DNA of 64,000 nt from an uncultured Candidatus Melainabacteria bacterium. Lineage in GTDB: Bacteria; Cyanobacteriota; Vampirovibrionia; Gastranaerophilales; Gastranaerophilaceae. The DNA is taken from contig CANOTP010000005.1 in assembly GCA_947570135.1 (NCBI GenBank), positions 62,001-126,000 on the forward strand. Reading direction: 5' to 3'. This document shows positions 1 to 64,000 of this stretch, in pieces; position 1 is the first letter of the stretch, and each line of letters begins with the position of its first letter. Under the pieces are notes generated by a model. The model made no database searches. It saw nothing but the letters and a program-made list of their open reading frames with translations, and was not told the DNA's origin. Made by a program: the position numbers and the translations under genes.

Positions 1-1
1 A

Positions 2-415
2 AGCGGAAAAACCGTTGTTGCGACTAACGGCTGTTTTGATATCCTTCATGTCGGACATGTACGCTATTTGCAAACAACAAAGTCATTTGCGGATTATAGT
101 ATTGTGCTTTTAAATTCCGACAAATCCGTTCGCTCGATTAAAGGTCCTACACGTCCCGTTAATAACGAATCTGACAGGGCAGAGATTTTATGTGCACTGT
201 CCTGTGTTGATTATGTTGTGATGTTTGATGAGGATTCTCCGCGTAATTTATTGGATGAAATTAAACCCGATGTTTATACAAAAGGTGCGGATTATACTAT
301 GGAAACTCTTCCCGAAGCTGATATTATGATTAAAAATAATACCAAAGTTGAGTTTATAACCTTTGTTGAAGGTAAATCAACAACTAATACAATCGAAAAA
401 ATGAAGAATAATTGA
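2..415 (+). CDS. rfaE2: D-glycero-beta-D-manno-heptose 1-phosphate adenylyltransferase, 5'-truncated
   Basis: The open frame enters from the left edge and carries the nucleotidyltransferase signature [17 protein letters not shown], in which HVGH is the HxGH nucleotide-binding motif. A second family block, [24 protein letters not shown], is seen in pieces further on. Such enzymes transfer AMP to heptose 1-phosphate to give ADP-heptose for LPS inner core. About 137 codons are present. The family is usually about 155-165 residues, so roughly 15-25 N-terminal residues lie outside the window. A TTG at 68 is inside the conserved motif and is not a real start. The stop at 413-415 sits just before lpxD, suggesting one envelope operon. 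Related cytidylyltransferases share the fold, but the motif set fits RfaE domain II best. Confidence 0.85.
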
Positions 416-426
416 TAAGGAGAAAA

Positions 427-1536
427 ATGATGAGATCATTTACAGTAGATGAGATTACACAAATTGTCGGCGGTATGTTAACTAAGGTTGAAAGTCCTGA
501 AATTACTCATATTGCACCGCCTGCCCTTAGTGATGAGAACACTTTGGCGCTTGCACTAGGTGAAGAAGAGATTGCTAACCTTGCAACTTCAAAAGCTAAA
601 GCTGCACTGGTACCTTTAGGTGTTCAAATTGACGGATTTACAACTATTGAAGTTGAAAGACCAAGGCTTGCAATGATGAAATTGTTAAACTTATTCTACG
701 TTGCACCTGTTGTAAATAAAGATATCCACCCGACAGCAGTTGTAGATCCTTCTGCAAAATTAGGTCAAAATGTTTGTGTCGGACCTAATGTTGTTATTTC
801 TCCAAATGCTGTTATCGGTGATAATACAAAAGTTTTGGCTAATTCATATATTGGCAGCAATGCTAAAATTGGTAACAACTGTTTCTTCCACCCCGGAGTT
901 AATATCGGTGACAGAGTTCAAGTCGGTAACGATGTAATTCTTCACCACGGAGTTTCTTTGGGTGCTGACGGTTTCAGTTTTGTAACAGAAAATCCGAGCA
1001 ACCTTGAACAGGCAAGAAAAGACGGTGAAGTTAAAGAAAACGATGTTGAACAGGTTATTTTCAAAATCCCTTCAATCGGTTCGGTTGTTATTGGAAATAA
1101 TGTTGAAATCGGTGCTAATACCGCAATCGACCGCGGTACTATTGAAAATACAGTAATTGGTGATAATACAAAAATTGATGATTTGGTTATGATTGGTCAT
1201 AACTGCCGTGTCGGTAAAGGCTGTTTAATCGTTTCTCAAGTCGGTATTGCCGGAAGCTGTGTAATCGGTGACAGAGTTGTTATCGCAGGACAAGCAGGAC
1301 TTGCTGATCACATTTCAATCGGAAGTGATACGCTTATTGCAGCTAAAGCTGGCGTTACAAAGAGTTTCCCTGAAAAATCAATTGTAGTTGGCGCTCCTGC
1401 AGTTCCAAGAAAAGAATTTATTAAACAATTGAAAGTTATGAAAGACGCTCAGGAAATTTTTGCTAAATTCAGGAAATTTGAACCGATGTTAAAATCTTTT
1501 GAAGAAGCTCACAGCGAAGTTGAGGTAAACAGCTAA
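427..1536 (+). CDS. lpxD: UDP-3-O-(3-hydroxyacyl)glucosamine N-acyltransferase LpxD
   Basis: This is the third step of lipid A synthesis: it adds the second hydroxyacyl chain to UDP-3-O-acyl-glucosamine in the cytoplasm. The protein has an N-terminal uridine-binding-type domain (about residues 1-100), then many left-handed beta-helix hexapeptide repeats (for example [22 protein letters not shown]). The block [10 protein letters not shown] contains the expected catalytic histidine, near residue 258. A helical C-terminus follows [12 protein letters not shown]. An insertion of about 30 charged residues ([20 protein letters not shown]) sits between coils, a position where LpxD proteins vary. AAGGAG at 417-422 favours the ATG at 427 or 430 over an upstream TTG. 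The gene lies 2 nt before lpxC. Confidence 0.95.
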
Positions 1537-1538
1537 AA

Positions 1539-2357
1539 ATGGTTACTTTAAAGAAAGAGGTTAAACTTGTCGGTAACGGTTTGATGAAGAATAAACCGTG
1601 CGAAGTAACTTTATTTCCGTCAAGATCAGGTAAAATAAGATACTTTGTAAAGGGTAAAGATTGGTTTACTGCTGATGTTGATAATGTTGTATCAACCGAT
1701 CATTGTGTTGTTTTGGGGAATCGAGGCGCTCGTGCTATGCTCACTGAACACTTATCGGCAGCTTTAGCTTTTTGTCATGTTGATTCTGTTGATATTTGCA
1801 TGACAGAAGATGAAGTGCCTATCTTAGACGGAAGTTCTTTACAATGGGTTGAAGCAATAAAAGAAGTCGGTACAAATAAACCTTTCTTTGCAAAAGAAAA
1901 ATTCTACACAGTATCCGAGCCTGTTTATTATCTTAACGGAAAGACCAGTCTTGTAATTTTACCGAGTGATGATTTGTTTATTTCTTATGCGGTGAATTAC
2001 AATCACCCTGATGTGACAAGAAGGTTTGTTAACTACAATCCGCGTAACAAGTATGAAATAATTGAAGCAAGAACTTTCGGATTCTATAAAGATTTGAAAA
2101 AATATCAGATGCTCGGTTTTGCTCAAGGGGTAACCCAGGAAAATACCGTCGGTTTTACGGAGGACGGTGGTTATACAACCGAACTTCGCTCTGAAAATGA
2201 GCAAATTAAGCACAAAATTCTTGATTTAATCGGTGATTTATATTTAACAGGTGTGAACCCGCTTAATTTAAGATGTCAAATCTTAGCAAAAGAGGCAGGG
2301 CATGCCGTGCATGTAAAAACAGCTAAAATGTTAAAAGATAAGTTAATAGAAATATAA
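1539..2357 (+). CDS. lpxC: UDP-3-O-acyl-N-acetylglucosamine deacetylase LpxC
   Basis: This zinc deacetylase makes the committed step of lipid A synthesis. The family residues are visible: LTEHLSAALA holds Glu70 and His71, HKILD holds the second histidine (225) and the metal aspartate (229), and AKEAGHAVH holds the catalytic histidine (255). EARTFGF matches the conserved FARTFGF region. At 272 residues it is shorter than the E. coli enzyme (about 305) but close to cyanobacterial-type proteins. The start is 2 nt after the lpxD stop. The only SD-like element is a GAGG inside the end of lpxD, so translation may be coupled. It sits in the order lpxD-lpxC-fabZ, without lpxA in the window. Confidence 0.95.
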   Translation: MVTLKKEVKLVGNGLMKNKPCEVTLFPSRSGKIRYFVKGKDWFTADVDNVVSTDHCVVLGNRGARAMLTEHLSAALAFCHVDSVDICMTEDEVPILDGSSLQWVEAIKEVGTNKPFFAKEKFYTVSEPVYYLNGKTSLVILPSDDLFISYAVNYNHPDVTRRFVNYNPRNKYEIIEARTFGFYKDLKKYQMLGFAQGVTQENTVGFTEDGGYTTELRSENEQIKHKILDLIGDLYLTGVNPLNLRCQILAKEAGHAVHVKTAKMLKDKLIEI

Positions 2358-2367
2358 GGAGAGAAAA

Positions 2368-2820
2368 ATGACAGAAGAAATTAAAGAAGAAGTAATATCT
2401 ATGGATATTCAACAAATTATGGAAATGCTTCCTCACAGATACCCGTTTTTATTGGTTGATAGAATCACAGAATGTGTTCCGGGTAAATACTCAAAAGGTT
2501 ACAAAAATATGACTATGAACGAAGGTTTCTTCCAAGGGCATTTCCCGGGAAATCCTATTATGCCTGGTGTTTTACAGCTTGAAGCTTTAGCTCAATGTTC
2601 AGCTCCTGTATTGTTGTCATTACCTCAAAATAAAGGTAAGTTGGCATTATACGCAGGCGTTGACGGTGTTAGATTTAAAAATATCGTAAGACCGGGTGAC
2701 AGATTCGATATGGAAATCGAATTAACAAAAATAAAAGGTCCTATCTGTAAAGCTCACGGTATAGGAAGAGTTGACGGAAAAGTTTGTGTCGAAGCGGATA
2801 TGACTTTTGCTTTAACATAG
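2368..2820 (+). CDS. fabZ: 3-hydroxyacyl-ACP dehydratase FabZ
   Basis: This hot-dog-fold enzyme dehydrates 3-hydroxyacyl-ACP in fatty acid elongation and competes with the lipid A acyltransferases for hydroxyacyl-ACP, which explains its place beside lpxC. LPHRYPFLLVD and GHFPGNPIMPGVLQLEA are textbook FabZ blocks, giving catalytic His58 and Glu72. The 150-residue length is normal. The start at 2368 follows AAGGAGAG. An internal Met at residue 12 is a less likely alternative. It is the last gene of the envelope operon, because a strong hairpin terminator follows directly. Confidence 0.95.
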   Translation: MTEEIKEEVISMDIQQIMEMLPHRYPFLLVDRITECVPGKYSKGYKNMTMNEGFFQGHFPGNPIMPGVLQLEALAQCSAPVLLSLPQNKGKLALYAGVDGVRFKNIVRPGDRFDMEIELTKIKGPICKAHGIGRVDGKVCVEADMTFALT

Positions 2821-2821
2821 T

Positions 2822-2856
2822 AAAAAAAAGAGGAACCGTAAAGGTTCCTCTTTTTT
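2822..2856. terminator. Bidirectional intrinsic terminator after fabZ
   Basis: The stem AGAGGAACC (2829-2837) pairs with GGTTCCTCT (2843-2851), with an A-tract on the left and a T-tract on the right. It can end fabZ (+) and the convergent small gene on the minus strand. Confidence 0.9.
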
Positions 2857-2857
2857 A

Positions 2858-3277
2858 TTAGTCTTCAAATAATTCAGGTCGGACTTTTGCAAGATCTGAG
2901 TTTGTATTTTCAAACATTCGATTATCATATCCGCGGAATCCAAATTTACCTTCCATAATATCTCTTAATTGAGAAATAATTTTATCTGCTAAATCTATTG
3001 CGCATGTTGTTGGGACTGTTGTTTGAACAAGTTTGTTCTTATCTCTGAAATAGTATCCGTTTTCTTTATCCATGTAACGTACATTTACGGCATCACTTTG
3101 TTTGCGTGCGGGTGTTATATAAACGTCAATATTGTTTTGATCAGCTTCTAAGTATTCGTCGCTGTATGTAATAGCGTTAATTACTGCATCGCTTATACCT
3201 TTTTGGGTGTTGTTCATGTTTTTATCATGTACATAAAAACCTTTAAATGCGGGTGAAATGTTATTAGTAATATTCAT
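2858..3277 (-). CDS. Lineage-specific hypothetical protein with N-terminal PAFKG motif
   Basis: This is a 139-residue protein I do not recognise. It starts MNITNNISPAFKGFYV. The PAFKG stretch resembles short 'PxFxG' motifs near the N-terminus of other unrelated-looking hypotheticals in this window. The rest is soluble and charged, predicted mixed alpha/beta, with no signal peptide or membrane segment. AGGAGG lies just upstream of the ATG, so it is well translated. It is convergent with fabZ and shares its terminator. No function can be proposed. Confidence 0.6.
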   Translation of the reverse strand: MNITNNISPAFKGFYVHDKNMNNTQKGISDAVINAITYSDEYLEADQNNIDVYITPARKQSDAVNVRYMDKENGYYFRDKNKLVQTTVPTTCAIDLADKIISQLRDIMEGKFGFRGYDNRMFENTNSDLAKVRPELFED

Positions 3278-3549
3278 TGAGCCTCCTTTTGTTTCTTTTA
3301 AAACATGTAATTTTTATTTTTGTTAATTTATCCGAACAAGATTAAGAAATGTAACAACTTTCACTATTCTTGAAATATATAAATTGATATATACTTTATA
3401 TATACGAAAGCATTAAATAAACACGAGAGATATTAAGAAAACAAGAAGAGAGATTTCAAAATCCGTTTAAATAAAGCAAAGAGAGAACGTTATTCCTATT
3501 CCTAATTCCTAGAAAAGATTTTCACCCCGCCACAAAAGCGGGGATTTTT
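3278..3549. other. Non-coding stretch with an orphan plus-strand terminator
   Basis: No convincing gene is seen in these 272 bases. The right end holds CCCCGC (3525-3530) pairing with GCGGGG (3538-3543), followed by a T-run to 3552, which reads as a plus-strand terminator although no plus-strand gene precedes it. The middle (about 3370-3415) is very AT-rich with promoter-like hexamers, so a short untranslated RNA is possible. Confidence 0.4.
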
Positions 3550-4932
3550 TTAACCTAAATATTTTTGCAGGGTTTCACGGTTAAAGACTTCCACACTGTT
3601 TTTTGAGTGGATGAAAATCATACAACTTATAATTGATTTCAGGGTATCAAAGTCTGAAAATGACATTTTGGTGCGTAAGTCTTCCATATTGTTTGCAAGA
3701 AATTCCATGATAATTGTTTTGTCGTTATATACAAGTGATGAAAAATAATCAAATGATTCTTTTGACTTAATACCTTCAAGGTAAATTATTTGCGGATCTT
3801 GGAACTCGATAAAACGAGCTGCTTTATCCATGTTAAACCCTACGTTTTCGTTAAATTCACACTGATTGACACCTGTTAGTTCGTATTTTGAGATACTTTC
3901 AAGCGTCATAATATTTTTTGATTTTGATTTAGCCGCTTCAAGTAATAATGAATAAATTACGTGTGTTTTACCGCTTAGAGATGAGCCGCAAACAAGTATT
4001 ATACCCGGTTTTTCAAGTGCTTGCTTAACTTCGGTTAATTCAGCTTTTGATGTAATAATTTTATCAATAGCGGTTGGCGGTTTGTATATTTTCAGGAAGA
4101 TTCTTTCACCCATAATCGTTGGGAAAGTTGAAACGCTTGCAAGAACGATTATATCGTCGACCTTAAAGCATAATTTCCCGAGCTGCGGAACTTCAGAAAC
4201 CGAAGGGTCAAGTTCTGAAAGGGTTTTGAGTTTTGCGGCAAAAGATGACACTAAAGCTGTTGGGATAAGCCCTTTATTGGTTAATTCGCCATGCTTTTTA
4301 AAGTTTACTCCCAGACCTTCTTCTTCCCCTTGGAAAGTTACTTCGTGAATATCTTCTAATATTGCCTGTTTTAAGATTGCGCGGATAATTTTTTGGATGT
4401 GATTGTCGCTTAAGTCTTCGCTATGAAGTTCATCTTGCCAGTCATAACCCGTATTGGTTTCTGTTGAGATATTTCCGACGGTGACATCAATTTTATAGTA
4501 TTCATCAATTTTTTTGAGGATGCTTTCTTCTGAAGATAAAACAGGGTCAATTTCACACTCTGCGGTTTCCATAATTTTATCTATTGCAAATAAATCTCTT
4601 GGGTCTGCCATTGCAACAGTCAGAGTGTTTTCGATTTTAAACAGCGGAATAATTTTATATCTTCGTGCGTCAGAAAAATTAATGTATTTAAGACATTTTC
4701 TGTCTAAATCATAATCATCAAGGTTAACGTACGGGGTGTGAAGTTTTGATTCTAAAAATTTAATCAATTGATCTTCTGTTAAAAATCCTGAATTTATTAA
4801 AGCCTGTCCGATATTAATATTTTGAGCAGCGGCAATTTCTTCTGCCTGTTCAACAACCTCATATTGAACAAGTCCTTCTCTGACTAAATCATATTTTAAT
4901 GTTTCAAGTGTTTTATTTGTAATAATATTCAT
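3550..4932 (-). CDS. PilB/GspE-type secretion ATPase homologue with degenerate active site
   Basis: Residues 36-150 form an MshEN/T2SSE-N-like domain (IGQALINSGFLTEDQLIKFL). A GspE-like ATPase domain follows. The P-loop is GSSLSGKT (316-323) instead of the usual GPTGSGKT. The usual Asp box is replaced by TLESISKYEL. The Walker B region reads DPQIIYLEGIKS, where active family members have a GEIRD pattern, so the catalytic glutamate is displaced. No CxxC zinc motif is seen, and at 460 residues it is about 100 shorter than PilB. It overlaps the response-regulator gene upstream by one base, so the two are co-translated. It may be a regulatory or structural relative of a type IV pilus motor rather than an active one. 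Confidence 0.75.
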   Translation of the reverse strand: MNIITNKTLETLKYDLVREGLVQYEVVEQAEEIAAAQNINIGQALINSGFLTEDQLIKFLESKLHTPYVNLDDYDLDRKCLKYINFSDARRYKIIPLFKIENTLTVAMADPRDLFAIDKIMETAECEIDPVLSSEESILKKIDEYYKIDVTVGNISTETNTGYDWQDELHSEDLSDNHIQKIIRAILKQAILEDIHEVTFQGEEEGLGVNFKKHGELTNKGLIPTALVSSFAAKLKTLSELDPSVSEVPQLGKLCFKVDDIIVLASVSTFPTIMGERIFLKIYKPPTAIDKIITSKAELTEVKQALEKPGIILVCGSSLSGKTHVIYSLLLEAAKSKSKNIMTLESISKYELTGVNQCEFNENVGFNMDKAARFIEFQDPQIIYLEGIKSKESFDYFSSLVYNDKTIIMEFLANNMEDLRTKMSFSDFDTLKSIISCMIFIHSKNSVEVFNRETLQKYLG

Positions 4933-5306
4933 TATACTTTTTCCGCTTCAAGGTATTTTTGAACAACTTTAACCACATCATCAAGATCAAACGGTTTTGT
5001 AATATATTCGTTTGCGCCTGTTTCTTCACCGATAAGCTTATCTTCTTCCTGGGTGCGGGCTGTTACCATAAGTATTGGGATATTTTTGTATTTTGCATCA
5101 AATTTTAATAATCTGCTGATTTTATAACCGTTGATTCTCGGCATCATAACATCAAGCACGATTAAATCAGGAACGATTTCTCTTGCAAGTTTTAAACCGT
5201 CTTCTCCGTTATAAGCGCAGTAGCAGGTATATCCGCAAGATTCCAGTACAAATTTCAAACTTTCTACAATATCTTGTTCATCATCAACAATAAGAATTTT
5301 CTTCAT
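4932..5306 (-). CDS. Single-domain CheY-like response regulator
   Basis: This is a 124-residue receiver domain only. The acidic pair is in ILIVDDEQD, the phosphoacceptor Asp52 in LIVLDVMMP, Thr82 in MVTART, and the conserved Lys104 in ITKPFD. There is no output domain, so it must act by protein contact. It is followed with a one-base overlap by the PilB-like protein, which makes that protein its likely partner. AGGGGA precedes the start. Confidence 0.9.
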   Translation of the reverse strand: MKKILIVDDEQDIVESLKFVLESCGYTCYCAYNGEDGLKLAREIVPDLIVLDVMMPRINGYKISRLLKFDAKYKNIPILMVTARTQEEDKLIGEETGANEYITKPFDLDDVVKVVQKYLEAEKV

Positions 5307-5384
5307 ACTATCCCCTAATCAGTAAAAATATATCGTATTTACAGTATAACACAGTTTTCGGGCAGGGGCAATATTTCTTGTAAG

Positions 5385-6140
5385 TTATTTTGCTGTATCA
5401 AAGATATATTTTACTGCGGCTGTTGCCGGGACAGCTATTCCGTTATATATTCTTATCGGGTAAACGTCTGTGACATCTTTAGGTTTTACAATACAAGTTT
5501 GTTTATCTTCCAGATTGTTTTTACCTGTTGAGCAGCTAATTTCTTTATTTGGAAGAGAAGGCCCGTTAACATCTATAAATCCGTAACAATAGGCCAGACC
5601 TTTATTTGAGCCTGCGTTAAGAGTGGTAATATTATATCCGATTTCAAAATAACAGGCATTTGATTCGCCAAGCCTTTTATGAAAAGCTATGATTGTTCCA
5701 TCGTTCAATAAATAAGCATGGTAATCTGCTAAGTTTCCTCTTCCGCTGTTTAATCCAAGAAATGCATCTTTATCAATTGTATAGTTTATTGCATAGTTTG
5801 CGGCGGAATTTTTTGAAATTTTTATATCTGAGGCTTTATTATAATAGGTGGAACTGCTTAATGTTCCGTTTAAAATTGAGCAAATACTTCTTATTTTTTC
5901 AGGGTGCTGTGTACCGCCATTATTTCCGCAAGTTTGTTCTATTCCTGAAAAATCATAATCGTATTGAGCCTGACTCATTCTTGCGGCTTGCGAAATTGTT
6001 GATACGGCTTTTTTGAATTTTGAGCGATATTGATGTGAGCGAATGTTTGCCATTAGTGTTGGAATAGTCATTGCTGCTACAACTCCGATTATTCCAAGCG
6101 TGATTAAAACTTCAGCTAAAGTAAATCCTTTTCTTTTCAT
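5385..6140 (-). CDS. Type IV prepilin-like / pseudopilin protein
   Basis: The N-terminus MKRKGFTLAEVLITLGII is a class III signal: cleavage is expected after Gly5 of KRKG, with Glu at +5 of the mature protein and a hydrophobic alpha-1 helix. The rest (251 residues in all) is a variable globular domain with several cysteines (QTCGN, CSIL, CYFE, CYGF, CSTG, CIVK) that may form disulfides outside the cytoplasm. The closest neighbours are a CheY-like regulator and a PilB-like protein on the same strand, consistent with a pilus or type II-like system. GAGGAG lies before the start. Confidence 0.88.
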   Translation of the reverse strand: MKRKGFTLAEVLITLGIIGVVAAMTIPTLMANIRSHQYRSKFKKAVSTISQAARMSQAQYDYDFSGIEQTCGNNGGTQHPEKIRSICSILNGTLSSSTYYNKASDIKISKNSAANYAINYTIDKDAFLGLNSGRGNLADYHAYLLNDGTIIAFHKRLGESNACYFEIGYNITTLNAGSNKGLAYCYGFIDVNGPSLPNKEISCSTGKNNLEDKQTCIVKPKDVTDVYPIRIYNGIAVPATAAVKYIFDTAK

Positions 6141-6194
6141 ATTAATTACTCCTCTTTTAAATAATTAATTGAATTTTAAATTAATACTTTAAAA

Positions 6195-6225
6195 TTGTCA
6201 ATATAAATTTAAACTAATGTATTCT
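6195..6225 (+). promoter_or_regulatory. Promoter of small HTH gene, leaderless type
   Basis: TTGTCA (6195-6200) and TATTCT (6220-6225) are separated by 19 bases. The -10 box ends 6 bases before the ATG at 6232, so transcription should begin at or next to the start codon. No Shine-Dalgarno is present. Confidence 0.55.
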
Positions 6226-6231
6226 TAGGTT

Positions 6232-6447
6232 ATGAGTTTATGTAATGAAATCAGAAAATTAATGATAGATTGCGATGTGACGCTTACACAGTTAGCGCAG
6301 GAGATTTCCACAGCAAAGAATAAACATTATACTGTTCAAAATCTTTCTCAAAAATTAAAAAACAATACCCTAAATGCTCAAGAAGTTGATATAATCCTTG
6401 AGGTACTTAATTATCAGATGTTTTTTTATCCTAAAAAAAGTCAGTAA
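6232..6447 (+). CDS. Small XRE-like helix-turn-helix protein
   Basis: This 71-residue protein resembles the minimal Cro/CI-like fold. It has a first helix (NEIRKLMIDCDVTLTQLAQEI), then a recognition-type segment (YTVQNLSQKLKNNTLNAQEVDIILEVLNY). It is a probable DNA-binding regulator, shorter than typical repressors and with no second domain. It is divergent from the prepilin-like gene 92 bp away, so that gene could be a target. The ATG appears to be leaderless. Confidence 0.65.
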   Translation: MSLCNEIRKLMIDCDVTLTQLAQEISTAKNKHYTVQNLSQKLKNNTLNAQEVDIILEVLNYQMFFYPKKSQ

Positions 6448-6554
6448 TGTAAAGAAATTTTAATTGTATGGCAATTTACTTCTTAAGAATGTTTTTAAGT
6501 ATATATAATTTATATGCTCATGATATGGTACTAATAAATACGAAAGGAGATTTT

Positions 6555-7115
6555 ATGGGTGAATTCGATATTTCTAAAGTTGGAGGAAAACCAACAAATT
6601 CTACGCCTAATGTGCAGGTAGATGTGAATAAAACAGATGATAAAAAAGCTGTTAATGAAAAAATTTTAAAATACTTTGGCAAAAAAGACGGCAATATATC
6701 TCATTTTCCTACCTATAGGGCAAGTCAGGAAGAATTAAATAAATTGTCTGCAAATGAACGTAAACAGTATGAAGAACTTTTTAATTATACTAATTCTAAA
6801 TCACATGGAATGGATCCTCAAAAAGATGCTGCAATTAAGGAATGGAACAAAAATCATCCGAATTGTAAAATAAAAAGTCAGTACGATGATGTTAAAAAGT
6901 TACAGCAAGTTATTGCTGCTTTTAATCCGGGTAAAGCTGATGAAGCTGTATTAAATAAGTTAACGGCAGGTGATCGTAAATTATATGATGATCTTTATCA
7001 TTATACAAATTCCAAATCACACGGAATGGATCCTCAAAAGAATGCTCAAATTAAAGAATGGAACGCAAATCATCCAGACTGTCAAATAAAAAGTCAATAT
7101 GATGTTAAATGGTAA
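6555..7115 (+). CDS. Hypothetical protein with two tandem ~50-residue repeats
   Basis: AAAGGAGA at 6543-6550 identifies the ATG at 6555 (186 residues) rather than an upstream ATG at 6468. The body is an internal duplication. Both units contain YTNSKSHGMDPQK, then IKEWN and NHP, and end in IKSQYD. The linker between them is lysine- and alanine-rich. There is no signal peptide or membrane segment. The N-terminal 50 residues are polar and probably disordered. The family is unknown to me. Repeat units of this kind often bind another protein or peptidoglycan, but nothing in the sequence decides that. Confidence 0.7.
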   Translation: MGEFDISKVGGKPTNSTPNVQVDVNKTDDKKAVNEKILKYFGKKDGNISHFPTYRASQEELNKLSANERKQYEELFNYTNSKSHGMDPQKDAAIKEWNKNHPNCKIKSQYDDVKKLQQVIAAFNPGKADEAVLNKLTAGDRKLYDDLYHYTNSKSHGMDPQKNAQIKEWNANHPDCQIKSQYDVKW

Positions 7116-7128
7116 GTTTTAGATTTAA

Positions 7129-7165
7129 TAAAAGGCGGAATTTATTTATAAATTCTGCCTTTTAT
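7129..7165. terminator. Bidirectional terminator overlapping the dxr 3' end
   Basis: TAAAAGGCGGAATTT (7129-7143) pairs with AAATTCTGCCTTTTA (7150-7164), with one G-T pair and flanking A and T tracts. It serves the tandem-repeat gene (+) and dxr (-), whose stop codon lies inside the hairpin. Confidence 0.8.
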
Positions 7166-8284
7166 GTATTCTTGTGTTTTAGTACGTATTTCTTTATCGA
7201 CTGCAAAAATCTCATCAATTGTCGGGTTGATGACAGTTGAATGGGATGACATCATTTTTTCAACTATTGAATAAATGTCGTAGAGTTTAATTTTGTTATC
7301 CAAGAATGCAAAAACGGCTTCTTCATTTGCAGCGTTAAAGCATACAGGCATGCTGCCTCCTGTTGTCCCTGCAGTGTATGCCATTTTTACTCCGGGGAAT
7401 TTTTCATAATCTGGTTTTTCAAAATCAAGTCGTGCAATTTCTGAGAAACTGAAACTTTTTGATTTAATTCCCTCATAGCGTTCAGGATAAGTTATTGCGT
7501 ACTGAATAGGGATATGCATACTAGGTAAGCCAAGTTGCGCGATAACGCTGCCGTCTGCGTATTCAATAGCCGAATGAACAATGCTTTGAGGATGAATTAC
7601 CACATCAATTTTATCGTACGGCATGTTAAACAAATGATGTGCTTCTATTATTTCTAAACCTTTATTTATCAGGGTTGCAGAATCAACCGTGATTTTTCTG
7701 CCCATATTCCACCTTGGGTGAGCGAGAGCCTCTGCGACTGTTGCGTTTTTCATATCATCAATTGTTTTATGTAAAAACGGTCCGCCGCTTGCTGTTATGA
7801 TAAGTTTCTCAACTTGCGAGATATCTTTTATACATTGATGTATTGCGCAGTGTTCGCTGTCTACGGGGATAATTTTTACCCCTGCTTTTTTCGCTGCACT
7901 CATAACAATATCTCCTGCCATAACAAGTGTTTCTTTGTTTGCAAGTGCGATATCTATGCCGTTTTCTATGGCTTTTAGGGTTGGTTTTAAGCCGATTTTA
8001 CCCGATACTGCAACCAGTATAATATCATTTTCTTTATTTGAGCATATTTCTTCTAAACCATCAGGACCTTGAAGGGTTTTTATACCCTCAATTTTTATTT
8101 CTTTGTTTGCGCAAATGTATTTTGGTTTAAATTTAAGAGCTTGTTGTTTTAAAAGTTCAACATTACTGCCTCCTGCAAGGGCTATTATTTCAAATTTATC
8201 CTGAAGTTTTTCTATAACTTCAAGCGCTTGGGTTCCGATTGAACCGGTTGAACCGAGAATGCTTATTTTTCGTTTATTTGTCAT
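7142..8284 (-). CDS. dxr: 1-deoxy-D-xylulose 5-phosphate reductoisomerase
   Basis: This enzyme converts DXP to MEP in the non-mevalonate isoprenoid pathway using NADPH and a divalent metal. ILGSTGSIG is the NADPH-binding loop. VDSEH carries metal ligands, ASGGPF is the substrate loop, and NKGLEIIEAHHLF and HPQSIVHS are conserved catalytic-domain blocks. The 380-residue length is normal. Its ATG overlaps the TGA of the upstream histidine kinase (ATGA), so the two are translationally coupled, which is an unusual partnership for dxr. Confidence 0.97.
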   Translation of the reverse strand: MTNKRKISILGSTGSIGTQALEVIEKLQDKFEIIALAGGSNVELLKQQALKFKPKYICANKEIKIEGIKTLQGPDGLEEICSNKENDIILVAVSGKIGLKPTLKAIENGIDIALANKETLVMAGDIVMSAAKKAGVKIIPVDSEHCAIHQCIKDISQVEKLIITASGGPFLHKTIDDMKNATVAEALAHPRWNMGRKITVDSATLINKGLEIIEAHHLFNMPYDKIDVVIHPQSIVHSAIEYADGSVIAQLGLPSMHIPIQYAITYPERYEGIKSKSFSFSEIARLDFEKPDYEKFPGVKMAYTAGTTGGSMPVCFNAANEEAVFAFLDNKIKLYDIYSIVEKMMSSHSTVINPTIDEIFAVDKEIRTKTQEYIKGRIYK

Positions 8285-9999
8285 AATATTTTCCTGTGTA
8301 TTTCCTGTTCTTCAAGCTTTTCTGTCATAACGGGAAGGGCAAAGTGGAAGCTTGAACCTTTTTCTTCTTCACTGTCACACCAAATTGTGCCTTTGTGAGC
8401 TTTAATAAGCTGTTTTGCAATCGGTAAGCCTAAGCCTGTTCCGCCGACTTTGCGAGATAGAGAGTTTTCTATCTGGGTAAATTTGTCAAAAGCTTTTAGC
8501 AGGTTTTCTTCCTTAATTCCTATACCTTCATCTATTACGCTTACTATGATATAGTTTCCGCTGAGGGCTTTCAATTCATTTTCAAAGTAAGGATTTAGTG
8601 TAATTTCATTCGCATTTTGTAATTTTGATTGAATTGTAATAGATTTTCCGCGTGGAGTGAATTTAATCGCATTTGATACAAGATTTGTTAAAACCTGACC
8701 CAAGCGTTGAGAGTCAGCGTAAATATCAGGAAGATTTTCCTGTTCGTTTGCGCTGAATATAATTTCATGTTCTTTTGCAACACAATCAAAGTTTGTTTTA
8801 ACGTTTTCTATTACGGAATGAATGTTCATTAATTTGTAATTAAAGTCCATTTTTCCGGCTTCAATTTTATTGATATCAAGAATGTCGTTAATTATATTTG
8901 TAAGGTTTTCGACGTTGCGTTTTGCCATATCAATAAATTTGATTGCGTTTTCGCCTAAAGTTCCGCATCTTCCGCTTGCTAAAATACTTAGCGCATTTTT
9001 TATCGGAGTTAACGGAGTTCTTAATTCGTGTGATACGATTGAAATGAACTCTGATTTAACACGTTCAAGTTTTTCCAGTTCTTCGTTTTTTTCGATAATT
9101 TCTTTATAAAGTCCCGCACTTTTTAGAGGCAGTGAAACCTGTTGGACAATTGTTTGGAAATACGTTGCATCATCTGTTGTAAACGGGTTTTCTTTAAAGA
9201 TTTCTATGCATCCGAAGAAATTATCCCCTAAATCAATCGGAGCAAACATATTATCGTATTGAAAAATCGTAAATGTGAATTTGTTATTCGGGTTTTTTAT
9301 GTTTTTTATTATTTTTAATTCTTTATCATTGATTTCAAACGGCGGAGTAGAGTTTTCAAAAAGCGATTTATAATTGAGTATTGCGCGGAGTTTTAAGGCG
9401 CTCATAAGTTCTTCTGATATATCGTAAAGCGAATTTACTATCAAAACAGGTTCATTTTCAAACCCGAATGAAATAGTGCATGCTAAATCAAAACTTAAAG
9501 ATTTATCAAGGCCTTCTGTCATGTAGGTTAAAAGTTTTTTTGTATCAAGTGTTCCTGCAAACTGAGAACTTGTGCTGTATAAAACATTTAATCTGTAAAG
9601 GCTGTCAGCCAGGTCTTTGTTTTTCCCTGATAAAACATCTAATTTTTCTTTTGTTTTGAGATGAGAGTTGATAGTTGACAGAATTAACTCATCCGAAAAC
9701 GAAGATAAGATAAATCCTGAAATATATTTTGAAACCTCATCATCTGCCGTTTTCCCGTCAGAAAGTAACAGAATCTGCGCGTTATCAAGCTGGGATTTAA
9801 TTTTTTTAATTGTTAGGTTTAAGTTTAAAGATTCAATTTTTTCATCAATTATAAAAACATCGGGCGGTTCAACTTCAATTAAATCAAGTACTGATGTTTG
9901 ATTACAGCAAAAATTAAACTTGAACGGAATTTTATTCAGCAAGCTTTTGTATTTTTCTGAAACAGAATCATTTTCTGAAATAAGTAAAATATTCCCCAT
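8281..9999 (-). CDS. Histidine kinase with N-terminal pseudo-receiver and GAF-like domain
   Basis: Residues 1-120 form a receiver-like domain with Asp52 in VFIIDE. The conserved C-terminal lysine is replaced (ILSSFSDE), so it may not be phosphorylated normally. Residues 130-300 look like a GAF sensor domain. A short coiled coil precedes HisKA with His324 in SIVSHELRTP. HATPase_c follows with the N box NLVSNAIKF, G1 DEGIG and G2 GGTGLGL. No membrane segments are visible, so it senses a cytoplasmic cue. The start at 9999 (MGNILLISEN) begins the receiver fold. An in-frame TTG 60 bases upstream is possible but would add an unrelated leader. It overlaps dxr by 4 bases. Confidence 0.9.
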   Translation of the reverse strand: MGNILLISENDSVSEKYKSLLNKIPFKFNFCCNQTSVLDLIEVEPPDVFIIDEKIESLNLNLTIKKIKSQLDNAQILLLSDGKTADDEVSKYISGFILSSFSDELILSTINSHLKTKEKLDVLSGKNKDLADSLYRLNVLYSTSSQFAGTLDTKKLLTYMTEGLDKSLSFDLACTISFGFENEPVLIVNSLYDISEELMSALKLRAILNYKSLFENSTPPFEINDKELKIIKNIKNPNNKFTFTIFQYDNMFAPIDLGDNFFGCIEIFKENPFTTDDATYFQTIVQQVSLPLKSAGLYKEIIEKNEELEKLERVKSEFISIVSHELRTPLTPIKNALSILASGRCGTLGENAIKFIDMAKRNVENLTNIINDILDINKIEAGKMDFNYKLMNIHSVIENVKTNFDCVAKEHEIIFSANEQENLPDIYADSQRLGQVLTNLVSNAIKFTPRGKSITIQSKLQNANEITLNPYFENELKALSGNYIIVSVIDEGIGIKEENLLKAFDKFTQIENSLSRKVGGTGLGLPIAKQLIKAHKGTIWCDSEEEKGSSFHFALPVMTEKLEEQEIHRKIL

Positions 10000-10077
10000 A
10001 ATTTTATTGTAAATTGAGTAAAATTTTTGGCAAGTTATTAAAATTTCTATAAAATTCAAAATGAATCTTTTTCTATT

Positions 10078-10165
10078 TTGACATGCTCGAAAGTGTTGTT
10101 ATAAGACCTTTTAAAGGGTTGTCAAGTCCGTATTTTTACGTAAGTATTACTGCGGACTTTTTTTT
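10078..10165 (+). ncRNA. Candidate short RNA: promoter plus terminator with no gene
   Basis: TTGACA (10078-10083) and TATAAG (10100-10105), spaced by 16, predict a start near 10112. AAGTCCG (10124-10130) pairs with CGGACTT (10153-10159) before an 8-T run. The RNA would be about 50 nt with no room for a protein. It lies between the kinase gene and the phage-like cassette. This is a prediction from motifs only. Confidence 0.4.
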
Positions 10166-10486
10166 GTCGAAAAATTTTGTATACTTAAAGAGTAATCAGT
10201 TGAGAGGCAATCATTTCAACGGTTTACGGGTTGATGATATATGTGTATTTATCTGAACGGTAGTCGAAAAGAGGAAATAAGAAAGAATGTTATTTTTGCT
10301 ATTTGAAATTTTCTATAGGGTTTAACTTATAATATTTATCCCCTACTCTGCATTAATTTACTATCTATAACTCCCGGAGGGGAGCAAATGGCACTCCTCC
10401 GCCTTTTTTTAAGCGGAATTATTATTAACTTTTGGTATGGAGGTTCAAGGTACGATGAAACTTATTAAAAGATTAAAGGTCGAGTG
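10166..10486. promoter_or_regulatory. Untranslated leader of the phage-like cassette, with internal terminator
   Basis: No protein gene is seen. ATCATTTCAAC and GTTGATGAT (about 10212-10240) form a small hairpin. CGGAGG (10375-10380) pairs with CCTCCG (10396-10401), followed by 7 Ts, giving a plus-strand terminator upstream of the first cassette gene. Either a separate RNA ends here, or cassette expression depends on reading through this site. Confidence 0.45.
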
Positions 10487-10690
10487 ATGAAATTGTCGCC
10501 GAGAAAATTAGAGATATTGACTCTGCTCGCCCGCGGATTCACGGATAAAGAAATAGCATTAAAATTAAATATTTCCAAAAGAACGGTTCAAACACATATA
10601 TCCTCAATTTTAACAGGTTTAAATGCCAGAAATCGAGTGAATGCTGTTGTTTTATATATGGCATCTCACCCGAGATGGAAAGTGAAATGA
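10487..10690 (+). CDS. LuxR/GerE-type helix-turn-helix regulator, DNA-binding domain only
   Basis: This 67-residue protein is just the GerE domain: LSPRKLEILTLLARGFTDKEIALKLNISKRTVQTHISSI in pieces matches the four-helix LuxR fold, including the recognition helix KRTVQTHIS. There is no sensor or receiver domain. It stands first in the phage-like cassette and is the only regulator there, so it is the likely activator of the virion genes. AAAGG precedes the ATG at 10487. A GTG at 10484 is an alternative start. Confidence 0.85.
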   Translation: MKLSPRKLEILTLLARGFTDKEIALKLNISKRTVQTHISSILTGLNARNRVNAVVLYMASHPRWKVK

Positions 10691-10704
10691 GGTAAAAATC
10701 TTCT

Positions 10705-11196
10705 ATGGTAAAAAGAATTATTCTACACTGGAGTGCCGGCAGGTATTACCCCGGTGATTTTGAAAAACAATTTTATCATTATCTTGTGGATGTTGACGGG
10801 CAGATACATAAAGGAAAATACAAACCCGAAGATAATGATAATTGTAATGACGGAAGTTATGCCGCACATACAGGTGGCGGTAATACGGGTTCTATCGGGG
10901 TTTGTATGTGTGGTATGTACGGTTTTAAATCAAAATCTGCCGTTGGGAATTTCCCGATTGGTAAGGTTCAGTTTGAAGCTTGTATGAAATTATGCGCCGA
11001 ACTTTGTCAAAAATATAATCTCGGGGTTAATTCACAGACTGTTTTAACACATTATGAATTTGGCTTGGCTAATCCCAAATCAACCAGCAGCGGGAAAATA
11101 GATATAATTCATCTTCCGCCGTACCCTTGGGTTGCAAAGGAAGATGTGGGAAGTTTTATCCGTACAAAAGTTCGTTGGTACAGAGAAAAATTATAA
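10705..11196 (+). CDS. N-acetylmuramoyl-L-alanine amidase (phage-type Amidase_2 endolysin)
   Basis: This 163-residue single-domain amidase cleaves the bond between muramic acid and the stem peptide. Zinc ligands are expected in ILHWSAG and in the late block IDIIHLPPYPW. HTGGGNTGSIGVCMCG is the conserved core, and VLTHYEF supplies another family histidine. There is no signal peptide, so release would need a holin. It is the second gene of the cassette, 14 nt after the HTH gene, and supplies host lysis. Confidence 0.88.
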   Translation: MVKRIILHWSAGRYYPGDFEKQFYHYLVDVDGQIHKGKYKPEDNDNCNDGSYAAHTGGGNTGSIGVCMCGMYGFKSKSAVGNFPIGKVQFEACMKLCAELCQKYNLGVNSQTVLTHYEFGLANPKSTSSGKIDIIHLPPYPWVAKEDVGSFIRTKVRWYREKL

Positions 11197-11208
11197 GAGG
11201 TTATTATT

Positions 11209-12732
11209 ATGGATGTTAATTATTTTGATTTATCGGGTGGAATCAATCAGGCTTCCACAAAAACCGAACTTGGCTTGAATCCGAAAACGATTTTCTGGTC
11301 TGATTCTAAAAACGTGGAAGTTTATAATAATAAGGGTGTTATTAAACAAAAAGGAAATACTTTGTTTGTTGAATTACCTGTATCAGAAGAGATTACAGGT
11401 ATGTGTGAAATTGAGTCTGACGGGATTTATAAACTTGTTATTACAACAATTTCAGGTAAAATTTATATTTATTCAACATTTGATGACAGTTTAACTTTGC
11501 TTGAAAAAACATTAAGCGGTAAAAGAGTCTTGTTCGCACCGTTTATAAGAGGAATTCTGATTGCAACAGAATCGGATGCTATGTTTTATATTAAAAACAA
11601 TGCAACTTATGAAGTTGTTGATTGTAACCTGAATGATCGCAGCGGAAATGTTTTGTATCCTGATTGTATAACTGTTTATAAAGGCAGAGTCTGGTGTGCG
11701 AAGGATTCTACAATATATTATTCGGCATTGGGGTCATACAACGATTTTACAACAGAAGATGATGCGGGATATATCAATGATTTTCACACCGATACCGCAG
11801 ATATTGTTGCAATGCATACTTATAAGGATTACCTGGCTGTTTATAAACGAGAAAGAGTGTATTTATTAACGGGTTCTAATCCGTCAGATTTTTCTATCAC
11901 GCTATTTGCAGATAAGGGAACTGTTGCAAGAGGTTCTGTAGTAAATGTTGATAACAAGCAGTTTTTCTTAAGTAACGGAATTTACGCTCTTGAACAAGTT
12001 GGCGAGTTAAATCAAATAAGACTGGGATCGGAAATTTCAATAAATATCAGAGAAGAATTTAATAACTTTGACACATCCCGTATGAAAAACGCTTTTGCCG
12101 TTCATAATCAGAATAAAAATCAGATGTTGTTTTTCTTCCCGTATTTAGACAGTGCATATTATAAAACTATCTGGGTAAATGATTATGTAAACCGAGCTTG
12201 GTATAAAAGGGTTGTGCCGCAAAAGGTAACGACAGCTTGTATGTTTAATTCTTACGTTGTAACGGCAGATAACGAAGGTAAAATTTACCGCGAGTTTTAC
12301 GGAACAACGTTTAACGGGAAACCGATTGATTTTATGTGGAAATCACCGTTTTTGTCACTCGGAAATGTTCTTCACCGCAAAATTATTGATGAATTTTATT
12401 TTGTACTTGATGATTTATATGACAATAAGTTTCATTTCAGCTTGTATAAGGATTACGACAGCGAATACGGAGATGATAAAGAGTTAATTTACGCAAGACA
12501 TTATACTCACTTTATCTGGGCGCCTGAGGATGATGAATCAGGCAACCCTCAGTATTGTTGGAGTTCCGATAATTCGGAAGTTCCCGTGTGGCCGATAACA
12601 TCAAGCGCTATGGAAAAAGCCGAAATCTGCGGAAGTAATTACTCAATACAAGTTTGTATAGAAGGCTGTGAAATTTCAGATAATTGTGCAATTATCGGGC
12701 TTCAATTCAGAGAAATTTATAACGATGACTAA
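11209..12732 (+). CDS. Phage tail hub / packaged-DNA stabilization protein (P22 gp10-like)
   Basis: This 507-residue protein starts MDVNYFDLSGGINQAST, a typical opening of podovirus tail-hub or stabilization proteins. It is rich in short beta-strand repeats resembling a propeller (for example YKDYLAVYKRERVYLLTGSN, GKIYREFYGTTFNGK). No signal or membrane segment is seen. It lies between the amidase and the coat protein. By analogy with P22 gp10 it would plug the portal after DNA packaging. The assignment rests on general sequence character and context rather than catalytic residues. Confidence 0.6.
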   Translation: MDVNYFDLSGGINQASTKTELGLNPKTIFWSDSKNVEVYNNKGVIKQKGNTLFVELPVSEEITGMCEIESDGIYKLVITTISGKIYIYSTFDDSLTLLEKTLSGKRVLFAPFIRGILIATESDAMFYIKNNATYEVVDCNLNDRSGNVLYPDCITVYKGRVWCAKDSTIYYSALGSYNDFTTEDDAGYINDFHTDTADIVAMHTYKDYLAVYKRERVYLLTGSNPSDFSITLFADKGTVARGSVVNVDNKQFFLSNGIYALEQVGELNQIRLGSEISINIREEFNNFDTSRMKNAFAVHNQNKNQMLFFFPYLDSAYYKTIWVNDYVNRAWYKRVVPQKVTTACMFNSYVVTADNEGKIYREFYGTTFNGKPIDFMWKSPFLSLGNVLHRKIIDEFYFVLDDLYDNKFHFSLYKDYDSEYGDDKELIYARHYTHFIWAPEDDESGNPQYCWSSDNSEVPVWPITSSAMEKAEICGSNYSIQVCIEGCEISDNCAIIGLQFREIYNDD

Positions 12733-12790
12733 ATAAAATCATCACCACTTATGTTTGTTTATAGTTTTTAAAAAAGGAAAGGAAAAGAAA

Positions 12791-13687
12791 ATGACAGAAA
12801 CAGCAAAATCAAGTTATTCAGCATTTATTCCACAGGTGTGGAGTAAAAAATTGAATCAAATGTTAGAAAAAAACTGTGTTATGATGCAGTGTGTTAACAA
12901 AAATTGGGAAGGTGAAATCAAAAATCAGGGTGATACCGTAAAAATTATTACACCTGCTGCGGTTACGGTTTCAACTTTGACAAGTGATAATTTATCATAT
13001 TCGTCATTGACTCCGACTTCTCAGGATTTGGTAATTGACCAGAAGAAGTTCTTTGCATTCAAAATTGATGATGCGTCTGCGGTTCAGGCAAATTCAGATA
13101 TTATGGAAGCTCATTTAACAAATGCAAAAAAGGCAATCGAAGTTGTACAAGATTCTTATTTGTTAGGTCTTCACACGGATGTCACATCTGCTAATACTGT
13201 GGGTTCTGAGTCTTCACCTGTTACATTAGACACAAAAACAATTTATTCTAACTTTGTAAAACTTGCTTTGGCATTAAAAAATTCAGATGCTGTTTACGCA
13301 GGCGTTCGTCCTTGGGTTGTAATCAATCCTGATATCGAAGCTTACTTATTACAAAGTCCGGAATTTATTTCAGCATACAAAGTTGCTGATGAAACCTTAA
13401 GAGAAGGTGCTATCGGCAGAATTGCAGGTATGGATGTATTGGTAAGCACAAATTTAACTGATGTTGACGGTAAATATTACGTTCTTGCAGGTACAAATGA
13501 TGCGATTACCTTCGCTTCCCAGCTTGCTAAGATTGAAAGCCTTAGAGATAAAGACAGTTTCTCTGATTTAGTCAGAGGTTTATATTTGTACGGTGCCAAA
13601 ACCGTTCAACCTAAAGCTTTAGCAAAAATGATTGTTACAGCTTCGGAAAGTGAAGTTGTTGCAACTCCTGCTGATCCGACAGAATAA
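12791..13687 (+). CDS. Major capsid protein, P22 coat-like HK97 fold
   Basis: The ATG at 12791 follows AAAGGAAAGG. An upstream in-frame TTG is not a plausible start. The 298-residue product has coat-family blocks: FIPQVWSKKLNQMLEK at the N-terminus, GEIKNQGDTVKIITP, LVIDQKKFFAFKIDDASAVQAN, and a C-terminal RIAGMDVLVSTNL with a strand-rich P-domain. It forms the icosahedral shell. A 13-bp perfect terminator hairpin follows, as expected for a highly expressed coat gene. Confidence 0.88.
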   Translation: MTETAKSSYSAFIPQVWSKKLNQMLEKNCVMMQCVNKNWEGEIKNQGDTVKIITPAAVTVSTLTSDNLSYSSLTPTSQDLVIDQKKFFAFKIDDASAVQANSDIMEAHLTNAKKAIEVVQDSYLLGLHTDVTSANTVGSESSPVTLDTKTIYSNFVKLALALKNSDAVYAGVRPWVVINPDIEAYLLQSPEFISAYKVADETLREGAIGRIAGMDVLVSTNLTDVDGKYYVLAGTNDAITFASQLAKIESLRDKDSFSDLVRGLYLYGAKTVQPKALAKMIVTASESEVVATPADPTE

Positions 13688-13704
13688 TCATGCTTTAGCT
13701 TTAT

Positions 13705-13749
13705 AAATGTACTCTCATTCCGAGGGTAGTGTTTGAGAGTACATTTTTT
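13705..13749 (+). terminator. Strong terminator after the coat gene
   Basis: A perfect 13-bp stem (13705-13717 with 13734-13746) and a T-run to 13749 lie inside the cassette. It would lower expression of the genes downstream relative to the coat protein. Confidence 0.9.
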
Positions 13750-13767
13750 AAATAAGAAGAGGTTTTT

Positions 13768-14016
13768 ATGTTTAAAAATGTGAAAAAACAAATTAAAGAA
13801 TTGGCAAAAAAAGCGGTAGAAGTTGCGGAAGCACAACTTGGTAGCGGACAGGGACAGGCAAAAAAGAAACTTGCAATAGATTATATTTTGAAAAATTTAC
13901 CGTTTCCAACATTTGTTAAAAGTATTATATCAATTCTTTTATCAAGCTTTATAGATGATGTTATCGAAATTTCTGTCAAATACTTACAAAATTTGCCAAA
14001 TGAAGAAGGAGAATAA
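13768..14016 (+). CDS. Small phage protein, LL-H-type holin-like
   Basis: This is an 82-residue protein. The segment AVEVAEAQLGSGQGQAKKKL resembles the C-terminal part of LL-H-family holins, followed by an amphipathic or membrane-prone stretch (FVKSIISILLSSFIDD). It lacks the usual N-terminal membrane anchor, so the holin call is weak. A coat-associated or head-assembly helper is another option. AGAGG precedes the ATG, and the next gene follows after 5 nt. Confidence 0.45.
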   Translation: MFKNVKKQIKELAKKAVEVAEAQLGSGQGQAKKKLAIDYILKNLPFPTFVKSIISILLSSFIDDVIEISVKYLQNLPNEEGE

Positions 14017-14021
14017 GTTTT

Positions 14022-14690
14022 ATGCAAAATCAAATTAGCGGTGCTGTTCCACCGCAATTACAAAATGGTATTTCATCGCAGACCGTGAGTCCGCAGCAAA
14101 ACTCATATAATGATATGTTTTATCAGCTCGAGCAGTCAATAGGCGCAGATTTTCAAAGATTGAAAAATCTTGTTGGTCAAGGTTCTATATCACAAGAACA
14201 AGGACAATATTTGCTGGCACAATTAGCTCGGAAGGCACAACAGATTAACAACTACAAAAATTCACTACAAACCGGCGAGATTGCTCCTGATGCGTCTGTA
14301 CAGGCAGTTTTACCTTCTCAAAGCCCAATGGAAATGTTCAATCAGGAACGTCCGGGATTTTTTGACGGTGACGGGCGAGCTGATGTCTTGAATTATATCA
14401 AGGGTTTGGATATGGACAAAGATGAAATATTTCAAATATCTCAGCTTGTAGAAAAACTGGAAAATTCTGCTGTTGATAAGTATTTGAAAAAATCCGCATA
14501 CGAAAAGACATTGAATGACGAGAACGCAGCCGCAAAGAGAAAATTGACGTCTTACGCTCAAAACGCATCTTATGACGGTAATATGAACAGGATCTTTACT
14601 CGTGAGGATATCGGTAATATGAGTGGTGAGGAATTTACTCAAAACGAAAAAGCCATAATGGAACAATTAAGACAAGGCTTAATCAAGTAA
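14022..14690 (+). CDS. Phage structural protein, possible scaffolding protein
   Basis: This 222-residue protein is Gln-, Asn- and Ser-rich at its N-terminus, then helical and coiled (FQRLKNLVGQGSISQEQGQYLLAQLARKAQQI), with a basic helical C-terminus (EFTQNEKAIMEQLRQGLIK). The helical character, polar tail and position next to the coat gene fit a scaffold or internal head protein. I cannot assign a named family. Confidence 0.5.
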   Translation: MQNQISGAVPPQLQNGISSQTVSPQQNSYNDMFYQLEQSIGADFQRLKNLVGQGSISQEQGQYLLAQLARKAQQINNYKNSLQTGEIAPDASVQAVLPSQSPMEMFNQERPGFFDGDGRADVLNYIKGLDMDKDEIFQISQLVEKLENSAVDKYLKKSAYEKTLNDENAAAKRKLTSYAQNASYDGNMNRIFTREDIGNMSGEEFTQNEKAIMEQLRQGLIK

Positions 14691-14763
14691 CTTTTGGTGT
14701 ATGCCAATCAAAGTTCGGGTAAGACTTTTCTCTTATCCGAACTTTTCGAAAAAAGGAGAAACT

Positions 14764-15402
14764 ATGAAATATTTAGAACTTATAAACAGATGTCTGCTTG
14801 AGTTGAATTACAAAAAGGTAAACGCATTCTCAGAACTTGTAAAAAATGATCATAAACGAATTATGAATATCTTAAATATTATCAACAAGGAAATTTGTAA
14901 TGCCGAAGGGTGGAATTTTCTTCTCAGGAGAACAAAGATTCAGCTTCCCGCACACACAACAGAAGTTGAAAACAGTGTAAACGGCAGGATTAAGTATTTG
15001 TTTATTGATGGAAAAAGGTATGACTTCACGGAAGATTTTGAACCGTTTTTGACAAAATCTGCAAAATCCGCTACCTATTCATCTTTTTCGAATAAATTAT
15101 TATTTCCCGAATTTGATAAAGATGTAACTGTTGATATTATTTATTATACAAGATTCTGTGCAAGTGATGTTAACAACAACGAGAAGTTTGAACTTGAAGA
15201 TGCAACGGACTCTTCTCTTATACCCGAGCCGTTTGCAGAACAGTTATTGGTTTACGGAACATGCTTGAGATTAAAAGGCAACCCTCAATATTACAGGTTC
15301 TCATACTGGATGAGCATGTACAAAGAAGCGCTTGCAAACTTACGTTCAAAGACTGCTGCTTCAACCGATAATGCTCCCGTGATAAGTCTTTTCAGGCAAT
15401 AG
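14764..15402 (+). CDS. Head-tail adaptor / tail accessory protein (podovirus gp4-like)
   Basis: The start MKYLELINRCLLELNYKKV at 14764 follows AAAGGAGA. A longer frame from 14701 would add an unlikely leader. The opening helix (LELINRCLLELN) is characteristic of small adaptor proteins that dock on the portal ring. FAEQLLVYGTCLRLKG near the C-terminus fits the same group. The product is 212 residues and cytoplasmic. Its role would be joining the portal to the short tail. Confidence 0.6.
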   Translation: MKYLELINRCLLELNYKKVNAFSELVKNDHKRIMNILNIINKEICNAEGWNFLLRRTKIQLPAHTTEVENSVNGRIKYLFIDGKRYDFTEDFEPFLTKSAKSATYSSFSNKLLFPEFDKDVTVDIIYYTRFCASDVNNNEKFELEDATDSSLIPEPFAEQLLVYGTCLRLKGNPQYYRFSYWMSMYKEALANLRSKTAASTDNAPVISLFRQ

Positions 15403-15529
15403 GGCAAAAAAAACAGGAAGTCGTTTTCATTCCCCCCTGTTAAGATTTACACTAGCCGAAATATAAATAGCATGTTTATTATACAAATTATTTGAGAAAA
15501 AAACAAATTATAATAAGAAATGTAACAAG

Positions 15530-15964
15530 ATGAAACAATTAACACAACAACAAAAAAGGTTTGTAAATGAGTATATAATGACGCTTGACGGTGAATTGTC
15601 AGCAAAAAAAGCAGGATACAAGTGCAAGGATTTAAACGCATTTGCAAATGAACTTTTACAAAAAGATTACATAATCCATGCCATAAAAACGCAGTTGAAA
15701 TTACAAATAGATTCATTAAGCGTAAAAAAGGGTTATGTAGTACAAAAACTTCTGCAAATTGCAGAGTTCTCGCTTGAAACGGAAGATATTCTCGATAAAG
15801 AGGGCAATTCAACCGGCAAGGTTAAATTAAGGGATTCATCTGCGGGTTTAAAAGCCTTGGAAAGTCTTTGTAAATATATGGGATTTTCTAACGTCAAAGG
15901 CGAAGATGAATATAAAGAAGCTAAAATTATTACTATTTCAAATCTTGATGATGACAAAATTTAA
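15530..15964 (+). CDS. Terminase small subunit
   Basis: LTQQQKRFVNEYIMTLDGELSAKKAGY is the Terminase_2-type N-terminal DNA-binding block. A helical oligomerisation region and SLCKYMGFSNVKGEDEY near the end complete a 144-residue protein of normal size. It recognises packaging DNA and recruits TerL. It is unusual that it is separated from the large subunit by a hypothetical gene, a GNAT gene and the portal gene. No clear Shine-Dalgarno is seen before the ATG. Confidence 0.82.
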   Translation: MKQLTQQQKRFVNEYIMTLDGELSAKKAGYKCKDLNAFANELLQKDYIIHAIKTQLKLQIDSLSVKKGYVVQKLLQIAEFSLETEDILDKEGNSTGKVKLRDSSAGLKALESLCKYMGFSNVKGEDEYKEAKIITISNLDDDKI

Positions 15965-15983
15965 TTTATGAAAGGTATTTTCA

Positions 15984-16337
15984 ATGAAAGAAAATAAAGA
16001 AATAGAAAAATTATTACTTGATGATGTTGCATACAATAAACTTATGAAAACAAAGATTGAAAAAGAGTTTATTAAAGAAGTCGAGTCAGCCAAATCTGTT
16101 AAGAATAAAGAAATAACTGATATTAAAAAAGTTCCGCAAGAGCTTTTGTTTTCAAAGAATGCGGTTTATGAAATAATCAACAAAACAAGTAAAACAAAAT
16201 CTTATATCACAGGAGTTCAGGCTGAAGGATTTTTGGGTACAAAATATACAGAGCGCGAAAGTCTTATTAAGGGTGAATCTGATTCTTTTGTAAACGGTAA
16301 TAATTACATAAAGTTTGTAAAAATCAAAAATGTGTAA
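15984..16337 (+). CDS. Hypothetical phage protein
   Basis: This is a 117-residue charged protein. The N-terminal half is helical and Lys/Glu-rich (MKENKEIEKLLLDDVAYNKLM). The C-terminal half contains SYITGVQAEGFLGTKYTERESLI, and it resembles no family I can name. It lies 19 nt after the small terminase gene, and the GNAT gene begins within its last codons. Its placement suggests a packaging or connector role, but nothing in the sequence proves one. Confidence 0.55.
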   Translation: MKENKEIEKLLLDDVAYNKLMKTKIEKEFIKEVESAKSVKNKEITDIKKVPQELLFSKNAVYEIINKTSKTKSYITGVQAEGFLGTKYTERESLIKGESDSFVNGNNYIKFVKIKNV

Positions 16338-16848
16338 ATTCATAAATATCAGTCAAAATTTTCTTCTGACTTTGCGCTATATGCCTGATGTTAAAAGGTG
16401 TTACCGCAAATTTTATAAGTATCTTCAGGATGATTTTTCACCTCCTTTCTTATGTGACTTTTACTCTCTTATTAATGAAAAATCACCGTACTTTTGGGTT
16501 ATCACTGATTTTTATGACAAATTCATGGGGTTTGTTTATCTGGATAATTTCACGGGAAACGGGAAGAGCTTATATTGCGCGGAATTAACGACATGTTTTG
16601 ACAGATGTGCATGGGGAAGTTTCACCAAATATAGCGCAAAGATTTTTTTAAAGAAGTGTTTTAATGAATTGGGTTTATACAAAATAAAAGCACAGATTTA
16701 CCCTGAAAATCACAGGGTTCGGACTTTGTTAAAAAACAGCGGATTTGTATATGAATCAACGCTGAAAAATGAAACACTGAGATGCGGGAAACCTCAGGAC
16801 ATTGAGGTTTACTCGCTGTATAGGGATTACTACTATAAAACGAGGTAA
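16330..16848 (+). CDS. GNAT-family N-acetyltransferase in the packaging module
   Basis: This 172-residue protein has a GNAT-like core: WVITDFYDKFMGFVYLDN (strands 2-4), then FTKYSAKIFLKKCFNELGLYKIKAQIYPENHRVRTLLKNSGF in pieces, matching the helix 3 to strand 5 region where acetyl-CoA binds, and a closing strand (QDIEVYSLYRDYY). The classical R/Q-x-x-G-x-G/A loop is poorly conserved (CAWGSFTKY). The ATG overlaps the previous gene by 8 bases, so it belongs to the cassette. Its substrate is unknown. It could modify a capsid or host protein. Confidence 0.7.
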   Translation: MCKFINISQNFLLTLRYMPDVKRCYRKFYKYLQDDFSPPFLCDFYSLINEKSPYFWVITDFYDKFMGFVYLDNFTGNGKSLYCAELTTCFDRCAWGSFTKYSAKIFLKKCFNELGLYKIKAQIYPENHRVRTLLKNSGFVYESTLKNETLRCGKPQDIEVYSLYRDYYYKTR

Positions 16849-16851
16849 AAA

Positions 16852-18543
16852 ATGAATAATATAACAAAAAAAGAAGACAAAACTTCGATAAATTATATCG
16901 AAGAACAGTTTTTAACAAGTAATATCATCAGTAAATATGATTATTACGAGAATGAGAGAAGATCACAATTATCAGATAACAGATTGGTAAAACATGCAAT
17001 CTACAGTTCTGATATACCTGCCGTTAACGGTTGGGATTGCAGAATTCAGCTTCCCGATATATATGAACTTGCACAAACCTTAAAATCTCATATTGTGCAA
17101 AATCTGTATTCACATCCTGACGGAATGTTTGATGTTGAGGGAACGGATTTTGAAACTCAAAAGTTTGCCAATATGCAAAAAGCCATGCTGGTTAAAACTT
17201 TTGAAGCAATGAATATTGAAGATGAAATGGAAAAAATCATTGATTCTGTTGTAGAAACAGGTGAAGTTACATTGTTTGTCGGCTGGGAAACCAAATATAG
17301 AAAAACCCGTCGTGCGTTGAGCTTAGAAGAACAAATTTTAAAAGAAACAACGGATACTTTTGTCGTGGAAGACAAAATGATTTATGACAACGCGAAAATA
17401 AGGTTTATCGGGTATGAAGATTTTGTATTCGATAGAACTGAAGCCGCTAATTGGGACAGTTGTCCGAAAATTTACAGAACGTATCAGACTCTTGATGAGA
17501 TTAAATCAAACAAATCAAATAATATGCTCAATGATGAAAAACTGGAAGTCTTGAAAGGAGTGGTGGCAGGAAAGAGTTACAAAAACTCTAATAAAACAGT
17601 ATCGGAAAGAAAAATCGAGGTACTTGAATACTGGGGCGATATTGAGCTTGACACAGGCGAAGTATTAAAAAACAAATTGATTGTAATTGCGGGAAGAAGT
17701 GTTCTGATAAGATTTGAGGACAATCCTTTCATTATAAATCCGTTTATCCACGCAAACATTATTGAATGCCCGTCAACAGGGCGCGGAATTTCACCGTTAA
17801 GAGTTGCGCTTATCTTAAATAATATATCTTCAACTATATTAAATAAACAGTTAGATGCGCTTGCTCTGATGATGAATCCTCCGTATTTGGCACCAAAAGG
17901 TTGTTTTAAGGGGCAGCAGGAAGTCCGCCCGGGTAAAATTATTGAATATGATGCATCATTGATGACGTCTGTTCCGACACCTATTTCGTTTGATAAAGCG
18001 ATGCAGGGCTGGGATTTCTTGAACTACTTTAAAACAACTGTTGAAAGTGCTACGGGAATATTTAAAAACATGGCGGGAAATGTTCAAAATCTTGACAGAA
18101 CGGCAACTGAAATTAATTATTCCGTAAACGGTCAGGAAGCAAGGTTAAATATGCTGCTTGAATCAATAAACCGTAAGGTTATTGTTCCTATGGTTGAAAA
18201 AACAGCCGAACTTATTTCAAATTTCAAGCTCGGTAAAGAATCAATTATGACAAATAGCAGAGGAAAAATCTTCTTTGTTGAGGTTGATGATAATGTCAGA
18301 AATGCTAATTATGTCTACAGATACGGCGACAGAAAAGCAACGTTTGAGCGTAAATCCAAATTGAAAGAACTTTTTGAAGTAATTCAATCGTTTACGAAAA
18401 TTGATGTTGTCGCACAACGCATTGATTGGCTTGAGTGTTTTAAATTTGCCATGGAACAGTACGGAATCGAAAACGCTAATAATTTTCTGACAGAAGAAAA
18501 CAATTCTCAGCCTCAGGTTCAAAATGAAACAGTCAAAAAATAA
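16852..18543 (+). CDS. Phage portal protein, podovirus type
   Basis: This 563-residue protein forms the dodecameric ring through which DNA enters the head. Supporting features are the early polar helix, the wing-type region (KMIYDNAKIRFIGYEDFVFDR), the conserved stem region FIHANIIECPSTGRGISPLRVALILNN, then LMMNPPYLAPKG and LDRTATEINYSVNGQEARLNMLLE, typical of P22-like portals near the crown. It starts 3 nt after the GNAT gene and is followed by the large terminase. Confidence 0.85.
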   Translation: MNNITKKEDKTSINYIEEQFLTSNIISKYDYYENERRSQLSDNRLVKHAIYSSDIPAVNGWDCRIQLPDIYELAQTLKSHIVQNLYSHPDGMFDVEGTDFETQKFANMQKAMLVKTFEAMNIEDEMEKIIDSVVETGEVTLFVGWETKYRKTRRALSLEEQILKETTDTFVVEDKMIYDNAKIRFIGYEDFVFDRTEAANWDSCPKIYRTYQTLDEIKSNKSNNMLNDEKLEVLKGVVAGKSYKNSNKTVSERKIEVLEYWGDIELDTGEVLKNKLIVIAGRSVLIRFEDNPFIINPFIHANIIECPSTGRGISPLRVALILNNISSTILNKQLDALALMMNPPYLAPKGCFKGQQEVRPGKIIEYDASLMTSVPTPISFDKAMQGWDFLNYFKTTVESATGIFKNMAGNVQNLDRTATEINYSVNGQEARLNMLLESINRKVIVPMVEKTAELISNFKLGKESIMTNSRGKIFFVEVDDNVRNANYVYRYGDRKATFERKSKLKELFEVIQSFTKIDVVAQRIDWLECFKFAMEQYGIENANNFLTEENNSQPQVQNETVKK

Positions 18544-18567
18544 AAATTTTCGAAAGAGGTGTCAATT

Positions 18568-19857
18568 ATGAAATATAAATTATTGGATGCTCAGCGAAAG
18601 TTTTTAGAAATACCTCACAATTATTCTCTTGATGTCGCGGTATATCAAGGCGGGTACGGCTCCGGCAAAACATTTGCCGGAGCCTTGCTCGGGCTTTTGC
18701 TTGCGCTAAAGTTCCCCGGAATTACGGGGTTAGTCGGTGCGCAAACTTACACTCTTGTGCGCGATACCACATTAAAAACTTATTTTGAGCATTTAGAAAG
18801 TATCGGATTTGTTGATAAAGTTGATTATAAATGGGTTAGTGCCGAGCAAAAACTTGTTTTTCGCAACGGTTCTGAGATTCTTTTCAGACATTTTGACGAA
18901 CCTAATAAGTTAAAGTCCTTGAACTTGGGTTTTGTAGAAATCGAAGAGATGTCAGATGTTCCCTATGAAACATTTAAGATGCTTCTTGCCAGAATGCGCC
19001 AAAAAAAGAAAAAATCCTGGAAAAATTTTACCTATAGGATTTTCGGACACACAAACCCCGAACTTCAAAAAGGCTGGATTTATAAAACCTTTTTTGAAAA
19101 TCCTGCGCCAAACTACAGGGTTATCTGTGCGCCGACCACTCAAAATATTCACCTGCCCGAAGGGTTTTGTGATGAATTGAAAAAACTTTATGACAAAAGT
19201 TACTATGATATTTTTGTTATGGGAAAAACGGGGGATTATTCGACAAACCTTGTTGTAAAAGATTTTACGGATGAAAATGTTCGCGAGATTAAGTATCAAA
19301 AGGATTTAGACGTCCATATAAGCTGCGATTTTAACGTTGATCCTATGGCTTGGGTCTTGGCTCATAAAACGGATGATAAAGTTTTTTATTTTGATGAGCT
19401 TGTATTGGAAAACACTACAACCGCAAAGACTTGTGAGGAATTTTATAACAGATATCCCGAACATAAAGGCAAAATTATCGTAAACGGTGACGCATCAGGC
19501 GATAACAGAAGCTGTACGAGTGAATACACAAATTATGTAATTATTAAAAAAGCACTTGAATCTTACGGATATGATGTCGAAATTAAGATAAAATCTTTTA
19601 ATCCGCCGATAAAAAACCGCGTTGCGGCGTTTAATGCAAAAGTTCGAAACGCGGACGGCGAGGTCGGTTTATATGTTTCTCCAAAATGTGAAAAACTTTT
19701 GTATAACATCTATAACCTTCGCTACCTTGAGGGTTCGTCAAAGATAGATGTGCCGACATATAGTCAGATTAAACAGATTAAAGAACTTAAGTTTCTATCA
19801 CACCCGTTTGATGCGGCAAGTTATCTGGTTGATTTTTATTGGCCGATAGTACTTTAG
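18568..19857 (+). CDS. Terminase large subunit
   Basis: The packaging ATPase domain has Walker A GGYGSGKT (28-35) and Walker B in LGFVEIEEM (about 120-128). The C-terminal RNase H-like nuclease domain shows acidic residues in SCDFNVDPMAW and NGDASGDN, and a final one in HPFDAASYLVDF. At 429 residues it is a complete enzyme. AAAGAGG precedes the ATG at 18568, and a GTG at 18559 is too close to that site. Both active centres look intact, so packaging could be functional. Confidence 0.93.
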   Translation: MKYKLLDAQRKFLEIPHNYSLDVAVYQGGYGSGKTFAGALLGLLLALKFPGITGLVGAQTYTLVRDTTLKTYFEHLESIGFVDKVDYKWVSAEQKLVFRNGSEILFRHFDEPNKLKSLNLGFVEIEEMSDVPYETFKMLLARMRQKKKKSWKNFTYRIFGHTNPELQKGWIYKTFFENPAPNYRVICAPTTQNIHLPEGFCDELKKLYDKSYYDIFVMGKTGDYSTNLVVKDFTDENVREIKYQKDLDVHISCDFNVDPMAWVLAHKTDDKVFYFDELVLENTTTAKTCEEFYNRYPEHKGKIIVNGDASGDNRSCTSEYTNYVIIKKALESYGYDVEIKIKSFNPPIKNRVAAFNAKVRNADGEVGLYVSPKCEKLLYNIYNLRYLEGSSKIDVPTYSQIKQIKELKFLSHPFDAASYLVDFYWPIVL

Positions 19858-19882
19858 GGATTCTTGAAAGGAGAGAGATAAA

Positions 19883-20113
19883 ATGGAACAATTTGTATAT
19901 TATGCCCCGATAATAGTTGTTGTGCTGGTGTTTTTGATACAGGAGCGAATTGTTGTAACGCCCGAGCAGTTAGAGAAAAAACATCGTGAAATTATACGTG
20001 ATGTTGAAAAAAGGTTTGCAACATTAAATAGTCTTGATGACTTAAAAGGACAGTTTTTTGAGATGAAAGACAAGATTGATAAGATTTATGATTGTCTGAT
20101 TATTACAAAGTAG
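19883..20113 (+). CDS. Small membrane-anchored coiled-coil phage protein
   Basis: This 76-residue protein has one transmembrane helix (YYAPIIVVVLVFLI, about residues 6-20), then a charged helical region (EQLEKKHREIIRDVEKRFATL). This topology is shared by some holins and Rz-type spanins, but no lipobox or proline-rich segment is present. AAAGGAGAG precedes the ATG. It could assist lysis together with the amidase, but it lies far from that gene. Confidence 0.55.
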   Translation: MEQFVYYAPIIVVVLVFLIQERIVVTPEQLEKKHREIIRDVEKRFATLNSLDDLKGQFFEMKDKIDKIYDCLIITK

Positions 20114-20131
20114 AAAGGAAAGGAAAATAAA

Positions 20132-21490
20132 ATGGAACGCGATATATTTGAAGAGTTAAGAAAAGAACTTGAAAATAATAATTTAACTCCCGAAGAAAAA
20201 ACAAGGTTGATAAAACAAGCGGGTGAAGAGTATAACAGACAGGCTGATAATCAATTCAGGCTTGCTGTTGCGAAATACTCATTAGGTGCCGCAATTGAAG
20301 CAACTGCAATGGCTTTACCTATGGGTGCAATAGGTGTTGGCGGAAAAGTTGCAGGAAAAGTCGGGCTTGCTGCACTGGAACGTAAATTTGGCAGAAAGAT
20401 AGTTCAAGATACCCTGACAAGTGCTATTGATAGTGCTGTAGCTTCTGCTGCATTTGGTGTTGGCAGAGGATTGCTTGAAGATAAAAATATTTTGACAAGT
20501 TCAATCATAGATGCTGTTTTGGGACTTGGTATGGGTGGAGTTACAGGAGCTTCTATGGCAAACCTTCAAAAAATCCTTCATGAAATAAACTTCCAAGCCT
20601 ATAAAGATCCGAAGATTTTAAACCAAGTTGGAAAGAAAAATGTAGTTAACGAAATAAAAAAATATTATAGTGGTTATATACAAGGAACCGTTGATTCACA
20701 TCCAAGAGTTGGAAAATATAAATTTGTTAAAAATGGTATAAAAGAAACTATAAACCAAAAATTTGATAAAGCATTGAATGTTGGACATTTAAAAAGTGAC
20801 ATGAAAAAAGCTGCTTATTTAGGCCCCGAGCCTTTGGGGCATGAGCGCAAACCCGGAGATATGACTTTACAATTTCATAGATTTAGGAAAAATGATACAG
20901 ATTATATTGTTAAAGAATTAAAATCCGGAGAGCTTAATTACCATATAGCAAGACCAGCAGCCTCAGACGTAAAAAACCCTGAAGTGGCTAACACCTTATT
21001 AGGGCAAGGCCTCCTTCAGGGTAGTGGAAAACTTCCACCTACAAAAAGTATAAGCGATTATTTAGAGGAAAACAACCCTGCCAAGTGGCTAAATTCTCAA
21101 ATAACTACAGAAATTTTGGATACAACTCATGTGGCAAAGGATAAAATAGATGATGCCATAAATGATTATCATGCGCAGGCTGTAGAAGATGCTGTCCCAG
21201 GGGTTTTTAAAGGTCGGGTATATGAAGAATTTTCTCCTGATAATTATAATGATTATAAAAATCCTATGACAAATAGTCCAAAAATTTATACTTTGGAAGA
21301 GTTTGAAAATTTATCACCTGAAGAATATGAAGGTAATAAATATGAAATTCATGCACAAATTGGTGAAATCGGTTTACCAACGGAAAAAGAAGTAGAAACT
21401 TCCAAGACAAAAAAACAAAAAAATGACACAAAAGGTAAAAAAGGACGTTGGATAACTAAAAACGGTAATCATATATTTATCGAAGAATAA
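20132..21490 (+). CDS. Large C-terminal cassette protein with glycine-rich hydrophobic segments
   Basis: This is a 452-residue protein. Residues 45-85 and 95-150 are hydrophobic and Gly/Ala-rich (ALPMGAIGVGGKVAGKVG, DAVLGLGMGGVTGASM), a pattern seen in phage ejection or internal virion proteins. The middle (KPGDMTLQFHRFRKNDTDYI) might be a small enzymatic domain. The end (GKKGRWITKNGNHIFIEE) is a C-terminal motif style often found on phage minor head proteins. Codons at 20976-21022 fold into a hairpin related to two non-coding hairpins downstream. The function is unproven. Confidence 0.6.
   Translation: MERDIFEELRKELENNNLTPEEKTRLIKQAGEEYNRQADNQFRLAVAKYSLGAAIEATAMALPMGAIGVGGKVAGKVGLAALERKFGRKIVQDTLTSAIDSAVASAAFGVGRGLLEDKNILTSSIIDAVLGLGMGGVTGASMANLQKILHEINFQAYKDPKILNQVGKKNVVNEIKKYYSGYIQGTVDSHPRVGKYKFVKNGIKETINQKFDKALNVGHLKSDMKKAAYLGPEPLGHERKPGDMTLQFHRFRKNDTDYIVKELKSGELNYHIARPAASDVKNPEVANTLLGQGLLQGSGKLPPTKSISDYLEENNPAKWLNSQITTEILDTTHVAKDKIDDAINDYHAQAVEDAVPGVFKGRVYEEFSPDNYNDYKNPMTNSPKIYTLEEFENLSPEEYEGNKYEIHAQIGEIGLPTEKEVETSKTKKQKNDTKGKKGRWITKNGNHIFIEE
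20976..21038 (+). repeat. In-frame palindromic repeat inside the last cassette gene
   Basis: ACCCTGAAG (20976-20984) pairs with CTTCAGGGT (21014-21022) around the apical core CCTTATTAGG. A second small hairpin (GTGGAA/TTCCAC, 21024-21038) follows at once. The core matches the non-coding hairpins at 21632-21669 and 21671-21712. Confidence 0.6.
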
Positions 21491-21501
21491 TAAGCATTAA
21501 A

Positions 21502-21548
21502 AAACCCGAAGGAACTAATGGCTCAATTACCGAGGAACCTTCGGGTTT
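21502..21548 (+). terminator. Hairpin after the cassette, terminator-like
   Basis: AAACCCGAAGG (21502-21512) pairs with CCTTCGGGTTT (21538-21548). The T-run is only three bases, so termination may be partial. Confidence 0.55.
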
Positions 21549-21946
21549 AAATAATCACAACTCTTGAGAATACTCCCCAGACTACAAGTCTGGATATTCT
21601 CAAGAGTGCTGCTACTATAAATTTCCTGCCCTGACGGAGCTACAGCCTTATTAGGCCAGGCTCCCGTCAAACTGAAGTGGCTAGCAGCTTATTGGCTGAG
21701 GCCTCCTTCAGTAGGAAACCCTATACGCCATCAAAAGACGCAGAGTCTAAATCCCAACGGAAATTTATTTGGCTGTCAAGAGTACAGTACGGACTACTAG
21801 CCCGCCCTCCCTTGAAAGCACATGGAATTCTGTTCTGCTTACTCGGACCAAAACCGAGCGCTTGATATCAGAAACCAATATTATTATGAACGATTATCCA
21901 AAAAATCTCAACCCTGCCATGTGGCTATTGTTACCCGAACTCGGAC
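21549..21946. repeat. Hairpin-rich non-coding region with repeats of the last cassette gene
   Basis: A 13-bp stem (21560-21572 with 21595-21607) encloses a second 7-bp stem. Two adjacent hairpins follow: 21632-21669 (TGACGG/CCGTCA) and 21671-21712 (ACTGAAG/CTTCAGT). Both have a CTTATT-containing apex. CTCGG/CCGAG makes another at 21842-21858. A 19-base stretch at 21909-21927 matches 21073-21091 at 18 positions. The region is visibly richer in GC than its surroundings. Two short open frames here are probably not genes. It could be a decayed gene fragment, a palindromic repeat cluster or a structured RNA. Confidence 0.55.
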
Positions 21947-21975
21947 TTGCATTTTTTTTGTCCTGATACTATAAT
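21947..21975 (+). promoter_or_regulatory. Sigma-70-type promoter of the CNNM/CorC-like gene
   Basis: TTGCAT (21947-21952), a 17-base spacer and TATAAT (21970-21975) lie about 30 bases before the ATG at 22006. Confidence 0.75.
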
Positions 21976-22005
21976 TAAACCTGTAATATAAAGGAAAATT
22001 AAAGG

Positions 22006-23349
22006 ATGAGTGAGTCGAGTCTGGGAATAATTGTTTCCAATTGGTTGATAGTTTTTATACTATTATTGATTAACGGTTTTTTTGTGGCTGCCGAGTTTGC
22101 TATTGTTCGTGCAAGAAAAACAAAGATTGAACAACTTACTAAAGACGGTAATGTTGATGCAAAACTTGCTTTAAAAGCGCTTGAAGATATGAATTTCTTT
22201 ATTGCAGCAGTTCAGGTTGGTGTTACCATTGCAAGTATCGGTATCGGTTGGTTCGGTTCTCCGACTGTTGAAATGATGTTAAAACCCGTTTTGGAAGAAT
22301 TTCCGTCAGCTCAAGCCTATATCGCTCCGATTACGGCTGTTGTAGCCTTCCTTGTAATGACATTTTTACATGTTGTTATCGGCGAACAGGTTCCAAAATG
22401 CATTGCGCTTCAATACCCTGAAAAAATCTCGCTTTATGTTGCTAAACCTATGGATTTGTTTATGACAATTTCAAAACCGTTTGTTTGGATTTTGAATGTC
22501 GCTTGTAACAGTATTTTAAGACTCTTCAGAATTCCCGTTAATTCTGCAAGAGTTATTCATACAATTGAAGATTTGGACTTACTTGTTGATACAAGTTATG
22601 ATGAAGGTGTTCTTAATGAAACCGAAAAAGATATGATTCATAACGTTTTCAAATTTTCTGATTTGACAGCCCGCGAAGTTATGATTCCTCGTACGGATAT
22701 GGTTTGTGTGCCGATTGATATGCCGTTTGAAGAATTAAACAAAATGGCTGAAGATAACCAATATACAAGATATCCTGTTTATGACACCGATATTGACCAT
22801 ATTACGGGGTTAATTCACGTTAAAGATTTATATTCGCTATCTTTAAAAGATGAAGTTGCTCCGATTGAAAAAATACAACGAAAAGTTCTTTTGGTTCCTG
22901 AAACAATGACTATGGATAATTTGGTTCGTGAGTTTAAGAAGAACAAAAGTCAAATGGCAGTTGTTGTTGATGAATTTGGCGGAACTTCAGGTATTATTAC
23001 GTTAGAAGATGTTTTGGAAGAAATCTTCGGAGATGTACAAGATGAGTTTGATGAAGAAGCCGAATTTGATATAAGAGAATTAAAACCTAATCATTATCTT
23101 GCAAACGGTATGTTAAGACTTGACGAATTAGCAAATTATTTTGACATTCCTGATGAAAAACTTGATGATGAAGACGTTGATACCATTGCAGGTTTGGTTG
23201 TAAAAGAACTCGGACGTCTTGCTCAGCTTGATGATGTTGTAAAATACGGTGAATTTACTTTTACAGTAAAAGAAATCGACGGCGCAAGAATCACTAAGCT
23301 TCTTATCGTAAAAGAAGAAGAACAAAAACAAGAAGTTAATGTTGATTAA
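22006..23349 (+). CDS. CNNM/CorC-family membrane protein (hemolysin-like, CBS domains)
   Basis: This 447-residue inner-membrane protein has a CNNM domain with about four hydrophobic segments in residues 10-170 (VFILLLINGFFVAAEFAIVRARK, then VVAFLVMTFLHVVIGEQVPK). A CBS pair follows, beginning near REVMIPRTDMVCVP with TRYPVYDTDIDHITGLIHVKDL. The C-terminal CorC_HlyC domain is LDELANYFDIPDE. Family members are linked to Mg/Co efflux or resistance. The older name hemolysin is misleading. It has its own promoter, and transcription starts after the phage-like region ends. Confidence 0.9.
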   Translation: MSESSLGIIVSNWLIVFILLLINGFFVAAEFAIVRARKTKIEQLTKDGNVDAKLALKALEDMNFFIAAVQVGVTIASIGIGWFGSPTVEMMLKPVLEEFPSAQAYIAPITAVVAFLVMTFLHVVIGEQVPKCIALQYPEKISLYVAKPMDLFMTISKPFVWILNVACNSILRLFRIPVNSARVIHTIEDLDLLVDTSYDEGVLNETEKDMIHNVFKFSDLTAREVMIPRTDMVCVPIDMPFEELNKMAEDNQYTRYPVYDTDIDHITGLIHVKDLYSLSLKDEVAPIEKIQRKVLLVPETMTMDNLVREFKKNKSQMAVVVDEFGGTSGIITLEDVLEEIFGDVQDEFDEEAEFDIRELKPNHYLANGMLRLDELANYFDIPDEKLDDEDVDTIAGLVVKELGRLAQLDDVVKYGEFTFTVKEIDGARITKLLIVKEEEQKQEVNVD

Positions 23350-23402
23350 TTTTCATATATTTGTCGGGTTTACTTTTTTGGTAAATTCATTAAGATAGAA
23401 TT

Positions 23403-23990
23403 ATGAAAAAGTTGTTATCTTTACTTATATTAAGTTTTTGTCTTGTAAATCCTGTTTTGGCAGATGATGTTGATATGCCCGCAACAGGTGATTTGTGGGA
23501 TAATTGGGGCGCAAGCCAAAGTTACTATGGTCAGGATAAAAGTGTTTCTGATGAGGATTTTGATAAAGCGATAGAAAGCTTGAAAGATAAAAAAAATAAG
23601 TGGACAAATCGTTTTAAAAAGTGGCAGGTTCCAAAAGGTGAAGAGTTTCATCAAGGTAACGAAACCGAAGTTATAAACCAAAACGATGAATCTAAAAAAG
23701 AGGATACTCATCCTGTTGTAAGTATTCCTGTCGAACTTCAAATTGCAGAATCTGTTCTTCCTGTCGGACATTACCAGGTTCAAGCCGAAAAAGACGGGGA
23801 TGAAGTTTTTTTGAAATTCTATCAGTCACAGTACTTAATGGCACAGGTTCCCGCAATCGAAACCAATGATGATTTTGGGGAAGATACTATAACTTTTGCA
23901 AAATGGATTCCTGAAGGTGATAATAAAATAAAATTAATTTTCGGTTCAATGGATTTAAATGCATATACTTTTATAAATATAAAAGAATAA
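23403..23990 (+). CDS. Secreted hypothetical protein
   Basis: This 195-residue protein has a clear Sec signal peptide (MKKLLSLLILSFCLVNPVLA, cleavage likely after VLA). The mature part is acidic, with a helical KDKKNKWTNRFKKW segment and a C-terminal beta-rich domain (LPVGHYQVQAEKDGDEVFLKF). The SFCL cysteine is inside the hydrophobic core and is not an obvious lipobox. The family is unknown to me. It is probably periplasmic. Confidence 0.65.
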   Translation: MKKLLSLLILSFCLVNPVLADDVDMPATGDLWDNWGASQSYYGQDKSVSDEDFDKAIESLKDKKNKWTNRFKKWQVPKGEEFHQGNETEVINQNDESKKEDTHPVVSIPVELQIAESVLPVGHYQVQAEKDGDEVFLKFYQSQYLMAQVPAIETNDDFGEDTITFAKWIPEGDNKIKLIFGSMDLNAYTFINIKE

Positions 23991-24024
23991 TGTAACAAAT
24001 TGTTAATAAATTTTATTCAAAACC

Positions 24025-24051
24025 TAAAGATTTAGGGAAAAATGCCGTAAC
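24025..24051 (+). promoter_or_regulatory. Sigma-28 (FliA)-like promoter
   Basis: TAAA (24025-24028), 15 bases, then GCCGTAAC (24044-24051) closely fits the flagellar sigma-28 consensus TAAA-N15-GCCGATAA. It lies 37 bases before the ATG at 24089. Confidence 0.6.
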
Positions 24052-24088
24052 CATGGTTAAGCAATAGAATGAAAGGATTACGAAAATC

Positions 24089-26182
24089 ATGGGATTGGCG
24101 GCTTCACAAGCTAGATTTTTATGTATAACGGCACGAAAAGCTGATTGTGAATACAAATCAACAGATTTGGCTCAACAAAAATTGAGTATCACAAATCAGT
24201 TGGCTGCGGTTTCTAACGAATATGCCAATGCTATGAATGCTACAAAATTATTGTGGTCAAATGATACTGTTGACGGGGATTACGGTTTAACATACAGTTT
24301 ACTTATGATGCCGTCTGCCGTTAATGATTATGACCCTTATATGATAACAACAGCTTCCGGAGCTATCGTATTAAACAGTGAATACGCAGCCGCAGCAAGA
24401 GCAGCAGGGTTATCAAAAGCAGGCGGAATCGGTTCTCAGGAACAACGTGATAAATTTATTCAAGCTTTGGTTCCGGGAGGTTTGGTAACTAAAGAAACAG
24501 CAAATTCAATAACAAAATACGACTTTACTGCTCAAAAAGTTAATGGCGGAATCACTTTCTCTGATGCTGTCAGACCGACTGAAAGTATGGGTGTCCAATG
24601 GAACCCGTTAGCAGGTGTTGGTGCCCAGCCTAAAAATAAATCTGTGGTTGATGCTATGAAATTACCTGAGTTGATTATGAGCGAACAAATAGGTCAACAA
24701 CCTATTGACTGGACAGTTCTTACATTACAAGATGGACAAATCAGTAGAGTTAACTTTGATAAGAAAAATAAAGAATACAGTCAATATTCACAATTACTTG
24801 TAAAACATGTGGTGAGTGATGATATTGTAAATTACTTTAAAGCTCAAAAAAATACTTATAAATTAAATAATACACCTGATGACAATGCAAACGATTCTGT
24901 GAAAAATGAATTTAATGCTAACATTCTTAAATATGATAAACTTATAAAGGCGGCAGAAGTTCTTCAAAATGGCGAGTACGACGCTTCAAAATTCAAAAGC
25001 TTAACTGAAATCTCTGCAAAAGATAGTCCTACAGGTACAGCTTTCAGTGGTTATAATAGTGTTGATGCTGCTTTTGCAGACTTGAAAAGTTTGATAGATG
25101 CTGACCATACTGCATTTAAAAATCAATATTCAGGTAAAATTGTTGATAATATTGATGCAAGTAAATTTAACGTTAATCAATCTGACGGTAAAGGTATAAA
25201 TTTTGCCGGGTATTCTGTTGTTGTTAACAATGTATTAAACAAGGATAAAGGTGACCTTTCAGATATGACTATCGGAGATATCCTTGCAGGCAGTGTTGTT
25301 CTTGTTAATAACAAAAATGATGGAGGTGCCGAAGATGAGAATGCATTTAAACAAGATGTAGAAAAAATGCTAAATGCTATTTCTAAAGTTTTTGGATATT
25401 CTCCAACAGAAGATTTGTTTGGTAAAGGGTTTAATATTGATGAAGCATCGTCTGAAGCCTTAAAATTTGCTTATAATATGACAAAAAGACAGTTTAACCG
25501 TGTTACTGCCAATGGTAATAATACATCTGGTTTGTTTGTTGAAAATTCCGCTTATCAAAATGCTTTAAACTATAACTCGATTGGCAGTGACGGTTCAAAA
25601 AAATATATGGCAGTAAGTTTATCTAATATGTTATCATCATTCTTGACGTATTATGATAATTACTTAAATATGGCAAATTCTGATTACGTTGTCGGTAAAA
25701 GTGTTGAGACTTCTGTTTATGTAACAGATAACCCTAATTATTATTACTTATTCCAAAATGATAAAGATGCTGTTCCTGATATTAAAACAAAGTCAGCTGA
25801 TTTTTATGATGAAATCTACAATAATATTTTAGCTCACGGCTGGCGAGAAGATGTTGCAATTGACGATAGTGAATATCTTGAAAGCATGATAAAAGATGGC
25901 AGATATTCAATGAGCTCGTTAAACAAAAATGACGGTTATTATTATCAATCAAGATATAATGATACGGGTTATATTGTTGAAGTTGCTGATACTGATGCGA
26001 TAGCAAGAGCAGAAGCTGAGTTTAGTGCAAAAAAAGCCGAATTAACATATAAAGAAAATTCAATTGATTTGAAATCTAAAAAACTTGATGCAGAAATTTC
26101 AGCCTTAACAAGTGAATATGAATCAGTTAAAACAATGATTTCAAACGGTGTACAAAAAACCTTCCAACTGTTCCAAAGCTAG
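24089..26182 (+). CDS. Large hypothetical protein, candidate flagellar-class secreted protein
   Basis: This 697-residue protein begins MGLAASQARFLCITARKA, followed by a helical stretch (QQKLSITNQLAAVSNEYANAM). Its C-terminus is also helical (LKSKKLDAEISALTSEYESVK). Helical termini flanking a large variable middle are the architecture of flagellar axial and hook-associated proteins. There is no Sec signal peptide, which also fits export by a type III apparatus. The sigma-28-like promoter upstream supports a late flagellar gene. I do not recognise a named family, so the role is an inference. Confidence 0.6.
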   Translation: MGLAASQARFLCITARKADCEYKSTDLAQQKLSITNQLAAVSNEYANAMNATKLLWSNDTVDGDYGLTYSLLMMPSAVNDYDPYMITTASGAIVLNSEYAAAARAAGLSKAGGIGSQEQRDKFIQALVPGGLVTKETANSITKYDFTAQKVNGGITFSDAVRPTESMGVQWNPLAGVGAQPKNKSVVDAMKLPELIMSEQIGQQPIDWTVLTLQDGQISRVNFDKKNKEYSQYSQLLVKHVVSDDIVNYFKAQKNTYKLNNTPDDNANDSVKNEFNANILKYDKLIKAAEVLQNGEYDASKFKSLTEISAKDSPTGTAFSGYNSVDAAFADLKSLIDADHTAFKNQYSGKIVDNIDASKFNVNQSDGKGINFAGYSVVVNNVLNKDKGDLSDMTIGDILAGSVVLVNNKNDGGAEDENAFKQDVEKMLNAISKVFGYSPTEDLFGKGFNIDEASSEALKFAYNMTKRQFNRVTANGNNTSGLFVENSAYQNALNYNSIGSDGSKKYMAVSLSNMLSSFLTYYDNYLNMANSDYVVGKSVETSVYVTDNPNYYYLFQNDKDAVPDIKTKSADFYDEIYNNILAHGWREDVAIDDSEYLESMIKDGRYSMSSLNKNDGYYYQSRYNDTGYIVEVADTDAIARAEAEFSAKKAELTYKENSIDLKSKKLDAEISALTSEYESVKTMISNGVQKTFQLFQS

Positions 26183-26188
26183 GTTAAA

Positions 26189-26914
26189 TTATTTGTCTCT
26201 GTGACCTGTTTTCATCTTATGGTCAATAACGGCAGTTCTTTGGTTTGCGCCAAGCTTACCTGCAATCAGGTGATATGCAAGAACTAATGCGCTGCCAATA
26301 CCTGCAATAATCTTACCTGATTTACCGATATGTTTAAGCGGATGTCGGATTGTGTTCCAGATAGTAGGACCTTCTTTCGCAAAGGCTTTCGGTAAAGAAT
26401 TAAACAACCAAGAACCTCCCAGTAATGCAATTCCTGCTCCTGCACCGTATACAAGACCTTTAACCGTTGCACCTATCATTTTCCCTGTGTGCGAAATAAA
26501 TTTCCAAACATTAGCAGCTCGGTCTTTTAAAGATTTGGGATTAGCTTTCTTGTTATATAAATCAAGAGCGTCTTTATCTTCAACTAATATTACATTAGGT
26601 TTAACTCTAAGACCGACTTCTGTTACGGTACCGTCTGCGGTGATTGAGTATTCTAAACCATCCGGCATTCTTTTTTGTTTCATTCGAACTGTTTGAAATT
26701 CGGGATTATATTTCTTTTCCCAGTTTTTGTCTTTTAAACGGGATTTAAAATCAGCAACTTTTTTATCGATAATTTCAATAGAATCATTTACGGGTGTGTC
26801 ATTTCCGGGATTAGTTACCGAAACTGTTTGGTCAGGTACTTTTCGAATGTTGTTAACCGAAATCCCAAATGAGTTAAGTGTTTGAAATTTACTTGCACCT
26901 ACATTATTTATCAT
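26189..26914 (-). CDS. Hypothetical membrane protein
   Basis: This 241-residue protein is polar for the first 135 residues, then has two hydrophobic segments: ATVKGLVYGAGAGIALLGG and KIIAGIGSALVLAYHLIAG. A basic tail follows. The N-terminus (MINNVGASKFQTLNSFG) resembles the short leaders of other lineage-specific proteins here. It is convergent with the sigma-28-associated gene, with a 6-bp gap, and sits in tandem with the next small gene. No function can be named. Confidence 0.6.
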   Translation of the reverse strand: MINNVGASKFQTLNSFGISVNNIRKVPDQTVSVTNPGNDTPVNDSIEIIDKKVADFKSRLKDKNWEKKYNPEFQTVRMKQKRMPDGLEYSITADGTVTEVGLRVKPNVILVEDKDALDLYNKKANPKSLKDRAANVWKFISHTGKMIGATVKGLVYGAGAGIALLGGSWLFNSLPKAFAKEGPTIWNTIRHPLKHIGKSGKIIAGIGSALVLAYHLIAGKLGANQRTAVIDHKMKTGHRDK

Positions 26915-26927
26915 GACACACTCCTTG

Positions 26928-27170
26928 TTATTTTTTAGAAGAGAAGAAACTTTTTATATTTTCTAAACTTCTGTTTAACCAATTTTGTTGGGTTGTAGTT
27001 TGTTTGTTTTCGTTTTTTTTTGAGAAGTCTATATCAAGAATATCGTCAGGTATGACATTATCGATATCATCATAAGAACTTGTCATCATATCTTGGACAG
27101 TTTTTTTTGTTGAATTATACATATTATCCAAAATATTAGTCGGAGTATATATACTTACCGGTTTTATCAT
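26928..27170 (-). CDS. Small hypothetical protein
   Basis: This is an 80-residue polar protein beginning MIKPVSIYTPTNILDNMYN, acidic in the middle (DDIDNVIPDDILDID) and with a basic helical tail (NRSLENIKSFFSSKK). It lies 13 nt upstream of the membrane protein gene on the same strand, so they are probably co-transcribed. There is no recognisable domain. Confidence 0.55.
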   Translation of the reverse strand: MIKPVSIYTPTNILDNMYNSTKKTVQDMMTSSYDDIDNVIPDDILDIDFSKKNENKQTTTQQNWLNRSLENIKSFFSSKK

Positions 27171-27239
27171 TTTTTGTACACACTCCTTACTTTATATAAG
27201 ACAGTTACACGAATATTTTTGCTATTATGTTAAGAATTT

Positions 27240-29819
27240 TTACATTCCGAATAACGACAATTGCGGAACGTCATCTTCATTATTACTCATTTTCTTTCTG
27301 GTTGCAAGGTTATTTGAAAAATCTTTTTGCATTTTTAACATTAAATCTTCGGAACGTTTAATGACGGCTTTAGGTAAACCTGCCATTTTAGCTACTTGAA
27401 TCCCGTAACTTTTGCTTGTTCCGCCTTGAACGATTTTTCGTAAGAACTCTATTTCGCCGTTTTGTTCTGATACCGTTATTCTAAAGTTTTTGATTTGCGG
27501 GTAATTTTTTGTCATTACGTTAAGTTCGTGGTAATGGGTTGCAAAAATACATCTTGCTTTAATTTTTGTTGCAAGAAATTCTGCAACTGACCAGGCGATT
27601 GCAACACCGTCGTAGGTACTTGTACCACGTCCGATTTCGTCAAGCAGAATAAAGCTTCTGTCGGTTGCTGAGTTAAGGATGAAAGATGTTTCAATCATTT
27701 CGACCATAAATGTTGATTGTCCCAGTGTCAAATCATCGCTTGCGCCGACTCTTGTAAAAACTTTGTCTATAATCCCGATTTTAGCGCTATCGGCTGGCAC
27801 CCATGAACCTATTTGAGCAAGGATTGCAATAAGCGCGTTTTGGCGCATGTAAGTTGACTTACCTGCCATGTTTGGTCCTGTAAGTATCATAAATTGTGTT
27901 GTATCAGATGAATTTGCTTTCAGTTCTAGGTGGTTTGCAACATATTCGCCAAGCGGAAGAATTTTTTCCAAAACAGGATGTCGTCCGTTTTGCACAAGAA
28001 AATCATAAGATTCATCAATTTGTGGTTTGCAGTAATTATTTTCAACAGCAACTTCTGCAAGTGAGTTTATGACGTCTGTTTGGGCGATAGAATCTGCAAT
28101 TTCACGAATTTTTGTGACAAATTCTTTTGAGTATTCTCTAAAATCGGTAAAGATTTTATATTCAAGTTCGGTTGCTTTAAATTTTGCACCAAGAACATCG
28201 TTTTCATGTTTTTTAAGTTCATCTGTAATGAATCTTTCAGCGCCTGTGAGTGTTTGTTTTCTAACGTAGCTTTGCGGAACCAGGTTAAGGAATGAATTTG
28301 TAACTTCTATATAGAATCCGAAAACTTTGTTATATCCGACCTTAAGATTTTTTATTCCTGTGCGTTCTTTTTCTTCTTCCGTGAATTTTTTCAGCCACTC
28401 TTCGCCGCCTGACAGTAAATCCCTAAAGTAATCCAATTCTCCGCTGACACCTTCTTTTACAATTCCACCTTCTTTTATCAAAACAGGCGGGTTTTCGACG
28501 ATTGTGTACTCAATCATGTTTACGTAATCTTCGATTGCTTCGCGGTATTCTCTGACAGGTTTTAACATGTCATGCTCAAGAGTTTCTGTCATATCGAGCA
28601 GTGTAGGAAGCATTGAGAGCGATATTTTTAAGCTTACAAAATCTTTCGGGCTTGCTGAACCGTTACTCATACGGGTTGCAAGACGTTGGATATCGTAGAT
28701 TTTTTCAAGGTTATCAGATAGTGCGTATCTGACATTTTCTTTTTCAACAAGTTCTGTTATCGCGTTTTGTCTTTTTAAAATATCGTTAACACTTTTTAGC
28801 GGCTGACAAATCCAGCTTTTTAAAAGTCTTGCGCCCATGTTGGTTTTTGTTTTATCAATTGACCATAATAGTGAGCCGTATTTATTTTTTTCGCGAAGAG
28901 TTTCAATAAGTTCAAGATTTTTTCTTGTTGAAGCATCTAGAATCATATATTCAGACAGTTCGTAAGGTTCAATTCTTTCAAATTTCGGCATATTGCCTTT
29001 TAGGGTTTCCCAAACGTAAGCTAGAAGCGCGCCAGCCGCTCTAAAACCGAGCTTATATTTTGAGTACCCGAAACTTTCCAAGCTTTGTGTTTTAAATACC
29101 GTTTTTAGGTTATTTTCTGCAAAAGCGGGTTCAAAAACTGATGTTGGTATTTTTGAACAGTTGTATCTTTTTGTAATTTCATCAGGCAGGTTTATTACTT
29201 CATCGGGAACTATTTGAAATGGTTTAATTTCCTGACGCTGTGACGGGGCGACGATTTCTGAGGGGTTAAGGCGTGCAAGTTCTGCCATAACCATATTTAA
29301 CGGTGCCTGGGTTGTTTTAAATTCGCCTGTTGAAATGTCTGTGTATGAAAAACCGTAGATTTCGGATTTTTCGTCTTTGTAGATTGCACAGATATAGTTG
29401 TTTGAATTTTGGTTTAAAAGATTGCTTTCTGTGAGTGTTCCTGCCGTGATAACACGGGTTACGCCGCGCTCAACAAGACCTTTTGCAAATTTCGGATCTT
29501 CAAGCTGGTCACAGATTGCGACTTTGTAATTTTTTTGAACAAGTTTTTCTAAGTACGCATCGGCAGCTTTTGCCGGAATCCCTGCAAGTGGTATCCTTCC
29601 GAGTTTCGGTCCCGCATCGCGTCCTGTTAGAGTTAATTCTAATTCTTTAGACATAATCACTGCATCTTCAAAAAAGGTTTCGTAGAAATCTCCTAAACGG
29701 TACCACAAAAGAATTTTCGGGTTTTCTTTTTTGATGTTAAGAAACTGCCTCATAACAGGCGTTGTATCTTCGGGATTAACTTCCCAACTATTTATGTGAT
29801 TGATTTCAGTCTTGCTCAT
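27240..29819 (-). CDS. mutS: DNA mismatch repair protein MutS
   Basis: This 859-residue protein has the full MutS layout. The N-terminal mismatch-binding domain has the GDFYETF motif (the Phe-x-Glu that stacks on the mismatch), followed by the connector, lever and clamp domains. The ATPase domain has Walker A TGPNMAGKSTYMRQ, Walker B LLDEIGRGTSTYDG, and the signature FATHYHEL. It recognises mispairs and recruits downstream repair. It is divergent from the next gene, with 38 bp between starts. Confidence 0.98.
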   Translation of the reverse strand: MSKTEINHINSWEVNPEDTTPVMRQFLNIKKENPKILLWYRLGDFYETFFEDAVIMSKELELTLTGRDAGPKLGRIPLAGIPAKAADAYLEKLVQKNYKVAICDQLEDPKFAKGLVERGVTRVITAGTLTESNLLNQNSNNYICAIYKDEKSEIYGFSYTDISTGEFKTTQAPLNMVMAELARLNPSEIVAPSQRQEIKPFQIVPDEVINLPDEITKRYNCSKIPTSVFEPAFAENNLKTVFKTQSLESFGYSKYKLGFRAAGALLAYVWETLKGNMPKFERIEPYELSEYMILDASTRKNLELIETLREKNKYGSLLWSIDKTKTNMGARLLKSWICQPLKSVNDILKRQNAITELVEKENVRYALSDNLEKIYDIQRLATRMSNGSASPKDFVSLKISLSMLPTLLDMTETLEHDMLKPVREYREAIEDYVNMIEYTIVENPPVLIKEGGIVKEGVSGELDYFRDLLSGGEEWLKKFTEEEKERTGIKNLKVGYNKVFGFYIEVTNSFLNLVPQSYVRKQTLTGAERFITDELKKHENDVLGAKFKATELEYKIFTDFREYSKEFVTKIREIADSIAQTDVINSLAEVAVENNYCKPQIDESYDFLVQNGRHPVLEKILPLGEYVANHLELKANSSDTTQFMILTGPNMAGKSTYMRQNALIAILAQIGSWVPADSAKIGIIDKVFTRVGASDDLTLGQSTFMVEMIETSFILNSATDRSFILLDEIGRGTSTYDGVAIAWSVAEFLATKIKARCIFATHYHELNVMTKNYPQIKNFRITVSEQNGEIEFLRKIVQGGTSKSYGIQVAKMAGLPKAVIKRSEDLMLKMQKDFSNNLATRKKMSNNEDDVPQLSLFGM

Positions 29820-29857
29820 ATTATAATATTTTTATACAAAAACGAGAGGATTTCAAC

Positions 29858-30457
29858 ATGGGTTGTTTAAAAAACGTTACACGAGCGGTTTTCCTGACTA
29901 TTGTCATAGTCGGATTTGTTGCTATGGGCGGGAAAGACTTGGTTCGAACATGGTTTATGAACTTTATTAACCCGAGTAAGGATGTTGTTCTTGAACGGGC
30001 GCAAAAGATTGGTGATTTTTCAAAAATAAATAAAGAATTTGAGATAGAAAAAGCTGCGGGGATATTAGGTTATAATGCGGTTCTTGCCGAACACAAAGCC
30101 TCAGGGCAAAAAATGGTTGTTGTGGATTCGGGGAAGAAAAAAGTTTTGACGACCGATGATATAAAAGCGTCAGACGCGGAGGATAGAATTAAGGCCGCGA
30201 TAAATAAGATTAAATATCAATCGGCTGCGATAGAAGAGTTTCATGTAACAGAGCGCGGCACAATGAAGTCTTACGGGCAGGAAGTTCCGTATGTGAGGTT
30301 TAGAGCAAAGCTGAAAAAACTTCCGATAGGAGAAATCGGCGGAGTTATTTCTGTAGTGAAAGATGAAAACGGAAATGATAAAATTTTGGTTTCCGCTAAC
30401 GAAAAGGATAAATACTCACAGCTTATAACAAATGAGTTTTTTAAGGCTGTGAAGTAA
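29858..30457 (+). CDS. Hypothetical single-pass membrane protein
   Basis: This 199-residue protein has an N-terminal hydrophobic anchor (AVFLTIVIVGFVAMGG) and a mixed alpha/beta soluble part. A central conserved-looking stretch is GQKMVVVDSGKKKVLTTDDI, followed by a strand-rich end (GGVISVVKDENGNDKILVSANEK). GAGAGG precedes the ATG. The soluble domain would face the periplasm if the anchor is uncleaved. The family is unknown to me. Confidence 0.6.
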   Translation: MGCLKNVTRAVFLTIVIVGFVAMGGKDLVRTWFMNFINPSKDVVLERAQKIGDFSKINKEFEIEKAAGILGYNAVLAEHKASGQKMVVVDSGKKKVLTTDDIKASDAEDRIKAAINKIKYQSAAIEEFHVTERGTMKSYGQEVPYVRFRAKLKKLPIGEIGGVISVVKDENGNDKILVSANEKDKYSQLITNEFFKAVK

Positions 30458-30464
30458 GGTGGTT

Positions 30465-30929
30465 TTATACCTCTTCTCCAAGCCACCTGAAATAATATTC
30501 GCTGTCACCCATACGTTTATAAATACCGATTTGGTCGGCTTCAGTGTCAAAATCTTTTTCGCGCATTTCTCTTGTGTTTGCGACGGCGCACTTCTTATGA
30601 CATACGTAAATAGGGACTTCACATTTTGGGGCAATACGAATAATGAAAACATATTCGCAGTTTTCAACACTTTTTAAGATTATTTCTTTTGGTTCCAGAT
30701 TGAAGTACTCAAACATTATTTCTTTCACATCGTCGACATAATTATGACGATCAACGGGATGTTGTTGAAATACCATTTCGGTTCCAATGAGCCAGTAGAT
30801 AGTCCCGTTTGAATTAATGCGAATATCGTTTTCCGAAATCTGGAGAATATCATTGCTGTCTTTAAATTCTAATTCTCCATCTTCAAGTAATGTTCTCATT
30901 TGGTCGCGGTTTAAATTTAATTCTTTCAT
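30465..30929 (-). CDS. Hypothetical protein
   Basis: This is a 154-residue soluble acidic protein starting MKELNLNRDQMRTLLEDGEL, with an aromatic C-terminus (YYFRWLGEEV). It has paired cysteines in CEVPIYVCHKKCAV, which could bind a metal, although spacing does not match a standard zinc finger. AGGAG precedes the ATG. It is convergent with the membrane protein gene. I cannot assign a function. Confidence 0.55.
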   Translation of the reverse strand: MKELNLNRDQMRTLLEDGELEFKDSNDILQISENDIRINSNGTIYWLIGTEMVFQQHPVDRHNYVDDVKEIMFEYFNLEPKEIILKSVENCEYVFIIRIAPKCEVPIYVCHKKCAVANTREMREKDFDTEADQIGIYKRMGDSEYYFRWLGEEV

Positions 30930-31046
30930 TTTTCCTCCTTATGTGAATAGAAAATTCTCTTTTTATGTAGTATTTGTGCGTTATTAGACTTTATAAACTC
31001 AGATAACGACATAGATAAAGTCAAATAAATAGCCTATTATGTAAGT

Positions 31047-31388
31047 ATGAACGGTAAAGATATTAAAAAGATATTTGGTTTATCAGTTAAGGAACATCGA
31101 GTTGCAAAAGGTCTAACTCGCGAACAACTTGCTGAATTAATTGATAAAGATCTTAGTACAGTTAACCGCATAGAAACAGGCGTTAATTTTGTCAACAGTG
31201 ATACCTTAGCCAAGTTATGTGAAGTGTTTGAAGTAACACCTGCAGTTTTATTATCTCCGCCGCAGTTGTTATTAAAAGACCAGTCAGAGTCAATAGAAGT
31301 AATCACGCAACTTTTGCAAACAGTTCCTGCTAACAATTTAAAAGATATTTATAAGATGTTGTTATTGTTGAGTAAGTATTTCACATAG
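31047..31388 (+). CDS. XRE-family transcriptional regulator
   Basis: This 113-residue protein has an N-terminal Cro/CI helix-turn-helix (VAKGLTREQLAELIDKDLSTVNRIETG) and a short helical C-terminal part, probably for dimerisation. TATTAT ends 6 bases before the ATG and no Shine-Dalgarno is seen, so the mRNA is probably leaderless. A second XRE gene follows about 100 bp downstream on the same strand. Its targets are unknown. It may regulate itself or the neighbouring export genes. Confidence 0.85.
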   Translation: MNGKDIKKIFGLSVKEHRVAKGLTREQLAELIDKDLSTVNRIETGVNFVNSDTLAKLCEVFEVTPAVLLSPPQLLLKDQSESIEVITQLLQTVPANNLKDIYKMLLLLSKYFT

Positions 31389-31484
31389 TTTTTCCTCCTG
31401 TAGATTACGAATGTTTTGCTATTCCAAACCTTCCCCCATTCTAAGCCAGTGGTTAGATGTTTGTCAATATGTGAATATCAGAGT

Positions 31485-31700
31485 ATGAACAGAGATGAAG
31501 TATTACAAAGTATAGGTGACAATATCAGGGCTGAGCGTAACAGACGCAGATTATCTCAGGAAGGCTTGGCGGAATTGGCGGGTATGAACGAGAAGCATCT
31601 CAGCCAGATTGAAAACGGTCATGCTAATTTTCAGGTATTAACGTTACTTGCAATATGTCGGGCGCTTGGGGTTTCCGTCAGCACAATTTGCGGTGAGTAA
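31485..31700 (+). CDS. Small XRE-family transcriptional regulator
   Basis: The 71-residue product from the ATG at 31485 is nearly all helix-turn-helix: RNRRRLSQEGLAELAGMNEKHLSQIENG, with MNEKHLSQIE as the recognition region. A longer frame from 31416 would add 23 unrelated residues and is not favoured. GAATAT lies 6 bases before the ATG, again suggesting a leaderless message. Confidence 0.85.
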   Translation: MNRDEVLQSIGDNIRAERNRRRLSQEGLAELAGMNEKHLSQIENGHANFQVLTLLAICRALGVSVSTICGE

Positions 31701-31776
31701 CGGTAAACTTGCAAATTGTACCTGCATATTATATTTACTCCCTCCCCTTGATTTTTCAAAAAAATCCATTAAAAGA

Positions 31777-31806
31777 TTGATGTAATTAATACTGTTGTAT
31801 TATATT
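31777..31806 (+). promoter_or_regulatory. Promoter of the type III export operon
   Basis: TTGATG (31777-31782) and TATATT (31801-31806), with an 18-base spacer, predict transcription from about 31813, leaving a leader before the ATG at 31863. Confidence 0.55.
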
Positions 31807-31862
31807 GTAAGTGTGGAAGTGTGTCTAAATATTTCCAAAGGGATAAATTAAGGGATAGTTTT

Positions 31863-33056
31863 ATGGAAGATAAGCTTCAAAATTCAATATCCACAAAGCA
31901 ATTGTACAGAGAGTTTGACTGGTACAAAAATACTTTTCCTGCGCTTGTACAAAATTCTTGTGATGAATTTTTTGATAAAAATTTCCGTTTAGAACTTATC
32001 GGACTTAGCAAAAATATCAATTGTATGCTTGATAATGAATCCTGTTTTGTCACAAAAATTAAGATTGACAAAGAATACGATATGTTTTTCAGGCTTACCG
32101 ATAAGGCTATCAATATTATTCTTTCTAAGATTTTAGGACAGACAAAACATAAGTTTAATATCAATAAAATTTCAGAGCTTGAATCAAAAGTCATAACTTC
32201 GTTTAACGATTTTATGTTTGAGCATATCAAAACGCTTATCAACGAACCTGACCAAACACAGCTTAAACGCAGCAATTTTGACACGGTTCATTTGACGTTT
32301 ATCATAAAAGAAGTTGAAGAATACAACCATTCAGCGGGGAAATTCATTATCACATTGCCGCAGGTTTTGATTAACGCGCAGGAGATTCAATCTGCGGGGA
32401 ATATGTTTTCGGAAGACAACTTCCCGAACAGCGAAACCTTTGCAAGCGTATTTATCGGGAAAACTAAGTTTTCACTTTACGATATCAAAAATTTGGAAAC
32501 CGAAGATGTTGTTGTGTTTGAAAACAGCGATTTGAAATCTGTAAGATTAACGATTAACGGGGAAGGTTTGGATGTAAATATTAACCCGAACATGGACTTA
32601 TTAATACCTGATATAGACAACGGAGGAGAGGAAATGGGCGAAACTCATGATAATATTTGGGACAGTATCGAAGTCGAGATGAGTGCTGAATTTGATACCG
32701 TAAAAATATCTCTGGGCGAGTTGAAAGATATAGAAAACGGCTTGGTCGTAGACTTAGCCTCATTGTATGACAATAATGTAACCCTGAAAGTTGAAGGAAA
32801 ACCTATTGCAAGCGGATCTTTGGTAATAGTAAACGACAGATACGGGGTTAAGATAAATAACGTAATCGCGCAAGGTGAAGGCGGCGGGCCAAGACCTGCT
32901 CCGTCAAGCGCAGATGTTGATAGTGAAGATGTCGAAGATTTTGAATCTCAAGATGAAGGTCAGGAACAGTTCGCTCAAGATGAAGTTCCTCAAGATAGCG
33001 GTTCGGATGAGGAATTTGACTACAGCGACTTTGAACTTGAAGACGAAAACATCTAA
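31863..33056 (+). CDS. SpoA-domain C-ring protein (FliM/FliN or SctQ-like)
   Basis: AAGGGA before the ATG at 31863 favours this start over a GTG at 31821. The N-terminal about 190 residues are divergent. Two SpoA-type segments follow: one around FIGKTKFSLYDIKNLETEDVVVF and a better one, TVKISLGELKDIENGLVVDLAS with VTLKVEGKPIASGSLVIVNDRYGVKI. The tail is an acidic, Gln/Asp-rich extension of about 60 residues. Two SpoA domains in one protein is the SctQ arrangement, whereas flagella usually split them between FliM and FliN. It is the first gene of the export-gate operon and would form the cytoplasmic sorting ring. Confidence 0.75.
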   Translation: MEDKLQNSISTKQLYREFDWYKNTFPALVQNSCDEFFDKNFRLELIGLSKNINCMLDNESCFVTKIKIDKEYDMFFRLTDKAINIILSKILGQTKHKFNINKISELESKVITSFNDFMFEHIKTLINEPDQTQLKRSNFDTVHLTFIIKEVEEYNHSAGKFIITLPQVLINAQEIQSAGNMFSEDNFPNSETFASVFIGKTKFSLYDIKNLETEDVVVFENSDLKSVRLTINGEGLDVNINPNMDLLIPDIDNGGEEMGETHDNIWDSIEVEMSAEFDTVKISLGELKDIENGLVVDLASLYDNNVTLKVEGKPIASGSLVIVNDRYGVKINNVIAQGEGGGPRPAPSSADVDSEDVEDFESQDEGQEQFAQDEVPQDSGSDEEFDYSDFELEDENI

Positions 33057-33089
33057 AATTAAATTAAGACGGGGAGATTTTTAAAGCTT

Positions 33090-33578
33090 ATGGGCGGATA
33101 TATAGCTAATTTTACGGTATACACAATGGCAATGACAGGGTTAATCTGTTTTGCCGTGTTTGTCTATAAAAAAGTTATGGACGGAAGTATTCGAAAAGAT
33201 AATTCCAAGTTCCTTTGTGTTGAAGAATCAATGAATCTTTCTCCGCGCAAGACTTTACATGTCGTAAGAGCAGGGAATGAAAAATTCCTGATAGCTTCAG
33301 ATGTAGATAGAACAACTTTGATATCAAAACTTGACGGGGGTAAAGAGGAGAAAGAGATACCGTCATTTGATGCGTTTCTTGAGATGCAAAAACCTGTTGA
33401 ACAATTACCTCAACCGCAGGTTCAGATAGAGTCGCAAAGACATGCTCCTCAGCCTGTAAGAACCCGTCCGCCAAGAAGAAAAGACAGGTCGGTTATGTCG
33501 GTGGATTTTTCGAAAACCCCTGTAAGAAACGGTCGTTCTCCGATGCAGGAAATGGCTAAAAGAATTAACGAATTATAA
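33090..33578 (+). CDS. fliO: FliO-like flagellar export gate assembly protein
   Basis: This 162-residue protein has one N-terminal membrane helix (FTVYTMAMTGLICFAVFVY) and the FliO core (ESMNLSPRKTLHVVRAGNEKFLIASD). A long disordered, Pro/Arg-rich tail follows. FliO helps assemble the FliP ring and is normally absent from non-flagellar injectisomes, so its presence argues for a flagellar origin of the operon. GGGGAG lies 14 bases before the ATG. Confidence 0.78.
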   Translation: MGGYIANFTVYTMAMTGLICFAVFVYKKVMDGSIRKDNSKFLCVEESMNLSPRKTLHVVRAGNEKFLIASDVDRTTLISKLDGGKEEKEIPSFDAFLEMQKPVEQLPQPQVQIESQRHAPQPVRTRPPRRKDRSVMSVDFSKTPVRNGRSPMQEMAKRINEL

Positions 33579-33592
33579 GGAATGATAAATAT

Positions 33593-34231
33593 ATGGATGC
33601 ATTGCAAAACCTAAATCCCGTATTACAACTGCTGATAGTAATGTCTATGTTTTCATTACTGCCTTTTGCTTTTTGCTGTATGACAAGTTTTTTAAGATTT
33701 GTCGTTGTGTTTTCGATGCTGAAAACCGCAATGGGTACTCAACAGGTTCCGCCTGCAATTGTTATTATCGGGTTATCAATAATTTTAACTTTCTATACAA
33801 TGGGTTCAACTTTTGACAGGATGTATCAAATGGGTTCTGTTCCGTATCAGAAAAATCAGAATATGGTTATGGCAATTCAGGAAGGTTCAAAACCGTTAAA
33901 AGAATTTATGTTGAAACAAACTCGTGAAAGTGATTTGACGTTTTTTGTCGAGCTTGCGCACAAAACTAAGCCGAAATCCCCTGATGAGCTTTGTATTTGG
34001 GAAGTTGCACCCGCTTATATTATAAGTGAATTGAAAACAGCTTTTGAGATAAGTTTTGTCATATTTGTACCGTTCATTATTTTGGACTTGGTCGTTGCAA
34101 ATATTTTGCTTGCACTGGGGATGTTCATGTTATCTCCTACAATTATATCGATGCCGTTTAAGTTGCTGATATTTATCGCTGTAGACGGGTGGGCGCTTAT
34201 CATACAAGGACTTGTTTCAAGTTACAACTAA
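33593..34231 (+). CDS. fliP: Export gate protein FliP (SctR-like length)
   Basis: This is a core membrane component of the type III export gate. TSFLRFVVVFSMLKTAMGTQQVPP and ELKTAFEISFVIFVPFIILDLVVANILLALGMFML in pieces are diagnostic, and FKLLIFIAVDGWALI closes the family signature. At 212 residues it lacks the N-terminal signal-peptide extension of classical FliP (about 245). It is nearer to SctR in length and in the ANILLALGMFM wording. It lies 14 nt after fliO. Confidence 0.93.
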   Translation: MDALQNLNPVLQLLIVMSMFSLLPFAFCCMTSFLRFVVVFSMLKTAMGTQQVPPAIVIIGLSIILTFYTMGSTFDRMYQMGSVPYQKNQNMVMAIQEGSKPLKEFMLKQTRESDLTFFVELAHKTKPKSPDELCIWEVAPAYIISELKTAFEISFVIFVPFIILDLVVANILLALGMFMLSPTIISMPFKLLIFIAVDGWALIIQGLVSSYN

Positions 34232-34251
34232 AATAAAAGGAAATTTTAATC

Positions 34252-34740
34252 GTGGAAATTTTACTGGAATACTTAGCAAAAGGTTTTTTAATAATGTTAT
34301 CAATCTCTATGCCTTGCGTATTATGCGCAGCTGGTATCGGTTTGGTAGTCGGTATTTTACAGGCGGTAACGCAGGTTCAGGAGCAAACAATTGCTGCGGC
34401 TCCGAAAATTTTAGGGGTTTTCCTTGTAATAGTTATCGGCGGGGTCGGGTTTATAAGACTTTTGACAAATTTGTTTCAAGAAGGTATGGTGCTTGCGTTT
34501 AATACTGTTCCGAAAATGGAAAGCTTTGTTCTGGATTCAAATTATCACAAATACACAACACCGTTTGAAGGCGAGATGAAAGACAGATTCAGAAATGTTG
34601 ATTCTGTTAATGAGATTATGAAGAACCCCGGTAAAGTTCCATATATTGATAACTACAAAAAAGAATCTTATACTCAGGCACCAAAAACTGCTATGCCAAA
34701 ACCAAACCTTGTAGAAACAAAAAAAATGTTAGGAAGATAA
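34252..34740 (+). CDS. fliQ: Export gate protein FliQ with C-terminal extension
   Basis: Residues 1-88 are a standard FliQ hairpin of two membrane helices, with GLVVGILQAVTQVQEQTIA as the signature. Family members usually stop near 90 residues. This one continues to 162 with a polar tail (VDSVNEIMKNPGKVPYIDNYK). The start is GTG, with AAAAGGA upstream. The extension would lie on the cytoplasmic or gate-entry side and is unusual. Confidence 0.9.
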   Translation: MEILLEYLAKGFLIMLSISMPCVLCAAGIGLVVGILQAVTQVQEQTIAAAPKILGVFLVIVIGGVGFIRLLTNLFQEGMVLAFNTVPKMESFVLDSNYHKYTTPFEGEMKDRFRNVDSVNEIMKNPGKVPYIDNYKKESYTQAPKTAMPKPNLVETKKMLGR

Positions 34741-34744
34741 TTAA

Positions 34745-35527
34745 ATGGAGCCTATATATTCATCAATACTTGCTATGTTTCCAAAGATTAACACCTACCT
34801 TATGGCAGGTGCTTTGATATTTGCAAGGATGATAGGTTTTTTCAGATTTTGTCCGATATTTAACAGAAAAGATTTTCCCGCGCTTGTAAAGATTCCGTTC
34901 GCGCTTATTATTACAATCTTTATTGTACCTTTTTTGTCGCCCGAGAAGGTTTTTACCGAATGTGATTCATTTATGTTGTCGCTTTTATTAAATGTTGTAG
35001 TCGGCGCAATGATTGGTTATATGGCGCAATTAATAACGATTGCTATTGATTCGGGTGCGGAGATGATTAATATGCAAATGGGTTTATCTTCAGCTACAGC
35101 GTTAGATCCTACAACGTCTGCTCAGGTGTCTATTTTAACAAAAATGGTTTCCTTAATGGGGATTTTGATATTCATAAATCTTGGAGGAATATTTTGGCTA
35201 TTTAAAGCTTTATTAAGAAGTTTTGAAATCTTTCCGATGTATGCTTCGCATATTCCGCTTGCTCAGCTTATAAAAATGGATTTACTTGTGAAAATGTCAT
35301 CAAATACTTTGTATATGGGGCTTCAAATTGCATCTCCGATTTTACTTGCAACATTAGGACAGGATATTATTTTAGGCGTCATTTCAAGAACTGCCCCTCA
35401 AGTTAACGTTTTCCAATTAAGTTTCTTATTCAAACCAGTACTTGGTGCTGCGATTATGGTGTGGATTTTGCCGATGTTGATGAATATTATTGAAGAGTAT
35501 TTTCTAAGTTTTGCAAATATTATTTAG
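34745..35527 (+). CDS. fliR: Export gate protein FliR
   Basis: This 260-residue protein has about six membrane segments. IDSGAEMINMQMGLSSATALDPTTS is the FliR/SctT signature. It packs with FliP and FliQ in the export channel. It starts 4 nt after fliQ and is the last gene of the operon. FlhB and FlhA genes are not in this window. Confidence 0.93.
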   Translation: MEPIYSSILAMFPKINTYLMAGALIFARMIGFFRFCPIFNRKDFPALVKIPFALIITIFIVPFLSPEKVFTECDSFMLSLLLNVVVGAMIGYMAQLITIAIDSGAEMINMQMGLSSATALDPTTSAQVSILTKMVSLMGILIFINLGGIFWLFKALLRSFEIFPMYASHIPLAQLIKMDLLVKMSSNTLYMGLQIASPILLATLGQDIILGVISRTAPQVNVFQLSFLFKPVLGAAIMVWILPMLMNIIEEYFLSFANII

Positions 35528-35529
35528 GG

Positions 35530-35558
35530 TGGACAACCTTGTTAAAATACGATATAAT
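35530..35558 (+). promoter_or_regulatory. Promoter of the prepilin-like gene
   Basis: TGGACA (35530-35535), a 17-base spacer and TATAAT (35553-35558) lie 20 bases before the ATG at 35579. Confidence 0.6.
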
Positions 35559-35578
35559 TAGTTTATAAAGTTACTTTT

Positions 35579-36478
35579 ATGAGGATGATTAAGATAGTGT
35601 TTGATTTTAATAAACGTTTTGGTTTTACGTTAGCAGAAGTTCTTGTCACAATTGGTCTGTTGGGTTCAATTGCAGCTATTACAATACCGACTCTTGCTTA
35701 TAACTATCGTGGAAAAGTTTTAGAACAGCAATTTAGGGCTACATATAGTGATATAAAAGCTGTTGCAACTGTTTTAAATGAACGACATGGTGATTGGGCA
35801 ACTTATGTAAATGGTGCTGGGTATAATAGATGGTATCAAGAATTTATGTCAATGTTTAATGGTGGTAATAAATATAGACCTTTTGATCCCGAACAAAATA
35901 GTAATATCTTAAGAGAATTATATGGTGGCAAAGATGCTGGTATTACTCAATTCAGTATTAAAAATGGTCAATCATTTGTTTGGACAGTCTGCGATAATGG
36001 TGGTGTTTGGCTTGATGGTAAAGGTCGTATGTGGTATTTTAACGCAGAAAACGGAATGATTTGTGTTGATATTAACGGAAATGCGAAACCTAATAGGCAT
36101 AATGTAGATATCTTTGCCTTTATCCCTATGTCTCCTGATCATTTGGCTACGTTTGTATATGATGATCCAGGAAATGCAACTAATTATACTGGGACAATTG
36201 TTCCTTGTAATTTAGAAATGATATTCTCTAAAGGGGTATCCAATGCTATTCCTCAAAAATATATAACTTCAGAAAATGCAACTAATAGAGATAGAGAATT
36301 TAAAAAAGGTTCAGGGTCTGCAATGGATTATTGTCCATTTTTTGAACCGGTTGAAAATGTTGCAGTGTTGAAAAGTACTTATTGTGACGTTGAGAGTGCG
36401 GGATGTGGAAAATCTTCAAGGGGAAAAGATGTTACATCTTCTGACAATTACTGGACTGATTATATAGATTATAAATAA
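35579..36478 (+). CDS. Type IV prepilin-like protein
   Basis: This 299-residue protein has a longer-than-usual leader, then FGFTLAEVLVTIGLLGSIAA. Cleavage is expected after the Gly of RFG, with Glu at +5. The globular part contains FVWTVCDNGGVWLDGKGRMW and cysteine-bearing C-terminal blocks (DYCPFF, STYCDVESAGCGK) that may be disulfide-bonded. It has its own promoter and terminator and so is expressed separately from the export operon. No Shine-Dalgarno is obvious. Confidence 0.87.
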   Translation: MRMIKIVFDFNKRFGFTLAEVLVTIGLLGSIAAITIPTLAYNYRGKVLEQQFRATYSDIKAVATVLNERHGDWATYVNGAGYNRWYQEFMSMFNGGNKYRPFDPEQNSNILRELYGGKDAGITQFSIKNGQSFVWTVCDNGGVWLDGKGRMWYFNAENGMICVDINGNAKPNRHNVDIFAFIPMSPDHLATFVYDDPGNATNYTGTIVPCNLEMIFSKGVSNAIPQKYITSENATNRDREFKKGSGSAMDYCPFFEPVENVAVLKSTYCDVESAGCGKSSRGKDVTSSDNYWTDYIDYK

Positions 36479-36482
36479 TAAT

Positions 36483-36510
36483 AAAAAACGGGTTTTGAAA
36501 CCCGTTTTTT
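36483..36510. terminator. Bidirectional terminator
   Basis: AAAAAACGGGTTT (36483-36495) pairs with AAACCCGTTTTTT (36498-36510). It serves the prepilin gene (+) and the dehydrogenase gene (-). Confidence 0.92.
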
Positions 36511-37474
36511 AAACTTTTAAAAGAATTTTCAATGTATCTTTTTCTTTATTTTTTTCAAATCCTTCAATTGCGTCATCAATGCTGTAGGTTGCAGAAATTA
36601 ATGGAGAAAAATCAACTTTGTCTGATTCTAAAAGTCTTAATGCTGCAGGGAATTGTCCGCAGCGAGAGCCTAAGACCGTAATCTCATCAATTACAATCGG
36701 AGCTAAGTTAAATTCTTTAGATGCTGCAACTGTACTTTTTAATACAAGAACTCCGCGCGGTTTGGTTAGTGCCAGAGCGGTTTCAAAACCTGAAATTGAA
36801 CCTGTAGCCTCAACTACAACATCGTATTTTTTCTCAATAGCAAAGTCGTTAAGAAGAGATGTTTTAACTCCTTGAGCTTTTGCTATATCAAGTTTATTTT
36901 GGTGTTTACCGATTAATGTTACATCAAGATTTTGTGCATTTAGTGCTAATGCTGTAATTAGTCCTAATTTGCCGTCACCAAGTACGATAACTTTTTCAAA
37001 CGGTTTTATGTGATGTTGTTCTGTGATTTCTAAGGCTGCTGCAAGCGGTTCTACAAAAACAGCTTGAGTATCGGGGACATTATCGGGAACTTCGAATAAT
37101 ACTTCTGTTGGCATTGTAAAATATTGCGCGAACACGCCGTCTTTTCTCCAGATTCCTAAAGTGTGACGATTCGGGCAGTGTCGGTAAAGCTTTTGAGCAC
37201 ACCATTCACAATTAGGGTCTTTACAACCGTAGCTTATTTCGGGTACAACTCTTTTGCCGACAAGTGATTGGTCTTCGCCGTTTACTTCTTCAACAACTCC
37301 GACTGCTTCATGTCCTAAAATTCCGACATAACCCATATAACCTTTTGTTATCTCGTAATCTGTGTTGCAAATCCCTGCGAGAGTTACTCTTACTAATGCC
37401 TCTCCTTTTTGCGGAACTGGCTTTTTATAATCTTCTACAAGTTTTAATTCGTTATCAAATACAACTGCTTTCAT
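36509..37474 (-). CDS. Zinc-dependent medium-chain dehydrogenase (alcohol/sorbitol type)
   Basis: This 321-residue protein has the catalytic zinc region LAGICNTDYEI and GHEAVGVVEE, a cysteine cluster for the structural zinc (CKDPNCEWCAQKLYRHC), and the Rossmann motif VLGDGKLGLITAL for NAD(P). The true start is MKAVVFDN at 37474, behind TAGGAG. A longer frame to 37507 overlaps the upstream gene. The substrate cannot be read from sequence. It lies directly behind a sugar-type binding protein gene, which hints at sugar or polyol oxidation. Confidence 0.88.
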   Translation of the reverse strand: MKAVVFDNELKLVEDYKKPVPQKGEALVRVTLAGICNTDYEITKGYMGYVGILGHEAVGVVEEVNGEDQSLVGKRVVPEISYGCKDPNCEWCAQKLYRHCPNRHTLGIWRKDGVFAQYFTMPTEVLFEVPDNVPDTQAVFVEPLAAALEITEQHHIKPFEKVIVLGDGKLGLITALALNAQNLDVTLIGKHQNKLDIAKAQGVKTSLLNDFAIEKKYDVVVEATGSISGFETALALTKPRGVLVLKSTVAASKEFNLAPIVIDEITVLGSRCGQFPAALRLLESDKVDFSPLISATYSIDDAIEGFEKNKEKDTLKILLKV

Positions 37475-37485
37475 TGCTTGTTCTC

Positions 37486-38709
37486 CTATTCTTCTATATT
37501 TTTCCAATCTTTTGCGGCTTTATCAAGAATTTCTTGCGTTGAGGCTTTTTCAAGCAGAATTTCCTGTACTGCCGAGTTTATTATATTATTAATCTCTTTT
37601 TGTCCTTTTTGTGTTTTATACGCAGGTTGAATCTTAGTTAATTGCTTTGCACTGATTACGCGAGCTTTTGCCATTAAATCACTCGGGTCGTATTGTGTAT
37701 AAAATCCATCTTGCAAAGTTTTTTCGTTGACGGCTAAAACATTTGTCAGTTTTGCCAGTTCAAGCTGATTTTTCTCGTTTGTTAAAAACAGCGCAAATTT
37801 TAGGGCTTCTTGTTTATGCCTTGCACGCAAAGGGATTACAAAATTCATCAAAGAAAAGTCATTTTGCCCCAAGTTTCCCGTAATTTGCGGTGCAACATCG
37901 GTTTTTGAATAAGTAGACGGGGCGTTTTCTTTAATCATATTCAGGAAATTTGCGCCTGCCGTGATTAACATAATGTTTCCCGACATGTATTTTTCTAGTG
38001 ATTCCTGAAGCGTCATTGTGACGGTTTCTTTTGGTATAAGGTTGTTTGAATACATGTACTTAAACATATCAAAAACATCTGCCGATTTTTCTGAGTTTAA
38101 CAAAGATGATGATGACGCGCCGTATTTGTTTAAAATCTTTAGCATAGTGTCGTTTTCGGTGATGTTTGGTAAGAAAATATACGCAGCTGTTCTTGATTTA
38201 ACGATTTTTGCGCCTTGTGCGATTTGAGAATAAGTCTGAGGAATCGGGATTCCTGAGGCATTTAATATTTCTTTATTGTAAATTGTTATCGCGCTTGTTG
38301 CGTACCACGGAATTGAGAAAATTTTTCCGTTGTATTTTAAAGAGTTAAGGATTTCTTTGTTAAATTGAGAAGTTTTTTCCTGCGAGATTTCGTATAAAGC
38401 TCCTTTATGAGCTAAAGTTGCGGAAAAATCAGGGTTAAGGTTAACCAAATCAGGCGGGGTGTCGCTCAAAATAGACGCCAGAGTTCGTTTTTCACCTTCC
38501 GAGAATGGTACGTCAACCCATTTTATCTTAATTTCGGGATTTTCTTTTTCAAACTCATCTATTACACCGTTTATGTAAGGCGCAAAATCGTTCATTTGAA
38601 GCGTCCAAAATACTACTTCGTCATTTTTTGTATCTTTTTTGAAGATAAAAAATGTTGCAGTGATTAAAATTATTGTTGAAAAAATTGTTATCCAAAAGCT
38701 TTTGTTCAC
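37486..38709 (-). CDS. ABC-type sugar solute-binding protein (family 1)
   Basis: This 407-residue protein has an N-terminal hydrophobic segment (ITIFSTIILITATFFIF) that looks like an uncleaved anchor, because no lipobox cysteine or clear cleavage site is present. The mature fold matches SBP_bac_1: VVFWTLQMNDF, PEIKIKWVDVPFSEG, PDLVNLNPDFSATLAHKGAL and GKIFSIPWYATSAITIYNKEIL. No permease or ATPase genes adjoin it, so it must work with distant partners. The dehydrogenase gene follows 11 nt downstream. Confidence 0.85.
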   Translation of the reverse strand: MNKSFWITIFSTIILITATFFIFKKDTKNDEVVFWTLQMNDFAPYINGVIDEFEKENPEIKIKWVDVPFSEGEKRTLASILSDTPPDLVNLNPDFSATLAHKGALYEISQEKTSQFNKEILNSLKYNGKIFSIPWYATSAITIYNKEILNASGIPIPQTYSQIAQGAKIVKSRTAAYIFLPNITENDTMLKILNKYGASSSSLLNSEKSADVFDMFKYMYSNNLIPKETVTMTLQESLEKYMSGNIMLITAGANFLNMIKENAPSTYSKTDVAPQITGNLGQNDFSLMNFVIPLRARHKQEALKFALFLTNEKNQLELAKLTNVLAVNEKTLQDGFYTQYDPSDLMAKARVISAKQLTKIQPAYKTQKGQKEINNIINSAVQEILLEKASTQEILDKAAKDWKNIEE

Positions 38710-38735
38710 GCTGCGTCCCCTTTTGCGGTAATTAT

Positions 38736-38764
38736 TTGAATTATATATTTACCCCTGCTATAAT
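38736..38764 (+). promoter_or_regulatory. Promoter of rarA, leaderless spacing
   Basis: TTGAAT (38736-38741), a 17-base spacer and TATAAT (38759-38764) end 6 bases before the ATG at 38771, so the message should begin at the start codon. Confidence 0.7.
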
Positions 38765-38770
38765 TATACT

Positions 38771-40006
38771 ATGAATAACTTATTTACGGAACTCGAAAAT
38801 CAAAATAAACAAATTCCGCTGGCAGAAATCCTGCGGCCTAAGACTTTGGAAGATTTTTTAGGGCAAAGTAATGTGATATCAGATAGAAGTCCGTTATTGA
38901 ATCTTTTAAAAACAAACAGACTGTTTTCGCTTATCCTGTGGGGAACCCCCGGTTGCGGGAAAACAACATTAGCAAGGCTTATTGCAACCAAAACAAATGC
39001 CGCATTTATTGAACTTTCTGCTGTTACATCAGGTGTTAAAGATATTAAAGACGCCGTTGACAAGGCTAAAGAATCTTTGCGTGCGGGGCAGAAAACAATT
39101 TTGTTTATTGATGAAATCCACCGTTATTCAAAAACCCAGCAGGACGCACTTTTGCCGCATCTGGAAAACGGTACGCTATTTTTAATCGGTTCAACTACCG
39201 AAAATCCTTCGTTTCAGGTGGTTCCCGCGCTTTTATCAAGAGTGCAGGTTATCAGACTTAACTCTATTGATGATGTAAGCATGGCAAGTATTATCAAACG
39301 CGGGTTCAGCTATCTTGCGACAAATTATATGTTAATGGAATGTGAGAGCGGAGTTTTGGATTTTATCATAAATCTTGCCCGCGGGGACGCAAGATACGCG
39401 CTTAATATTGTCGAAAACGCTTATTTTGCGAGTGACTTAAAAGACAATAAGCGGATTTTAACGGTTAAAACAATCGAAGAAATCTGTCAGCAAAGAAATA
39501 CCAGATACTCGCGCCAGGAACATTATGATTGCGCATCTGCTTTTCAAAAAAGTTTACGAGGTTCTGATCCTGATGCTGCGGTGTATTATCTTGCAAAAAT
39601 GATTGTTGCAGGTGAAGATCCGAGATTTATTGCAAGACGTTTAATTACGTGTGCGGCAGAAGATGTCGGAAATGCCGATACTAATGCCTTAAATGTAGCG
39701 ATAAATGCTTATAAAGCGGTAGAGCTTCTGGGCCTTCCTGAGGGCAGAATCCCGCTTGCTCAAGCTGTAATCTATGTTGCGCGTGCTCCAAAATCAAATG
39801 AAACGGTTTGCGCAATTGACAGTGCGATTTCAGATATAACAAGCGGAAAAGATTTTCCGCCGCCGATGCACTTAAGAGATGCACACTATAAGGATGCAAA
39901 AAATTACGGGTTTGGTGTAGGTTATGTGTACTCCCATTCCGCACCTGATATAGAACAACAATTTCTTCCCGATGAACTTGTCGGCAGGAAGTATACGAAA
40001 GACTAA
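38771..40006 (+). CDS. rarA: Replication-associated recombination protein RarA (MgsA)
   Basis: This 411-residue AAA+ ATPase acts at stalled replication forks. LAEILRPKTLEDFLGQ is the family opening. Walker A is GTPGCGKT (58-65), Walker B is LFIDEIHR, and sensor 1 lies in GSTTENPSFQV. The C-terminal tetramerisation region contains SLRGSDPDAAVYYLAKMI and RDAHYKDAKNYGFGVGY, both typical of RarA. The start codon appears leaderless. The 3' end overlaps the convergent peptidase-like gene by 4 bases. Confidence 0.96.
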   Translation: MNNLFTELENQNKQIPLAEILRPKTLEDFLGQSNVISDRSPLLNLLKTNRLFSLILWGTPGCGKTTLARLIATKTNAAFIELSAVTSGVKDIKDAVDKAKESLRAGQKTILFIDEIHRYSKTQQDALLPHLENGTLFLIGSTTENPSFQVVPALLSRVQVIRLNSIDDVSMASIIKRGFSYLATNYMLMECESGVLDFIINLARGDARYALNIVENAYFASDLKDNKRILTVKTIEEICQQRNTRYSRQEHYDCASAFQKSLRGSDPDAAVYYLAKMIVAGEDPRFIARRLITCAAEDVGNADTNALNVAINAYKAVELLGLPEGRIPLAQAVIYVARAPKSNETVCAIDSAISDITSGKDFPPPMHLRDAHYKDAKNYGFGVGYVYSHSAPDIEQQFLPDELVGRKYTKD

Positions 40007-41382
40007 GCAGCGTTTCTCATCTGTTTATACATTTCAATACCTTCAACCCAGTTAGGAACGATATTTAAGTCTTTTTCTACAATGTGTTGAGGTAATGCTG
40101 CGTGATGAATTTTTGGCAGTAAATAATCTTCAGGATACTCTATTGGTCGGGAAATATTATCATCCGTGTCGTTACAGATAAATATTGTTTTTCCTGTGGC
40201 ATTATCCTGTCTGTAGCCGACAATTGTTATTTCATGACCGTTTAAGATTATATTGTTCGCATCCGTTTGGGTATAACCTAATATAACATTTTCACCTTCG
40301 TCTAGTGCTTGGGTCAGGTGTCTTTTCATTGTTCCCAAGTCTGTTTCGTAACCGATTAGACGTGCATTTTCATCAACTGTTTGATAAGTAACCGATAAAA
40401 TACTCTTATCAAATACAACAGATTCGGTGAATGTTTTTTCAAGTTCAATTAAGCCTTTGTCGCTTTGGTTAAATTTTCCTGCCCGTTTATCTGTTAAACT
40501 GTTGTAAGATTGTTGTGAACCGACTTGCATAAATGTTGATTGCATTAAAACATCAAGCGGTGATCTTTCATAAGGATCTTTGTTTGTTGTTTGAATTTGT
40601 GCTCTTATAATTGCCTTATCGTCAGGAGCGAACGTTAATTTTGCATTATCAAAATCGTTAGCTTCAAATGGGACTTCAAATGCATTTAAAAGCCAAATAG
40701 CATCAAGCGTGCTGTCTGCAAGATTTTTTAATCCGATTGTTTTTTCAACAGACATTTTAGGTGAGCTTAATTCTTGCGCAAATCTTGCAAACTCTGCAGG
40801 CAGCTGTTTTGCAAGTTTAAACTCCGTACTTGCGGCGACGCATGTTCCCGAATGTTCAACATTAATATCACGGATTCCCTGTTGGATTTCAATCAGGTTT
40901 GTTTTGTTTTTGTTGTTTGCTTCAATTGCTTTTTCCTGATAATTCATTGGAATATCGCCGAACTGTTGTGTTATAAGGTATGGGTATGCAAGTGTTGATA
41001 GGGTATCTTTCAGCATTGTTTTCCCGTCTAATCCTTCTGCTCTGTCTTCTGTTACCATTTTGTATAAGTTATCAAGAACCGTGCTGTTATCGTTTGATTC
41101 CGCGTTTAATAATACTCCGTTTTTTAAAAGAACTTCGGCAACTTTTCTGTCATTTTTATTTAAATTTGATAATACTTTATTGTATTTTTCTTTTTCTTCT
41201 TTTGAACTGAGAGAAGTTCTTATTTGAACTTGGTTTTGGACAGGTGCATTTGTTATGCTGTTTGCCGTAAAAGACGGTTGTAGTGTATTTGTTTGCACAT
41301 TTGAATGGTTTACAGAGTTTTTAACTTTGCAAATTGTGTTATAATTATATTGTCGGATTAGAGAATTAATTTTTTCTACCAT
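40003..41382 (-). CDS. Candidate papain-like cysteine peptidase, lineage-specific
   Basis: This is a 459-residue protein of unknown family. HSGTCVAAS has the look of a papain-type nucleophile site (Cys181). NGHEITIVGY (His383), followed by a strand and FICNDTDD (Asn404/Asp405), matches the usual Cys-His-Asn/Asp order. The first 60 residues are polar and carry PSFTAN, similar to the short motif in other proteins here. There is no signal peptide or membrane helix. I infer a peptidase or transglutaminase-like fold, with no homologue named. Confidence 0.55.
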   Translation of the reverse strand: MVEKINSLIRQYNYNTICKVKNSVNHSNVQTNTLQPSFTANSITNAPVQNQVQIRTSLSSKEEKEKYNKVLSNLNKNDRKVAEVLLKNGVLLNAESNDNSTVLDNLYKMVTEDRAEGLDGKTMLKDTLSTLAYPYLITQQFGDIPMNYQEKAIEANNKNKTNLIEIQQGIRDINVEHSGTCVAASTEFKLAKQLPAEFARFAQELSSPKMSVEKTIGLKNLADSTLDAIWLLNAFEVPFEANDFDNAKLTFAPDDKAIIRAQIQTTNKDPYERSPLDVLMQSTFMQVGSQQSYNSLTDKRAGKFNQSDKGLIELEKTFTESVVFDKSILSVTYQTVDENARLIGYETDLGTMKRHLTQALDEGENVILGYTQTDANNIILNGHEITIVGYRQDNATGKTIFICNDTDDNISRPIEYPEDYLLPKIHHAALPQHIVEKDLNIVPNWVEGIEMYKQMRNAA

Positions 41383-41474
41383 ACTTACACCACAATTATA
41401 TAAAAAACTAAACGTAAAAAAAATTGCTGTGTGAGAAAATATTTTGTAATAAATGTTAAAGAAAAAGGGAAATT

Positions 41475-42470
41475 TTGAACGATTTAAAGTTTAAACCGCT
41501 TACAAAAGAACAGTTATTGATATCAATTGACAGATTAACAAGGTTTAAGGAGCCAGAGGTTAAGTATGTTCGGGTATTTTGCGATATATTGACATCTAAT
41601 CTTATTTCCCCAAAGTTTAAACGTCATAATTTGGAGAACATGGATTATGAAGATTTAAAAAACATGGCTGAATATATTATTAATGCTTCTATGGATGTTG
41701 TGGGAAATGATAATTATTTGATAAATCAAAGGCTTTATGATTACGAAAAATCTGTTTTTGAGTTTGGTGAAGATGTTGAAAAACTTCTGAAAAATAAAAT
41801 TAATTATAACGCGGTTTTGGATTGGATTGACGGGGATTCGGTGAAAAACTTAAAGTGGCTTAAATCTTTAGCTCAATCAACTGATATTGAAGAAGACAGA
41901 TTCAGATACTCACTCAGGTTTCCTGTCAAAAAAGTTGTAATAGCAGAAGGTGCAACCGAAGAAACTTTACTCCCTGAGTTTGCAAAACGCTGCGGATATG
42001 ATTTTGATAAAGAAGGTGTTTTTGTAATGTCGGCAGGCGGTAAAAATCAGGTTGTGAAGCTTTTTTACAGGCTGTCAGAAACCTTAAAACTTCCGATATT
42101 TGTGCTTTTGGATAATGATGCGGATGAGAATTTTAATCAAATTAAACCAAAACTAAGAAAAAATGACAAAATTCATCTTCTGAATTGCGGTGAGTTTGAG
42201 GATTTATTGCCGCTGCCGCTTGTAAAACGAGCATTAGACTACGAGTTAAGTAATATTTCGATAATGGAACAGGAAATGTTAAATGAGCATGCTCCTCGCG
42301 TAAAAATTCTGGAAGAAGTGTTTAAGACGCGCGGATTGCACGAATTTAAAAAAGTGGAGTTTTCAAAATCCGTTAAGAAAAATATTCTAAGTGAAAACGA
42401 TATTTCTCCTGAAATCAGGTGTATTGTTGATGAAATCAGGGTAACTGGTGTGGAAAGTAACATAAATTAA
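41475..42470 (+). CDS. Stand-alone TOPRIM-domain protein, OLD-nuclease-like
   Basis: This is a 331-residue protein. Residues 152-250 match the OLD-type TOPRIM domain: VVIAEGATEETLLPEF gives the catalytic Glu158 and following acids, MSAGGKNQVVKLF is the family loop, and FVLLDNDAD gives the D-x-D pair at 213 and 215. No ABC-type ATPase precedes it; the first 150 residues are helical and charged. OLD nucleases cut DNA, but this arrangement is unusual and its target is unknown. It starts with TTG behind AAAGGGA. Confidence 0.7.
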   Translation: MNDLKFKPLTKEQLLISIDRLTRFKEPEVKYVRVFCDILTSNLISPKFKRHNLENMDYEDLKNMAEYIINASMDVVGNDNYLINQRLYDYEKSVFEFGEDVEKLLKNKINYNAVLDWIDGDSVKNLKWLKSLAQSTDIEEDRFRYSLRFPVKKVVIAEGATEETLLPEFAKRCGYDFDKEGVFVMSAGGKNQVVKLFYRLSETLKLPIFVLLDNDADENFNQIKPKLRKNDKIHLLNCGEFEDLLPLPLVKRALDYELSNISIMEQEMLNEHAPRVKILEEVFKTRGLHEFKKVEFSKSVKKNILSENDISPEIRCIVDEIRVTGVESNIN

Positions 42471-42489
42471 TTAAAATGAAATTAAATGG

Positions 42490-42518
42490 TTGACATTTAT
42501 TTTTGTCTAAGGTAGAAT
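42490..42518 (+). promoter_or_regulatory. Promoter of tRNA-Glu
   Basis: TTGACA (42490-42495), a 17-base spacer and TAGAAT (42513-42518), with the mature tRNA beginning 26 bases later. Confidence 0.8.
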
Positions 42519-42544
42519 AGCTTTCGTAAGCCGATAAGGCACTA

Positions 42545-42620
42545 GCCCCCATCGTCTAGAGGCCTAGGACAACACCCTTTCACGGTGTAGACAGCGATTC
42601 GAATTCGCTTGGGGGTACCA
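42545..42620 (+). tRNA. tRNA-Glu (anticodon TTC)
   Basis: This is a 76-base cloverleaf with acceptor GCCCCCA / TGGGGGT, an anticodon loop CTTTCAC giving TTC, a T arm with GATTCGAATTC, and the 3' CCA encoded at 42618-42620. A dedicated promoter and a terminator flank it. Confidence 0.97.
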
Positions 42621-42621
42621 T

Positions 42622-42654
42622 AAAAAAATAACACCCATTGGGTGTTATTTTTTT
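42622..42654 (+). terminator. tRNA-Glu terminator
   Basis: AAATAACACCC pairs with GGGTGTTATTT, extended by A and T tracts to a 15-bp stem around an ATT loop. Its right half is repeated about 250 bp downstream. Confidence 0.9.
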
Positions 42655-42911
42655 ATGTAAACACTCAACGAACAACTTTCGCTTGGGGAAAGCCGAGCAG
42701 AGCCACGAACGTTAGTGAGAGACGACAAATTATAATCGAAAACCGCGCTGCTTGTTTGTCGGCAGGAAACGAGTTTACGTGTTTTGTTGCGCAAAACAGC
42801 GACACTCTCTGCCGACAAGCCGCTTTTCGATTTGATTTGGAGCGGTGGCGTTTAACGCGAGGCGCAGTAAATAAAGAATATAAGAACCATTGGGTGTTTT
42901 TTTTATGTAAA
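42635..42911. repeat. Insertion flanked by ~25-bp direct repeats, with GC-rich palindrome
   Basis: CCATTGGGTGTT, T-run and ATGTAAA occur at 42635-42661 and again at 42887-42911. Between them lie 225 bp of GC-rich sequence. This contains an imperfect palindrome (42734-42765 with 42809-42833, core TTGTCGGCAG/CTGCCGACAA), an inner GTTTTG/CAAAAC stem, and outer motifs at 42697-42726 and 42840-42867 that recur at 46906-47002. An open frame spanning it has no homology I recognise and is not called as a gene. Confidence 0.65.
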
Positions 42912-42912
42912 T

Positions 42913-43356
42913 TTATAATAAAGTTACTTTGATTAATCCTTTTTTCTCGAGTTTTTGGGCGTATTCTGTAAGTTTTCGCGTGTTCCCGACACCGGGGTAA
43001 TGGGAAATTAAATAATCGCTATTTTGTATCATGTAGCGATTAGCTTGAGCTATCGCGTACCGCTTTGGCACAAACTCTAAGCCTTCGGGGTAAAAAGTAT
43101 TGTCAAAATTTTCAGGTGTATCTACTTTTTTATCTAGTGCGTAAGGTTCAAGTAAATATAATTTTATATTTTGGTGGCGATTTTTTGCCTCTTTTAGGAC
43201 ACCTATTACAATTTTGTCAAAATTACCGTAATGTCCTACGGTGAACGTGGTGACGCCGTATTTGGTGATATGTTTTTCAACAGTTTCCGCAAGCTGTGGT
43301 TTAATACTACCAGAAGCGTATCTGCTCCCTATAAAAAAACATGTTTTGTTGTTCAT
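42913..43356 (-). CDS. SLOG-superfamily-like hypothetical protein (DUF1273 type)
   Basis: This 147-residue protein begins NKTCFFIGSRYASG, like the nucleotide-binding opening of DUF1273/SLOG proteins (usually CFTGHR). TFTVGHYGNFDKIVIGVLKEA and RYMIQNSDYLISHYPG fit later blocks of the same family, whose members bind nucleotides or NAD-like ligands. No enzymatic partner is adjacent. AAAGGAAA precedes the ATG. It is divergent from the twin XRE genes, with a palindromic operator between. Confidence 0.6.
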   Translation of the reverse strand: MNNKTCFFIGSRYASGSIKPQLAETVEKHITKYGVTTFTVGHYGNFDKIVIGVLKEAKNRHQNIKLYLLEPYALDKKVDTPENFDNTFYPEGLEFVPKRYAIAQANRYMIQNSDYLISHYPGVGNTRKLTEYAQKLEKKGLIKVTLL

Positions 43357-43393
43357 AAATATTTCCTTTTCTGTATATTAACCATAACATAAA

Positions 43394-43409
43394 TAAGCAT
43401 ATATGCTTA
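43394..43409. promoter_or_regulatory. Palindromic operator between divergent genes
   Basis: TAAGCATATATGCTTA is a perfect 16-bp palindrome 45-60 bases upstream of the first twin XRE gene and 38-53 upstream of the SLOG-like gene. A half-site ATGCTTA recurs near 43426, next to the -10 region. Confidence 0.6.
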
Positions 43410-43453
43410 ACAATTGGATTATATTATGCTTAATTATGTAATATCTTAATCCT

Positions 43454-43783
43454 ATGAATGTTGAGAATTTTTATAGAGAATTTGGAAAACGTTTGAAACA
43501 GTTAAGATTACAAGTTGGCATGTCACAAGAAGAATTAGCCGAACGGGTTGGTGTTGCTAATAAAACAGTAAGTTACTGGGAAAATGCACATAATCCGATA
43601 ACATTAAGTAAAATACCACTTATAGCCAATGCTTTGAATGTGCCGGTGTATAAACTGTTTGTATTTCTTGATATTGAAGAAAAGGCAGCAGATAAGGACT
43701 ATACAACATTGTTACAGTCAATAACAGGAGAAAAGCTAAATATACTTTTCAATGTTGTCAAAGAGTTACAGAAGCTTAAATAA
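43454..43783 (+). CDS. XRE-family regulator, first of a tandem pair
   Basis: This 109-residue protein has the N-terminal helix-turn-helix VGMSQEELAERVGVANKTVSYWENAHNP in pieces and a helical C-terminus. It is about 70 percent identical by eye to the next gene product, including PLIANALNVPVYKLFVFL. TAATAT lies 9 bases before the ATG and no Shine-Dalgarno is visible, so the leader is absent or only a few bases. Probably autoregulated through the palindrome upstream. Confidence 0.88.
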   Translation: MNVENFYREFGKRLKQLRLQVGMSQEELAERVGVANKTVSYWENAHNPITLSKIPLIANALNVPVYKLFVFLDIEEKAADKDYTTLLQSITGEKLNILFNVVKELQKLK

Positions 43784-43859
43784 ATTTTTATAACATATTT
43801 TAGCACATTTGCCAATATATCGGATTACATTATGCTAAGATATGTAATATTCTCATTTT

Positions 43860-44192
43860 ATGAGGATGAAAGATTTTTATAAAGAATTTGGTAAAAGATT
43901 AAAAGAACTTAGGTTGCAGGCTAACATGACACAGGATGAGTTAGCCGAGCAAGTAAATGTTGCAACCAAAACTGTTAGCTACTGGGAGAATGGACATAAT
44001 CCGATTACACTAAACAAAATACCGCTTATTGCTAATGCTTTGAATATTCCTATTTATAAGTTGTTTATATTTCTTAGTGTTGATGAAAAAGCAGCAGATA
44101 AAGACTATATAGAATTACTACAAGCTAAAACAGGCAAAGAGCTTGATACTTTATTTAATCTTCTAAAAGAGATGCAGAAGATTAAATACTAA
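43860..44192 (+). CDS. XRE-family regulator, second of a tandem pair
   Basis: This 110-residue paralogue of the preceding gene reads ANMTQDELAEQVNVATKTVSYWENGHNP in pieces. The 40 bases upstream also match those of the first copy (GATTACATTATGCT and TATGTAATAT against GATTATATTATGCT and TATGTAATAT), so promoter and gene were duplicated together. The AAAGCAGCAGATAAAGA-like stretch in the coding region is also shared. The change in the recognition helix (VNVATK versus VGVANK) may shift operator choice. Confidence 0.88.
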   Translation: MRMKDFYKEFGKRLKELRLQANMTQDELAEQVNVATKTVSYWENGHNPITLNKIPLIANALNIPIYKLFIFLSVDEKAADKDYIELLQAKTGKELDTLFNLLKEMQKIKY

Positions 44193-44226
44193 GAAAATTT
44201 ATAATTTGTTGAAAAAAAAGAATAAA

Positions 44227-44556
44227 ATGAATATTCAAAAGATAAGAAAAGAACTTGGTAGTAGAATAAAAACCTTTAGAACTAAACGGGGTTATACTCA
44301 AGAGCAATTTTGCGAAATTATAAATCTGGATCAATCTAATTTATCAAACATTGAAAATGGAAAAACTTTTCCTGATATTGTAACTTTGTATTCAATTATC
44401 ACAAATGCAGGTATTGAACCTGATTATTTATTCGGTTATACCGATGATGACGGTGTAAAGTTCACTCCGCTTGATTATGAGATATTTGATTTAATTGTTA
44501 AACTTCCAAAAGATACCAAAATGAAGCTGAAAAATATTGTCGAACTGCTTAAATAA
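44227..44556 (+). CDS. XRE-family regulator, third in the cluster
   Basis: This 109-residue protein from the ATG at 44227 has the helix-turn-helix KRGYTQEQFCEIINLDQSNLSNIENG in pieces and a C-terminal dimerisation-type part (ITNAGIEPDYLFGYTDDDG). It is clearly different from the twin regulators. A TTG at 44206 would add seven mostly lysine residues and is less likely. It is probably transcribed with the twins, since only about 35 bp separate it from the second. Confidence 0.85.
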   Translation: MNIQKIRKELGSRIKTFRTKRGYTQEQFCEIINLDQSNLSNIENGKTFPDIVTLYSIITNAGIEPDYLFGYTDDDGVKFTPLDYEIFDLIVKLPKDTKMKLKNIVELLK

Positions 44557-44666
44557 ATTCCTGACAGATTTTATGCAGAGTTGTTGCATAATTTCATATT
44601 TTATGTTATTAGTTAACTATAATGATTAGATTTTTACAAAACCGACGTAGCAAATATAACTTGAAA

Positions 44667-44755
44667 GGCTTGTTTTAACTAAACGAGAAGTTTTTGCGCG
44701 ACGGAAAATAAAGTTTAAAACAAGACCTTGAAAATACTCGGGGTCTTGTTTTTTT
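44667..44755 (+). ncRNA. Candidate attenuator-type RNA with mutually exclusive hairpins
   Basis: GGCTTGTTTTAACT (44667-44680) can pair with AGTTTAAAACAAGACC (44712-44727). The last eight of those bases are also the left arm of a terminator (ACAAGACC 44720-44727 with GGTCTTGT 44742-44749, then a T-run). A TATAAT lies at 44618-44623. The two structures cannot form together. No protein gene lies between the promoter and the terminator. Confidence 0.45.
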
Positions 44756-44836
44756 GTTACAAAAGGTAAATATTAATTGTAAAATCGGCAATTATTATTT
44801 TTGAGGAAAATTAAAGTAAAGGTGAAAGAAAAAATT

Positions 44837-44975
44837 ATGAAACATAGAAATATTCGACGAAACTCAACTATAAAAGCGAATGCCCCAATCGTGAAATTAA
44901 TGAATTTAATTTGGGGTCTGTAGTACAACGTAGTTGAGCGGTAAATATTTGAAAATATTTACCCCGAAGGATAAG
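44837..44975 (+). promoter_or_regulatory. Structured leader with a possible 28-codon ORF
   Basis: ACTCAACT (44868-44875) faces AGTTGAG, CCCCAA faces TTGGGG, and GGTAAATATTT faces AAATATTTACC, giving nested or adjacent stems just before the next gene. An ATG at 44837 behind AAAGGTGA opens a 28-codon frame ending at 44923 that covers part of the same sequence, so a leader peptide is possible. Confidence 0.35.
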
Positions 44976-44979
44976 GAAA

Positions 44980-46284
44980 ATGATACCAAAAATAACAGCA
45001 AGTACAATTTACTCTACATTAGGAAATAACAGTTCAAAAGTTCCGTTAGCAATAAAAGATATTGCAAACAGCTGCGGTTTGACAGCAGCTTCATATATGT
45101 CAGGGGACAATGCGGAAGGGAAAGACAGATTTATTGATGAATTCGGAACTCAGGCTATTTGGCTTTGGGGGATTCCCGGATATAAAATGGCTTTAGACTT
45201 TTTGATGTATAAGCCTGCAAAAATTGACCCTATGGTAGATGTCAGAATCTTGAAAAACCCTGAAATCTTAAAGGCAGCAAAAGAATTTGCTCCGACTAAA
45301 GCAGTTCTAAAAAGTCTTGAAAATGTTGCATCGCATCAAAAATTAGCGAAAAACCTCAATATGGCAAAATTCGGATTATCTACAGCGTTAACGGCTTTAT
45401 CTTATTTAGGTTTAACAAAATTCAGACATAATTACACGGAAAAACAGATTAAAAATGATATTTTAAGTAAACAAAACGACAGATTTGAAAGCGTAAAATC
45501 TTCTCAAGTACCGTTTTCGTCTGCGTTTTCATCTGTTCACGGGGTAAATAATAAAGATTCTGCGAAACCGACATTTACAGGCGGAGTTCAGGATTTCATT
45601 TTTGATCCTGTTAAAAACCTGATGATTGTTGACGGAATAATCACGGGTGAAAGACTTTCGCATTCTAAAAATCCACAGGACTTTTTAGGGTATGTAATTA
45701 AAGAAGGCAGCTTCTGGGCGTTTATGTACGCGGCAGGTCCGTTGATTGCTAAAGCCCTTGAAAAACATGCCGATGCTAAAGGTAAGTCAATTGATTTGGA
45801 TGCAAGGGTAATTTTTGGTGAGCAGCTTAAAAAAGCTATGGCTGACGGTTCTTTAAAAGCTCATCTTGAAGAGTTCAAGGCTGCAGATGTTTCTGATGTT
45901 GATATTTATAAGTTCGCCGTTAAGCCGAAAAATAAAAACCTTGTTGTTGATATGGCTAAAAAGTCTGATATTATTGAATTATTGAAAGGTACAGATTTAG
46001 TTGATACAAGAAGATATATTGATTTGGGTGAATTAAGAGGGGTTCAGGCTAAGCTTGAAAAACTTCTTAATCAGTTTGAAAATTCAGGTGAAAACTTGGA
46101 TGAATTTTTGAAATCAATAAGAAAGTACAAAAAAGGTGCAGTCTTGAAAAACATCGGTGCATGTATTGGTGCGTTAGGAATTTTGGCACCTGCGATTATG
46201 CTTCTTACAAGAAAATTCGGTACAGGTAAGGATTATCAGGTAAGAAAAGATATTGAAGAAAATCTTGCAAAGCAACAGGGCTAA
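44980..46284 (+). CDS. Lineage-specific hypothetical membrane-associated protein
   Basis: This 434-residue protein has hydrophobic stretches near residues 140-160 (FGLSTALTALSYLGL), 250-270 (FWAFMYAAGPLIAKAL) and 395-415 (IGACIGALGILAPAIMLLT). A PTFTGG motif near residue 206 matches the 'PxFxG' pattern of other hypotheticals here. The N-terminus IYSTLGNNSSKVPLAIKDIANSCG is not a signal peptide. AAGGA lies upstream of the ATG. No named domain is recognised. Confidence 0.6.
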   Translation: MIPKITASTIYSTLGNNSSKVPLAIKDIANSCGLTAASYMSGDNAEGKDRFIDEFGTQAIWLWGIPGYKMALDFLMYKPAKIDPMVDVRILKNPEILKAAKEFAPTKAVLKSLENVASHQKLAKNLNMAKFGLSTALTALSYLGLTKFRHNYTEKQIKNDILSKQNDRFESVKSSQVPFSSAFSSVHGVNNKDSAKPTFTGGVQDFIFDPVKNLMIVDGIITGERLSHSKNPQDFLGYVIKEGSFWAFMYAAGPLIAKALEKHADAKGKSIDLDARVIFGEQLKKAMADGSLKAHLEEFKAADVSDVDIYKFAVKPKNKNLVVDMAKKSDIIELLKGTDLVDTRRYIDLGELRGVQAKLEKLLNQFENSGENLDEFLKSIRKYKKGAVLKNIGACIGALGILAPAIMLLTRKFGTGKDYQVRKDIEENLAKQQG

Positions 46285-46736
46285 TCGTTAGCGCTGGTTA
46301 AAAAGTTAACAAGACCTTGGAGTCCGAGTTTGTAGCTGTCGGTTTTAAATCCTGTAATTTGACCTACGCAAACATCGGCAAACATTGAGTTATGACGAAA
46401 TTCTTCTCTTTTGTAGATGTTAGATATGTGAACTTCAACTGTCGGGATTTTAACTGATGTTAGTGCATCTCGTATAGCAACGCTTGTGTGAGTGTATGCA
46501 CCTGCGTTTAGGATGATTCCGTCGAAGTTTCCGAGGGCATATTGAATTTTATCTATGATTTCGCCTTCAAAGTTACTTTGGAATATTTCGATATTTATAC
46601 CGAGTTCAAAAGAGTATTCGTGAAGTTCCATTTCTAAGTCTTTGTAAGACTTAGAACCGTACTGTTCAGGCTCTCTGACTCCTAACATGTTAAGATTAGG
46701 ACCATTAATGATTAATATGTTTAAATTTTTTTCCAT
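46281..46736 (-). CDS. aroQ: Type II 3-dehydroquinate dehydratase
   Basis: This is the shikimate-pathway enzyme removing water from 3-dehydroquinate. NILIINGPNLNMLGVREPEQYG is the family opening with the active-site tyrosine at its end. QSNFEGEIIDKI, LNAGAYTHTSVAIRDAL and VEVHISNIYKREEFRHNS carry the remaining active-site residues. The 151-residue length is typical. It is convergent with the large hypothetical, with a 4-base overlap. It has its own upstream region facing a non-coding stretch. Confidence 0.96.
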   Translation of the reverse strand: MEKNLNILIINGPNLNMLGVREPEQYGSKSYKDLEMELHEYSFELGINIEIFQSNFEGEIIDKIQYALGNFDGIILNAGAYTHTSVAIRDALTSVKIPTVEVHISNIYKREEFRHNSMFADVCVGQITGFKTDSYKLGLQGLVNFLTSAND

Positions 46737-46806
46737 GCTGATATTATATCACACAAAAGGTATTTTGTAAATTTTTGTTAATTTTTACAACATTAATGTA
46801 ACCAAT

Positions 46807-46898
46807 TTGACATGTTTTGAATATCATGCATGTACAAACTATCCCAAAATCTCCTCCCAAGATTATTGTTCAAGTCGCAGCAGTGTGACTTTTTTTTT
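46807..46898 (+). ncRNA. Candidate small RNA with a CU-rich segment
   Basis: TTGACA (46807-46812) with a weak -10 near 46831, then about 60 bases ending in a terminator. AAGTCGCA (46872-46879) pairs with TGTGACTT (46884-46891), followed by a T-run. The segment CTCCTCCC could pair with Shine-Dalgarno sequences. It holds no protein gene. Confidence 0.4.
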
Positions 46899-47002
46899 GC
46901 GTCCTGCGCAGAGGCATGAGCGAAGCGAAAGACGAACCTGCGTCAACGTAAGCGTTGAGCTTTCGTTGCAAAGGTGAGCGTTGCCGTTTAATGTGCAGGA
47001 CG
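46899..47002. repeat. GC-rich palindromic element, second copy of the family
   Basis: GCGTCCTGC (46899-46907) pairs with GCAGGACG (46995-47002). Inner stems include CAACG/CGTTG and CGAAAG/CTTTCG. Motifs GCAGAGGCATGAGCG with AAGACGA, and GAGCGTTGCCGTTTAA, match the element at 42697-42867. Confidence 0.6.
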
Positions 47003-47041
47003 TTTAGGCGCAGAGCCGCGAGCGAAATCTAAAATTTACCC

Positions 47042-47299
47042 CTAATTATCGTGCACGCTCATTTGGGAAGATACTTCCGCAATAATCCGCGCAACATCAG
47101 CTCCGCCGATTGCCACTTCAAAAATTAACGGTGCATAAATCAGCACAGTTTCTTTATATGCCATTGTTTCAATGTCAATAATATTAAACTCTATAAAATC
47201 TTCTCCTGTTGAGATGAGCTTTCCGTATTCTCCTCCTGTTGCCCAACGGATAAACATATATTGATTAACGTATTCTTCTAATTTTTCAACTAATTTCAT
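47042..47299 (-). CDS. Small hypothetical protein
   Basis: This 85-residue protein has a helical start (MKLVEKLEEYVNQYMFIRWAT), then short strands (GEYGKLISTGEDFIEFNII, VLIYAPLIFEVAIGG). The pattern of a helix followed by strands reminded me of Sm-like folds, but the match is too weak to assign. It is transcribed alone, beside the GC-rich element. Confidence 0.55.
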   Translation of the reverse strand: MKLVEKLEEYVNQYMFIRWATGGEYGKLISTGEDFIEFNIIDIETMAYKETVLIYAPLIFEVAIGGADVARIIAEVSSQMSVHDN

Positions 47300-47356
47300 A
47301 ATAACCTGATACCCTTACAAACAATATTTTAGTGATAATTTTGCTAAAGTCAAAAT

Positions 47357-47998
47357 CTAGACGATAAATGTTTTGACAGAACCGTCCTGGTGGTATAACC
47401 CGCCGCCGCAAACGGTTTCAACAACTTTTAAGACAACTTCGCGAGGTGCATCTATCTGGTTTAAAGTAAATTCTTGTCCCGTGTGTTTAATTTTAAACAC
47501 GCATTTTTGGGTTTGGTCAGCGGGAACGTATAATGATGCGATTTCGTTTTCAAGAAGTTTAACCATTTCGTCTTCTCTGTCTTTTGCATCTTTAATAATA
47601 TCGTGATAATTACCTCTCAGTGCGATAATTCTGTTAGAGAAAATATGACGTCCGTCATCTCTGAACAGTGCTTGCGGTTGGAAGTTGCAGCGTGTTGTGA
47701 AACTCATTTTATGCCAAAGAATATTTATAACAGCAACCGATTTTAGAGAATCAGCATCGACATAGATGTTTTGTGTTGTAACTCCGCGAGAAGAGAACGA
47801 TTGTTTAAGATTATTTGAAACAAGTTCAAGACAGTCAACCATTCTGGTAAAAATATCGTTAGTATTTACGGTTGAATGCTGATAATCCAAAAACTGCTTG
47901 TACATGTGAGATGATACAAGTTCTACTCTCTCCTGGATTACAATATCCTTTTTGGTAGCTGTTTCAGAGTTGTCAAAACTTTCAAAATTATTTAGCAA
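47357..47998 (-). CDS. Hypothetical protein
   Basis: This 213-residue soluble protein uses a TTG start behind AAAGGAAA. It contains a helical N-terminal half (IVIQERVELVSSHMYKQFLDY), then NIYVDADSLKSVAVINILWHKMSF and a beta-rich end (VFKIKHTGQEFTLNQI, VCGGGLYHQDGSVKTF). No domain is recognised. It is probably a cytoplasmic lineage-specific protein. Confidence 0.6.
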   Translation of the reverse strand: MLNNFESFDNSETATKKDIVIQERVELVSSHMYKQFLDYQHSTVNTNDIFTRMVDCLELVSNNLKQSFSSRGVTTQNIYVDADSLKSVAVINILWHKMSFTTRCNFQPQALFRDDGRHIFSNRIIALRGNYHDIIKDAKDREDEMVKLLENEIASLYVPADQTQKCVFKIKHTGQEFTLNQIDAPREVVLKVVETVCGGGLYHQDGSVKTFIV

Positions 47999-48126
47999 TT
48001 TCGTTTCCTTTTTTATAACATATTTTTAAAATAAACATGTTTTCTTGTAAAGATTATATGTTTTTTCGTTACAAAACGGAATACTTATATAAGATTATAA
48101 ATCCCGATTTTAATGATAGTTCAAAT

Positions 48127-48327
48127 TTATTTTGAAATTTCAATAAGTTCATCAATTTTACAATCAAGAAAAAGACAAATTCTTTCGACAGTGTCAAGAG
48201 TTATATTAGTTCTTTTTCCTCTAATTATTTCTGATATTTTTGATTGACTGATGCCTGTTGCTTTGTGCAGTTGAATACTGCTTATATTATGTTCCCAGAG
48301 CATTTCCCGTAATCTTATTGTAATCAT
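48127..48327 (-). CDS. Small XRE-family regulator
   Basis: This 66-residue protein is all helix-turn-helix: HNISSIQLHKATGISQSKISEIIRGKR in pieces, with a short C-terminal helix (CLFLDCKIDELIEI). TATAAT on the minus strand ends 6 bases before the ATG, so the message is probably leaderless. It is divergent from a prepilin-like gene, with repeated operator-like sequences between, making that gene its probable target. Confidence 0.87.
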   Translation of the reverse strand: MITIRLREMLWEHNISSIQLHKATGISQSKISEIIRGKRTNITLDTVERICLFLDCKIDELIEISK

Positions 48328-48351
48328 TCATTAATTATATAGAATATTTCC

Positions 48352-48403
48352 TTATCTTGACATTAATTTCCTAATAAGATAATATAATACCTAATAAGGT
48401 AAT
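48352..48403. promoter_or_regulatory. Divergent promoter with repeated operator-like sites
   Basis: For the plus strand, TTGACA (48357-48362), a 17-base spacer and TAATAT (48380-48385). CCTAATAAGATAAT (48370-48383) and CCTAATAAGGTAAT (48390-48403) are direct repeats 20 bp, or two helical turns, apart. TTATCTT/AAGATAA adds an inverted repeat around the -35. Confidence 0.65.
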
Positions 48404-48438
48404 TAAATTTAAAATAACTTTATCAAGGAGCGGAGCGG

Positions 48439-49137
48439 ATGAAAAAACTTGGATTTACGTTAGCAGAGGTGTTAATCACTCTCGGGATTATCGGGGTTGT
48501 TGCGGCGATTACTATCCCGGGGCTTATGAGTGCGCATAAAGCAAAAAGACTTCGCTCACAATTTTTAAAATCTTATTCGACTATTCAGCAGGTTTTTAAG
48601 AGAATGGAAGCTGATGATGTTTCAACCGAGTCGACAACTTACCCGACAGGGACTTTTTATAAAACTTTTATGCAATACCTGCAAGCTCCTTATGACTGCG
48701 GTGCTGTAAATAATAACGGCGCAGGTAACAATACTAAAAAAATCTTGCCGTGTTATAATTTTTCTGATAAAACAAAAGGTTATAAGTCATTTGACGGCAA
48801 ATCTAATGTAGTTACTAACTGGTTTGATGACGGGCAGATTGCTTTGCAAGACGGAACATTGATTATGTTTGAAAACTATACGGGTGTTAAACAGTTATGG
48901 GTATCTGTTGATTTAAACGGATTTAATAACCCGCCAAACCGTTGGGGATATGATTTGTTTACGTTTGAGTTTCTTGACGGCGAGCTTAGAACAATGGGTG
49001 ATATTCAAACAAAATATAATGAAGTGGACAAATACTGTAATCCAAAAGGCTCAGGAGCTTTAAACGGTGCTGCTTGTGCTTATCGCGCTAAAACAGAAAC
49101 CGATTATTTTAAAAAAGTTGTGCATAGTTTTAAATAA
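48439..49137 (+). CDS. Type IV prepilin-like protein
   Basis: This 232-residue protein opens MKKLGFTLAEVLITLGIIG, a class III signal with cleavage after Gly of KKLG and Glu at +5. The body is a pseudopilin-like globular domain with cysteines (YDCGA, LPCYNF, KYCNPKG, AACAYRAK). The leader is almost identical to that of the protein encoded at 5385-6140. AAGGAG lies upstream. It is probably controlled by the divergent XRE protein. Confidence 0.88.
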   Translation: MKKLGFTLAEVLITLGIIGVVAAITIPGLMSAHKAKRLRSQFLKSYSTIQQVFKRMEADDVSTESTTYPTGTFYKTFMQYLQAPYDCGAVNNNGAGNNTKKILPCYNFSDKTKGYKSFDGKSNVVTNWFDDGQIALQDGTLIMFENYTGVKQLWVSVDLNGFNNPPNRWGYDLFTFEFLDGELRTMGDIQTKYNEVDKYCNPKGSGALNGAACAYRAKTETDYFKKVVHSFK

Positions 49138-49813
49138 TCTGAGAAAACGGGCTTTTTTCGTCTGCAAAAACAGCGCCTCCGATAATATCACGTAGTATGG
49201 GTAAAATAAGAATTTCTGATTCAAAGTGTCCTAAATCGTATAAAACAATATCGGAATCAAGCGCGGTATGGAATTTCAAATCTCCAGTGACAAGACAATC
49301 CGCGTTAAAAGATTTTGAGTCATTTATAAACTCGGAACCGCTTCCTGCGCAAAACGCAACACGTTTTAGTTTTTTTATATTTTTATTATTTACTAAACGC
49401 GAGTTTGGTGAGATTTTTTTTATTTTTTTTGAAAAATCTTCAATCGAAATTCCTTGTTCAAAATCAACAAATCGTAAAAATTCGTGCCCGTAGTTTTGAG
49501 GTTCAAACCCAAGAGTCTTAATCAGGGTATCTGTTGTCCCTCCGTTTGCTTTATCAAGATTTGTATGAGCGCTGTAAATATCAATGTCGCCCCATTTTAA
49601 AGGTACGTAAAATAACGGATGATGAGAGATTATCATATCACAATTCGCCAATCGTGCTTGTGAAATAACCTCCTCGGTTACTGTCAGGCACAACATAATT
49701 TTAGAAACTTCTGACTTTTGAGTTTCGACCATAAACCCCACGCAGTCCCAAGGTTCTGCTGTTTCAGTCGGTGCGATTTGTTCTATTTTTTTTATTATTT
49801 CGTATTTATTCAT
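49130..49813 (-). CDS. Nif3-family dinuclear metal-binding protein (GTP cyclohydrolase I type 2 homologue)
   Basis: This 227-residue protein has the metal-site histidines in MIISHHPLFY and HTNLDKANGG, plus the final block DLGHFESEI. WDCVGFMVE is the family opening (usually WDNVGL). Nif3 proteins are conserved but their exact reaction is uncertain. It overlaps the 3' end of the convergent prepilin gene by 8 bases. coaBC lies downstream in this orientation's upstream direction. Confidence 0.88.
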   Translation of the reverse strand: MNKYEIIKKIEQIAPTETAEPWDCVGFMVETQKSEVSKIMLCLTVTEEVISQARLANCDMIISHHPLFYVPLKWGDIDIYSAHTNLDKANGGTTDTLIKTLGFEPQNYGHEFLRFVDFEQGISIEDFSKKIKKISPNSRLVNNKNIKKLKRVAFCAGSGSEFINDSKSFNADCLVTGDLKFHTALDSDIVLYDLGHFESEILILPILRDIIGGAVFADEKSPFSQII

Positions 49814-49823
49814 ATTGTCGTTT

Positions 49824-49850
49824 TGTCACTCCGAACTTGATTCGGAGTCT
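49824..49850. repeat. 27-bp palindromic repeat, copy 1 of 3
   Basis: The copy carries TGTCA, stem CTCCGAA paired with TTCGGAG around CTTGA, then TCT. Its two relatives lie between groES and groEL. Stem bases differ in compensating pairs. Confidence 0.75.
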
Positions 49851-49858
49851 GTTTTGTT

Positions 49859-51037
49859 TCATTGAGATATTACTTCTAAGATTTGTCTTGCAATAACCGA
49901 TTTTGAAGCTTTTTCAAGGCGTTTAGTTTCACCGTTTTTATCAAAAATAACCACTTCGTTATTCTCTGCGCCAAATCCGATATCGCTTCTGGAAATGTCA
50001 TTTGCGACAAGATAATCACAGCCTTTTTTAGTAATTTTTTCTTTCGCGTTTTCTATTAAGTTTTCGCTTTCGGCGCAAAACCCGACTATACATTGATGAG
50101 TTTTTTTCTCGCATAACCCACGTAAAATATCGGGATTTTTAACAAGTTCAAGTGTTAATTCGTCACTTTCGCCTTTTTTCATTTTTTGAGCGCTGACTTC
50201 TTTTACCCTGTAATCAGCAACGGCTGCAGCCATAATAATTATATCGGATGTTTCAAATTCATTATCAAGTGCAGTTTGCATATCGCGGGCTGATTTAACT
50301 TTAACAATTTTAAACGGTGCTTCAAAGTCTTTTGTAGTAATCAAAACAACCTCTGCACCCATTGATTTGGCGCAGCTTGCAAGCGCGAATCCCATTTTGC
50401 CTGATGAGTAATTTGAAATATAGCGGACTGGGTCAATATCTTCAATAGTGCCGCCTGATGTTATTACAACTTTCTGTCCTTTAAGTTTCTCAGAGTAACT
50501 TAACCACTCACAAACAGCATTGAAAATTTTATTTAATCCGCAAAGCCTGCCTTTGCCAAGGTATCCGCAGGCTAAAAATCCGCTTTCAGGTTCCAAAATT
50601 TCTACTCCGCGGGATTTTAAAATTCTTATATTTTCTTGTACCGCCTGATTTTGCCACATGTTACAGTTCATAGCAGGTGCTATAATCATTTTTTTTGAAA
50701 ATGCGCAGGCAATTGATGTTAAAAGGTTATCGGCAATTCCTTGTGCGATTTTTGAAATAGTATTAGCTGTAGCAGGTGCGATAAGCATAATGTCAGCCTC
50801 ATCAGCAAGTGAAATATGCTCGGGCTTCCATTCCTTTACGTCAAATTCTTCAACAAAAACCTCGTTTTGACTCAGATTTTGCAGGGTTAGTTTAGTCACG
50901 AAATTCAACGCATTAGGTGTACAAACAACTTTTACGTTTGCGCCTGATTTTTTAAACCTGCGAATAAGTTCGCACATTTTATACGCCGCAATCCCGCCTG
51001 TTATTCCTATTAAGATTGTTTTACCCTGTAATATCAT
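49859..51037 (-). CDS. coaBC: Bifunctional phosphopantothenoylcysteine decarboxylase / phosphopantothenate-cysteine ligase CoaBC
   Basis: This 392-residue protein carries out two steps of coenzyme A synthesis. The N-terminal flavoprotein half has ITGGIAAYKMCELIRRF, PAMNCNMW and the catalytic cysteine in GFLACGYLGKGRL. The C-terminal ligase half has VVITSGGTIEDIDPVRYISN, SSGKMGFALA and later AAAVADYRV. Both halves look complete. It is transcribed toward the Nif3-like gene, with a palindromic repeat in the short gap. Confidence 0.96.
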   Translation of the reverse strand: MILQGKTILIGITGGIAAYKMCELIRRFKKSGANVKVVCTPNALNFVTKLTLQNLSQNEVFVEEFDVKEWKPEHISLADEADIMLIAPATANTISKIAQGIADNLLTSIACAFSKKMIIAPAMNCNMWQNQAVQENIRILKSRGVEILEPESGFLACGYLGKGRLCGLNKIFNAVCEWLSYSEKLKGQKVVITSGGTIEDIDPVRYISNYSSGKMGFALASCAKSMGAEVVLITTKDFEAPFKIVKVKSARDMQTALDNEFETSDIIIMAAAVADYRVKEVSAQKMKKGESDELTLELVKNPDILRGLCEKKTHQCIVGFCAESENLIENAKEKITKKGCDYLVANDISRSDIGFGAENNEVVIFDKNGETKRLEKASKSVIARQILEVISQ

Positions 51038-51085
51038 AAACTAATTTTATTGTACAAATACTTCTTTTGCAAGTTGTATAAATTT

Positions 51086-52136
51086 TTAAGGATAATTTGA
51101 AGAAAAAAGCCAAAATAAAAATGCAGTAATCGGTATTGAAACAGGTAACATTGCCACAGACAAAACATAATACCCTGTTTCGCCAAGTACTAATCCGGCA
51201 TGTTTTGCTTTATTTTGATTTCTCCAGCGTCCGTTTTTTTGAACTTTAATCAAATGAGAATCGGGAATAAAAAATCCTTTAAATCTTTCTTCTTTTATAT
51301 CATCCCATTTAATTTTTCCGACTTTATTATTTTTCAGGTTATAAGTTCCAAATTTTCCGTTTTGTTCAACTTTTAATACGGCACCATAATTTAAATCTTG
51401 AATCGAATCATAAACGAAATCCGACACTTCTTCTCCCGTACCGCTTCTTACAAGACCGTATTTTTCATTCTTTTTTGCAATAAAGAATCGGGGGTGGTTT
51501 TCTTTTGGTGAATAATACCGAACACTGTTAACTATTTCATCATACAAATACGGAATAACATTTGAAAGGGTGTCATCTTTATCGTTGTAAAATTCAACTC
51601 CCCACTTTTCGTTTTGTTTTACTATAACATAATAAGAATCATTAATCTTATCACTAATTTCTTCTGCGTCTGATATTAATTCTATTTGCTTGGAATTTTT
51701 AAATAAAGTTAAAGATTGCTTATCCTGCGTATTTGTTAATATAAAAAACTTACCATAATGAAGTTGTATATCTTTAATATCTTTATATAAAGGTTCAATT
51801 ACAATTCCGCTGTCATCTGAAAAAATTCCCTTTTTAGAATCTTACTGACGGAAGATTTTTTCTATATACAGTATATTCACTCGGCAAAATTAAATTACCG
51901 TCTTTATCTGTCAAGCGAATCTTATTATCTGCAAGTTTTTTAATAAAAATATTTTCATTACCTATTTGTTCGACGGGTTCTTTTTCTGTGGAATCCGGCT
52001 CAGAATTTATAACATCAGGTTCTTTTGGCAGTTGTTTTAGAATTTTTGGATTTGAGGATTTTGCGTAAATAAAACCTGTACAAAAATTCATGCTTAGCAT
52101 AAAAAATGCTAATATAAAGACCATTATCTTTTTCAT
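51086..52136 (-). pseudogene. Frameshifted WG-repeat-like secreted protein gene
   Basis: The 5' part (52136 to 51834) encodes a signal peptide (MVFILAFFMLSMNFCTGF), an acidic Pro/Glu region, then a WG-like repeat (IRLTDKDGNLILPSEY) and stops. The next frame is open from 51841 to 51086 and continues the same kind of repeats (DSKKGIFSDDSGIVIEPLY, EKWGVEFYNDKDD, EKYGLVRSGTGEEVSDFVYD, GKFGTYNL), ending in a hydrophobic helix. The two frames meet within 8 bases, so one small indel splits about 350 codons. A sequencing error or programmed shift is not excluded. Confidence 0.7.
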
Positions 52137-52142
52137 ATTATA

Positions 52143-52709
52143 TTATTCCAATTCCTTGCGGGTGATACTTTCAACCTCGGATACGGCGCGTTCTAAATCA
52201 TCGTTTATAACAACGTAATCATACTGTTTTGAACGCTCAAGTTCGACTTTTGCTTCTGCCAAACGTCGTTGAATAGTTTCTTCGTCTTCAGTATTGCGTC
52301 CTCTAAGACGTTTTTCCAGTTCCTCAACACCAAGTCCCGGTGGAGCGATGAATATTAAAACAGCCTCAGGCATTTTTTGTTTAACCTGGAGTGCGCCTTG
52401 TGTTTCAATTTCAAGAATAATATTTAATCCTTCTTCAAATTTTTGTTTAATAAATTTTTTCTTGGTTCCATAAAAATTCCCCGCAAACTGTGCGTGTTCT
52501 AAGAACTTATCTTCTTTAACAGCCTGTTCAAACTCATCACGCGTAAGGAAAAAATAATTAACCCCGTCAACTTCACCTGTTCGAGGTTTTCTTGTTGTGC
52601 AGGAAACCGACAGCATAAAATTATCGGAATTTCTTGTCATAAATTCTTTCAAAACAGTGCCTTTTCCTACACCCGAACATCCTGAAATTACAAACAATTT
52701 TTTATTCAT
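52143..52709 (-). CDS. gmk: Guanylate kinase
   Basis: This 188-residue enzyme makes GDP from GMP. The P-loop is SGCSGVGKGTV. SVSCTTRKPRTGEVDGVNYFF in pieces is the GMP-binding region, and ILEIETQGALQVK and FIAPPGLGVEELEKRLRGR are further family blocks. The length is normal. It is divergent from groES, with about 100 bp between starts, and lies 6 nt before the WG-repeat gene. Confidence 0.96.
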   Translation of the reverse strand: MNKKLFVISGCSGVGKGTVLKEFMTRNSDNFMLSVSCTTRKPRTGEVDGVNYFFLTRDEFEQAVKEDKFLEHAQFAGNFYGTKKKFIKQKFEEGLNIILEIETQGALQVKQKMPEAVLIFIAPPGLGVEELEKRLRGRNTEDEETIQRRLAEAKVELERSKQYDYVVINDDLERAVSEVESITRKELE

Positions 52710-52781
52710 AGATTGATTATACTATGAAATAATTAATTTTTCCTTAACTTTATTAAATTTTTATCAAATTTGTTATATAAA

Positions 52782-52787
52782 TATAAT
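52782..52787 (+). promoter_or_regulatory. -10 element of the groES promoter
   Basis: TATAAT lies 26 bases before the groES ATG. The -35 region is only an AT-rich stretch. No CIRCE element is present, so HrcA control is not supported here. Confidence 0.45.
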
Positions 52788-52812
52788 TGTAATAGAAAAG
52801 GAGAGGATTATT

Positions 52813-53097
52813 ATGATTAGACCATTAGGTGAAAGAATTGTTATTAAAGTTATCGAAGAAACAGAACAAACTTCAGGCGGAATTTTTATCCCTGACAGCG
52901 CTAAAGAAAAACCGCAAAGAGGTGAAGTTGTGGCTGTAGGTTTGGGTAAATTAAATGACAAAGGCGAAAGAGAACCTATGGATGTTAAAGTCGGCGACAT
53001 CGTTTTATATGCTAAATATTCAGGAACGGATGTAAAATTTGACGGTGTTGAATATAAAATTTTATCTGCAAAAGACGCATTAGCAGTGATAGAGTAA
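52813..53097 (+). CDS. groES: Co-chaperonin GroES
   Basis: This 94-residue protein caps the GroEL cavity. [11 protein letters not shown] and [20 protein letters not shown] in pieces form the conserved barrel and the mobile loop that contacts Gro[21 protein letters not shown] and [14 protein letters not shown] complete it. AAAGGAGAGG precedes the ATG. groEL follows after a 114-bp gap holding two hairpin repeats. Confidence 0.97.
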
Positions 53098-53106
53098 TCA
53101 AAATTT

Positions 53107-53181
53107 TGTCATTCTGAACTTGATTCAGAATCTTAAAATTTTAATTAAACAGATAGACCCTGAATCGAGTTCAGGGTGACA
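53107..53181. repeat. Inverted pair of 27-bp palindromic repeats between groES and groEL
   Basis: Copy 2 (53107-53133, stem TTCTGAA/TTCAGAA) and copy 3 (53155-53181, stem CCCTGAA/TTCAGGG, opposite orientation) belong to the family at 49824-49850. Each can form a hairpin, and the pair can also fold on each other. They could act on groEL mRNA processing or relative expression. Confidence 0.75.
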
Positions 53182-53199
53182 GATTGTTTTTATATATAA

Positions 53200-54861
<1,662 letters not shown>

Positions 54862-54894
54862 AAATCATACGCTAGTGTATAATATTAACAAATA

Positions 54895-54925
54895 AAAACA
54901 GCTCGGATATTATCCGAGCTGTTTT
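54895..54925. terminator. Bidirectional terminator after groEL
   Basis: AAAACAGCTCGGAT pairs with ATCCGAGCTGTTTT around a short loop. It ends groEL and the convergent small gene. Confidence 0.9.
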
Positions 54926-54932
54926 ATACATC

Positions 54933-55436
54933 TTAATAAGCATAATCTATTGCGGTTTTTACAACTTTATCCAGAACTTTTGCATCTGCTTCAGTAAACG
55001 GTTTACCGTTTCCACGTTTATGTAAAATTTCACGAACTTTATTATATTCCTCAAAACAGCCTTCTTCTCTAAAGAAATCTTCAAGTTGATTTGCAACAAA
55101 GCGAATCAAGTTGTGTCTTGAACTATATTTTTCTTTTGACAGTAATTCTGTAAAGAAACCTTTGTCAAACCAGCCTTTATTGTCTTCATAGCCTTTTAAA
55201 AACGGCATTACGGTTTTTCGACGAACACTTTCAATCAAATTCATTGTTTGAAACTTTTCGGTAGATTCACATTTATCAAGCACATCTGCCAGCATTTTAC
55301 CTTTATTATAAGCTTCTTTTTTCTTTGTTGTATATAATGTTCTGCTGTGACTGTAATTTGTTTTAGCAATTTGTCTGTTAGTTGTAGTTTGTCGTGCGGC
55401 GACAGCAGAAGATGCTGATGAAATGTTCATTACCAT
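54933..55436 (-). CDS. Hypothetical helical protein
   Basis: AAAGGAGA places the start at the ATG at 55436 (MVMNISSASSAVAARQ), giving 167 residues. A longer frame to 55502 is not favoured. The protein is helical and basic (TTKKKEAYNKGKMLADVLDKC, FTEADAKVLDKVVKTAIDYAY), with a serine/alanine-rich leader similar in style to other lineage proteins. No domain is recognised. Confidence 0.6.
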   Translation of the reverse strand: MVMNISSASSAVAARQTTTNRQIAKTNYSHSRTLYTTKKKEAYNKGKMLADVLDKCESTEKFQTMNLIESVRRKTVMPFLKGYEDNKGWFDKGFFTELLSKEKYSSRHNLIRFVANQLEDFFREEGCFEEYNKVREILHKRGNGKPFTEADAKVLDKVVKTAIDYAY

Positions 55437-55591
55437 AAATTTAATCTCCTTTAATATCCCCGTATGTTTATATAAAAACTTTTTATCAGAAAAAATTGTC
55501 ATAATTTATAGATTTTCCATGTATAAAATATATAAACTATGCATATTTAAGGTTTTTAGGCTTGTTACATTTTTTAATCTTTCAGACAATA

Positions 55592-55623
55592 AAAAAGACT
55601 TAAATTTTACTTCAAGTCTTTTT
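55592..55623. terminator. Bidirectional terminator
   Basis: AAAAAGACTT (55592-55601) pairs with AAGTCTTTTT (55614-55623). It overlaps the 3' end of the next minus-strand gene. Confidence 0.75.
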
Positions 55624-55924
55624 AACTGAACCAGCCTTTTACAGCGTTAAATATTCCCTGACCTACATTTGATATAGTTGACCAATTATTTCCAATCAAA
55701 TTTGTTAGCTGTCCGAGTACATTACCCGCGGTGTAAGAAGTTGGTGTTGATTGTGTATAACTGAATGATTGTTGCTGAGAGTACATTGGAGCACCAAATA
55801 CAGAACCAGATCTCATCATAGCTGCATTCATTGCATTTCTGTGATATCTGGCATTTAACCCCGCACGGCCATAATGCACCGAAGGCATATTCATATTTTG
55901 GGTGAAATTGATTTTATTAACCAT
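55622..55924 (-). CDS. Small hypothetical protein
   Basis: This 100-residue protein is rich in Asn, Met, Ser and Gln (NMNMPSVHYGRAGLNARYHRN, YSQQQSFSYTQSTPTSYTAG), with a hydrophobic, glycine-bearing end (NVGQGIFNAVKGWFS). Low complexity makes homology hard to judge. It could be a small exported or structural protein, but no signal peptide is seen. The start lies near the AT-rich promoter region. Confidence 0.5.
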   Translation of the reverse strand: MVNKINFTQNMNMPSVHYGRAGLNARYHRNAMNAAMMRSGSVFGAPMYSQQQSFSYTQSTPTSYTAGNVLGQLTNLIGNNWSTISNVGQGIFNAVKGWFS

Positions 55925-56013
55925 TAATAATCATCCTGTTATATATCTTATATATATAAAATAAATAACATGCGAAAAAGTGCGCTTTTTTGAAAATATA
56001 TATATACAAAACT

Positions 56014-58194
56014 TTACAATTTGAATGTTTTATTTAAATCATCAATTATATTTTGAGATGCATTAGTAATAAGTTTAAGTTTATCAAGTATCTCCAGCCG
56101 TTTTACTTTATAATAATCGTTGCCTTCTAAGAGTATTTCTTCAAACAGTTTGGTGAGCTCTTTTAAATTGTTTGCTTTGTAGTAATATTTAGTAACTTTT
56201 TTGGCAAGAAAATTGTAGTTTTTAGCTGAATTTGAGTGTAGTAAAATAACAGGATTTGTGGTTGGCATATATTCAGTCAGAAACGAACCGCAATCTGTTA
56301 TTAAGACTTTTGATTGTTTAAACAGGTCAAAATAATCGGGACCTTCGTATTTCATTCCGAGTAAATCCCAAGATGTATAATATTCTTCGACTTCGGATTT
56401 TGACATGATTTTAGAGCTTATCAATTTACTCTTTAGTGCAGGGTGAGGTTTAAATATCCAATTTAACTCAGGGTGTTGTTTTGCAAAATCAAGAATAAAA
56501 TTACCGTTCTGTTCAAATGTTGCATAATTTAGCGGAGTATCTGCGCCGACTGACCAATGAGGTGCATAAATTGTGTATTTCTTCTCTTTATCTGACGGAT
56601 GTAAGTAAGTATCAAGTTCGGGGTATCCGACAACTTTAAGATTTTTACCGTGATTTTTCATTACCTTAGAATATTCGGTTTTCAAATCATTATTTAGAAT
56701 ATAATATCTCCAAAGTTTGTTATGAAAATCAGAACCTGCTTCAAGTTTAGCTGGCGAATTTGAGATAAAATACGGTACATAACAAGTCAGTGCAAATTTT
56801 GAGGTTTCCAAAATATTATGAATTTGAGGAATTTTCCATTGTCTGCTGTAAAATATTATATCAGGTTTGAATTTATCAAGCGGGATGTATTTATACTTTT
56901 CAAAATCATAAGCTAAATAAACTTTCATACCGCGCGTTTTGAAATAATCGTAAAGCGCCAAGATATTTTCTTTTGTCTGATATTCGAAATGACCAAGTTC
57001 AACATCATTTTTACCAATTATAATAAACGGCTCATAACTATCGTTTGCAGCCATTAAATTATATAAATTTTGACATTTCCATTTTGAATCGTTTACGTAA
57101 AATGCAACTCTGATTTTTGGAGATTTTTTTAATTTTGCTATTGTAGTTTTATATCTTAAATCCAGTATTTTAGAATAATCTTTAGAAGTTTTTATTTTTA
57201 GTCCGAAAATTGTCAAAATCATATATTTTTCATCTTGGCGAACTTTAAATAATTGAAATTTTTTACCGTCTAAAACTTCTTGAAATTTTTCGTAATTTAT
57301 ATAGTTTCTTATTGATTCAACATCAAAATTTTCATTTATTTTCAAAAAGGCGCTACGCATTTCCTTATAAAACGGGGTTCTGACTTTAGAATAGCGTTTA
57401 TACCAATATAGAATGCTGTTAATATAATAAATGTAAAACGATTTTAGAAAATGTTCTTTATATACTGATTTGCAGATAATTTCAAAAGCCTTTTTTCTTG
57501 CACTGAACAAGTCTTTCCACTGATTTATGCAAGTATACCCGCAGGATTTTGAATGTATTCTTCTGTTATATAGAGCTTCAGGGATTATTGAAATTGTATC
57601 AGCATAAACAATTGCCTTAATAATAAACGGTACATCTTCGCAGATTCTTTCATCCGAATATCTGATATTATTTTTGTTTAAAAAATCTTTGCGATAAATA
57701 AGAAAACAAGTTTCGGCTCCTTGAATAAACGGAGTATCAAGTTCGCTAAATTTTATTGCGGAATTTCTAAACTCTTTTTCAAAAGGTAAGATATTTCTTG
57801 TATAAAACTCTGATTTTTCTGAATTTTCGTAAAAATTATTACAGGCGAAATAAACCATATCGTTTTTATTTTGGGTAATTTGATTGTAAGCTTTTTCACA
57901 AGCGTCAACTTCAAGCCAATCATCGCCGTCAACCATCATTACATATTCACCTTGCGCAATATCTAAGGCTTTGTTTCTTGTTACGCCTTGACCGACGTTT
58001 TTGCTAAATGCGATAACTTTAACCCGCGAATCTCGGTCTGCATAAGAATTTAATACCTCTAAAGACTTATCGGTTGAACAATCATCAAGACAAATAATTT
58101 CGATATCGGTCAATGTTTGAGAAAGTAAACTGTCTAAACACTTTGACAGATATTTTTCTTTATTATAAACCGCAACGATAATTGATATCTTCAC
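56014..58194 (-). CDS. GT2 glycosyltransferase fused to a CDP-glycerol glycerophosphotransferase-like domain
   Basis: This is a 726-residue protein. Residues 1-230 are a GT-A family 2 domain: ISIIVAVYNKEKYLSKCLDSL, then MMVDGDDWL with the D-x-D-type metal motif. A linker follows with ILTIFGLKIKTSK. Residues 360-720 resemble Glyphos_transf (TagB/TagF-like): ILNNDLKTEYSKVMKNHG, IYAPHWS, FKPHPAL with the key histidine, and LITDCGSFLTEYM. It would add a sugar and a polyol phosphate to a surface polymer. It overlaps the next gene by 4 bases. Confidence 0.82.
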   Translation of the reverse strand: MKISIIVAVYNKEKYLSKCLDSLLSQTLTDIEIICLDDCSTDKSLEVLNSYADRDSRVKVIAFSKNVGQGVTRNKALDIAQGEYVMMVDGDDWLEVDACEKAYNQITQNKNDMVYFACNNFYENSEKSEFYTRNILPFEKEFRNSAIKFSELDTPFIQGAETCFLIYRKDFLNKNNIRYSDERICEDVPFIIKAIVYADTISIIPEALYNRRIHSKSCGYTCINQWKDLFSARKKAFEIICKSVYKEHFLKSFYIYYINSILYWYKRYSKVRTPFYKEMRSAFLKINENFDVESIRNYINYEKFQEVLDGKKFQLFKVRQDEKYMILTIFGLKIKTSKDYSKILDLRYKTTIAKLKKSPKIRVAFYVNDSKWKCQNLYNLMAANDSYEPFIIIGKNDVELGHFEYQTKENILALYDYFKTRGMKVYLAYDFEKYKYIPLDKFKPDIIFYSRQWKIPQIHNILETSKFALTCYVPYFISNSPAKLEAGSDFHNKLWRYYILNNDLKTEYSKVMKNHGKNLKVVGYPELDTYLHPSDKEKKYTIYAPHWSVGADTPLNYATFEQNGNFILDFAKQHPELNWIFKPHPALKSKLISSKIMSKSEVEEYYTSWDLLGMKYEGPDYFDLFKQSKVLITDCGSFLTEYMPTTNPVILLHSNSAKNYNFLAKKVTKYYYKANNLKELTKLFEEILLEGNDYYKVKRLEILDKLKLITNASQNIIDDLNKTFKL

Positions 58195-59228
58195 TGACTT
58201 TTTCTCCTCAGTTTGATTTTGATTCCAAGAACAGTAATGATTTTATGTCTTTTATCTTTAGAATTTACAACAGAAAAAATTTGCGAAATGAATTTTATTC
58301 CCCTGCTTTTTATGAGAGTTTTGAGCGGATGATAATTCGGTAATTGTTTTAACAGCTTTTTATCATAATATTTTTCGACAAATTTAAGTAATTTTCGAAT
58401 ATCACCAAACAGAATTGATTTATCAACATTGTCAGGTAATTTGTTATAAAAATACAATGCTCCGCCAAGGAATCTGTCAATAACTCTTAGTTGAACATTA
58501 ACAGACTGTTTTGCGAAAATCTCTGTAGAAATGAAATATTTTAATGATTCAAAATCAGATTTAACGGCACCAAAGTTCTTTGTAGTGACTGAACCTTCTC
58601 TATCTGTACGATAAACAAGTAAGATTTCATCAAGCAAACAATATTTCGGTTTTGCAAAGTTTGTAGAAAAACAAAATACTACATCTTCTGCGGTTTTCAA
58701 TCCGTTGGCAAATCTTATATGATTGTTATTTAAGAATGAGCGTTTATAAATTTTATCCCAGATTGAAGCTTGAAATGTGTAGTAATCAATATCGATTTCT
58801 CCTTTAATCATCTGTTGAAGTCTTAACGTTCTATATGAAGGTTCGGTTTTTGTTTCTTCAATTAAATTATAAAACCCGAAAATTCCTATATCAGCATCAG
58901 CTTCACGAATAGAATTATAAGCTTTCCTGCAAGATTCAGGAGAAACAAAATAATCATCGGAATCAAGAAACATTATATATTCGCCGCGCGCAGCCTCCAA
59001 GCCTTCGTTTCTGGCTGCAGCGACTCCCGCGTTTTCTTTATTTATGACAATAATTCGTTTATCTTTTTGAGCATAATTTTTCAGAATTTCAAGAGAATTG
59101 TCTGTTGAACCGTCATTTATACAAATTATTTCAATATCATTTACAGTCTGGCATATTAAACTGTCCAGACATTTGGGCAAAAACTCTACCACATTATAAA
59201 CAGGTACAATAATTGATACCTTTGTCAT
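58191..59228 (-). CDS. GT2 family glycosyltransferase
   Basis: The start MTKVSIIVPVYN at 59228 follows GAGGAAGAG, and a longer frame to 59255 is less likely. The 345-residue protein has the GT-A core (CLDSLICQTVNDIEIICINDG, then FLDSDDY with the D-x-D motif) and a helical C-terminus ending in ITVLGIKIKLRRK. This tail recurs as the linker in both neighbouring fused enzymes. There is no second catalytic domain. It overlaps the downstream fused gene by 4 bases and belongs to the same cluster. Confidence 0.88.
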   Translation of the reverse strand: MTKVSIIVPVYNVVEFLPKCLDSLICQTVNDIEIICINDGSTDNSLEILKNYAQKDKRIIVINKENAGVAAARNEGLEAARGEYIMFLDSDDYFVSPESCRKAYNSIREADADIGIFGFYNLIEETKTEPSYRTLRLQQMIKGEIDIDYYTFQASIWDKIYKRSFLNNNHIRFANGLKTAEDVVFCFSTNFAKPKYCLLDEILLVYRTDREGSVTTKNFGAVKSDFESLKYFISTEIFAKQSVNVQLRVIDRFLGGALYFYNKLPDNVDKSILFGDIRKLLKFVEKYYDKKLLKQLPNYHPLKTLIKSRGIKFISQIFSVVNSKDKRHKIITVLGIKIKLRRKSQ

Positions 59229-59289
59229 CACTCTTCCTCTTAATTCCAGTTTCATTTATCTCATATAATAATTTTCAAGTCAAGAAAAG

Positions 59290-61476
59290 CTATTTACAAC
59301 ATTTGTCGATTTCTTCAATAAGTTTTTGTCTGATATTTTCTTTTGTATAGAAGAATTTGTTGTATTTCTCTTTGTTTTCGGGTTCAAGTTCAAAATTATT
59401 TTCTACATAATATTTAATTTTTTCAATAACTTCATCCTCTTCAAAACAAACATTTGGCAATATATATTTTTTGTAATCAAACTTTGCCATATCATTTTTA
59501 TCTTGTGGATGTGCATTTGGTTCATTTTTATCCAACAAATAAAACAAAACAGGCTTATTTTGAAACATAAAATCAAATGTAACTGAAGAAAAATCTGTAA
59601 TCAGACAAGAACATTTTCTTATACATTCAGATATTTTATCAGTATCCACAATTTCAACATTTTTATTTCTTATATCTAAATTAATACCTTGATTGTGCAA
59701 CAATGCAGGATGCGGTGCAAAATACAATTTAATATTGTCATCTAACAAGTATTTTTGTAATTTATTATTATTTAGCAAACTATTCAAATTTTGCTTATAT
59801 AATGAGTTTTCAAAAGTCAGCAAGTCTAACTTTCGCCAAGTGAGCATTACCAAAATACTCCTTTCGCTTTTAGAATTATCTTTAAGCAAATCCCAGCGTG
59901 GCAGTCCTGCTTTTAAAAACATACGGTCATCCCAATTATATTTTTTAAAAATTTTATACTCCTCACCTGACGAGATTAAAATTTTATCAAACTTTTCATC
60001 TGTCAAATAACCATTGGACAAAACAGATTCTTTTAAATATATTTGTCCATGTTGAATAAAAATATACTGCCAATACGGATTATTTTTGAAAAAATTATTT
60101 GTAACAGTTGTATTGGCTCCGAATGAAGATATAACAGCTTTACACCTTAATAAAATCGGATAAACTTCTTCCAAGAAATCTCCGGGATTGGTCATTGATG
60201 AATTTTTTAAACTTATAATATTTTTTAATTGACCTTGTTGTTCAAGCTTTTTATATAGCTCCGAATCTTCTAATACAACATAATATGATTTTTTCCCTAT
60301 AGATTTCATATATTCAAACAAAGAAAAAGCATCTATACATTCAACAGTTGAATCATGTAACGCATCAAATAATAAATAACTGTCTTTATGGTACTTTTTA
60401 TGAAATTTTGATATTTTTTTTATAAACTCATTTTCTTTTTTTGCCTGTTCTTTTTTGTAATATTCAAACTTAAACTTAATACCACACAGATTTATAACCT
60501 TATGATTATCACTGTTTGTTACATAGAAAATTTTATTTGCAATTTGTATAAGTTTTTTATATTTGAACTTATGTATTTGAGTTTTTAACATTTTTATATA
60601 ACAGAAATCTTTTCTATCATATTTTTTTAACATTAAAAAAAAACAATCCGTTTTGTATAAATATTTTGTAGGAATATTATCGCATAATGTTTTTAGTTCA
60701 TACCAAAGAGATTTTGCCCACCTATCAAGAATTTTAGCTTGTATATATTCACTTGCTGTTTTAAAATAAAAACTGTCTGTTAAAACCTCAATAGCATTGA
60801 ATACTTCAGCACTTTGAAAATAACTTTGATTACTCATTGTGCTGTTATCACGTATTTTGTAATTATATAAAGGTATATTTAGAACTGAGATTTCAGGGTT
60901 ATTCTCTAAACAATATAACCAAAAGAAAACAGTATCTTCTCCTTTTTTTAATTTAGTATCAAATCTTTTTAGATTACTGTTTTTATATAATTTACCCAAT
61001 ATTCCTGTATTTATATAAAAGAAATTATCAGGGCATTGCGTAAATGTGAATTTATCAGTTAAAATATTATCTAATTCTTTTGCTCTATGTTTAGTTTCTT
61101 GAGTTACCAAAAAATAATTGAATATTAATAAATTTGAGTTATCTTTTTTTATTTTTTCATATATGGACTGACAGGTTTGTATTTCTAAATAATCATCTGA
61201 ATCAACAAACATAACGTACTCGCCATTAGCCATCTCTAAACCTGTATTACGAGCATCTGAAACTCCACTATTTTTCTTATTGATTACAGTAATTCGATCA
61301 TCTTTTTGAGCATAAGCTTTTAATATCTCCAACGAATTATCCGTAGAACCGTCATTTATACAAATTATTTCTATCTCTTTTAATGTCTGATTAACAAGAG
61401 AATCCAAACATTTTACTAAATACTCTTCAACATTATATATAGGTACAATTATTGATACCTTCGGCTGATTATTCAT
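59290..61476 (-). CDS. GT2 glycosyltransferase fused to a CDP-glycerol glycerophosphotransferase domain
   Basis: This is a 728-residue protein with an N-terminal GT2 domain (VSIIVPIYNVEEYLVKCLDSL, FVDSDDYLE) very close to the neighbouring single-domain enzyme. After INLCGIKFKFEYY comes a TagF-like domain: IFIQHGQIYLKES, FAPHPALLH with a family histidine, and LITDFSSVTFDFMFQNKP, the classical Glyphos_transf signature. The gene is clearly more AT-rich than the chromosome around it, suggesting transfer. It is the first gene of the three-gene glycan cluster. Confidence 0.87.
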   Translation of the reverse strand: MNNQPKVSIIVPIYNVEEYLVKCLDSLVNQTLKEIEIICINDGSTDNSLEILKAYAQKDDRITVINKKNSGVSDARNTGLEMANGEYVMFVDSDDYLEIQTCQSIYEKIKKDNSNLLIFNYFLVTQETKHRAKELDNILTDKFTFTQCPDNFFYINTGILGKLYKNSNLKRFDTKLKKGEDTVFFWLYCLENNPEISVLNIPLYNYKIRDNSTMSNQSYFQSAEVFNAIEVLTDSFYFKTASEYIQAKILDRWAKSLWYELKTLCDNIPTKYLYKTDCFFLMLKKYDRKDFCYIKMLKTQIHKFKYKKLIQIANKIFYVTNSDNHKVINLCGIKFKFEYYKKEQAKKENEFIKKISKFHKKYHKDSYLLFDALHDSTVECIDAFSLFEYMKSIGKKSYYVVLEDSELYKKLEQQGQLKNIISLKNSSMTNPGDFLEEVYPILLRCKAVISSFGANTTVTNNFFKNNPYWQYIFIQHGQIYLKESVLSNGYLTDEKFDKILISSGEEYKIFKKYNWDDRMFLKAGLPRWDLLKDNSKSERSILVMLTWRKLDLLTFENSLYKQNLNSLLNNNKLQKYLLDDNIKLYFAPHPALLHNQGINLDIRNKNVEIVDTDKISECIRKCSCLITDFSSVTFDFMFQNKPVLFYLLDKNEPNAHPQDKNDMAKFDYKKYILPNVCFEEDEVIEKIKYYVENNFELEPENKEKYNKFFYTKENIRQKLIEEIDKCCK

Positions 61477-61630
61477 TTTTTCTCCTTAATTCCAATAAAA
61501 GTTGATACCTAATAACAAGTATCTCTATTTACTCATGTCATTAATTATCAAGTTTGTCAAGAATTATTTGTCAACAAATCACATTATGGCTAAAGTCCTT
61601 AATAAGTAAGATAAATAAAAGGCAAATTAA

Positions 61631-61969
61631 ATGGACGAAATTAAACTAAAAAAATTATTTGGAAAACGTTTGAGGAAACTCAGACAAAGGAAAAATCTTA
61701 CTCAGGAAAAACTTTCGGAAATGGTTTGGATTGATCCTCAGCATTATTGTAAAATGGAGAACGGCAATCATTTTCCGACAGTAAAAAATCTTGTTAATAT
61801 AGCTAATGCTTTAGATATTGGCATTCAGGACTTGTTTTCTTTTGACAAGTCAGAAGAAGATGAAACAATTTCTCAAATTACATCCGAACTTAAAAAAATG
61901 AATCAAAAAGAATTAAAACATTTTCTTGAAATAATCATATCTTATGAGAAAATGCAAAGTGAAGATTAA
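61631..61969 (+). CDS. XRE-family transcriptional regulator
   Basis: This 112-residue protein has the N-terminal helix-turn-helix [25 protein letters not shown] in pieces and a charged helical C-terminus ([21 protein letters not shown]). AAAAGG lies before the ATG, so unlike several other XRE genes here it has a leader. It is divergent from the glycosyltransferase cluster, which it may regulate, and convergent with cysE with a 4-base overlap. Confidence 0.88.
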
Positions 61970-62607
61970 GATTTTTCTTTCAAAATTTCGATTTCTGCTT
62001 TCAATTTATTAATTTCACATCTTACAGGGTCAGGAATCCTGTTATGCATCAGATTTCCGTTTGAATCCACAACCGCGCGGTGAACAATTCTTCCGGGAAC
62101 TCCGACAACAGTTGAGCGTTCGGGGACATCGTCTACCACAACAGAACCTGCTCCGATTCGCACATAATCTCCAATATTTATATTCCCCAAAACTTTAGCA
62201 CCTGCTCCGACAATAACGTTATTACCTAATGTCGGGTGGCGTTTGCCCGATTCTTTACCTGTTCCGCCTAATGTAACCTGTTGATAAATTAAAACATCAT
62301 CACCAATTACCGTTGTTTCCCCGATTACAACGCCTTCGCCGTGGTCTATAAAGAATCTCCGTCCAATCCTTGCCCCCGGGTGAATTTCAATCCCTGTGAC
62401 AATTCTTGTAAGATAAGAGATTATTCTTGGAATAAGCGGGATATTCCATTTATACAGTCTGTGCGCAAATCTGTATGCCACAAGTGCGTGCAATCCCGGG
62501 TAACAGAGGATTACCTCCAACAAATTTTTTGCCGCAGGATCATTATCATAAATGACTTTTATATCCTCTTTAACTTTCGTTATACCGCGTTTAATTGTAC
62601 TGAACAT
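61966..62607 (-). CDS. cysE: Serine O-acetyltransferase
   Basis: This 213-residue protein makes O-acetylserine for cysteine synthesis. The helical N-terminal part contains [16 protein letters not shown]. The left-handed beta-helix has [27 protein letters not shown] in pieces, with the catalytic histidine in [11 protein letters not shown], then [18 protein letters not shown] for serine and acetyl-CoA contacts. It is the shorter bacterial form, without the extra N-terminal region of E. coli CysE. It overlaps the tyrS stop by one base. Confidence 0.95.
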
Positions 62608-63830
62608 TATTTTACCAACTTAGCAAATTTACGTTTCCCTGCCTGTAATATTACACTATCATCAAAAGTAACAGAATAAGACATGTCAGCAATTTTTTCA
62701 CCGTCAAGTTTTACTCCGCCGCCTTGGATTAAACGTTTTGCTTCCCCTCTGCTTGATGCAAAGTTAAGCTCGGTTAACAAGTCAAGTATATTTTTACCCT
62801 GTTCGATTTTAACTTCCTGAATATCCTCAGGGATACCCTTATTCGAAACTACATTGATAAAATCAGCTTGAGCTGCGTCAGCACCGTCTTTACCATGGTA
62901 TTCTTCGGTTATTTGATGTGCTAACTGCATTTTGATATTACGAGGGTTAACAGAACCGTCTGCGATTTGTCTGTCGTAAGTTTCAAGTTCTTCTTTTGTC
63001 GCATCTGTTAATAAACTGTAATAACGCGTTATCATATTATCAGGGATACTCATCAATTTGCCGAACATGTCTTTAGCACTGTCTGTTAAAGATATACAGT
63101 GTTCAGGATAAGTTTTTGACATTTTAACAACCCCGTCGGTGCCTTCTAACAATGGTAATAATACAACCAGTTGCGGATATTTTTTGCCGTAAGCTGATTG
63201 TATGTCGCGTCCCAATAAAGTATTAAATCTTTGGTCTGTTCCGCCTAATTCGATATCAGCATTAATTGCCACAGAATCATAAGCCTGCATCAAAGGATAG
63301 AAAAATTCGACAATAGAAATAGGTTTACCTTCAGAATAACGTTTTGCAAAATCATCTCTTGTCATCATCTGTGCAACAGTAACTTGAGCGGATAATTTTA
63401 AAAGTTCCGTAAAGCTCATTTTGTGAAGCCAGTCAGCATTATTAACAACTTCTGCGTCTTTTACGTCAATAACTTTTGCCATTTGTTCAAAATAAGTTTT
63501 AGCATTTTCTTCAACCTGTTCTTTTGTCAAAGCAGGTCTGGTTTCTGATTTTCCTGACGGGTCGCCGACCATGGCGGTAGCACCGCCCACAAGTAATACA
63601 ATCTTATGTCCAAGGGCTTGAAACTCTTTTAGTTTTCTCATAACAACAGTATGACCAAGGTGCAAATCAGGTCTTGTCGGATCCATTCCGAGTTTAATAC
63701 GAAGCGGAGTGTTTGTATCTGCTGCGTGTTGTAACTTTGCCGCAAGTTCTTCTAATCCGCCCGGTAAAACTTCCGCGTTTCTTGCAATGTGTTTTGCCTG
63801 ATTTATAAATTCTTCTCTTATTTCTGTCAT
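62607..63830 (-). CDS. tyrS: Tyrosyl-tRNA synthetase
   Basis: The ATG at 63830 ([11 protein letters not shown]) follows GGAGAAAG, and a longer frame to 63914 is not supported. The 407-residue enzyme has the class I HIGH motif as HLGH in [14 protein letters not shown] and the KMSKS motif as KMSKTYP. A C-terminal S4 RNA-binding domain lies in [26 protein letters not shown] and KMSKT variants are typical of the TyrZ-like branch. No T-box is seen in the leader. Confidence 0.96.
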
Positions 63831-63885
63831 AATCTTTCTCCTATACTTGCCTGAGATTATATCAAAAAAACACAAAATATAGAAG

Positions 63886-63912
63886 GGCGGCAGCAGAATT
63901 TCTGCTGCCGCC
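63886..63912 (-). terminator. Strong hairpin terminator of the upstream minus-strand gene
   Basis: GGCGGCAGCAGAA (63886-63898) pairs with TTCTGCTGCCGCC (63900-63912). Read on the minus strand it is followed by a U-rich stretch, so it ends the gene entering from the right edge before tyrS begins. Confidence 0.8.
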
Positions 63913-63929
63913 ACATAAGAATAATATTA

Positions 63930-64000
63930 TTATACTTCTAAGTTTTTTAATTCCATTCTTAAGATATTGATTTGTTCGTTATAATAATCCAACCAGGTTT
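63930..64000 (-). CDS. 3' end of a partial gene
   Basis: The last 22 codons of a minus-strand frame (TWLDYYNEQINILRMELK, then NLEV and stop) enter from the right edge, followed directly by the GC-rich terminator. The residues are helical and charged. Too little is present to name the protein. Confidence 0.55.
   Translation of the reverse strand, partial: TWLDYYNEQINILRMELKNLEV

What the first reader, a model, noticed from the sequence alone, without database searches (positions are those of the whole stretch)
10487..21490. Compact phage-particle cassette without integration or replication genes: candidate gene-transfer agent
Seen: an intact-looking coat, portal, adaptor, small and large terminase (both TerL active centres present), endolysin and a lone LuxR-type HTH, all co-directional in 11 kb. 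No integrase, repressor, replication genes, tail spike or clear att pair are present, and housekeeping-type neighbours sit on both sides. Known: gene-transfer agents and domesticated prophages keep head, packaging and lysis genes and lose mobility genes, and are often placed under host regulators. Inference: this may be a domesticated particle in a Gastranaerophilales-type host, with the LuxR-like protein as switch. The terminase-last gene order is also unusual.
Basis: partly seen in the sequence, partly recalled or inferred. Interest (0 to 1): 0.8.

Follow-up and report, generated by a model that had tools for sequence, protein, structure and literature searches.

The report
Toxin-loaded domesticated phage particle operon
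A gut bacterium related to cyanobacteria, like most genera of its family, has kept a small set of phage genes for building a DNA-packing particle as part of its own chromosome, and carries toxin-like proteins with a tag shared with that particle's scaffold protein, which suggests a gene-transfer-type particle that may also inject toxins.

Summary
Window 10484-21490 is an intact, co-directional 14-gene podovirus-type particle operon: LuxR-HTH, amidase, tail nozzle, major capsid, holin, scaffold, adaptor-like protein, TerS, GNAT, portal, TerL and three others. It has no integrase or replication genes.

Comparative tests support domestication:
- Present in all 32 sampled genomes of its genus, almost always single-copy, and in 25-29 of 50 genera of the order.
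- Gene order is conserved; several genera share one chromosomal site (ZIP/radical-SAM to secA).
- The operon tree keeps every GTDB genus together and tracks rpoB (Mantel r 0.79-0.86).
- TerL dN/dS is 0.006-0.03, as low as or lower than a host flank gene.
- In a sub-lineage TerL sits alone beside alaS, far from the capsid genes; no autonomous phage is built that way.

New: the scaffold's C-terminal helix-turn-helix recurs in variable proteins in the operon and around the chromosome. They carry lysozyme (GH108), lipase, DUF6973, transglycosylase-like or PBECR1 nuclease domains, several beside immunity-like genes (GH108 with a LprI lysozyme inhibitor, 3 of 3), and co-occur with the operon.

Best reading: a podovirus-type, GTA-like particle that packages DNA and loads polymorphic effectors by a scaffold-type tag. 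DNA content, delivery and killing are untested.

The parts
10484..10690 (+). 68-aa stand-alone LuxR/GerE HTH, first gene of the operon; candidate activator (inferred)
   Evidence: GerE 5.3e-18; at the operon start across genera
10705..11196 (+). N-acetylmuramoyl-L-alanine amidase (endolysin)
   Evidence: Amidase_2 2e-14; phrog_5867 7.5e-31
11209..12732 (+). tail nozzle/hub of a short-tailed (podovirus-type) particle
   Evidence: AlphaFold pTM 0.80; Foldseek hits Pa223 tail, P22 gp10, Pam1, T7 gp12, best E 1.9e-17
12791..13687 (+). major capsid protein
   Evidence: phrog_267 6.9e-52
13768..14016 (+). holin
   Evidence: phrog_6918 1.6e-9
14022..14690 (+). scaffold protein (p222); all-helical, long helix 133-181 and C-terminal helix-turn-helix
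   Evidence: AlphaFold; same end module in the portal-x-capsid position of phage contigs L184, L189, L191; no significant PHROG, Pfam, phage-record or PDB match
14553..14687 (+). scaffold C-terminal module = the 'tag' (residues 178-222)
14701..15402 (+). head-tail adaptor-like protein (p233), weak assignment
   Evidence: phrog_446 0.0023, Pfam Tube 0.011, position
15530..15964 (+). small terminase subunit
   Evidence: PF03592 1.5e-16
15984..16337 (+). conserved operon protein p117, function unknown
   Evidence: conserved position across loci
16330..16848 (+). GNAT acetyltransferase, also present in related phages
   Evidence: Acetyltransf_3 2.5e-9; L189, L191
16852..18543 (+). portal protein
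   Evidence: SU10_portal 7.3e-21; phrog_332 1.1e-29
18559..19857 (+). large terminase subunit, ATPase and nuclease motifs intact
   Evidence: Terminase_3 1.5e-20; motifs; dN/dS 0.006-0.033
19883..20113 (+). p76: N-terminal hydrophobic segment plus helical-looking tail, stays with TerL when TerL relocates; role unknown (lysis accessory guessed)
20132..21490 (+). variable effector-type protein (p452): Gly-rich hydrophobic N-terminal part, LPD3-like middle (weak), scaffold-type tag, C-terminal 'GRWITKNGNHIFIEE'
   Evidence: phrog_342 1.1e-6, LPD3 0.016; tag hit; dN/dS 0.34 against its nearest relative
21245..21373 (+). scaffold-type tag inside p452 (residues 372-414)
   Evidence: i-E 6.7e-10 in a two-sequence search; found again genome-wide, E 7.7e-6

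Best explanation
The cassette is a host-domesticated, vertically inherited podovirus-type particle operon (GTA-like). Under a host signal, perhaps through the small LuxR protein, a cell makes capsids on the p222 scaffold, fills them with DNA using TerS/TerL through the portal, closes them with adaptor and nozzle, and lyses with holin plus amidase (gene functions shown by homology; regulation and DNA content inferred). During capsid assembly, variable effector proteins encoded in the operon and elsewhere on the chromosome are taken into the head because they carry one or two copies of the scaffold's C-terminal, presumably coat-binding, module (sharing of the module shown; loading inferred). The particle then ejects DNA plus effectors into related cells. 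Effectors attack the envelope or RNA, and siblings are spared by immunity proteins encoded beside the effectors (pairing shown for some families; killing inferred).
For: Distribution: TerL and MCP in all 32 sampled genomes of the genus, single-copy in nearly all; TerL in 29 and MCP in 25 of 50 genera. Gene order is the same in more than 40 loci. Same site in several genera: ZIP/radical-SAM upstream, secA downstream in g2, g6, g10, g11, with partial matches in g4, g8, g9, g19, g34; HK/TlyC in own genus. Co-diversification: every GTDB genus with two or more members is monophyletic in the 6-protein tree; Mantel r 0.79-0.86, 0 of 2000 permutations. Selection: portal, MCP and TerL dN/dS about 0.01-0.08, host TlyC 0.03-0.06, cargo p452 0.34-0.49 in the genus. 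Split operon: TerL-p76 next to alaS, LuxR-to-portal elsewhere inside other contigs, in G050, G058, G098, G128, G176, G284. Tag: shared by scaffold and effector-type proteins; domains GH108 8e-24 and 4e-27, DUF6973 4e-11, Lipase_3 4e-8, PBECR1 1.5e-11. Neighbour pairing: LprI beside GH108 3/3 and beside no other tagged family; one secreted family beside the transglycosylase-like effectors 3/3. Co-occurrence: 97/129 MCP-positive genomes have two or more tag hits; 17/157 MCP-negative genomes have any.
Against: No experiment: particle formation, DNA content, transfer and toxicity are unknown. Scaffold identity of p222 rests on position, helical anatomy and weak similarity to phage proteins (E about 1e-4); Foldseek gives no significant PDB match. 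Binding of the tag to the coat is inferred. 32 of 129 MCP-positive genomes have no second tag hit. Some cassette-less genomes, mainly genus g13, keep one to three tags. One own-genome effector (DUF6973, L331) is split into two frames. No receptor-binding protein was found, so the target is unknown. Co-occurrence counts are inflated by shared ancestry.
Confidence: 0.7

Rival explanations
1. Plain gene-transfer agent: the particle packages random host DNA and moves it between kin. The tagged proteins are ordinary ejection or entry enzymes (cell-wall and membrane openers) or virion parts, and the neighbours only protect against self-lysis.
For: Complete packaging machinery under strong purifying selection, vertical inheritance, split loci, ComEC-type competence protein in the genome; FpGTA in Faecalibacterium is a podovirus-like precedent (PMC12946183).
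Against: Effectors are variable between close relatives, dispersed on the chromosome, include a PBECR1 RNase-like domain, and pair with family-specific immunity-like genes; entry enzymes would be expected to be conserved.
Confidence: 0.35
2. DNA-powered toxin injector (a 'head-ocin'): the particle's selected function is killing competitors; packaged DNA mainly provides pressure, and gene transfer is incidental.
For: Up to 16 tag hits per genome, effector-immunity pairing, fast-changing cargo beside slow-changing particle.
Against: TerS and TerL kept under very strong constraint fit DNA delivery at least as well; nothing shows killing.
Confidence: 0.3
3. Ordinary defective prophage or a widespread temperate phage of this family, caught as a remnant.
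For: All structural genes are phage-derived; related phage contigs exist (L141-L191).
Against: All 32 genomes of the genus carry it, at dN/dS near host genes; tree follows host; site conserved across genera; operon split in two loci; no integrase or replication genes; no phage record with TerL or MCP at 60% identity or more.
Confidence: 0.03
4. Phage satellite (PICI or capsid-forming island) mobilised by a helper.
For: Small size, own capsid and terminase genes.
Against: No integrase, no replication module, site shared across genera, split locus.
Confidence: 0.02

Closest known systems
FpGTA of Faecalibacterium (PMC12946183)
   Same: About 10.5 kb operon with TerS, TerL, portal, scaffold and capsid, short-tail-type proteins, conserved through a gut genus; proposed as the first podovirus-like GTA-like element
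   Different: Other phylum; there lysis and receptor-binding genes lie in a second operon; no tagged effector set is described in the section read. Sequence homology could not be tested here. The present system spans many genera and in one sub-lineage has TerL relocated
RcGTA and other recognised GTAs (PMC9662315)
   Same: Endogenised caudoviricete-derived particle genes, vertical inheritance, sometimes several loci
   Different: RcGTA has a 49-nm tail; DNA content and transfer are not shown here; GTAs are not, to my knowledge, described as carrying polymorphic toxins
MuF polymorphic toxins of temperate phages (PMC5576092)
   Same: Variable toxin domains proposed to ride in phage heads, with immunity genes
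   Different: There the address is an N-terminal MuF domain and the carrier is a temperate phage. Here the address is the scaffold's C-terminal module, usually C-terminal of the toxin, and many genes are unlinked to the particle operon. One 110-aa own-genome ORF (L333) joins the tag to a MuF-like domain
Phage polyvalent proteins (PMC5512222)
   Same: PBECR and LPD-type domains in proteins thought to be packaged and injected
   Different: Those belong to phages and conjugative elements; no scaffold-derived tag is described (the word 'scaffold' does not occur in the text)
P22 scaffold-tail enzyme encapsulation (laboratory technique, from memory)
   Same: Fusion to a scaffold C-terminal coat-binding domain loads proteins into capsids
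   Different: Engineered; here it would be natural and evolved

Membership tests
Gene transfer agent (definition of PMC9662315) | Caudoviricete-derived particle proteins | tested here: met
Gene transfer agent (definition of PMC9662315) | Genome fully endogenised, often in several loci | tested here: met
   host flanks in complete loci; TerL split beside alaS
Gene transfer agent (definition of PMC9662315) | Mostly vertical inheritance and co-diversification with host | tested here: met
   genus monophyly and rpoB congruence
Gene transfer agent (definition of PMC9662315) | Particles mostly contain random host DNA | not testable with these tools
   needs purified particles
Gene transfer agent (definition of PMC9662315) | Head too small for the whole GTA genome | not testable with these tools
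   head size unknown; the split locus means the genes could not be packaged as one short piece there
Gene transfer agent (definition of PMC9662315) | DNA delivered to other cells | not testable with these tools
   only a permissive hint: ComEC-type protein present
Prophage | Integrase, repressor and replication module in one contiguous element | tested here: not met
   ORFs of 10484-21490 accounted for; host genes on both sides
Phage satellite (PICI type) | Integrase and own replication genes | tested here: not met
Tailocin | Tail only; no capsid or terminase | tested here: not met
   capsid, portal and terminase under purifying selection
MuF polymorphic toxin | N-terminal MuF domain joined to C-terminal toxin in a temperate phage | tested here: not met
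   effectors have toxin plus scaffold tag; host-borne
Polymorphic toxin system in general | Shared trafficking domain, variable toxin domains, adjacent immunity genes | tested here: inconclusive
   sequence pattern met: tag, at least five unrelated enzyme types, family-specific neighbours; trafficking role, toxicity and immunity untested
FpGTA | Homology of particle proteins to FpGTA I | not tested
   no Faecalibacterium sequence was fetched

The most novel reading that the evidence does not exclude
A bacterial family has turned a DNA-packaging phage head into an effector-injection system. Several unlinked, immunity-paired toxins per genome are addressed to the head by a module shared with its scaffold protein, so one particle moves DNA and toxins together. 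Such an effector-loaded, scaffold-tagged, domesticated head would be a delivery system distinct from type VI secretion, contractile injection systems, tailocins and classical GTAs.
Probability: 0.5. Interest if true: 0.95.

Novelty: new variant of a known kind. Interest (0 to 1): 0.88.

Why it matters
GTAs are known from few lineages, and a podovirus-like one was reported only in 2026. This would be a second, in a different phylum, ancestral to much of a gut-bacterial family and visible in over a hundred sampled genomes, so gene flow by GTA in the gut becomes testable by mapping virome reads. The scaffold tag gives a concrete, cheap test of whether a domesticated phage head is also a toxin carrier, and would link GTAs with polymorphic toxins. 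It also warns that some of these host loci are filed as viral contigs in IMG/VR.

Tried and rejected
p697 (24089-26182), which follows p76 in most genera and travels with TerL to alaS, was considered as spike or receptor-binding protein. It belongs to a multi-copy family also present in cassette-less genomes and has no Pfam match, so it was not counted as a part, though its linkage stays unexplained. The neighbouring REC-like/HisKA kinase (8281-10059) was considered as regulator: adjacent only in own genus. Foldseek on the p222 model gave no significant match; profile search of PDB none. PADLOC gave nothing for six effectors. The viral-contig search mostly returned the cassette itself or distant phages. 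The literature search for Gastranaerophilales with 'gene transfer agent' gave no paper. The g14-type element (TerL 56%) was looked at and left open.

Full report
What is there. Window 10484-21490 holds fourteen co-directional intact ORFs between a divergent histidine kinase plus dxr and a TlyC-type gene. Family searches and one structure prediction identify the main particle parts: LuxR/GerE HTH, amidase, tail nozzle, major capsid protein, holin, scaffold, adaptor-like protein, TerS, GNAT, SU10-type portal and TerL. The nozzle assignment comes from an AlphaFold model (pTM 0.80) whose best PDB matches include the tails of Pa223, P22 (gp10), Pam1 and T7 (gp12), best E 1.9e-17, so the particle is podovirus-type. 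p117 and p76 remain without function; the adaptor call is weak (Tube E 0.011). There is no integrase, repressor or replication gene.

Is it domesticated? TerL and MCP are found in all 32 sampled genomes of the genus, single-copy in nearly all (the few doubles are fragments, an identical duplication or a distant second element). They occur in 174 (TerL) and 129 (MCP) of 286 genomes of the order, in 29 and 25 of 50 genera. The more distant TerL hits (about 56%, genera g14, g15, g28) belong to differently built elements. In dozens of contigs the order LuxR-ami-nozzle-MCP-holin-p222-p233-TerS-p117-GNAT-portal-TerL-p76 is kept. In genera g2, g6, g10 and g11 the operon lies upstream of p697-secA and, where the contig reaches far enough, downstream of ZIP and/or radical-SAM genes; g4, g8, g9, g19 and g34 show part of the same context. 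The own genus has it between HK and TlyC. One g6 genome (G056) has ZIP, another gene, p697 and secA with the cassette cleanly missing, while G053 has it there: most simply a loss.

Inheritance and selection. A tree of six concatenated operon proteins from 34 genomes keeps every GTDB genus together. Distances follow rpoB (Mantel r 0.79 overall, 0.86 without the very divergent g18, 0.80 within the genus; 0 of 2000 permutations). Pairwise dN/dS (Nei-Gojobori, dS high and partly saturated) is 0.006-0.033 for TerL and below about 0.08 for MCP and portal, against 0.03-0.06 for the flanking host gene TlyC.

Split loci. In G050, G058, G098, G128, G176 and G284 (TerL side also in G263) TerL-p76 sits immediately beside an alaS-sized or alaS-matching gene while LuxR-to-portal sits elsewhere, inside other contigs with host genes around (alaS identified by sequence in G050, G098, G128 and in the cluster). 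Both halves stay intact. A phage genome cannot be inherited in this way; a host function can.

The cargo. The gene slots around TerL are variable: p452 differs between the window and its nearest relative at dN/dS 0.34. The C-terminal module of p222, FTREQIGKMSGxEFxKNExxIMEQLRxGLI, recurs once or twice in these variable proteins. In the window it is at residues 178-222 of p222 and 372-414 of p452. A genome-wide profile search finds nine hits in the own genome. Four further ORF regions lie far from the operon: a GH108 protein with two tags, a PBECR1-type protein with two tags, a DUF6973 protein split in two frames, and a 110-aa tag-MuF protein. In relatives such genes sit between housekeeping genes.

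Effector-immunity logic. Unrelated enzyme domains share the tag: GH108 (8e-24, 4e-27), DUF6973 (4e-11), class 3 lipase (4e-8), PBECR1 nuclease-like (1.5e-11) and a transglycosylase-like type (weak). Neighbours are family-specific in the sampled loci: LprI-type lysozyme inhibitors beside GH108 in 3 of 3 and beside no other tagged gene; one secreted family beside the transglycosylase-like type in 3 of 3 (also beside 2 of 17 DUF6973 genes); small membrane proteins beside 11 of 17 DUF6973 genes; none of these beside the 80 scaffolds, apart from one single-segment neighbour. Numbers are small for the first two.

Dependence on the particle. Of 129 genomes with the capsid gene, 97 have at least two tag hits; of 157 without, 17 have any and 7 have two or more (Fisher p 5e-30 for two-or-more against any, inflated by relatedness). 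A paired contrast inside one genus points the same way: g6 members with the cassette have 3-7 hits, G056 and G068 without it have none. Genus g13 keeps one to three hits without a detected cassette, which is unexplained.

Why a scaffold tag. p222 is predicted all-helical with a 49-residue helix and a C-terminal helix-turn-helix. In phage contigs L184, L189 and L191 the same end module, weakly (E about 1e-4), closes the protein between portal and capsid, the usual scaffold position. Scaffold C-termini of P22-type phages bind coat protein (established knowledge). So the simplest reading is that effectors borrow the scaffold's coat-binding end to enter the assembling head. This step is inferred.

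Compared with what is known. By the published GTA definition (PMC9662315) the features testable from sequence are met: phage-derived proteins, endogenised loci, co-diversification. DNA content, head capacity and delivery are not testable here, so it is GTA-like, not a proven GTA. FpGTA (PMC12946183) was called the first podovirus-like GTA-like element; no effectors are described in the section read. MuF toxins (PMC5576092) and polyvalent proteins (PMC5512222) are the nearest precedents for toxins in phage heads, but with other address domains and phage carriers. No record in the phage collection matches p222; all TerL and MCP matches there are below 60% identity.

Limits. No experiment. One rpoB marker was used as host tree, supported by GTDB genus labels. 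MAGs may be mis-binned. The receptor-binding part is missing. Whether the particle serves gene transfer, killing or both is open.

Noticed in passing
window 14022-14690 (p222) and homologues: The scaffold gene shows a clear excess of identical codons between relatives (0.82 observed, 0.69 expected from amino-acid make-up, z 11), spread over the whole gene, while its dN/dS is higher than its neighbours'. Codon bias, an overlapping signal or gene conversion could explain it.
   Followed up: partly
window 20985-21013, 21637-21665, 21678-21706: Three short related palindrome-like repeats, one inside the p452 coding sequence and two in the spacer before TlyC (none expected by chance); a REP-like element or debris of an earlier cargo gene.
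   Followed up: partly
window 24089-26182 (p697): A 697-aa protein of a multi-copy family without Pfam match follows p76 in most genera and stays with TerL-p76 even where these moved next to alaS; linkage unexplained.
   Followed up: partly
L112, L113, L116 (IMG/VR contigs): Contigs filed as viral are host chromosome pieces carrying this cassette with TlyC behind it.
   Followed up: yes
L036, L086, L091 (genome records): Contigs labelled Muribaculaceae or Fusobacterium carry the cassette or its TerL part (L036 with its HK flank) and look mis-binned or mislabelled.
   Followed up: no
L301, L304, L305, L309, L310 (genera g14, g15, g28): A different phage-type element with TerL about 56% identical and p507- and p76-like genes occurs about once per genome in genus g14; possibly a second domesticated element or a widespread prophage.
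   Followed up: partly
L336, L338, L342, L346: Reverse architecture: tag and 'YTRxDGTxVxAHYR' motif at the N-terminus, unknown domain at the C-terminus, in three cases a small hydrophobic-looking ORF downstream.
   Followed up: partly
genus g13 genomes (G075, G099, G107, G154 and others): One to three tag hits although no cassette was detected; remnants or a more divergent particle.
   Followed up: no
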